From positions 1 through 28,775 of IMG/VR virus record IMGVR_UViG_3300029787_000238: a DNA stretch of 28,775 nucleotides; one strand, written 5' to 3'. A program made the translations under genes and the position numbers. Numbering within the stretch: the first letter of the stretch is position 1; every line of letters starts with the position of its first letter. Shown here piece by piece: positions 1-28,775 of the stretch. The stretch comes from a virus. The notes beneath the pieces were generated by a model. It did not search any database. It saw only the letters and a list, made by a program, of their open reading frames with translations, and was not told where the DNA came from.

Positions 1-1
1 T

Positions 2-739
2 GAACCTTTGCCATCAGCAGAAATAAATGGTTTAGTAAAAGGCATAAGCAAAAAAGAATATGCCTATACATGTAAACAAAGTCCAATATGCAACTATTGC
101 GAAAAGTCTAAATGCATGAAGCGAGACTATGGCATAGGTGGTGTTGGTGGAGGTTTAGCTTTAGAAGTTGACGCCATAACAAAATACGAAACTGAAAACC
201 GTCAGTCTGTGCGTTGGTATATAGAGATGCAAGGTGAAAGAATAGAAGTAACAACACCCCAGTTGTTAGACCAAAGACAATTACAAAAGCTCTGTGTAGA
301 AAAATTAAATAAATGCCCTAGCACTATGCCAGCACCTAAATGGGAAAAAAGAATAAACCAGCTTTTAGAAAATGTAGAAGTAATAGTCGACCCAGACGAT
401 GCCTCACCCCAAGGTCAGTTCGAAAAAATGCTAGACAGCTTTTTAACAGGTAAAGTACAAGCTCGTCAAAAAGACGAAATAATGAATGGTAAGCCATGGC
501 ATGACCCAGACGAAGCAAAAGTTTATTTTAGGTCTGAAGACTTATTTATATATCTAGAGGCAAGACGTTTTAGATACACAACCCAACATCAGATATGGTC
601 TTGGCTAAGACTATTAGGTGGCGATAGAAAAACATTTAGAATTAAATCTAAGCCAGTTAAAGTATGGTCAGTGCCTGAGCCAGAGTTCTTTGACGACGAA
701 GAGTTAGATGTCCCGAGCGCAATAACAGAAGAGTTCTAA
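2..739 (+). CDS. C-terminal part of probable primase/replicative helicase-type protein (5' end off window)
   Basis: The frame is open from base 2 with no stop upstream and no convincing start. A TTG at 8 has no ribosome site, so this is read as the 3' part of a larger gene running off the left edge. Near its start lies a cysteine cluster, C-x5-C-x2-C-x4-C followed by KRDYGIGG. This resembles the C..P..C....C+.+.+GVG motif I associate with phage VirE/D5-like and primase-polymerase replication proteins. The C-terminal half carries NGKPWHDP, a YFR..DL.IYLE stretch and an RTFRIKSK-like basic segment, consistent with a winged-helix end of such proteins. Position just before a UvrD-like helicase fits a replication role. 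Without the N-terminal catalytic part the function stays an inference. It could instead be a stand-alone zinc or Fe-S protein. Confidence 0.5.
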   Translation, partial: EPLPSAEINGLVKGISKKEYAYTCKQSPICNYCEKSKCMKRDYGIGGVGGGLALEVDAITKYETENRQSVRWYIEMQGERIEVTTPQLLDQRQLQKLCVEKLNKCPSTMPAPKWEKRINQLLENVEVIVDPDDASPQGQFEKMLDSFLTGKVQARQKDEIMNGKPWHDPDEAKVYFRSEDLFIYLEARRFRYTTQHQIWSWLRLLGGDRKTFRIKSKPVKVWSVPEPEFFDDEELDVPSAITEEF

Positions 740-904
740 ATGGAAAAAGAACCTGAAAGATATTACGAATGGATGCTATGGCGACTTAGAAAGGAAGAAA
801 ATGAGAAGGCACGTGCAGATAATTTTAGGACCACCAGGAACAGGCAAGACGACAACTCTGCTGAACATAGTAGAACAAAGCCTGAAAAGAGGAGTTCCTC
901 CTGA
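740..904 (+). CDS. Possible small ORF overlapping the helicase start
   Basis: An ATG follows directly after the TAA at 737-739 and opens a 54-codon frame. It overlaps the first hundred bases of the helicase gene in a different frame. The first 20 or so residues are rich in Glu, Lys, Arg, Tyr and Trp and look protein-like; the rest, inside the helicase gene, is low-complexity and basic. No clear ribosome site precedes it. It could be a real overlapping gene or just the spacer carrying the helicase ribosome site (AAAGGAAGAAA before 801). Confidence 0.22.
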   Translation: MEKEPERYYEWMLWRLRKEENEKARADNFRTTRNRQDDNSAEHSRTKPEKRSSS

Positions 905-2264
905 GAGGATTGCTTATCTAGCATTCACTCGCAAAGCAGCAAACGAAGCTCAAGAAAGAGCTATGGCGCAGTTTGGCTTTGATGCGGATAGGTTTCCTTA
1001 TTTTAGAACTTTGCACTCTTTAGCTTTTAAAGTTCTTGGGTTGCAAAGAGACGAAGTAATGACCGACTCCCACTATCGCAGGTTGGGTAAAGCTATGGGT
1101 GTAGAATTTAAAGGCATCTATGATGAGAATCTAGGTCTACACACAGGCTATGGTTTAGGAGATAAATGTTCTAGAGTTGAGTCTTTGGCCAGAGTTGGTG
1201 TTCGTTCTATAGAGGATCAATATTATATGACGAATGAAAGAGACTTAACCTTGCACGCTGTTAATCAATACCATAAATCTTTATCTACTTTTAAAAAAGA
1301 AAATGGCTTGTTGGATTTTACTGACATGTTAGAAAAGTACAACTCGCCTTTACCTATAGATATCTGCATAGTTGACGAGGCTCAAGACTTGAGTTCTCTA
1401 CAATATCGCATGGCAATTATTGCTTCTGCAGAAGCTTCCGAAGTTTACATTGCTGGCGACGACGATCAAGCTATATTCGGTTGGGCAGGTGCTGATGTTA
1501 CTAAGTTTTTAAGTTTACAAGGCGACAAGCGAATATTACCTCAAAGCTTTAGAATTCCTAGATCAGTCCACAGGTTAGCTAATGATGTTGTTAACAGAAT
1601 AAAAAATAGATATGTCAAGCCATGGCAACCCAGATTAGATAAAGGAACTGTCAACTATGTATCAGATGTAGAAAATGTTGATTTTAGCATAGAGGGAACT
1701 TGGCTTTGCATGGCAAGAAGTAAATATCTTTTAAATAGAGTTAAAAAGGTTGCTCGTCAGCAAGGCTATGCATACAATTACAATGGCAAGAGTTCTTTAG
1801 ATAGCGACGAAACTTTAGCAATAACATCTTGGGAAAAGTTGCGTGTGAATAAAGAAATATCTGTACATGAAGCTAAAAACCTGATAGGATTTTTTAACTT
1901 TAAAGTTCAATTAGAAAAGCAAGACTCATATAGAATATCTGATATGTCTTTACCAGAAGGTGCTAAAAATTTAGACTGGATGATAATGCTAAAAGGTTTG
2001 CCACCCGAAGAAAGAGAATATCTAAGATCTTGTTTACGCAATGGAGAAAAATTTAAAGATACACCCAGAATAACAATATCTACAATTCACCAAAGCAAAG
2101 GTGGCGAGGCAGACAATGTTGTATTAATAACAGACATGGGCAAGCTAAGTTGGGACAATCTAGGAACAGATGAGGAGAACAGAGTATGGTATGTTGCATT
2201 GACCAGAACAAAAGAAAATTTGTATTTAATTGGACCGAGAGGATTAAAATACTTTTCCATATAA
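801..2264 (+). CDS. UvrD/Rep-like superfamily 1 DNA helicase
   Basis: ATP-dependent DNA unwinding enzyme, probably acting in phage replication or recombination. All the SF1A motifs can be read in order: Walker A GPPGTGKTT (residues 10-18), motif Ia AFTRKAANEA (about 42-51), Walker B VDEAQD (191-196), motif III GDDDQAIFGWAGA (from 219), motif IV QSFRIP, motif V ISTIHQSKGGEADNVV, and motif VI VWYVALTRTKENLYL near the C-terminus. At 487 residues it is shorter than bacterial UvrD (about 720), which is usual for phage members with reduced 1B/2B domains. The ATG at 801 has an AAAGGAAG ribosome site. It follows the probable primase-type gene and ends just before a promoter region, so it closes the upstream transcription unit. 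Confidence 0.93.
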   Translation: MRRHVQIILGPPGTGKTTTLLNIVEQSLKRGVPPERIAYLAFTRKAANEAQERAMAQFGFDADRFPYFRTLHSLAFKVLGLQRDEVMTDSHYRRLGKAMGVEFKGIYDENLGLHTGYGLGDKCSRVESLARVGVRSIEDQYYMTNERDLTLHAVNQYHKSLSTFKKENGLLDFTDMLEKYNSPLPIDICIVDEAQDLSSLQYRMAIIASAEASEVYIAGDDDQAIFGWAGADVTKFLSLQGDKRILPQSFRIPRSVHRLANDVVNRIKNRYVKPWQPRLDKGTVNYVSDVENVDFSIEGTWLCMARSKYLLNRVKKVARQQGYAYNYNGKSSLDSDETLAITSWEKLRVNKEISVHEAKNLIGFFNFKVQLEKQDSYRISDMSLPEGAKNLDWMIMLKGLPPEEREYLRSCLRNGEKFKDTPRITISTIHQSKGGEADNVVLITDMGKLSWDNLGTDEENRVWYVALTRTKENLYLIGPRGLKYFSI

Positions 2265-2267
2265 TAG

Positions 2268-2293
2268 ATAAGTCATTGTTTTTAAAGAGAAAG
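2268..2293 (+). promoter_or_regulatory. Conserved upstream box, copy 1
   Basis: ATAAGTCATTGTTTTTA followed by AAGAGAAAG. The first 17 bases match the boxes at 10983 and 12059 at every position except the seventh. It starts 33 bases before the -35 hexamer at 2301 and 3 bases after the helicase stop codon. Fixed spacing from a promoter suggests an activator or operator site; the binding protein is unknown. Confidence 0.6.
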
Positions 2294-2300
2294 AAAATAC

Positions 2301-2329
2301 TTTACTTCTTAATAGAAAAAAGATACAGT
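2301..2329 (+). promoter_or_regulatory. Sigma70-like promoter before 2363
   Basis: The -35 hexamer TTTACT (2301-2306) is separated by 17 bases from the -10 hexamer TACAGT (2324-2329). The same layout recurs at 5025, 11016 and 12091. A start site near 2336 would give a leader of about 25 bases containing GAGAAAGGA directly before the ATG at 2363. It would drive the unknown protein, the flavoprotein and thyX genes. Confidence 0.7.
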
Positions 2330-2362
2330 TCCTATATTGATTAATTTGAGAAAGGAAAAATC

Positions 2363-2956
2363 ATGAATACTATTACTTATACACTAAACCCAAAAAGCCT
2401 AGTTGTTAAAGCATATGAGTCCAGTAAGGTTGCTCGATCTATGGGCAACGGAGTTGCTTTTTTTACGAATGCTGACGAGCTTATTGCTGACCCTAATGTA
2501 ACAAGCAAATTGCTTGTTAACGCATACAACGAGATTGCTGACAAGCCTGTCAATAAATTCTCTGACAGCAAAACTGCTGCAAAAAGATTCATGTCTGCTA
2601 TTGCTGACATTCATGTTTCATCAACACCGTTTGATGCATCTAAAAAGACACCTCAAGTTGAGGCTCTTCCAGGAATGACGCCACTCGGCAAAACACCCCA
2701 CGGCACTACTATAAGACCTTCAACAAAAGCTCGTGGTGCGTTCGCAGGTAAAAAGATCAAGTGTCTAATAGATACCAATCCTCGTAAAGAGGGAACTCGT
2801 GGTTGGAATAACTTTAGCTTGTTCTTAGGGCATGGCACAATATCATACGAAGAGTTCGTTGAGCTTGCTGCAGGGCATGGTAGCACAAAAGGTGGTTGCC
2901 GAGAAGATCTCGCTCATGATATCAAAAAAGGCAGAGTGGAACTCATTGATGCCTAA
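2363..2956 (+). CDS. Unknown protein with conserved NPRKEG C-terminal module
   Basis: 197-residue soluble protein with no assignable function. The N-terminal part (about 1-90) is mixed helix and polar. A Thr/Pro/Gly-rich linker follows, and then a C-terminal module (about 128-197) with DTNPRKEGTRGWNNF, an EEFVELAAG stretch, and REDLAHDIKKGRVELI. That order (NP+REG, then xxF, then an AG spacer, then DLxxDxxxGxIE) matches a module I recall from many phage and bacterial hypothetical proteins, often beside DNA-binding or restriction-related genes. It is the first gene behind a sigma70-like promoter with a conserved upstream box and has a GAGAAAGGA ribosome site, so strong expression is likely. 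Confidence 0.8.
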   Translation: MNTITYTLNPKSLVVKAYESSKVARSMGNGVAFFTNADELIADPNVTSKLLVNAYNEIADKPVNKFSDSKTAAKRFMSAIADIHVSSTPFDASKKTPQVEALPGMTPLGKTPHGTTIRPSTKARGAFAGKKIKCLIDTNPRKEGTRGWNNFSLFLGHGTISYEEFVELAAGHGSTKGGCREDLAHDIKKGRVELIDA

Positions 2957-3218
2957 AGGTGTTTATACAAGAGTCAAGCTCTTTAAAAAGGAGAGCTTGA
3001 CTGAAGAACAACAATATAAAAGAAGCAGAATGAGGTTCGATGCTCTTAGGTCTTTATTAGATCCATATTATAACGACTACACTCTTTTAGATGAAGAGGC
3101 AGACGAATGGCTTACTCGTTTAAACAGACCTATTAAATATGAGAGGCAGAATATAAAAATAAGAGACGGTGAGAAGCCTAAAGGTGCATTTAAAAATAAT
3201 GGTAGGAAAAAGAAATGA
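2949..3218 (+). CDS. Small basic protein of unknown function
   Basis: 89 residues, starting at the ATG at 2949, which overlaps the previous gene by 8 bases. A longer upstream frame from 2832 lies inside that gene and is not supported. The protein opens with MPKGVYTR, an opening I associate with small basic phage proteins. It has an acidic middle and ends in a Lys/Arg-rich tail (KGAFKNNGRKKK). No enzyme motif is visible; nucleic-acid binding is plausible from charge alone. Its stop overlaps the next start as ATGA at 3215-3218, so translation with the flavoprotein gene is probably coupled. Confidence 0.7.
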   Translation: MPKGVYTRVKLFKKESLTEEQQYKRSRMRFDALRSLLDPYYNDYTLLDEEADEWLTRLNRPIKYERQNIKIRDGEKPKGAFKNNGRKKK

Positions 3219-4153
3219 TTATATATGGTGCAGGATTAGCAGGGTTGTTAGCAGGGAATATGTTGAGGAGCTTTTGTCCTATAATTTACGAAGCTCAAAA
3301 CGAACTTCCTAATAACCAAGGAGCTCTGTTAAGATTCAGAACAGATAAGGTTGGTACAGCTTGCGCCATACCTTTTACAAAAGTAAGAGTTAACAAAGCT
3401 ATAAAATACAATGGTGATATTTACACCCAACCGAATTTATTCTTGAGTAATTTGTACTCACAAAAAGTAACAGGATCGATATTGAATAGATCTATCAATA
3501 GTCTTGAGCCTGTAGACCGATACATAGCACCATGGGAACTTATCACCATGATGTCCGAAAACTGTCAGATAAAATATGACATGAAGCTCTCAACAATAAA
3601 CAAAAACGATGTGAATGTTATTCCTACAATATCGACTATACCAATGCCAGCATTGATGAAAGTTGTGGGTTGGTCAGACAGACCAGAGTTTCCCTCGCAA
3701 AAAATATGGACACAAAAAGCTCGCATTGAATCGCCAGAGTGTAAAGTTCATCAAACAATATATTACCCAGACCCATTAGTTCCATATTATAGGATCTCTG
3801 TTGTTGGTGATATTGTTATATCAGAATTTATTAGAGAACCTGAAGCATCTATCGGACCACACATGATGAATGTGTTGATGGAAGACTTCGGCATTAAACC
3901 AAGTAAACTTGTTGACTTAAAATCTTCCGAGCAGTATCTTGGTAAAATAAAACCTATCAACGAAGAATTAAGAAAACAATTTATATTTGAAATGACAAGT
4001 AAATACGGAATATATTCGCTGGGTCGTTTTGCAACATGGCGTCAGATTTTACTTGATGATGTTGCAGATGATATCCAGCATATAGAAAAATTCATTCGGT
4101 CAAGCTCTAACTACAACCGATGGATGCACTCTCAGAAAGGAGAAAATCAATGA
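3215..4153 (+). CDS. FAD/NAD(P)-binding Rossmann oxidoreductase-like protein
   Basis: 312 residues. The N-terminus is a textbook dinucleotide-binding fold: MIIYGAGLAGLLAG gives G5-x-G7-x2-G10, and Glu26 (IIYEAQ) sits where the ribose-binding acid is expected. Near the C-terminus, SLGRFATWRQILLDDV resembles the second FAD contact of the amine-oxidase/UDP-galactopyranose-mutase type (GRY..W......D). The middle is divergent, so the substrate cannot be read. The start has an AGGA ribosome site and overlaps the previous gene by 4 bases; the stop overlaps thyX by 4 bases (ATGA). Because ThyX is itself an FAD enzyme that needs reduced flavin, a functional link is plausible, but this is inference. 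Confidence 0.72.
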   Translation: MIIYGAGLAGLLAGNMLRSFCPIIYEAQNELPNNQGALLRFRTDKVGTACAIPFTKVRVNKAIKYNGDIYTQPNLFLSNLYSQKVTGSILNRSINSLEPVDRYIAPWELITMMSENCQIKYDMKLSTINKNDVNVIPTISTIPMPALMKVVGWSDRPEFPSQKIWTQKARIESPECKVHQTIYYPDPLVPYYRISVVGDIVISEFIREPEASIGPHMMNVLMEDFGIKPSKLVDLKSSEQYLGKIKPINEELRKQFIFEMTSKYGIYSLGRFATWRQILLDDVADDIQHIEKFIRSSSNYNRWMHSQKGENQ

Positions 4154-4797
4154 AAGTAAAATTAGTTAGTTATACAAGTGACGCAGTGAACCTTTTACTG
4201 TTCACAAAAAATACTCGTCTTATGAATGATGACGATGCCTATGATAAAATATCTCAGTGGGATGAAGATAAAAAGAAAGCAGAACTCGATTACATGCTCA
4301 ATACGATTAGATCGTCTTGGGAGTTTATTGATTATGTTTTTGATGTTAGAGATGTGACCAGAGGATTTACACATCAGTTCGTAAGAACTCGTCAAGCTTC
4401 ATATGCTCAACAATCTCAAAGAACAGTAGATATGCAAGGCTTCAGCTATTACACTCCAGAAAAAATATATGTAGACGAAACTGCGAATGTAATTTACGAT
4501 GATGCTATGAAAATGATAAACGATAAATATCAAGAGCTAAGAAACTTAGGTATTGCTGCAGAGGATGCTAGAGGAATATTGCCTACAAACATCCACACCA
4601 ACATCGTAGCAAAGTTCAATTTAAGAACACTAAGTGAGATGGCAAAGTCAAGGCTGTCTCCCAGAGCTCAAGGTGAATATCAAAATGTTTTCAAGCTAAT
4701 GGTTAAGGAAGTTGTAAATGTTCACCCATGGGCTGAACCGTTCTTAACCCCAACCCAGTGGGCTGCACCATCTATGGGCAAACCATTAAATCCATAG
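4150..4797 (+). CDS. thyX: Flavin-dependent thymidylate synthase ThyX
   Basis: Makes dTMP from dUMP with methylene-tetrahydrofolate and FAD/NADPH, supplying thymidine for phage DNA. The ThyX signature is present as RTRQASYAQQS-QR (RxRX7S), preceded by the conserved R..THQFVR segment. The second position, usually His (RHR), is Thr here. A second region, HTNIVAKFNLRTLSEMAKSRLSPRAQGE, matches the conserved NxRxLxxxxxxRxxxxAQxE block that completes the active site. 215 residues is the normal family length. The ATG at 4150 has an AAAGGAGAAA ribosome site; an upstream start at 4120 lies inside the flavoprotein gene. It overlaps that gene by 4 bases. Confidence 0.93.
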   Translation: MKVKLVSYTSDAVNLLLFTKNTRLMNDDDAYDKISQWDEDKKKAELDYMLNTIRSSWEFIDYVFDVRDVTRGFTHQFVRTRQASYAQQSQRTVDMQGFSYYTPEKIYVDETANVIYDDAMKMINDKYQELRNLGIAAEDARGILPTNIHTNIVAKFNLRTLSEMAKSRLSPRAQGEYQNVFKLMVKEVVNVHPWAEPFLTPTQWAAPSMGKPLNP

Positions 4798-4805
4798 GAG
4801 CAAAA

Positions 4806-5045
4806 ATGACATTTAAGCCAAAGTACACTCAAGAATTTATCGACAAAGTTCATTCAATGAAAGATAGTTTTGAAAAATCTGAGATAGCTAAAGAGTTGAA
4901 TGTAAAAGTAAGAGCCATAAGTTACATCTTAGAAAAAAGAAAGCCATCGATAAAAGTTCAATATACAAAACTCGAAGAGGCAACAAAAGAGATCGACAGC
5001 ATATGGAAGAAGATGAAAAAGAGATTTACTTTTAAGCTTAAATAA
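4806..5045 (+). CDS. Small helix-turn-helix protein
   Basis: 79 residues from the ATG at 4806, with an AGGAG ribosome site (4796-4800). Residues about 22-45 read as a helix-turn-helix: KSEIAKELNVKVRAISYIL, with IA.ELNV as the turn region. The C-terminal half is Lys-rich and probably helical. This is a candidate transcription regulator, possibly of the promoters in this window, but no direct evidence links them. The next promoter (5025-5053) begins inside the end of this gene. Confidence 0.68.
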   Translation: MTFKPKYTQEFIDKVHSMKDSFEKSEIAKELNVKVRAISYILEKRKPSIKVQYTKLEEATKEIDSIWKKMKKRFTFKLK

Positions 5046-5053
5046 AATACAAT
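5025..5053 (+). promoter_or_regulatory. Sigma70-like promoter before 5077
   Basis: TTTACT at 5025-5030, a 17-base spacer, and TACAAT at 5048-5053. It is followed by ATTGAGAAAGGAA just before the ATG at 5077, the same leader as the other three promoters. The -35 lies in the last codons of the HTH gene. The upstream ATAAGTNATTG box is absent here. Confidence 0.65.
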
Positions 5054-5076
5054 TCTGTTATTGAGAAAGGAACAAC

Positions 5077-5562
5077 ATGAATATATTTTACTTGGACTCT
5101 GCTCCAAAAAAAGCAGCAGAGATGCACTGCGATAAGCATTGTGTTAAAATGATACTTGAGACTGCGCAACTGCTATGCACTGCGCACCGAGAGCTAGATG
5201 GCGATGACCATTGCGATAAGCACAATCTTTACAAGTCTGCTTTTAAAGATCACCCTTCAGCTGTATGGGTAAGGCAGTGTGCTGATAATTATTGGTGGGC
5301 ATATTACTTGCTTGTTAATCTTTGCGAGCAATATGAAATTAGATATGGCAAAACACATGAATGCGAAAGGTTGCTAGAGCCTTTATTAACTTTGCCACTG
5401 CATATGCCTATTGATAAAGACTTTACACCACCACCCCAATGCATGCCTGACCAATATAAAGGTGATGACGCTGTAAAAGCTTATAGAGACTATTACTTAG
5501 GAGAGAAGATGAGCTTCGCAGTATGGAAGTGGACGGAGGTGCCATCATGGGTAAACGCATAA
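5077..5562 (+). CDS. Conserved phage protein, Cys/His-rich, unknown function
   Basis: 161 residues. It opens with MNIFYLDSAPKKAAEM followed by H17-C-D-K-H-C and VKMILETAQLLCTAHRELDG. This conserved opening (HCDKHxVKMILExAQxL) is one I recall from many phage genomes, without an experimentally settled function. There are eight Cys and several His, including HCDKH twice (17-21 and 45-49), then paired aromatics (DNYWWAYYL), and a C-terminal pattern Y-x2-YY ... W.W...PSW. The spacing would suit metal binding or a nuclease or glycosylase-like role, but no catalytic motif is certain. It has a GAGAAAGGA ribosome site and its own promoter, and it overlaps the phosphatase gene by 16 bases. Confidence 0.8.
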   Translation: MNIFYLDSAPKKAAEMHCDKHCVKMILETAQLLCTAHRELDGDDHCDKHNLYKSAFKDHPSAVWVRQCADNYWWAYYLLVNLCEQYEIRYGKTHECERLLEPLLTLPLHMPIDKDFTPPPQCMPDQYKGDDAVKAYRDYYLGEKMSFAVWKWTEVPSWVNA

Positions 5563-5981
5563 TCATTGCTGACCTAGACGGAACTTTATCTGACTATGGG
5601 CATCGCATACACCTGTACAAAGATAAAGACTATAAAGCTTTTAACAAAGCAGGCATAGGTGATAAGCCTATAGAAAATATCTGCAACATAATAAGAATGC
5701 TTCAAGACGAAGAAACTGAGATTGTTATAATGACTGCTCGTGATGAGACTTGTCGCAAGGACACCTCTAAGTGGTTAAGGCTTAATGATGTCCCTTATGA
5801 TAGGCTTATTATGAGACCTCTAAAAGATATGTCTTCAGACGCAGATTGTAAAAGGAAGCTCTTCGAAGACAATTTCGATTACAAAGATATATGGTTTGTT
5901 TTAGAAGATAGACAATCTGTTGTTGATATGTGGCGTGGCGAGGGATTAACCTGCCTGCAAGTAGCTCCAGGAGATTTCTAA
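5547..5981 (+). CDS. HAD-family phosphatase, PNKP 3'-phosphatase-like
   Basis: 144 residues from the ATG at 5547, preceded by a strong GGAGG site; the longer frame from 5523 lies inside the previous gene. HAD motif I is DLDGTL (D9, D11), motif II IMTARD (T63), motif III Lys around KRKLF (103-105), and motif IV LEDRQSVVDMWR (E120, D121, D127). The KWLRLNDVPYDRLIMR stretch and the VVDMWR ending resemble the phosphatase domain of T4 polynucleotide kinase. That suggests removal of 3'-phosphates from nucleic-acid ends or from nucleotides. There is no kinase domain. It overlaps the next ORF as TAATG. Confidence 0.85.
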   Translation: MGKRIIIADLDGTLSDYGHRIHLYKDKDYKAFNKAGIGDKPIENICNIIRMLQDEETEIVIMTARDETCRKDTSKWLRLNDVPYDRLIMRPLKDMSSDADCKRKLFEDNFDYKDIWFVLEDRQSVVDMWRGEGLTCLQVAPGDF

Positions 5982-6154
5982 TGAAACTTAAAATCAGAGG
6001 AAATGACATCGAACTTAATGACCAGAAAATAGGAAGGTTGTTCGATATAAATATTTTCCAAAAGCAAGATCTAGAAAGTCTTTTTGATAAAGCAAACAAT
6101 TATGAAGACGATGTTGAAAAAGCATTCCAGGACGGGAAAACAGAAAATGAATAA
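5981..6154 (+). CDS. Small acidic protein of unknown function
   Basis: 57 residues, starting at the ATG that shares a base with the phosphatase stop (TAATG at 5979-5983), with an AGGAG ribosome site. The N-terminal half alternates polar and hydrophobic residues (a short beta-like stretch ending KIGRLFDINIF); the C-terminal half is acidic and probably helical. The downstream gene overlaps its last codons. No domain recognised. Confidence 0.6.
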   Translation: MKLKIRGNDIELNDQKIGRLFDINIFQKQDLESLFDKANNYEDDVEKAFQDGKTENE

Positions 6155-6440
6155 AGATGCAGCAAAGATTTTAGAAGAGATGGCAGAAACATTCCGTGAA
6201 CGCAATAAAGTCTATGGCGACAACTACAAAACAGTCGGTGAGGTTATGGTTGCATTGTTCCCTAAAGGAGTTAATTTAAAAACTGTTGACGATTATAATG
6301 TTTGGCATTTATTTGAACTTATGATTGTTAAAATTACAAGGTTTGCTAACAGCGACATTAAACACAAAGACTCAATACATGATGCAGCAGTTTATGCAGC
6401 AATGGTCGAGTCATTAATAAAAGGAGAAAATAATGAGTAA
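6147..6440 (+). CDS. DUF6378-like protein
   Basis: 97 residues from the ATG at 6147. The pattern RERNKVYGDNY..VG..M.ALFP.GV.LKT.DDYN..HLFELMIVKITRFAN, then HKDSIHDAAVYAAMVE, is characteristic of the DUF6378 family of small phage proteins. The helical arrangement with paired acidic residues (SIHDAAVYAAM) recalls all-alpha MazG-like NTP pyrophosphohydrolases, so dNTP handling is a reasonable guess but not shown. It overlaps the previous ORF by 8 bases and the SDR gene by 8 bases. Confidence 0.78.
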   Translation: MNKDAAKILEEMAETFRERNKVYGDNYKTVGEVMVALFPKGVNLKTVDDYNVWHLFELMIVKITRFANSDIKHKDSIHDAAVYAAMVESLIKGENNE

Positions 6441-7107
6441 AATTTTGATTACAGGTTCTGGTAAAGGTCTTGGCTTGGCTTTACACAATGCTCTAAAAGA
6501 GCAAGGTCATTTAATATATGACTATGATATTAACGATAGTGCAGATGTTCGCAATCCTGACTTTTTAGATTCAATACAAGAATTAGACATATTGATAAAT
6601 AATGCTGGTGTTAATATAATTGATTGGTTAGAAAATTTTACAGAGGAACAATGGGACAAAGTTATGGATACCAACGCTAAAGGCATATTTAAAATGACTC
6701 AAGCTTGCTTGCCAATGTTAATAAAAAGTAAAGGAACAATAGTAAATGTTGTTAGCAATGCAGCCCATATGCCTATGACTTGTTCTCTCGCATACAATGC
6801 TTCTAAAGCTGCAGCCCACATAATGACTTTACAGATGGCTCGTGAGCTTACAAAAAAGCATGGCATAACTGTATTCGGCATTGCTCCGAATAAATTATCT
6901 GGTACAGGCATGAGCGATTCAATAGACGAGCAAGTTGTTAAAACTCGTGGCTGGAGTAAAGAGTATGCTCAAGAGTATCAATTGAATGGATTATTAACAG
7001 GCAAAGAAACACCACCTAAATTGTTAGCAGAGTTCGTTGCCTATTTACTTAAAGACAAACAGCATCACGAATATCTTACTGGATGCATTTTACCTTATGG
7101 AGCTTAA
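6433..7107 (+). CDS. Short-chain dehydrogenase/reductase (SDR family)
   Basis: 224-residue NAD(P)-dependent oxidoreductase. The cofactor loop is TGSGKGLG (7-14), the structural motif is NNAG (56-59), and the active-site set is Asn81, Ser108, Tyr121 and Lys125 (YNASK). The spacing of 13 residues from Ser to Tyr is right for SDRs. The stretch after the second strand is short (DINDSADVRNPDFL), making the protein smaller than the usual 250. The acidic residue after the second strand favours NAD over NADP. The substrate is unknown. It is followed within 2 bases by the VOC-like gene, so the two may act in one small-molecule pathway. The start has an AAAGGAG ribosome site. Confidence 0.9.
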   Translation: MSKILITGSGKGLGLALHNALKEQGHLIYDYDINDSADVRNPDFLDSIQELDILINNAGVNIIDWLENFTEEQWDKVMDTNAKGIFKMTQACLPMLIKSKGTIVNVVSNAAHMPMTCSLAYNASKAAAHIMTLQMARELTKKHGITVFGIAPNKLSGTGMSDSIDEQVVKTRGWSKEYAQEYQLNGLLTGKETPPKLLAEFVAYLLKDKQHHEYLTGCILPYGA

Positions 7108-7108
7108 A

Positions 7109-7588
7109 ATGAAATTTACTATTGAACAAATCGCTATCTGCCCAAAGAACCCAATAGCTGCAAAAAAGCTATTAACAGAAATAGGAGCAGCAGACTGGGT
7201 TGAAGATCATGTTGTTGCAACTGGATTAGTTTACGATGAACATGGAATGAATGAAGCTGACTTGTCTTTTAATTACGATATTTTTTCTGGCAAAGAGTTT
7301 GAGATTTTAGATTACACAGCAGGCAATAACTGGATGGACTCTGAAAAAAGAGGCAGGAACAGTGTTAGCCATTTAGGAATGCATTGCAGTGCTGAGGAGC
7401 TTATATTGTGGAGGTCGTTCTTTGAAGAAAGAGATATAGGCATAGCACAGCAAGTCTTTACAGACTCTCACACCAATAAAGCAATCGCAGGGAAAAGGTC
7501 TTACAACTATGTTATTTTTGATACTAAAGATATACTAGGTGTTGATCTTAAATTTATTGTTAGGGTAAATAAAGATGATAGTGTTTGA
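7109..7588 (+). CDS. Glyoxalase/VOC-superfamily-like protein
   Basis: 159 residues from the ATG at 7109 with a GGAG ribosome site; the longer frame from 7037 runs through the SDR gene. The beta-alpha pattern fits one VOC domain pair: an opening strand with an acidic residue, the FEILDYT strand (E65), the VSHLGMHC strand (H88, H92) followed by the helix AEELILWRSFFEE, and a closing strand LGVDLKFIVR. Family members use such His/Glu positions to bind a divalent metal. The reaction cannot be read. The stop overlaps the exonuclease gene by 14 bases. Confidence 0.62.
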   Translation: MKFTIEQIAICPKNPIAAKKLLTEIGAADWVEDHVVATGLVYDEHGMNEADLSFNYDIFSGKEFEILDYTAGNNWMDSEKRGRNSVSHLGMHCSAEELILWRSFFEERDIGIAQQVFTDSHTNKAIAGKRSYNYVIFDTKDILGVDLKFIVRVNKDDSV

Positions 7589-8111
7589 CCTAGAAACAAC
7601 TGGCTTGCCTAAAGCTGAAGGTTCAGATTTAGACCTACAGCCTAGAATAATTGAGTTCGGTGCAATTAGATTTACCGATGGAACTTTTGAAGAATATGAT
7701 CGTTTAGAATTTATGTGCAATCCTGGACATGAGCTAGATCCTAAGATAACAAAAATAACAGGCATAACAGACGAAGACCTAAAAGATAAAAAACCATTCG
7801 TTGCTCACTACAAAGATTTATGTAAATTCTTTTTAGGCGAGGGTTCTATGGCTGCACACAATTTACCTTTCGACAGGAAGATATTAAGATTCGAACTAGA
7901 GCGTCTCGATAAGGTGACTAAGTTTCCTTGGCCAATGGATCATATTTGCACAGTTGAAGTTGGGCAGAGTGTTTGGGGTAAAATGCGAAAGCTCGGAGAC
8001 ATCTATGAAGAAATAATGGGCAAGAAGATAGAAGGTGCTCACAGATCTTTAAACGACGTTGAGGCAACAATAGAAATTATTAAGTGGTATAAAAAAGAAG
8101 GACACATATAA
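7575..8111 (+). CDS. DnaQ-like 3'-5' exonuclease (DEDDh)
   Basis: 178 residues. The DEDDh active site is complete: D5 and E7 in FDLETTG, D100 in AHNLPFD, H156 and D161 in GAHRSLNDVEA. This is the epsilon-type proofreading fold. It lies just upstream of the DnaE-type polymerase and is separated from it only by a 21-codon ORF, so it is the obvious proofreading partner. The polymerase's own PHP domain appears to have lost its metal ligands. The start lies inside the VOC gene (7575-7588 overlap); the stop shares a base with the next ATG. Confidence 0.92.
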   Translation: MIVFDLETTGLPKAEGSDLDLQPRIIEFGAIRFTDGTFEEYDRLEFMCNPGHELDPKITKITGITDEDLKDKKPFVAHYKDLCKFFLGEGSMAAHNLPFDRKILRFELERLDKVTKFPWPMDHICTVEVGQSVWGKMRKLGDIYEEIMGKKIEGAHRSLNDVEATIEIIKWYKKEGHI

Positions 8112-8176
8112 TGGCAATATCTTTAATTGGTTTCGTTGTAGGAACTATAATCATAGCAGTGTTGATGTATAATTAA
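8111..8176 (+). CDS. 21-residue membrane micro-ORF between exonuclease and polymerase
   Basis: ATG at 8111 to TAA at 8174-8176, 21 codons. Its start shares a base with the exonuclease stop (TAATG) and its stop shares a base with the polymerase ATG at 8176 (TAATG). It has an AGAAGGA ribosome site about 8-10 bases upstream. The product is one hydrophobic span (LIGFVVGTIIIAVLMY). The polymerase ATG itself has no visible ribosome site, so this ORF may couple polymerase translation to exonuclease translation. It may also encode a real micro-membrane protein. Confidence 0.6.
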   Translation: MAISLIGFVVGTIIIAVLMYN

Positions 8177-10986
8177 TGTTACAGATAAGAACTCGCACCG
8201 AATATTCATTCCGTAAAGCCTATGGACCAATAAACAATCTTGTTGAGGGTGCAGGTGAGGCTATGGGAATAGTAGATTCAGGAACTTGGGGACATGTACC
8301 ATTTAACAATGCTTGTAAAAAAGCAGGGATAAAACCTATATTCGGAGTTGAGATTGCTATCGTTGAAGATGCAACCGATAGATCTAAACAGCCAGCAAAC
8401 ATGATGGCTTTTATTGCTAAGAATAATTCTGGTTTATCTGAGATATATGAGCTCGTTACAAAAAGCACCAGTAAAGAAAATTTTTATTATTTCCCTAGGA
8501 TGAGCTATGAGGATCTTTTTAGTATATCTGAAAATGTAATTGTATTAACAGGAACTAATCCAATTCTTGGTTTAATACCTTTAACTAAAAAGAAGCATTT
8601 TTATTTCGAGATAAATCCTATGACGAGTAAAAACAGCTTTCTTTGGGCAAAGAAAAAAGGCTTTCATTTTATAGCAACCTCTGACAATTATTATCCTAAA
8701 GTAACAGATAGAAAAGCCTATGAAGTATTAGTAGGAATGAACAGAACAGAACGCACTAAGCCAATGCACATTCTAAATGAGTGGGAATGGAAAGATGCTG
8801 TTCCTTGGGCACCAGAAGAAGCAATAGAAATGACATATAGAGTAGCAAGAGATTGTAATGTTGACTTACCAGTTGCTCAGATGATATCTTTTACACCAGA
8901 TAAAACTTTAGAACAGATGTGTATAGATGCAGCACCCTCTAGAGGAATAGACCTAACAGACAAAGTTTACAAAGATCGTTTAACCAGAGAAATAGAAATG
9001 ATCGCAAGTAAAAAATTCGAAGATTATTTTTATGTTATTGCTGATATGATTAATTACGCAAAACAACATATGATGGTTGGTCCAGCTCGTGGGTCGAGTG
9101 CTGGATCTTTAGTTTGTTATTTAACAGGAATTACAGATGTTGATCCTATAAAGTTCGATCTATTGTTCGAAAGGTTCATAGATATCACTCGTGCTGACCT
9201 GCCTGATATAGATATAGATTTCCAGGATGATCGCAGAGAGATGGTTTTCCAGTATTTACGAGATAAATATGGTGCGGAAAAAGTTGCTCATTTAGGAACT
9301 GTTAGTCGATATAAAGCTAAAAGCACAATAACAGAAGTTGCTAAAGAACTAGGCATTCCAGCTTGGGAAGTAAACGACTTAAAAGGTGCGATCATTGAAC
9401 GCAGTGGTGGAGATGCTCGTGCTGCAATGTGTATTATGGATACATTTAACGATCTAGACATCGGTAAAGAAGTTCTTAAAAAATATCCACAGATGAAAAT
9501 AGCTGAGAAGATGGAAAATCATGCTAGACATTCTGGTGTTCATGCTGCAGGAATAATTGTAACAGAAGATCCAGTAAGTAATTATTGCTCAGTTAGCTCT
9601 CAAAGTGGTGCAGCCCAGATAGATAAATACGATGCAGAAAGTTTAAATCTTTTAAAAATAGATGCTTTAGGTTTAAGGACTTTGTCTGTTCTGAATGATG
9701 TATTAGAACAAGTTGGTTGGGAAAAAGAAAAAATCATAAACTTCCCTTTAGAAGATAAAGAAGCTTTTGATGTTCTCAATAAAGAAAAACACGCAGGAAT
9801 ATTCCAGTTTGAAGGTTATGCATTGCAATCATTAACTCGTCAGATGAAAATAAGTAACTTCGAAGACATTGCTTCAATTACTGCTCTGGCTCGTCCTGGA
9901 CCATTAACGTCTGGTGGCACAACAAAGTATATAAGGAGAAAAATAGGCGAAGAGCCTGTAACATACCTCCACCCATTAGCTGAAGAGATAACAAAAGTTA
10001 CATTCGGTGTTGTCGTTTACCAAGAACAAGTCATGACAATAGCTCGTGATGTTGGTAAATTGAGCTGGGAAGATGTTTCGCAATTACGCAAGGCAATGAG
10101 TAAATCTTTAGGCGAAGAGTTCTTTGATCGGTATTGGCAGAAGTTTAAAGTTGGTGCTGAAGAACAAGGCATACCAGAGGACGAATCAATAAAAATATGG
10201 AAGAACATAAATACAATGGGGTCTTGGGCATTTAATAGATCGCACGCTATTGCTTATGGCTTAGTCAGCTATTGGTGTTGTGTTTTAAAAAGTCGCTTCC
10301 CATTAGAGTTTGCTGCAGCATGCCTCAGGAATGTAAAAGACGAAGATCAAGGTGTAAAACTATTAAGAGAAGTTGTAAAAGAAGGATTGGTTTATAAACC
10401 ATACGACAAATTTAAATCTAGTCTTAACTGGTCTGTTCAAGATGGAGAGTTGATCGGTGGACTTATAGGCATAAAAGGTATCGGTCCAAAGATGGCTGAA
10501 GATATAGTAGAAAGAAGAAGACTAAGCCAACCTCTAACACCGAGGCAAGAAAACCTTTTAGACTCAGGAGAAACGCCATACGACGATATATTCGAGTGCG
10601 AACGTAGGTTCGGTCATATAAAACAAAACCCTGCTGAACATAACATTAAAACACCAATAACAGACATACATAATTTAGAAGCTGACAATCCTGGAGAGTT
10701 TGTTGTATTCGGTAAGCTTGTTGAAAAGAACCTTAGAGATCTAAATGAAGCTGTAAACTTAGCCAAGCGAGGAGGTCGCAGAGCCGAGACCCACAACCTA
10801 TGGCTTAACATGAAGTTCGAGGACGACACTGGTCCAATTCTGGCAGGCATCGATAGATTTAAATATCCCAAGCTCGGCAAGCCGATAGTTGAAGATGGTA
10901 AAATTAATGATTGGTATCTATTAAAAGGTCAAATAAGAAAAGGTTTTAGGAAATTAAATATAGACAAATGGCGTAAACTTACATAA
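8176..10986 (+). CDS. dnaE: DNA polymerase III alpha-type (DnaE, C-family) replicative polymerase
   Basis: 936-residue C-family polymerase. The palm carries LPDIDIDF with D344 and D346, and the third catalytic Asp is D496 in LLKIDALGLRTL. The fingers and thumb have VGPARGSSAGSLVCYLTGI, HARHSGVHAAGIIVTEDP, and GTVSRYKAKSTI. A helix-hairpin-helix follows (GIKGIGPKMAEDIVERR). The last 120 or so residues look like an OB fold. The N-terminal PHP domain is recognisable but degenerate: the usual HSDYS reads RTEYS and the TDH motif reads VDSG, so metal ligands are lost. It is shorter than E. coli alpha (1160). A possible clamp-binding QENLL lies at 791-795. No clamp or loader is encoded here, so the host's may be used. 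Confidence 0.95.
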   Translation: MLQIRTRTEYSFRKAYGPINNLVEGAGEAMGIVDSGTWGHVPFNNACKKAGIKPIFGVEIAIVEDATDRSKQPANMMAFIAKNNSGLSEIYELVTKSTSKENFYYFPRMSYEDLFSISENVIVLTGTNPILGLIPLTKKKHFYFEINPMTSKNSFLWAKKKGFHFIATSDNYYPKVTDRKAYEVLVGMNRTERTKPMHILNEWEWKDAVPWAPEEAIEMTYRVARDCNVDLPVAQMISFTPDKTLEQMCIDAAPSRGIDLTDKVYKDRLTREIEMIASKKFEDYFYVIADMINYAKQHMMVGPARGSSAGSLVCYLTGITDVDPIKFDLLFERFIDITRADLPDIDIDFQDDRREMVFQYLRDKYGAEKVAHLGTVSRYKAKSTITEVAKELGIPAWEVNDLKGAIIERSGGDARAAMCIMDTFNDLDIGKEVLKKYPQMKIAEKMENHARHSGVHAAGIIVTEDPVSNYCSVSSQSGAAQIDKYDAESLNLLKIDALGLRTLSVLNDVLEQVGWEKEKIINFPLEDKEAFDVLNKEKHAGIFQFEGYALQSLTRQMKISNFEDIASITALARPGPLTSGGTTKYIRRKIGEEPVTYLHPLAEEITKVTFGVVVYQEQVMTIARDVGKLSWEDVSQLRKAMSKSLGEEFFDRYWQKFKVGAEEQGIPEDESIKIWKNINTMGSWAFNRSHAIAYGLVSYWCCVLKSRFPLEFAAACLRNVKDEDQGVKLLREVVKEGLVYKPYDKFKSSLNWSVQDGELIGGLIGIKGIGPKMAEDIVERRRLSQPLTPRQENLLDSGETPYDDIFECERRFGHIKQNPAEHNIKTPITDIHNLEADNPGEFVVFGKLVEKNLRDLNEAVNLAKRGGRRAETHNLWLNMKFEDDTGPILAGIDRFKYPKLGKPIVEDGKINDWYLLKGQIRKGFRKLNIDKWRKLT

Positions 10987-11008
10987 GTAATTGTTTTTAT
11001 TGTGAAAG
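10983..11008 (+). promoter_or_regulatory. Conserved upstream box, copy 2
   Basis: ATAAGTAATTGTTTTTA, then TTGTGAAAG. It overlaps the polymerase stop codon (TAA at 10984-10986) and starts 33 bases before the -35 hexamer at 11016, the same spacing as copy 1. Confidence 0.6.
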
Positions 11009-11015
11009 AAAACTA

Positions 11016-11044
11016 TTTACTTCTTTGGCTAAATAAGATACAAT
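11016..11044 (+). promoter_or_regulatory. Sigma70-like promoter before 11076
   Basis: TTTACT at 11016-11021, a 17-base spacer, and TACAAT at 11039-11044, followed by ATTGATTGAGAAAGGAA before the ATG at 11076. It would drive the peptidase-like and SleB-like pair. Because transcription should begin near 11051, the in-frame TTG at 11052 cannot be the gene start. Confidence 0.7.
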
Positions 11045-11075
11045 CTCTATATTGATTGAGAAAGGAAATAAAATC

Positions 11076-11567
11076 ATGACAAAACATAACCCACTTCAAA
11101 GAAAGATTACTGACTGGACTGGCAAGCAAAGAATAACATGGTGTGGACCATTTTCAGTTGCTACAGTTGCAGGCACTGAATATGAACCAGCATACCAAAC
11201 TCTAAAAATTATCCGTGGTAAGCGTCATTGTAAAGGTGTTAGCAATAAGAACATTGCAACAGCTTGTAAAAAATTAGGCATAAAAGGTAAGTGGACAACA
11301 CTCGATAAAAAACGCAAGTTGAGTAAGTTCGTGCCTGAAAAACTAGAGCAAGGAAAAGTCTACATTATTCAAATTACTCAACATGTTCTTGTTATGGATA
11401 CACGTGACTGGACTACAATCGACAATCAAGTTCCTGAGTGGAGAGCAATGGATGCTTCGCATCACTGGAGCAAAAAACTTGTAAAAGCTTTTTACGAAGT
11501 TGAGAATCCTAAGTTCGATAGTCAGTGCGACGATCAATTAACATTCGACTTTGAGTTAGTGGCATGA
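11076..11567 (+). CDS. Predicted cysteine-peptidase-like protein (C39/papain-like fold)
   Basis: 163 residues from the ATG at 11076, with a GAGAAAGGA ribosome site. A Cys at 23 sits at the start of a helix in TWCGPFSVATVAG, the usual setting of a nucleophile in papain-like and C39-like folds (xCGPxxxA). His103 lies in QHVLVMD, and Asp116/Asn117 follow in TIDNQ, giving the Cys-His-Asp/Asn order. The KGVSNKNIATACKKLG stretch resembles the helix between them. The remainder is Lys-rich. Family knowledge permits a peptidase, amidase or transglutaminase-like activity; a catalytically dead binding protein is also possible. It overlaps the SleB-like gene by 4 bases (ATGA), so the two are translated together. 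Confidence 0.6.
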   Translation: MTKHNPLQRKITDWTGKQRITWCGPFSVATVAGTEYEPAYQTLKIIRGKRHCKGVSNKNIATACKKLGIKGKWTTLDKKRKLSKFVPEKLEQGKVYIIQITQHVLVMDTRDWTTIDNQVPEWRAMDASHHWSKKLVKAFYEVENPKFDSQCDDQLTFDFELVA

Positions 11568-12052
11568 TAGAAGCAGCACTTATGTGTCTAGCCTTGAATA
11601 TTTATTTTGAGGCTAGGTCTGAGCCAATACAAGGTCAGATAGCAATAGCCGAAGTCACTCTTAACAGAGTGGCTTCTGAACATTATCCGAATGATGTTTG
11701 CGGAGTTGTATTGCAAGAAAATAGTGATGGTTGCCAATTTAGTTGGTGGTGCGATGGTAAGTCTGATAAGCCTAAAGAGAACAACTCTCTAAGAACATCT
11801 AAAGCTCTCGCAAAGTTAATGTTACAGGAAGGAGACTATATAACTGTTGTCGGTAAAGATGCAACTCATTATCACACAGAAACAATAAAACCGTATTGGG
11901 CAAAAGAATTTAAAAAAATAAAACAGGTCGGCAAGCATATATTCTATACGATGGACAAAGATAAATTATTGCGTCCTTTACCCAGACCTGACAACTTCGA
12001 ACAGATAATACAGAACCATAAAGACAATATGGTCGAAAAACAAAACTACTAA
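11564..12052 (+). CDS. SleB-like cell wall hydrolase (Hydrolase_2 family)
   Basis: 162 residues. The pattern MCLALNIYFEARSEPIQGQIAIAEVTLNRV, with catalytic Glu17 in YFEAR, then YPNDVCGVVLQ, CQFSWWCDG, a THYHT strand and P.WA...K....GKHIFY, is diagnostic of the SleB/CwlJ-type hydrolase core. These enzymes cleave peptidoglycan glycan strands. No signal peptide is visible, so a holin or virion route would be needed to reach the wall. Unusually, it sits in the replication strand under its own promoter, separate from the lysis block on the other strand, which has its own endolysin. It could be a tail- or entry-associated lysin or have a regulatory role early in infection. Confidence 0.88.
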   Translation: MIEAALMCLALNIYFEARSEPIQGQIAIAEVTLNRVASEHYPNDVCGVVLQENSDGCQFSWWCDGKSDKPKENNSLRTSKALAKLMLQEGDYITVVGKDATHYHTETIKPYWAKEFKKIKQVGKHIFYTMDKDKLLRPLPRPDNFEQIIQNHKDNMVEKQNY

Positions 12053-12058
12053 AAAGAT

Positions 12059-12084
12059 ATAAGTGATTGTTTTTAAAGAGAACA
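12059..12084 (+). promoter_or_regulatory. Conserved upstream box, copy 3
   Basis: ATAAGTGATTGTTTTTA, then AAGAGAACA. It starts 7 bases after the SleB-like gene stop and 32 bases before the -35 hexamer at 12091, nearly the same spacing as the other copies. Confidence 0.6.
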
Positions 12085-12090
12085 AAGTCC

Positions 12091-12119
12091 TTTATCTTTC
12101 TGTAAAAATAAGATAGAAT
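12091..12119 (+). promoter_or_regulatory. Sigma70-like promoter before 12148
   Basis: TTTATC at 12091-12096, a 17-base spacer, and TAGAAT at 12114-12119, followed by CTGAGAAAGGAA before the ATG at 12148. It would drive the zinc-finger protein, the SNF2-like helicase and the nuclease as one unit. Confidence 0.65.
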
Positions 12120-12147
12120 ACTTGTATAAACTGAGAAAGGAACTAAA

Positions 12148-12831
12148 ATGGGAATTTTTATACATAACACAGCATATACAGGTTTTCGCAAACCTTGGAC
12201 TAGAGAGCAGATTATTGCTCGTGGCATTCAGAAGAAAAAATTTGCAGCTCAAAGAAAGGCAAGAGCAATGGCTCCTCAAAATAAAGTAAAATTCGAAGAA
12301 GCCAATCCAGGACTTATAGATGCTCTTAGAGAAGTAGTGTCTTGGAATTCTTTTGCAGCTTCTTTAGTAGAGCAGTTTGATGATCGTGGATCTTTATCCG
12401 AGAAGCAAACAGGTGCTGCAGTTGCTATGCTTATGAAAGTAAAAGCTAACAAAGCTGAACGTGCCGAAGCTCAGAATGTCGATCTTAGCAATGTAGTTGC
12501 TATGTTCAATAAAGCTCATGAGGCGATCAAGACACCTAAGTTCCGTTATGAGGATCTTGTTATCTCTCGAGCACCAGACCATGGTGTAAATGCAGGTGCT
12601 TTATATGTTAAGTTGAATGGCGAATATGCTGGTAAAGTAAAAGAGGGCAAGTGGTTCGGCTCTCAAGATATCTTGCCGAAGCTACAGCAGATTGCTGAAA
12701 ATCCTCTCGAGTCAGCTGTTGCTTATGGTCGTAAGACTGGTAACTGTGCTGTTTGTAACAGAGACCTAACAAGGCATGACAGCATCGAGCGAGGCATCGG
12801 ACCAATATGCGCAGAAAGGTTCGGACTTTGA
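12148..12831 (+). CDS. DUF6011-like zinc-binding protein
   Basis: 227 residues. The C-terminus has a zinc-ribbon-like motif: NCAVCNRDLTRHDSIERGIG followed by PICAERFG. The C-x2-C and distal Cys, with a His between, match the DUF6011 signature (T..C..C.R.L......ARGIGP.C). The middle has LVEQFDDRGSLSEKQ, a pattern seen with this family in phage and bacterial proteins. The N-terminus is basic and Lys/Arg-rich. The role is probably nucleic-acid or protein binding in replication or repair, inferred only from context. It leads the operon with the SNF2-like helicase and VRR-NUC-like nuclease. It has a GAGAAAGGA ribosome site and its own promoter. Confidence 0.78.
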   Translation: MGIFIHNTAYTGFRKPWTREQIIARGIQKKKFAAQRKARAMAPQNKVKFEEANPGLIDALREVVSWNSFAASLVEQFDDRGSLSEKQTGAAVAMLMKVKANKAERAEAQNVDLSNVVAMFNKAHEAIKTPKFRYEDLVISRAPDHGVNAGALYVKLNGEYAGKVKEGKWFGSQDILPKLQQIAENPLESAVAYGRKTGNCAVCNRDLTRHDSIERGIGPICAERFGL

Positions 12832-14525
12832 AAATAACTAAAGCAGACTTCGGTAAATATTGCGTCATCAAGTGTAAGCTTGATGGCGACACATTTGAAA
12901 AATTATCTAGCCTTCCTGGATATAAAAAGTGGGTTGGCAGAGATTTACTTTTTGATCCGACTGGTGCGAACATTGAACGGTTGTATAAGTTCTTTCCTAA
13001 TGCTGAGTGGGATGAGTCTGCGATGCCTGAGTTAGATAAATACATCAGGAACTTAAAAGACATGGAAGAGAACCTAAGAATGAAAAAGGCTGATCTTCCT
13101 AGTAATGATGATTATGATTTTAAGACTAAGCCTTTCGACCATCAACGCAAAGCATTCTATATGAGTCGAGACAAAAAAGCTTTTGCTTTATTGATGGAGC
13201 AAGGAACAGGCAAAACTAAAGTTATTATAGACAATGCTGCATATCTTTACGGTAAAGGTGAAATTACTGCACTTGTTGTTATTGCTCCTAATGGTGTACA
13301 TCGTAACTGGATAAGAGAAGTTAATACTCATATGCCAGATTGGTGTCCTAGGAAGTCTTTCTATTATACTTCAAATATGACTAAATCTAGAGTTACTGAG
13401 TTTGAAGAAATTTATATTTCCGATCAAGTTCTAAAAATATTTACATTTAATGTTGAAGCTTTTACTAGTCCGAAAGCAATCTACTATATGCAAAAAATAT
13501 TACTAGCCAATAAGGTTATGTTAGTTGTTGACGAGAGTTCTAGAATTAAACGTCCAGGAGCAAAAAGAACTAAGATCATAACTAAGTTTTCTAAGTTAGC
13601 TGACTATAAAAGGATAATGACAGGCACGCCAGTAACTAAAGGTGCTGAAGATGTTTACTCTCAATTTAAATTTCTAGATGCTCAAATACTGGGTTATGAT
13701 AGTTTTTATTCTTTTAAAGCTCGATATTGTGTTATGGGTGGCTTCGAAAATAAACAAGTTATATCTTACCAAAATGTCGACGAGCTAACTCGCAATATAG
13801 AGGGTCATTCTTTTAGAGTTCTTAAAAAAGAGTGTTTAGATCTGCCTTCTAAAATATATCAACGTCATTATGTAGAAATGACTGCCGAACAAAAAAAGCT
13901 ATATCAGAACATGAAGAAGACTTTCGTCGCAGAATTAGATGGCCAGACTATCGATGCACCCGAAGCTATAACAAGGTTGCTAAGGCTTCAACAGATATTG
14001 TGTGGTTGGTTTCCTAGTGATGAGGGAATACAACCTATAAACGATAAAAATCCTCGTATAGAAGCTCTCAAAGAGATACTTAACGACATTGACTCTAAAG
14101 TAATCATATGGGCACGTTTTAAAGCTGATTTAAGAGCCATAGAGAGGGCATTAGGAGAATTAGCAGTTAGTTATCACGGAGACGTTACAACAGACGCTAG
14201 AGAGCTTGCAGTTGACCGTTTTCAAAACGATCCTAAGATACAATATTTTATCGGTCAACCTCAGTCTGGTGGTATAGGCTTAACACTAACTGCAGCAGAC
14301 TATGCCATTTATTATTCTAATTCTTTCGACCTAGAGCAACGCATGCAATCGGAAGACAGATGCCACCGAATAGGAACAAAAAATAATGTTACTTATATAG
14401 ATATCGAAACTCGCAAGTCAGTCGATAGTAAAATTATAAAAGCCTTACGAGACAAAAAGAACATCGCTGATGTTATAACAAAAGACCCCATATCAATATT
14501 TATGTCGGAGGACGAGGATGAGTGA
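12828..14525 (+). CDS. SNF2-like superfamily 2 helicase/translocase
   Basis: 565 residues from TTG at 12828, which has an AGAAAGG site 8 bases upstream and forms a TTGA stop-start overlap with the previous gene. An ATG at 12807 would add 7 residues. SF2 motifs are complete: Walker A EQGTGKTKV (126-130), Ia VVIAPNGVHRNWIREV, II VDESSRIKRP (D235, E236), III MTGTPVTKG, IV VIIWARF, V GQPQSGGIGLTLTAADYAIYYS, VI QRMQSEDRCHRIG. This is the SNF2 pattern (DESS box, QRxxEDRxHRIG). It probably moves along or remodels DNA for recombination or repair. It is followed, overlapping by 8 bases, by a VRR-NUC-like nuclease. Confidence 0.92.
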   Translation: MKITKADFGKYCVIKCKLDGDTFEKLSSLPGYKKWVGRDLLFDPTGANIERLYKFFPNAEWDESAMPELDKYIRNLKDMEENLRMKKADLPSNDDYDFKTKPFDHQRKAFYMSRDKKAFALLMEQGTGKTKVIIDNAAYLYGKGEITALVVIAPNGVHRNWIREVNTHMPDWCPRKSFYYTSNMTKSRVTEFEEIYISDQVLKIFTFNVEAFTSPKAIYYMQKILLANKVMLVVDESSRIKRPGAKRTKIITKFSKLADYKRIMTGTPVTKGAEDVYSQFKFLDAQILGYDSFYSFKARYCVMGGFENKQVISYQNVDELTRNIEGHSFRVLKKECLDLPSKIYQRHYVEMTAEQKKLYQNMKKTFVAELDGQTIDAPEAITRLLRLQQILCGWFPSDEGIQPINDKNPRIEALKEILNDIDSKVIIWARFKADLRAIERALGELAVSYHGDVTTDARELAVDRFQNDPKIQYFIGQPQSGGIGLTLTAADYAIYYSNSFDLEQRMQSEDRCHRIGTKNNVTYIDIETRKSVDSKIIKALRDKKNIADVITKDPISIFMSEDEDE

Positions 14526-14925
14526 GAAAAATTTCTGGACACTAGTAAGAAACAACCTGCCTTTAAAAATGTGGCGAGTTGAGAATAAAGTTATGAAAGG
14601 CATGCCAGACGTTCATTATTTAATGAACGGTAAGTCTGGTTGGGTTGAATTAAAATATCTTAATAAGTGGCCAAAAAAAAGGTTCAACAGTGGCGTTAAA
14701 TTAAATCAAGTTTTCTGGGCGAAAGAATATATAAAAAGAAAAGGCAAGTCTTGGATCTTAATAAGAATAGATAGAGACTTTACTGCTTTAGTTGATGGCG
14801 AGCATGCAATGGAGCTATACAACAGACCCTCTAAGACTGACTTCTTTGAAATGTGTTGTTTTTACAAAAAAGGAAATATGACTAAATCAGACTGGCATGA
14901 ACTCGCTGAACACATTATGGGGTGA
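14518..14925 (+). CDS. VRR-NUC-like PD-(D/E)XK nuclease
   Basis: 135 residues with a GGAGG site before the ATG at 14518. The active site reads GMPD (D31), then 12 residues, then VELK (E44, K46), the PD-x12-ExK pattern of VRR-NUC and Holliday-junction-type nucleases. A conserved LNQ..WA...R.GK.W.L.R stretch follows. Such nucleases commonly sit beside SNF2-like helicases in phage genomes, presumably resolving or trimming recombination intermediates. The end of this gene overlaps by 11 bases the end of the opposite-strand gene (14915-15067). Confidence 0.82.
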   Translation: MSEKNFWTLVRNNLPLKMWRVENKVMKGMPDVHYLMNGKSGWVELKYLNKWPKKRFNSGVKLNQVFWAKEYIKRKGKSWILIRIDRDFTALVDGEHAMELYNRPSKTDFFEMCCFYKKGNMTKSDWHELAEHIMG

Positions 14926-15067
14926 GTGTTTTAAGGTATTCTTGTTTTTTCTCAAAAACTCTTGCAGCGTTATTTAATTTTTTATTATATTCTAATATCT
15001 TTCTCTCTGGCCAAAAACGCACGAGTTTGCCTTCTATGTTTAAATGGATAAATAGACCATTAGACAT
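14915..15067 (-). CDS. Small basic protein, last gene of the minus-strand module
   Basis: 50 residues, ATG at 15067, stop TAA at 14917-14915. It starts 2 bases after the stop of the EF-hand membrane protein, so it fits the end of that operon. It is basic, with a short hydrophobic start (SNGLFIHLNIEGKLVRFWP) and a Lys/Asn-rich helical end (RKILEYNKKLNNAARVFEKK). No clear ribosome site is visible, so translation may be coupled to the gene before it. It overlaps the nuclease gene tail to tail by 11 bases. Confidence 0.55.
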   Translation of the reverse strand: MSNGLFIHLNIEGKLVRFWPERKILEYNKKLNNAARVFEKKQEYLKTLTP

Positions 15068-15069
15068 TT

Positions 15070-15435
15070 TTATTTTTCTGTACTTTGCGATTGTCCATTC
15101 TTTTTTGAATAAGCTGTTGCACCCATAAAGACCGAAACAATACCTAAATTAGCAATAACATAAGTTGACAGCAACGCTGTAATCATTTCAATTCTATTGT
15201 CTGGTATTATAGGCAACAAAGAAATAAGAATTAATACGATAGAAGATATAGAAGAAACCCAACAGATTAATCTTTGTTGATCCATCATGCGATCTAAATT
15301 TTCGTTCATGTCTATTCTGTGTTGAAGTTTTTCCATTCTTTCAGCCATAGCGAGCTCACCGTCTGATACAATACCGTCATTATTTAGATCTGCACTTTCC
15401 CAAGCTGATCCTTTTTGTAATTTTTTTTGAGTCAT
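15070..15435 (-). CDS. EF-hand membrane protein
   Basis: 121 residues with a strong AGGAGGT ribosome site. Residues 16-27 form a canonical EF-hand loop: D16, N18, D20, G21, V23, D25, E27. Two hydrophobic spans follow (WVSSISSIVLILISLLPII and ALLSTYVIANLGIVSVFMGA). Between them are acidic/basic helical stretches with Met and Arg. The calcium-site plus two-span layout suggests a membrane protein exposed to the cytoplasm or periplasm. It sits at the tail end of the virion/lysis strand. The function is unknown. Confidence 0.68.
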   Translation of the reverse strand: MTQKKLQKGSAWESADLNNDGIVSDGELAMAERMEKLQHRIDMNENLDRMMDQQRLICWVSSISSIVLILISLLPIIPDNRIEMITALLSTYVIANLGIVSVFMGATAYSKKNGQSQSTEK

Positions 15436-15444
15436 ATTAACCTC

Positions 15445-15543
15445 CTATTTAATTAACAACCACATTGGTGGATTGTTAGATGCATAAAGATAAGATAAAA
15501 CAAAGAACACAATTACAACAACAACTAAATACTTACTCTCCAT
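15445..15543 (-). CDS. Tiny membrane protein
   Basis: 32 residues, ATG at 15543 and TAG ending at 15445. The start is one base after the TAA of the upstream gene (15545-15547), so it is embedded in the operon with exact spacing. The product is one hydrophobic span (YLVVVVIVFFVLSYLYA) followed by a short polar tail with NNPPMWLLIK. The ribosome site is weak (AGCAAGA). Translation coupling with the previous gene is likely. Confidence 0.55.
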   Translation of the reverse strand: MESKYLVVVVIVFFVLSYLYASNNPPMWLLIK

Positions 15544-15544
15544 A

Positions 15545-16012
15545 TTATCTTGCTAAAAAATAAACGACACCTATTAATAAACCTGCAACAAGTATAATGC
15601 ATGCTCCTGCTACGACTATATTTGTTATTTCTTCCATTTTTTCAGCTTTTTCTCTAGCTTCAGCTTTTGCTGCTTCTTTAGCTTCAGCTATTCTTTTATT
15701 CCTTTCAGCTATTATACCTCGCCATGTCCCGAAACCGAATCGATTGTCTACAAGTATTCCTATCTCTTCTAATTGTTCTGCTGCGAGCTTTGCATCTATA
15801 ATTTCTGCAGCAACCGACTTTACACCGAACTGCTCAGCTATACTCATTCCATCACGTTTAGATCTTTTTTTATCTATCTGAGCTTTGCCATCGAACAAAT
15901 CGTCGATTTGCTTTGCGATAGTTCCAATGTCTCTTGCTGTATTAATATTGGTCTTGATAAAGTCAACACTTTTGTTGACTAGTGCAATCCCAGTTAATAC
16001 TTCAGCAAACAT
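15545..16012 (-). CDS. Coiled-coil protein with C-terminal membrane span
   Basis: 155 residues. An amphipathic N-terminus (VLTGIALVNKSVDFIKTN) is followed by a Glu/Lys/Ala-rich region (IIAERNKRIAEAKEAAKAEA) that should form a coiled coil, and a C-terminal span (NIVVAGACIILVAGLLIGVVYFLA). The segment EEIGILVDNRFGFGTWRGI is aromatic and conserved-looking, and I recall similar proteins in marine phage genomes. The AGGGA ribosome site lies before the ATG at 16012. It is next to the large 673-residue protein, so a virion or ejection role is possible. No specific function is assigned. Confidence 0.68.
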   Translation of the reverse strand: MFAEVLTGIALVNKSVDFIKTNINTARDIGTIAKQIDDLFDGKAQIDKKRSKRDGMSIAEQFGVKSVAAEIIDAKLAAEQLEEIGILVDNRFGFGTWRGIIAERNKRIAEAKEAAKAEAREKAEKMEEITNIVVAGACIILVAGLLIGVVYFLAR

Positions 16013-16018
16013 TTTTCC

Positions 16019-18040
16019 CTATTGCACCACTTGCTGGATTTTATTTGCTGTTGCTGGCTTTATAGTTTGTATTATCCCTTCTAATGCTCCAGAAACAACA
16101 GGATCATAAGTATCTCCTATTCCTTCTGTAACATTTGTTAATGCTGTTACTCTTGGTTGAGAAGCTCCCAATGCATTAATAGCTTTACGGAAAACTTGTA
16201 AAGCTGCATCGAGTTGCGTATCGTCAGTTAATGCTCTGCGTAAAGCTTCCGAATCTTCTGAGACAACAAGCTTTGCAATCTGTTCAAATTGTTCGTCTGT
16301 GAATGGTGGCTTTTTACCACCGAACAATCTAGTAACAATATTTGTTGTTGCTCCAATATCCATTCCACCAGAGTTTACAACTCGAGTTATATCAGCAACA
16401 GTTTGCCCAACCTGACCAACTCTACTTGCTGAACCTTCCCTGCCAGCAGTTGGTGAGCCTTTAAATATACCAGCTTCAGCTCTTGCAGCACCACTCGCCA
16501 GATTTATTTTATTTACAATTTCATCAAGATTTTCACCAGGATAAAGTATTTCTAGAATATCACGTGTTTCTGTCTCATTAGCAAGTTTGTTAACTGTTCC
16601 TATTTTCTGAGAACCTTTGGCTTTTCTTTTAAGTGCTGATGCTGCACCTGCTCTGAGAGCTGCAATAGCATCTTCGTTTCCTGCATCTACAAGTTTTTGA
16701 AAAGTTATTGCGAACTGCTCAGGATCAGTTTTAGGAGAAAATATTTTTTGTCCAGTTTCAAACTGTTTTACAGAGTCTTCTATCATTGCCCAGTTTTTAC
16801 GAGTTGCTTGTAACTCTGGGGATATTTCATCAAGAACATTTTTAATAGTTGTTTCATAGCCTTTCATCGTATTAGCTTTGTCGGACGTTCCAGCTCTTTG
16901 CGCTGTATTTTTCACATCCATAAATGCTCGTTTTATAATTTCACCCTCTTCTAAACCTAGAGAACGGGTGAGTTGTAGTTTTGCATTTTTGCCTTTTCCG
17001 ACCATTTTAAAAATAGGTTTTAGACCATTTTCGTCTAGCTTTTTATTTATAAGATTTCTAGAGTTCCTGCTTGCATTTGCCAGAGCTAAAACAACATCAT
17101 CTATTTCTTTAAATGTTTGCCCAGTTGAACTTTCGAAAATTTTAGTATAAGCTGCACTTTCCGATGCTTTTAATTTATCTGAGTTATTTGCAAAAGTTGC
17201 AAATATATTATCTGCTTCTGTATTCGGTGCTAAGTCTTTTTGCAAAGACTGATAAAGATCTTCTACAAACTGATTTTTACGACCAACAATTGCATTTCTA
17301 ATAACTGCAGATCCTGGACCAGCAGTTTTAACGAAGCCTGAAACAACTCGATATGCCTCTTCAGACATTTCTGGAATTACCTCACCTTTAGAAACTCTGT
17401 CTAAAACATCATCTACAGATAAACCACTGTCTTTAATTATCCTGATGAGCTCGTCTTCTACTTTTTTTCCGACCTTTCCTGTAATTTGTCTTTTCGTATA
17501 ATCTATCAAAGGTGAAAGTGCAGCTTGAGTTCCTTGTGCTAATTTAGCAAATAATGGATTAGCAATAGCACCAGTTGCTGTTGCGACAGGTGCATCTTTT
17601 AAACGAGCTAAACCTTCTTCTTCAGAAGCTCCTGTTCCCATTGCCAAGCCTTGCGTTGCACCTATACCTAAAAGCCTCATCCAAGTTGGTGCTGTTGCAG
17701 CTGCAGATGTGCCACCTGTAAATGGTGTTGCTGCGAGTGCAGCAACAGTTGGTATAAATGCACCACCAATCTCATATTTTAAAGAGCCTTCTTTAGATTG
17801 AGCTGATTTTAATTTTTCTCTTTCGTCTGTTAAGGCTTCTTCATAAGTAACATCTGGGCTTAGAGCTTTTACACCTGCGATAGCTTCGTCTGCCCAATTA
17901 AACAATAAACCTGTAGCAGTTAGTCTTGCTCTATCTGCCATTGTAAGACCAGAGTCTGGATCAACTTCACTTTCAGGAACAACTTCTATTCCTAATTCTG
18001 CACGCAATCTGGCTAATTTTTCTTCTTTTGTTTCTGACAT
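16019..18040 (-). CDS. Large helical protein, candidate internal virion/ejection protein
   Basis: 673 residues. The start (ETKEEKLARLRAELGIEVVP) is helical and charged. Residues about 90-150 are rich in Ala, Gly, Thr and Ser with small hydrophobic segments (GGAFIPTVAALAATPF, LLGIGATQGLAMGTG), typical of membrane-active virion proteins. The rest is mostly helical. No enzyme motif or signal peptide was found. In podovirus-like phages such long Ala/Gly-rich helical proteins often form the ejection machinery, and the neighbouring genes fit that. This is inference. It abuts the 522-residue gene without spacing. Confidence 0.65.
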   Translation of the reverse strand: MSETKEEKLARLRAELGIEVVPESEVDPDSGLTMADRARLTATGLLFNWADEAIAGVKALSPDVTYEEALTDEREKLKSAQSKEGSLKYEIGGAFIPTVAALAATPFTGGTSAAATAPTWMRLLGIGATQGLAMGTGASEEEGLARLKDAPVATATGAIANPLFAKLAQGTQAALSPLIDYTKRQITGKVGKKVEDELIRIIKDSGLSVDDVLDRVSKGEVIPEMSEEAYRVVSGFVKTAGPGSAVIRNAIVGRKNQFVEDLYQSLQKDLAPNTEADNIFATFANNSDKLKASESAAYTKIFESSTGQTFKEIDDVVLALANASRNSRNLINKKLDENGLKPIFKMVGKGKNAKLQLTRSLGLEEGEIIKRAFMDVKNTAQRAGTSDKANTMKGYETTIKNVLDEISPELQATRKNWAMIEDSVKQFETGQKIFSPKTDPEQFAITFQKLVDAGNEDAIAALRAGAASALKRKAKGSQKIGTVNKLANETETRDILEILYPGENLDEIVNKINLASGAARAEAGIFKGSPTAGREGSASRVGQVGQTVADITRVVNSGGMDIGATTNIVTRLFGGKKPPFTDEQFEQIAKLVVSEDSEALRRALTDDTQLDAALQVFRKAINALGASQPRVTALTNVTEGIGDTYDPVVSGALEGIIQTIKPATANKIQQVVQ

Positions 18041-19609
18041 TTATTGACTCCTGCTCGAGATTTCAGATGCTATCATGTCTAACATTTGCTCTGTATATAA
18101 ATTATTAGCATTAGGATTAGCTAACATCTCTCTTAATGCTTGAGTTGTTTTTGCTGCAATCATATCTTTAAAGAATAAAGTTTGACCAAGCTCTGTTCTA
18201 GTTAATTTTTCATTTGCATATCCTTGAGGATTTAAAATTGGATACTCCTGACCTTCACTTGTGTATGTTAAATATTTTACACCATCAGGATAGATAACAC
18301 TAAACGCATCACCTGAAGCATTAATCATACCTCTTGTTGCTTCTTCTCTTAGTGCTTGTTTTTGTTTTATAGTTTCAGGACTGTCACCAACTTTCGGGAA
18401 GTATTGTAAAAGTGCATCAGCATATTCTGAAGCAGCAATCGCAGCACCAGACTCATTTCTTAATTGAGCAGCAACCCAGTTTTGCGCAGCAACGTGAAAC
18501 TGTTGAGCCTCTGCAGTTACACCAATATTACCAAGTCCTAAAGTTTGCATTGTTCTTATTTGAGCAACATCTTGCAAAGTTAAAACATAACCTGAAGCAA
18601 GCATATTTCTTAATATTCCTTCATTAAATAACATTCTGCTTCCGAATGTTGCTGAGGTGCTTTGGTTCTGGTCAAATTTTTGCGAGCGTTCTTCTATTAT
18701 TTTGTTAAGATCAAGACCTTCTGGTATTGGCAAATTCGTGGTTGACGAAAGATCTATTCCTGGTTTTTTCCTAGTAACTTCCTTGCCATTTACAATCTCT
18801 GTATACTCACCACCAACAACGAGCTTTTGGTAGTTTGCAGAATATTCGTTTTTCTCAGCTTCAGTTACACTATCTGCGAGGCTTGGGTCTGCAAGGCGAG
18901 TTCCGATATCATTAACCGAAGAGAAAAGTCTTTCATATTGCGACCCTTGAGGAGTTTTAGCAGGAGCACCAGTAACTAAACTTTGAGACTTTGCAAATTG
19001 CTCAGGTGTTAATAAAACAGTTCCGTCTACACTTCTTTGTAAATTCAAACCTAAAGTTTCATTTAACTCAGCAAGTTTTTCTTCCGAAACACTATATGGT
19101 GCAGGTTTTTTAGCTCCAGCAGTAGATGTTGATGGTGCTTCTAATAGTGCTGATGGGTCTGCATTTATTATTTTTGCTGCATTTGCATTTGTTAGAGTAA
19201 CAACATCATTTTTAGAACCAATTCCAGGAATGTCTTTTTGTAATGTATAAGAATTAAGAGTTGTTGTTCCAGCACCAGTCGGCTTTAGTGCTTTCATTAG
19301 ATTTATAGCAGTTGCTGGAACTTCAGCTTCTCTTTTTCTATTTTGTTCTTTTATATTCATCATGTATTCGGCTGGAGAGCTTGCTGCACCTGCAGCTGAA
19401 CCGAATAGTGTGGCTCCTGGTTGAGATGCTAACTCACCCATTCTACTAAAATATAAAAATGCTGCCATTGCTGGATCAACTTCTCTCGGCTTGCCTGATA
19501 TAGCTTGAGCGAGCTTTACATATTTATCGTCAACTCCGAAGTCTTTTAGACTACCATAGCCTGATAAACCTTCACCGAATGGGTCTGTTCCTGATACTCC
19601 GTTTGCCAT
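18041..19609 (-). CDS. Probable virion protein, unknown
   Basis: 522 residues, starting MANGVSGTDPFGEGLSGYG, rich in Gly, Ser, Ala, Gln and Thr with no clear catalytic motif. A segment near 60-80 (SQPGATLFGSAAGAASSPAEYM) is small-residue rich. The middle is polar and probably partly disordered; the C-terminal third is helical with several QALREE-like stretches. Its size and place between two other large Ala-rich proteins in the late strand suggest a structural or internal virion protein. The start shares a base pair with the stop of the previous gene (TAATG). Confidence 0.68.
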   Translation of the reverse strand: MANGVSGTDPFGEGLSGYGSLKDFGVDDKYVKLAQAISGKPREVDPAMAAFLYFSRMGELASQPGATLFGSAAGAASSPAEYMMNIKEQNRKREAEVPATAINLMKALKPTGAGTTTLNSYTLQKDIPGIGSKNDVVTLTNANAAKIINADPSALLEAPSTSTAGAKKPAPYSVSEEKLAELNETLGLNLQRSVDGTVLLTPEQFAKSQSLVTGAPAKTPQGSQYERLFSSVNDIGTRLADPSLADSVTEAEKNEYSANYQKLVVGGEYTEIVNGKEVTRKKPGIDLSSTTNLPIPEGLDLNKIIEERSQKFDQNQSTSATFGSRMLFNEGILRNMLASGYVLTLQDVAQIRTMQTLGLGNIGVTAEAQQFHVAAQNWVAAQLRNESGAAIAASEYADALLQYFPKVGDSPETIKQKQALREEATRGMINASGDAFSVIYPDGVKYLTYTSEGQEYPILNPQGYANEKLTRTELGQTLFFKDMIAAKTTQALREMLANPNANNLYTEQMLDMIASEISSRSQ

Positions 19610-20844
19610 TATCTTTGTCCCATGTAATAAGCACTGCCTAGTGTTCCTAAAGCTCCTAGTGTTTGGCCATAGACGCTTGGACCTTGCTGTTGTTGAGTTT
19701 GTGTATTATATCCATATTGTTGCGTATTGTATGGCACGCCTTGTAAAGCTCCGAGTGCGAAGTTAATATCTTCATATGGTTTTCTACTTTGATCTAAATA
19801 ATCAGCATAAGCTAAATCTAATGCTTGTTGATCTAATAGTCTTTTTGCTTCGCCAGTAGATATTAATCCTGCTGCAGCTTGTTGTTGTAAGCCTTGAGTA
19901 AGGGTCGCTAGATTTTGATATTGTTGTGCTGCTTGCAACCTGCCTGATTCTTCAGTTTCGTAAGCACCTCTTGCTGCAGCGTCTGCTGCGATTCTACCAG
20001 CTCTATCTGCATCGAACCTACCTGCAGCAAAACCTAAACCTTCAGCCAGACCTCTGGCTCTTAAATCAGCTTGGCTTTGTATTCCTTCCGAACCGAGCAT
20101 AGCCTCTTGTATCCCTAACCGAGAACCACCGAACGCACCACCTCTTGCTGCTGCAGCTCGTGCTGCATTTTGTTGAGCAAGAGTTTGCTCTTGAATGTCT
20201 TTTATGGCTGGATCCATCGCTGCGGAATAAATATCTAAAAACTCTTGAGCTTGAGTTCCTTTACCTATAGCAAAATCTTCACCCATCATATCTCCATAGA
20301 GATCTTGATAAGTTCTAGGAACTTGTTTGCCAGTGTCTGGATCTAGCCTTGTTCCTAGATATCCTTGGCCAATTTGATCCATAAATGTTTGAGAAGATTG
20401 CGTATCGGCAATGCCGTCACCGTCTGTATCGAAGCCTGTTAAATATCCTTGGTACTGGTTTGCACCTTCAGTTAAAATCCGTCCAGCTTCCTGCTCTTCT
20501 AAAGAAAGTTTACTTTTAGGAAAACCAAGACCACTTGCGAGACCTTGAGTTATGTCTGATGCTTTACCTGTATCTCCAGCAGCAGTTGCTGCAGTTGCAT
20601 CAGCTTCGGTTATTTGTCCGTCACCATCATAGTCGTAAGCTGTATTGACGTATTGCGCCATCCTCTCGCCTTGATATCCAGCGTCTGGAATATAATTTCC
20701 TTCTTCATCGAACTGAGGTTGAACTAAAGTTGCAGCTTGACCGAATATCGCTTTACCAGCTTGCGAGACCCATTCTGGGAGTTGCGTGCCTGATAAGGTT
20801 GTGCTGGCTCCTGATAAAGTTACTGGTTGATTGTCAAAACACAT
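19609..20844 (-). CDS. Ala/Gln-rich probable virion protein with calcium-type loops
   Basis: 411 residues. Residues 71-82 read as an EF-hand/dockerin loop (D71, D73, D75, G76, I78, E80, D82), and a second DxDxDG loop follows at D139-D147. The rest is rich in Ala, Gln and Gly, with a long helical region (about 200-330), and a short Gln-rich C-terminus with tandem QQ/QYG-type segments (YNTQQYGYNTQTQQQQG). The GGAG ribosome site precedes the ATG at 20844. The context suggests an internal virion or ejection component; calcium binding is a sequence inference. Confidence 0.66.
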   Translation of the reverse strand: MCFDNQPVTLSGASTTLSGTQLPEWVSQAGKAIFGQAATLVQPQFDEEGNYIPDAGYQGERMAQYVNTAYDYDGDGQITEADATAATAAGDTGKASDITQGLASGLGFPKSKLSLEEQEAGRILTEGANQYQGYLTGFDTDGDGIADTQSSQTFMDQIGQGYLGTRLDPDTGKQVPRTYQDLYGDMMGEDFAIGKGTQAQEFLDIYSAAMDPAIKDIQEQTLAQQNAARAAAARGGAFGGSRLGIQEAMLGSEGIQSQADLRARGLAEGLGFAAGRFDADRAGRIAADAAARGAYETEESGRLQAAQQYQNLATLTQGLQQQAAAGLISTGEAKRLLDQQALDLAYADYLDQSRKPYEDINFALGALQGVPYNTQQYGYNTQTQQQQGPSVYGQTLGALGTLGSAYYMGQR

Positions 20845-20845
20845 A

Positions 20846-21283
20846 TTATATCTCCACGTATAACGAACCAGCCTTAGTTAAACCGAGACGCTCGAAGAAT
20901 TTATCTTTTCTTTCTATGTCTCCTGAAAAAACATGACCAAGTTTAATTTTCAATTTAGCTGAGTTGCCTGAATAAATAAAGTTTTTTACTAATTTAATCG
21001 CTACAGTTGATTTTCTGTTTTCTGGACGAACGTAAAACCACAAATCTCTAAGAGACTTTTCGTCCGACCACCAATCAGTATTTGCTATGCCTGCAATAGA
21101 ACCAACAATTTTATTTTTAATTTCTGCAACGAGGACAATGCCTTCTTCTAAAGCCAATTTTATAGTGTTGTATAATTTCTCTGGCTTAACTGGAGCCAGT
21201 TTTATTTTAGTTTCTGAATGCATATTTAATAACATTTCATAAATTGGTTTAATATCTTGCATTGTTGCCTCTCTTATTTGCAT
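20846..21283 (-). CDS. GNAT-family N-acetyltransferase
   Basis: 145 residues. The GNAT pattern is visible: IREATMQDIKPIYEML at the start, a central strand VLVAEIKNKIVGSIAG, the motif A strand and pyrophosphate loop DLWFYVRPENRKSTVAIKLVKNF, and a closing FFERLGLTKAGSLYVEI. The R-x-x-G-x-G/A loop is degenerate (RPENRKST), so acetyl-CoA binding may be weakened. Such proteins recur within the structural block of many marine phages, and their substrate is unknown. It overlaps the 111-residue gene (stop-start TAATG) and precedes the 411-residue gene by one base. Confidence 0.78.
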   Translation of the reverse strand: MQIREATMQDIKPIYEMLLNMHSETKIKLAPVKPEKLYNTIKLALEEGIVLVAEIKNKIVGSIAGIANTDWWSDEKSLRDLWFYVRPENRKSTVAIKLVKNFIYSGNSAKLKIKLGHVFSGDIERKDKFFERLGLTKAGSLYVEI

Positions 21284-21618
21284 TACATTCCGCTTAAAGC
21301 TCCCATCTGAGGTTCTCTAGGTGCTCGTTGCTGACCACCAACCTGAGATATAATTTGTTGTAGCTCTGGCAACAACTTCATTAATACACCTGCAACGTCT
21401 GGTGTAATAGCTGTATCTAACATTCTAAGCTCCTCTGGAGACATATTAGACAATCTTGCGAGCAATACTGCACCAATCTCTTCAGAAGGTTGCATGAGCC
21501 TTGTAACAGCTTCCTGAGGCATTTGCGCTGCAGGGTTGCGTTGCATATTTGCACCTTCCATTGCTGGCATCATTGGTGGTCTTTCACCCATTGCATCCAT
21601 ATTCATTTCTTCAGCCAT
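21283..21618 (-). CDS. Met/Pro-rich small protein of the virion block
   Basis: 111 residues with an AAGGAG ribosome site. The first 40 residues are rich in Met, Pro, Ala and Asn (NMDAMGERPPMMPAME) and probably disordered. The rest is helical (AVTRLMQPSEEIGAVLLARL, VAGVLMKLLPELQQIISQ) and ends in a Gln/Arg/Pro-rich tail. This is typical of small virion or scaffold-type proteins. No domain recognised. Confidence 0.66.
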   Translation of the reverse strand: MAEEMNMDAMGERPPMMPAMEGANMQRNPAAQMPQEAVTRLMQPSEEIGAVLLARLSNMSPEELRMLDTAITPDVAGVLMKLLPELQQIISQVGGQQRAPREPQMGALSGM

Positions 21619-21619
21619 G

Positions 21620-22825
21620 TTATATCTCCTTTTGTTTATAAAGCACTGACCAGTCTGTTTCTTTACAAAATAAACCTAATAACCAACATATTGGTTCAAA
21701 GATCTTCCTGTAAACTTTACCTAAATAATCAGGCTTTTTTGATTCACCATATATATAGGAAATTTCATTTGCACGATGCAAGACAATATGTTTCCAGAAC
21801 TTAACAAATCTTCCTTTGCGCATTTGCTTAACCATCCATAAAGCCCATAAATGATATCCATTAACATGAGCTGGAGTTAAATAATCTCGAGTAAATTTAT
21901 AGTCATTAACTAATTGCTTTTTAGTTATTAGACCTTGATTGTGTAATTCATTGCAAATTACTCTACCACCAACTATGCTCCCTAAAGCACCACCAATAAA
22001 TCCACCTATTGGTCCACCGAAAGCTGTTCCGATAACTTTACCAATAGCACCAGCACCAGCAGACTTTGCAGCTTTTACAGGATCTCTGCCTAAAGCAAGT
22101 TGCACAGCAAAATTCCCTACAGCTCCCCCAGCAGCACCTTTAATGTTTTGTAATCCTGCTCCTGATTCACCGAAAGGATTTAAAAGGTCTTTTGCTGTAG
22201 CACCTTCCATTACATTTATACCAGTCTGACCTCCGAGAGCAGCAACATCAACACCAGCTTCAGATGCTGCTGCTGTGTCAATTATACCATCTTTCATTCC
22301 TGCTGAAGTTAATGCTTTAAACTCTGGCGTGAATCCTGCTTTTGCTGCTTTAGATGCACTTGTTAAATCAGAGAAAAGAGTTTGGCTTGGTGTAGCGTCC
22401 ATAACACTCGTAACAAACGGCAAGCCACCTTTAAACCCAGCACCTTGCGCAAAGCTCGTGCCGACGCCTTCTGCAACCTGACCTAATATTGGTCCGACTT
22501 CGTTTGCTATAATTTCTCCAGGAGTCATTAAGCCTTCTATTTCACCATTCGCTTCTACAAAAGCTTCATAATCTTGCAAAAGTTTATTTTGCTCTTCGTC
22601 TGTTGGGTCATATTTTATTTGATTAGTTTGAACTTTAGTTACCCATTGTAAAGATGGCATTATCGCTGATCCATAATAGTCTTTTAAAGAAAATGGTCCG
22701 AAGTCAAAATCTTTTGTAGGGTCTACAGATTCTTGCCTGTACAAATTATAAGTAAAAGTACTATCATCCTTTTTTTCTTCCGCAGGTGTATCTACATTTG
22801 CTAATGCTCCAACTTCATATACCAT
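21620..22825 (-). CDS. Glycine-zipper virion protein with conserved C-terminal module
   Basis: 401 residues from the ATG at 22825, preceded by GGAGG and lying 1 base after the previous stop; a start at 22855 lies inside that gene. The N-terminal half is acidic and mixed. At about residues 260-300 lies a glycine zipper (GKVIGTAFGGPIGGFIGGAL, continuing GSIVGG), a motif of pore-forming or membrane-inserting helices. The C-terminal 110 residues (CNELHNQGLITKKQL ... HVNGYHLWALWMVKQMR ... EPICWLLGLFC) match a module I recall from several phage virion proteins. A role in DNA ejection or membrane penetration is plausible. Confidence 0.7.
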   Translation of the reverse strand: MVYEVGALANVDTPAEEKKDDSTFTYNLYRQESVDPTKDFDFGPFSLKDYYGSAIMPSLQWVTKVQTNQIKYDPTDEEQNKLLQDYEAFVEANGEIEGLMTPGEIIANEVGPILGQVAEGVGTSFAQGAGFKGGLPFVTSVMDATPSQTLFSDLTSASKAAKAGFTPEFKALTSAGMKDGIIDTAAASEAGVDVAALGGQTGINVMEGATAKDLLNPFGESGAGLQNIKGAAGGAVGNFAVQLALGRDPVKAAKSAGAGAIGKVIGTAFGGPIGGFIGGALGSIVGGRVICNELHNQGLITKKQLVNDYKFTRDYLTPAHVNGYHLWALWMVKQMRKGRFVKFWKHIVLHRANEISYIYGESKKPDYLGKVYRKIFEPICWLLGLFCKETDWSVLYKQKEI

Positions 22826-22826
22826 A

Positions 22827-23150
22827 TCAACTAACCTCCAATAAACTAGCAACAATGTGTAAACGGTTTGCTGTTGCTGCTGTTGCTTTTAAAATTTCGC
22901 CTTCTTCTAAAACTAATGGTGCTGTTAACAACTCGACTGTTGTATTCGCTCCAACAGCTTTAACTTTAAATAAACTAAAAACTGCTGCAGATGCACTTGT
23001 TAGTGTTAATGTTAGTGTATCGGCATTACCACTATCTTCAGAAGCCAAAATAGATTTAAAAACTGCAGTTGTTGCACTCGGACAAGTATACAAAGTTGTT
23101 GCATTCGTCGTTGTTAAATCTAATTTTGCATTCTTAAAGTTATTAGCCAA
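22827..23150 (-). CDS. Small beta-rich virion protein
   Basis: 107 residues, starting with TTG at 23150; no better ATG is available in frame. The sequence alternates Thr, Ala, Ser and hydrophobics (DLTTTNATTLYTCPS, SGNADTLTLTLTSAS, NTTVELLTAPLVLEEGEILK), the pattern of the small marine-phage virion proteins in which an NTT.ELLTxPLVLExGExLKAxAATANRLHxxxS motif recurs. It probably decorates the head or neck. It lies 1 base before the glycine-zipper gene and overlaps the 59-residue gene by 8 bases. Confidence 0.72.
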   Translation of the reverse strand: MANNFKNAKLDLTTTNATTLYTCPSATTAVFKSILASEDSGNADTLTLTLTSASAAVFSLFKVKAVGANTTVELLTAPLVLEEGEILKATAATANRLHIVASLLEVS

Positions 23151-23322
23151 TAAACCAACTCACTGCTTGGGAAGTATCTTCCGATGTTTTATTTGAAGAA
23201 GTCGTAGCGAAAAATGTTGCCTGTTTTTCTAACTCAATAGTGTTGTTGAGCCTTGCCATATAACTTTGATCATATTCTTTAGGAGGACTAGGCAACCTTA
23301 AAACTGCTGTTGGAGCACTCAT
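23143..23322 (-). CDS. Small virion-block protein, 59 residues
   Basis: ATG at 23322, stop TAA at 23145-23143. The start overlaps the stop of the 708-residue gene as ATGA. The opening APTAVLRLPSPPKEYDQSYM, with a Leu-Pro-Ser-Pro-Pro box and YMARL.NTIELE, resembles small proteins I recall between a large tail protein and the small beta-rich virion protein of marine phages. The C-terminus is Thr/Ser-rich and ends in a short aromatic tail. No function assigned. Confidence 0.7.
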   Translation of the reverse strand: MSAPTAVLRLPSPPKEYDQSYMARLNNTIELEKQATFFATTSSNKTSEDTSQAVSWFIG

Positions 23323-25445
23323 CTTAAACTGTCCTTCCTGCTGTTAACTCTAAAATCTCCTAATGACCAATCGTCTTGTGTACCAGAGCTATAAACTTTC
23401 ATACTTATCTGACGACCTTTTGCTCTGGTGCTTAGTTTAGTGGTAGTTGATGTAATAGTAAATGGTCCTTTTGTTACTTCTGTAGCATTCGGATATTTAC
23501 GAGTGTTAAGCTCTACATATAAATTAGTGTTTGCACTCATTGTAACATCAGGAATTATTTTATCAACTAAATATAAATTTTCACCTTCTTGTGTTAATTC
23601 TCTAGGTGAGCTTTCTATAAATGAGTTCATTGCTGATCCGTTGTCTGTAGTTCCTGTTTCATGATTATACAAAACACCTTCTTTGTCAAAAGCGAATGGA
23701 ACCTGCCTAAAACCGAAACTATCTGACCAAGCTGTTCGAGCTAAAGATCCAACCGTCCAAGCATTCTCAGCATAGTTATATGTTACATAGCTGTCTGGTT
23801 CTGGGTTAGTTTGATCTGCATTTTCACTAGGATAAAACCAAGTAACTTCTTTGAACTTCTTGTTGTGACCTACTACAGTCTTGTCTTGATACGATAATCT
23901 CATTCTGTCAAAAACAAAATATTGCACTGGGCAAGGCAACTCTTTTACAACACCATTATAGAAAAAGAAGTTTCGCTTACCCATCCAATAAATATCACCG
24001 TCTACATTCATCATTGTATTGATCCCTGCAGACCCTGCATTTGTGGCTAATAACCTAAAACTAAATGTAAATGGAGCACCTACAAACGTCATACCATAAA
24101 TAGCCTCATCTGTAGATATAATAGTTTCTTCACGAGCAGAAATCATTGACATAATTTTAGTGCCGATTTGTAGCCTTTGGTCTCCTGCTGTATTTGTAGC
24201 TGTTGGACCCCATATAGCAAAGTTCTCTTGAGTAGACCAACGCACAAGCATCTCATCTAAAGTTCCTGAAGACCCTCCTGTTGCTGCAACGTATGGGTCA
24301 GCACCTCCGCAAACGAAATGTCTATCAGGGAACGATACTGTAGAAACTCTAGAAATAGTAGGCACGCCAGTTGCGTCTGATTCGTCAGATATAAGTTCTG
24401 CTCTAGTTGTTACACCATCAGACGTATCCCAATAATATAATGCGCCATTACGAACCTGACACAAAACATCCTCTCCCCAAAGATTCAAACTCCAAGCTGA
24501 ACTCTCTAATCCAACATTAGATTCTGAAGCTGAACGTGCTGTTCCCCATGTGCTATCTCCCCAAGCTCCAACACCCCAACCTAAAGCTGGGTCAGCAGAT
24601 TGTATTCCTAATCCTGCTGCAGAGCCAATAAGATAATTAATTACAACAGCGTTCCCTCCCCCTGCAGAAACTGTAGAGGATGCTGCACTAGGAGCTGTAA
24701 ATGTAAATGTGTTTGTCGTTACAGCCGTTATTTGATAACCAGACCTCCTATTAAGTGTATCTGCTGTAATGCCACCAGTCGCTGTAGCACCATCAAAAAC
24801 AACAAAGTCACCTTTCAACGCACCATGCCCACTGTCTGTAACTGTTATTGTTGTGCTTGTATTTGATGTAGCAATCGGACCAATAAGAACTTGTGTAACT
24901 GTAGCACCACTATCATGAGCAGCAGCAGAGGTGCTGTTTGTTCCTCTCGTACAACCAGTCAGAGTTAACGTGCTAATGCCAGTATATGTTATAATTTCAG
25001 AACCTATTTTAATAACACCTGCTGTTTTAAATCCTGTAACACTTGTAAGATCAATTTCAGTTTCGCTATCATCTAAAGCTTCAGTTGTTGTTGTAGAAGA
25101 ATTTGTTTTATCCCTAAGAGGTGTAATATCATAAAGAGCATTATCTTGAATGATGTAAAGGTGATTGTGAGTCGAAACAACAATCCTATCTATACCATCA
25201 GAAATAGCTCGCCAAGGAATCATTCTCCTTGCGATGCCTTGTAAAGAAGTTTCAGTTGTCGAAGTAGTGCCGTCTGCATTTAAAGAATTAAAAACATCTT
25301 TTAGCCAACCACCTATTTTAGTCGGATAGCCATTACGGAAACGAACAAGATCTCCATCAACCCAAAATGGTCCATTTTTACCAGCAGCATATTCTGTGAT
25401 ATCTTTTACAATTCCTGGTTGAAATTTTAATAACTGTAAAGTCAA
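23319..25445 (-). CDS. Large tail/neck virion protein
   Basis: 708 residues, starting with TTG at 25445 (GGAG site upstream; TTGA overlap with the endolysin stop). The opening FQPGIVKDITEYAAGKNGPF with W.DGDLVRFR.GYP.KIGGW is typical of a phage tail/packaged-DNA-stabilising type of protein I recall from marine phages, possibly like P22 gp10. Residues about 135-195 form an insert with DxETEIDLTSVTGF...GVIKIGSEIITYTGI...GCTRGTNSTSAAAHDSGATVT, a beta-rich module found in several phage appendage proteins. The remainder is beta-rich. It should be part of the neck, nozzle or tail tube. Confidence 0.72.
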   Translation of the reverse strand: MTLQLLKFQPGIVKDITEYAAGKNGPFWVDGDLVRFRNGYPTKIGGWLKDVFNSLNADGTTSTTETSLQGIARRMIPWRAISDGIDRIVVSTHNHLYIIQDNALYDITPLRDKTNSSTTTTEALDDSETEIDLTSVTGFKTAGVIKIGSEIITYTGISTLTLTGCTRGTNSTSAAAHDSGATVTQVLIGPIATSNTSTTITVTDSGHGALKGDFVVFDGATATGGITADTLNRRSGYQITAVTTNTFTFTAPSAASSTVSAGGGNAVVINYLIGSAAGLGIQSADPALGWGVGAWGDSTWGTARSASESNVGLESSAWSLNLWGEDVLCQVRNGALYYWDTSDGVTTRAELISDESDATGVPTISRVSTVSFPDRHFVCGGADPYVAATGGSSGTLDEMLVRWSTQENFAIWGPTATNTAGDQRLQIGTKIMSMISAREETIISTDEAIYGMTFVGAPFTFSFRLLATNAGSAGINTMMNVDGDIYWMGKRNFFFYNGVVKELPCPVQYFVFDRMRLSYQDKTVVGHNKKFKEVTWFYPSENADQTNPEPDSYVTYNYAENAWTVGSLARTAWSDSFGFRQVPFAFDKEGVLYNHETGTTDNGSAMNSFIESSPRELTQEGENLYLVDKIIPDVTMSANTNLYVELNTRKYPNATEVTKGPFTITSTTTKLSTRAKGRQISMKVYSSGTQDDWSLGDFRVNSRKDSLR

Positions 25446-25951
25446 ATCATCTCCAAAGCTGTTTCTTTAGTTTCTTTATTTCGTCTAGTCCAACCACGAC
25501 CAAAAGTTTCGAAAGTTTTTAATTTTTCGTAAAAAGACTGCCTTTGATCATACATTCTTTCTACTAAAAACTCAGGCTTTTCATTCGCAATCATTTGTAA
25601 AGTTTTCGGACCAATGGCACCATCTTGTTTTGCTCCAACTATTTTTTGCATTGCTTTAGAAGCTCTCCCTGTACCAGAATTTACTGCCCAATCAAAAACA
25701 GACCAATCCGCACCACTAGGCAAGTTGTCGCACTTACATCTATCCCAATAGTTCTTTTTATATATAGGAGCAACATCATCTTGAGTTAAAGCACGCATCT
25801 CTGCCTCACTCGACTCTCTGCCAATCCATTTATCATAAACAGCTTTAGTAACTCCTAAATTTGTCATCCCTCCAGGATCTTTAGGATGATCTACAAAACC
25901 ACCTTCATGCTTCAAAAGCATTGTTAAACATTTATCGAAGTTCTGTTTCAT
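25442..25951 (-). CDS. Endolysin, GH108-type (N-acetylmuramidase)
   Basis: 169 residues. The opening MLLKHEGGFVDHPKDPGG, with catalytic Glu16, TNLGVTKAVYDKW, the DWSVFDWAVNSGTGRASKAMQ strand-helix, and DGAIGPKTLQ are characteristic of the GH108 plus PG_binding_3 architecture of phage lysozymes. It cleaves peptidoglycan to release progeny. No signal peptide is visible, so the adjacent 3TM-type holin presumably provides export. It overlaps the 708-residue gene at its 3' end. This is a second wall hydrolase, distinct from the SleB-like gene on the other strand. Confidence 0.92.
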   Translation of the reverse strand: MKQNFDKCLTMLLKHEGGFVDHPKDPGGMTNLGVTKAVYDKWIGRESSEAEMRALTQDDVAPIYKKNYWDRCKCDNLPSGADWSVFDWAVNSGTGRASKAMQKIVGAKQDGAIGPKTLQMIANEKPEFLVERMYDQRQSFYEKLKTFETFGRGWTRRNKETKETALEMI

Positions 25952-25955
25952 CTAC

Positions 25956-26258
25956 TCACTCTTTAAAAAAGTTTTCTACTTGCTCTAAAAGATCTGCTTT
26001 AGTTTTTCTTCTATCTAACTCTATACTATGCTCTCGCATAAAAAGCTCTAATTCTTTTTTAGTCATTCTTTTATAGTCTGGTACGATTGTTGTTTCTTCT
26101 GACACTGTAACAATTTCAGTTCCATTTATTTTTGCTAGAGCTTCAGCTTCAGTCATTGAAGGTGTTGGTAAACTTCTGCCACCTTTTACATATCGGAGAT
26201 TGTAAAGAGCTTCTCCATTGCTATTCTCTCCAACGTGAAACATTTCTATATCACTCAT
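25956..26258 (-). CDS. Small protein with C-terminal HeH/SAP-like domain
   Basis: 100 residues. The last 37 residues (about 62-98) read MTKKELELFMREHSIELDRRKTKADLLEQVENFF, the helix-extension-helix pattern of HeH/SAP/LEM-like DNA- or protein-binding domains. The first 60 residues are mixed and polar. In phage genomes, small HeH proteins sit in the virion or lysis block and their role is not fixed. It overlaps the holin gene by 4 bases (ATGA) and lies 4 bases before the endolysin. Confidence 0.75.
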   Translation of the reverse strand: MSDIEMFHVGENSNGEALYNLRYVKGGRSLPTPSMTEAEALAKINGTEIVTVSEETTIVPDYKRMTKKELELFMREHSIELDRRKTKADLLEQVENFFKE

Positions 26259-26656
26259 TTTGTTAATCCTTTCTGTTTCTCATATGTTCTAAGACCACCA
26301 ATACCTAGCATACCTAAAAGAACTGTCATTAAACTGCTCATATCGAACTCAGGCAATGGTGGGAGTTGTGCTCCTGTTAATGCTACAATAAATATAATTA
26401 ATGGAGAAAGAATAAAATGATACAATAAAGCAACTCCGCATATCCAACCCACGAAAGGTCTCCATCCACCTTTAAATAAACTGCCACTCGAGGCTTCTGC
26501 TTTATTAACTTCTATTTGAGCTAAAGCTATTTCTTGAGCGTGTTTGTCTGACATTGTAGCAATGTCGTGAGCCAACTTAGCTTTTTGATCTTTGTCCTCG
26601 ATAAATTTATCTAAAAGACCAGTCACTGGACCAACTAGAGTATTAATCAAGCTCAT
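26255..26656 (-). CDS. 3TM-type holin family protein
   Basis: 133 residues. A helical N-terminal part (VTGLLDKFIEDKDQKAKLAHD) is followed by GGWRPFVGW, the family box, then hydrophobic spans (ICGVALLYHFILSPLIIFIVALTG and SSLMTVLLGMLGIGGL) and a short basic C-terminus. This is the PF11351 layout. It should make the inner membrane permeable to the neighbouring endolysin at the end of infection. It overlaps the HeH and oxygenase genes by 4 bases each. Confidence 0.85.
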   Translation of the reverse strand: MSLINTLVGPVTGLLDKFIEDKDQKAKLAHDIATMSDKHAQEIALAQIEVNKAEASSGSLFKGGWRPFVGWICGVALLYHFILSPLIIFIVALTGAQLPPLPEFDMSSLMTVLLGMLGIGGLRTYEKQKGLTK

Positions 26657-27291
26657 TGTATTGCTCCTATATCGATGTTTCCTGATATAGATATACGTTG
26701 ACCTTTGCTCTCATAAAATGGAAAGACTTCGTGTTTCATTTCTGATGGGAACATTACCATGTAGCCTTCAGCTTCTTTTTCCATGTTATAAACAAATTGA
26801 GATACTCGACCCAATGAATTTGTGTAGTGAAATGCAAAGTTAGATATAGTGCCACTGGCATTAGATTCAGCACATATCGGAAGTTTCTTTTGCTCTGCGT
26901 AAGATGTAGGTATCTGCATCCATATAACAAAACTATAGACACCACTATGATCGTGGGGTGGATTAAACTCGTGTTTCTTTTGAAAGTTTACCCATAAACT
27001 TTCTAAGTTAAACCCTTCACCTTCTTTCATCGTGGTTCTCCAAGGAGCACCATACGATTCAATATGACTATTAATAAAGCTAGGCAAAATATCTTTCATA
27101 AAATCTGCGAGCAACGAAGAGTCTCCGTCTAACCGAATAGATGAGCTAATATTTCCTGCCAATTCACTTTTCATATCATCTGGTTTTTTCTTAGCTTCCT
27201 TTATAAGTTCCCAAAAATTTTTAATCATTTGTTCTGAGAGTTTTCCTTCTACTACTCCAATATTTGGTAAGCTTCTTTGTATAATTTCCAT
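26653..27291 (-). CDS. 2-oxoglutarate/Fe(II) oxygenase-like protein
   Basis: 212 residues. PPHDHSGVYSFVIWMQIP (His113, Asp114, His115) and MFPSEMKHEVFPF (His187) followed by QRISISGNI (Arg199) match the metal and 2-oxoglutarate positions of the PF13759-type oxygenases found in marine phages. The typical reaction is hydroxylation; the substrate is unknown and could be a protein, nucleic acid or small molecule. It has an AGGAAAGG ribosome site and sits next to the holin, unusual company for an oxygenase. Confidence 0.82.
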   Translation of the reverse strand: MEIIQRSLPNIGVVEGKLSEQMIKNFWELIKEAKKKPDDMKSELAGNISSSIRLDGDSSLLADFMKDILPSFINSHIESYGAPWRTTMKEGEGFNLESLWVNFQKKHEFNPPHDHSGVYSFVIWMQIPTSYAEQKKLPICAESNASGTISNFAFHYTNSLGRVSQFVYNMEKEAEGYMVMFPSEMKHEVFPFYESKGQRISISGNIDIGAIQ

Positions 27292-27319
27292 TGTCGAGCC
27301 TTTCCTCTAGGATTAAAAT

Positions 27320-27538
27320 TTACTCTACACCATAGCCTAGCATTGAATTTAAACCGAACACTTCAAATATCATAAAGCTAAACAATAATAATAGTATGCT
27401 CCATACAATCAACTTACCACTAAAATTAGTTGCTGATAATTTAATCGCAATTAATTCGTTGCCAAGAAAACGCAAACTAAGCTCAAACTCGTTTTGCTCG
27501 TTTTTAACTACAATGCCGTTCTTTTTTTCTTCTGTCAT
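27320..27538 (-). CDS. Single-span membrane protein
   Basis: 72 residues. A charged N-terminus (TEEKKNGIVVKNEQNEFEL) precedes one hydrophobic span (LIVWSILLLLFSFMIFEVFGL) near the C-terminus. It overlaps the SNase gene by 4 bases (ATGA). It is a candidate accessory lysis or membrane protein, in a stretch with several small membrane genes. Confidence 0.65.
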   Translation of the reverse strand: MTEEKKNGIVVKNEQNEFELSLRFLGNELIAIKLSATNFSGKLIVWSILLLLFSFMIFEVFGLNSMLGYGVE

Positions 27539-27918
27539 CTTTTAGACCTCAAATCGTCTAAATTTTTTTCTTTCTTACCTCCATCATATTCCCAAGCATA
27601 ACCTCTATAAATCATTTCTTCATTTATGTTTGTTTTCCCGCAAAATATCCAACCCAACATCCTGCCATATTTACCATCTTTTTCTGTTTTAACACTTAAC
27701 CCAGAAACTTCTCCGTCTTTTAACCTACGAGCAAGGAATTCTTTAGCTTCTATTCCCATAGCTTTTTCTTCAAGGTCTTTAGTTCTACTTTCTGGACTAT
27801 CAATCCCTGCTAAACGAACACGTTCTTTTTTAGAAAGACTAAAACCCAGATCAATAACAATGTCTATAGTGTCGCCATCAACTATTTTAACAATTTCTTT
27901 TATGGCGTATTCATACAT
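27535..27918 (-). CDS. Staphylococcal-nuclease-family (SNase/thermonuclease) protein
   Basis: 127 residues. The metal and phosphate ligands line up: D14 and D16 in VDGDTIDI, R35 in RVRLAGIDSPE with D40 and E43, and R86 in KYGRMLGWI. This is the full SNase active site. The protein ends soon after the YAWEYDGGKKEK stretch, the usual family ending. No signal peptide is present, so it should act inside the cell, possibly degrading host nucleic acid, or be carried in the virion. It lies among lysis-type membrane genes. Confidence 0.9.
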   Translation of the reverse strand: MYEYAIKEIVKIVDGDTIDIVIDLGFSLSKKERVRLAGIDSPESRTKDLEEKAMGIEAKEFLARRLKDGEVSGLSVKTEKDGKYGRMLGWIFCGKTNINEEMIYRGYAWEYDGGKKEKNLDDLRSKR

Positions 27919-28121
27919 TATTTATCGCTCTTTCCTGTAACATATCCTGCTACAATACCAACAACACCAACTAAAGCATTATTTAACAATCCTAATATAC
28001 CTTCATCAAAATCGCCACCATGTTCAGAAGCCATCATAAATTCATCTACAACAATAAGTGCAAGTAAGCCCATTAATCCGATAGCGAGTATCATAACAGT
28101 AATGTCTTTTAATCTGTTCAT
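27918..28121 (-). CDS. Two-span small membrane protein (holin-like)
   Basis: 67 residues. Two hydrophobic segments (ITVMILAIGLMGLLALIVVDEF and ILGLLNNALVGVVGIVAGYVTG) are joined by an acidic loop with a His/Gly pair, and the C-terminus is short and charged. The AGGAT ribosome site is present. The two-span form and position near the holin, endolysin and XhlA-like gene suggest a holin or antiholin. No direct evidence. Confidence 0.65.
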   Translation of the reverse strand: MNRLKDITVMILAIGLMGLLALIVVDEFMMASEHGGDFDEGILGLLNNALVGVVGIVAGYVTGKSDK

Positions 28122-28122
28122 T

Positions 28123-28311
28123 TTACATCCTATACAGTATTGCTAACAAAAGAAGAACAATTGAAGTAGCAGAGCCAATTGCCCAAGCTTCAATGCGCTT
28201 AATACGATTGTACAAATCTTTAAACTGAATATGTATCTCAGTCTCCAGAGCAACGACCCTTTTATCGATCTCTGCAACTTCAGTCGGTATTCCTGTTGAT
28301 TTAGCTCTCAT
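28123..28311 (-). CDS. XhlA-like coiled-coil/membrane protein
   Basis: 62 residues from the ATG at 28311, which overlaps the previous stop as TAATG; a longer frame upstream runs through that gene. A coiled-coil region (EIDKRVVALETEIHIQFKDL) is followed by one C-terminal span (AWAIGSATSIVLLLLAILY). This layout resembles the hemolysin XhlA family, an accessory to phage holins. Function is inferred from layout only. Confidence 0.6.
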   Translation of the reverse strand: MRAKSTGIPTEVAEIDKRVVALETEIHIQFKDLYNRIKRIEAWAIGSATSIVLLLLAILYRM

Positions 28312-28586
28312 TATCCTACAAATGCTTCCCCTGCTGATATTGCAGCATTTACAGCAGTCATGTCCTCTGAACCCCAATCGTCTAAAGCAACCATAACTTT
28401 AAGGTATCCCATTGAACGTGACACTCTAGCTTTCTTTTCGTTATGCGTCATATCATGTGCAAAATCAGCTTCTTCCGCATCACTGCCTTTATTGTGAGTA
28501 GCTATTACACTTGTAATAACATTAGCACCATCGAGCATTGCTGCATGATTTTGTGCCTTTAGTTCTGTTGTTCTTGCTTCAGCCAT
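28311..28586 (-). CDS. Unknown small protein of late region
   Basis: 91 residues with an AAGGAG ribosome site. It is rich in Ala, Asp, His and Met with a helical layout (DFAHDMTHNEKKARVSRSMG) and a glycine-ended C-terminus (AAISAGEAFVG). No motif identified. It starts 8 bases inside the tail-fibre gene and ends at the XhlA-like gene, within the same operon. Confidence 0.6.
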   Translation of the reverse strand: MAEARTTELKAQNHAAMLDGANVITSVIATHNKGSDAEEADFAHDMTHNEKKARVSRSMGYLKVMVALDDWGSEDMTAVNAAISAGEAFVG

Positions 28587-28775
28587 TGATTATCTCCTTT
28601 AATTGTTTGACTTCATTTGATAGCTCCTGAACGGCTCTTATTAGTGGGTGGATAAACATCTCTTGCGATATACGTTGTGAGCCATCATCTTCTTCTGACC
28701 AACCACCAAAGGTATCTACACCTGCCTTATCTAATGCTGCCTTTACTTCTTGAGCAACCATACCATGAAGTTTAA
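28579..28775 (-). CDS. C-terminus of tail fibre/spike with S74 intramolecular chaperone (5' end off window)
   Basis: The frame is open to the right edge; the visible 65 residues begin inside the protein (KLHGMVAQEVKAAL). The motif HGMVAQEV, then W...DDG.Q.IS..M...PLIRAVQELSNEVKQLK, is the C-terminal part of the Peptidase_S74 intramolecular chaperone that folds and then cleaves off trimeric phage fibres and spikes. The catalytic Ser/Lys would be further upstream, off the window. It identifies the upstream gene as a tail-fibre or spike protein. A start at 28761 would be an internal Met, not the real start. Confidence 0.82.
   Translation of the reverse strand, partial: KLHGMVAQEVKAALDKAGVDTFGGWSEEDDGSQRISQEMFIHPLIRAVQELSNEVKQLKEIING

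Follow-up and report, generated by a model that had tools for sequence, protein, structure and literature searches.

The closest described counterparts of the protein considered here are the C39 domains of ComA, PCAT1 and LahT (PF03412), a family typified by cleavage after a double-glycine leader and by fusion to an ABC transporter through which the substrate is exported. For LahT, a passage of PMC6363468 places the catalytic triad at Cys27 (helix 1), His101 (strand 4), and Asp117 (strand 5). The papain-like fold is put to other uses as well: BtrH_N (PF14399) and phytochelatin synthase (C83) transfer acyl or peptidyl groups, and a passage of PMC10318531 treats BtrH_N, C39, and C70 as closely related. 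Among phages, the N5 domain listed in Table 1 of PMC3314691 is C39-like by published HHpred and sits in a modular mycobacteriophage endolysin, while the idea that phage peptidases act on host proteins has already been published for jumbo phages, as a passage of PMC7824862 has it. Small papain-like proteins of no known function occur in many phages. The protein P0001, encoded in a 28,775-nucleotide stretch of viral DNA (the window; IMG/VR record IMGVR_UViG_3300029787_000238), has in common with the ComA, PCAT1, and LahT domains its fold, the order and placement of Cys, His, and Asp, and its domain length, but it differs from them in being a standalone protein that is not fused to an ABC transporter, in lacking the conserved glutamine six residues before the cysteine, and in having its own invariant RxKRHxKG and DTRDxTxIDNQ stretches, which are those of its family. 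It likewise differs from the N5 domain in standing alone. Searches of literature titles and abstracts returned no description of the P0001 gene or of a pair formed by P0001 and a wall hydrolase.

P0001 is a predicted papain-like (C39-like) cysteine hydrolase of 163 amino acids, recognized from its open reading frame, its conservation, and its modelled fold, and encoded on the plus strand at 11076..11567, with an ATG start at 11076 and a stop at 11567; a TTG at 11052, 24 nt upstream of the ATG, is an alternative open start. Its ribosome-binding site, GAAAGGAA (11060..11067, plus strand), is kept before most relatives. The protein is a single domain, with neither a wall-binding part nor an obvious signal sequence in its 163 residues. 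Re-reading of the frame gave the same candidate catalytic residues, with the same numbering, as an earlier sequence-only reading of this DNA had named, namely Cys23 (11142-11144), His103 (11382-11384), and Asp116-Asn117 (11421-11426), all on the plus strand.

Relatives were gathered from IMG/VR, where a first scan gave 45 loci and an alignment-based scan gave 108 that were confirmed, the best 80 of these 108 being used; combined, they amount to at least 83 distinct loci with 55 different protein sequences, each locus reaching up to 3 kb to either side. The window protein and 83 environmental relatives make up a set of 84 proteins, which is represented by a 42-row alignment from which near-duplicates and the fragments L032, L037, L038, and L045 were omitted. 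The TWCGP motif around Cys23 is present in 83 of the 84 proteins, as is His103, and the two exceptions are a fragment that begins past the motif and a fragment that ends ahead of the histidine, L038 and L045 being cut fragments. Asp116-Asn117 is found in all 83 proteins that cover it (82 by pattern, plus L071, in which the motif is one residue off elsewhere), and the spacing from His to Asp is 13 in every one of the 81 proteins measured. The alignment has 34 invariant positions, including R47, K49, R50, H51, K53, G54, and D108-T109-R110-D111, and the other cysteines tallied are less constant, Cys52 being replaced by Ala in 23 of the 42 rows and Cys64 being variable in one. Between eight pairs of relatives dN/dS lies between 0.05 and 0.22, which indicates strong purifying selection. 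As a separate observation, the basic stretch at residues 47-54, R-x-K-R-H-x-K-G, lies between helix 2 and helix 3 and does not vary.

An AlphaFold2 model built from the 42-row alignment has a papain-like fold (pLDDT 83.5, pTM 0.79, with residues 151-163 under 50 in pLDDT), in which Cys23 begins helix 1 (residues 23-32), His103 begins the strand 103-108, and Asp116 lies just after the strand 113-115. A model of the L079 protein, which is 53% identical, shows the same fold and similar C39 matches (pLDDT 84.9), and in both models the cysteine lies on helix 1 and the His and Asp on successive strands, as read from the predicted secondary structure. Foldseek against the PDB placed the C39 domains of PCAT1, ComA, and LahT at the top (E 3.7e-4 to 8.2e-4), and in VIA-align the best PCAT1, ComA, and LahT chains reached Z 10.7-11.0 with an rmsd of 3.0-3.2 over 119-122 residues, YopQ tying with the best of them. 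The NlpC/P60 and CHAP families were absent among the fold matches listed, an absence from which we draw the exclusion of neither. Because the three residues are conserved in all covering relatives and the predicted fold gives the canonical C39 order, that order is not a matter of chance, and the papain/C39-like triad proposed from the letters alone is upheld by conservation and by a model whose secondary-structure placement of Cys, His, and Asp follows C39. The product of this strongly conserved gene is very probably a papain-like cysteine enzyme.

The chemistry of such an enzyme is a separate matter, since folds like that of P0001 also carry out acyl transfer, deubiquitination, and pseudomurein cleavage, to judge by entry titles. 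The window protein reached no Pfam cut-off and gave no C39 (PF03412) match; two relatives, L039 and L042, exceed the Peptidase_C39 threshold of 22 bits in Pfam, scoring 24.3 and 24.2. Against BtrH_N, P0001 scored 20.5 bits, below the curated cut-off of 29.7, and 13 of 19 members matched that profile weakly (best 1.5e-4), with those whose scores were shown all below the cut-off. A glutamine six residues before the cysteine has been proposed as the oxyanion residue in other C39 domains. This position holds N in 17, K in 15, I in 8, and R in 2 of the 42 rows, so that the glutamine is absent; the role of the C39 glutamine is itself questioned in a passage of PMC6363468. These features bear on the best rival to the cleavage of a host protein, in which P0001 would use its papain fold as a transferase or amidase does (like BtrH, phytochelatin synthase, or a GATase), with a small molecule, an acyl carrier, or a modified base as its substrate. 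The weak BtrH_N matches, the fold match to phytochelatin synthase (Z 8.6-8.7), and the missing glutamine are all consistent with it, and the invariant basic residues R47-x-K49-R50-H51-x-K53-G54 could bind an acidic ligand, but the best fold scores belong to C39 peptidase domains and C39 is the sole papain-like Pfam family whose cut-off was seen to be passed by any relative, and we regard transferase or amidase chemistry as unlikely.

Within the phage world, the nearest described group is phrog_3754, to which no function is assigned and which matched P0001 over residues 23-142 (E 1.4e-4); 18 of 19 members matched its profile (best 2e-7), as did product 36 of Sphingomonas phage Eidolon and Kharn product 37. 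The 42-row profile, searched against the open reading frames of nine loci, likewise found Eidolon product 36 (2.1e-9), CRP-901 gp28 (3.3e-8), Brevundimonas phage Domovoi (2.4e-7), and product 37 of Sphingomonas phage Kharn (0.0034). The named relatives are remote, with Eidolon at 23.7% over part of the length and Kharn at 14% in a structural match. Fifteen viral models in BFVD matched at E <=0.001, and the only function named among them was that of one thioesterase domain-containing protein. We therefore place the P0001 family among the uncharacterised papain-like proteins of phages that surround phrog_3754, as an unstudied subfamily and no new kind of system. A tblastn search of 50,697 phage records at E 0.01 returned no relative of P0001, none of the 20 stretches matched in genome contigs by alignment-based patterns was confirmed as a relative, sequence searches of the PDB and of NCBIfam gave chance matches only, and PADLOC reported nothing for P0001 or for the neighbouring P0002.

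The sequence-only reading had also given the gene its own boxed promoter. A box, TAAGTAATTGTTTTTA, lies upstream of P0001 at 10984..10999 on the plus strand, with other copies at 2269-2284 and 12060-12075, and is followed at 11016..11044 (plus strand) by a sigma-70-like promoter, TTTACT-17-TACAAT. The two elements form a module of about 90 nt, consisting of the TAAGTNATTGTTTTTA box and TTTACT-17-TACAAT, which is common to the regions before the open reading frames at 2363, 11076, and 12148. The box alone, allowing up to 3 mismatches, gave 7 matches against 2.4 expected, a number reached in none of 100 shuffles, whereas the -35/-10 pattern alone was not above chance (3 sites vs 3.8 in shuffles). 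It is because the module is repeated, the hexamers by themselves being at chance level, that we accept the promoter as the gene's own. The module copies span 2269-2365, 10984-11078, and 12060-12150. The last of them (box and promoter at 12060..12119, plus strand) precedes a DUF6011 gene (12148-12831) and divides the unit of P0001 and P0002 from the next genes, which encode the DUF6011 protein and an SNF2-type helicase. Possibly the three copies are where a phage regulator acts on replication-stage genes.

Directly upstream of P0001 in the window lies the gene for DNA polymerase III alpha (8176..10986, plus strand), and a polymerase III alpha gene is found upstream of the family gene in 75 of the 84 loci; it was not found in 4 loci with at least 1000 bp readable upstream, and 5 loci were unreadable. 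The cluster of L028-L031, L033, and L038, together with L079, carries the gene before terminase-region genes or in the same near-identical setting, terminase large subunit profiles being matched in L030, which the scan of the cluster covered, and in L079. Neither a hydrolase nor DNA polymerase III alpha was seen in these two separate terminase-side lineages. On the tree, two switches into or out of the terminase background are required, the starred branches forcing two. The family gene therefore occurs in two phage backgrounds, with two changes between them. The frequent company of the polymerase would suit an enzyme that processes a phage protein, whether of the replisome, with the neighbouring polymerase as substrate, or of the virion, but the terminase-type setting of those seven loci, the four readable loci in which the polymerase was not found, and the position of the window gene in the replication arm, away from head and tail genes, speak against it. 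Processing of a phage protein is accordingly a doubtful explanation, and we give it little weight.

Downstream, P0001 overlaps by 4 nt (ATGA) the gene for P0002 (11564..12052, plus strand), a SleB-like cell wall hydrolase and a neighbour in part of the family, and this overlap stands as had been claimed. P0002 matches Pfam Hydrolase_2 (PF07486) over profile positions 1-100 of 100 (E 1.3e-24; 87.2 bits vs a cut-off of 27). The sequence-only reading had gone further and proposed a functional pair of peptidase and hydrolase, and this proposal did not survive a survey of the 84 loci, in which the distance was taken as the hydrolase start relative to the stop of the P0001-family gene. The hydrolase overlaps that gene by 4 nt or 1 nt, or abuts it, in 28 loci, and is set apart by 64-2086 bp in another 28 (64-73 bp in 6, 160-329 bp in 6, and about 1.1-2.1 kb in 16). 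It was not found in 20 of the 76 loci with a readable flank (14 over at least 2000 bp and 6 over 900-2000 bp), the flank being too short for a call in the remaining 8. Grouped into 22 clusters at 90% identity, the loci show overlap in 6, a gap in 8 (of which three also contain loci where the hydrolase was not found), no hydrolase in 7, and an unreadable flank in 1. Because these distances vary, and because the family gene can share its stop with the start of an unrelated gene as well (L047, L070, and L041), the overlap seen with the hydrolase in some members seems to reflect no more than ordinary gene packing. Nor did the same pair appear in the sequenced phages with remote homologues, no annotated wall hydrolase adjoining the homologue in Eidolon, Kharn, CRP-901, or Domovoi; beside the Eidolon and Kharn homologues, an annotated gene for polymerase III alpha is missing too. 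Roseobacter phage CRP-1 gp10, which lies beside a SleB relative, is unrelated to P0001 by the 42-row profile. The association of the SleB-like gene with P0001 is a loose one, that of a neighbour and not of an obligate partner, and the survey removes the pairing with a wall hydrolase as the leading idea for P0001.

Two roles that the pairing had suggested lose ground with it. A role as a peptidase on the peptides of the wall's peptidoglycan, alongside a SleB-like hydrolase that attacks the glycan, would accord with the overlap in a third of the loci, with the fold match to the pseudomurein endoisopeptidase PeiR (Z 9.6), and with the C39-like N-terminal domain among mycobacteriophage endolysins (PMC3314691, Table 1), but the hydrolase is often distant or not found, P0001 has neither a wall-binding part nor an obvious signal sequence, and we consider this role improbable; the window also holds a separate endolysin with GH108 and peptidoglycan-binding domains (25442-25951, minus strand). 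The existence of this endolysin means that the SleB-like gene of the replication arm is not the sole lysis enzyme. That P0001 processes or activates the hydrolase is suggested by the same 4-nt or 1-nt overlaps, yet the family gene persists without the hydrolase, the spacing between the two varies, and P0002 has no long propeptide, its Hydrolase_2 match starting from residue 19, and such an activating role is extremely improbable.

The explanation that we favour, at about an even chance, is that P0001 is a standalone, cytoplasmic, C39-like thiol hydrolase that is made with the replication genes and probably cleaves a host protein or peptide; its catalytic activity, its cytoplasmic location (from the lack of an obvious signal sequence), and its host target we infer. 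The gene would be transcribed from its own boxed promoter alongside replication-stage genes, Cys23 at the start of helix 1 would serve as the nucleophile, His103 as the base, and Asp116 (with Asn117) as the third member, and the enzyme would most likely act in takeover or counter-defence, by cutting a host protein at a peptide or isopeptide bond. A host target fits because the gene is made with the replication genes, is tied to no single partner, and moves between phages. More tentatively, and with somewhat less than an even chance of being right, P0001 may be a replication-stage phage cysteine protease whose substrate is a defence or housekeeping protein of the host, that has moved between unrelated marine phage backgrounds with its active site near-unchanged, and whose RxKRHxKG stretch recognises a shared target. 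The subfamily has at least 83 environmental relatives in two backgrounds, an active site that does not vary, and in the window its own promoter module, and so offers a tractable test of whether phages turn cysteine proteases on host proteins.

Some further features of the surrounding genome are worth recording. Judging by sequence likeness, the genome is a mosaic of a structural arm (18041-25445, minus strand) and a replication arm (8176-14525, plus strand). Part of the structural arm resembles gp32-gp39 of Roseobacter phage CRP-901 at 28-65%, a likeness that suggests an alphaproteobacterial host, and the nearest counterparts of the polymerase in named phages are found in Vibrio phage VA-RY-3, Cronobacter phage Ss1, and Xanthomonas phage Carpasina. 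Also noted with the replication arm are a ThyX-type thymidylate synthase (4120-4797), a PNKP-phosphatase-like HAD protein (5523-5981), and a FabG-like dehydrogenase (6433-7107). In several of the SleB-like relatives (L005, L008, L013, L015, L023, and L027), Gln takes the place of the second Glu in the EAR[SG]E motif (EAR[DN]Q), so that activity either does not strictly depend on this residue or is different in those copies.
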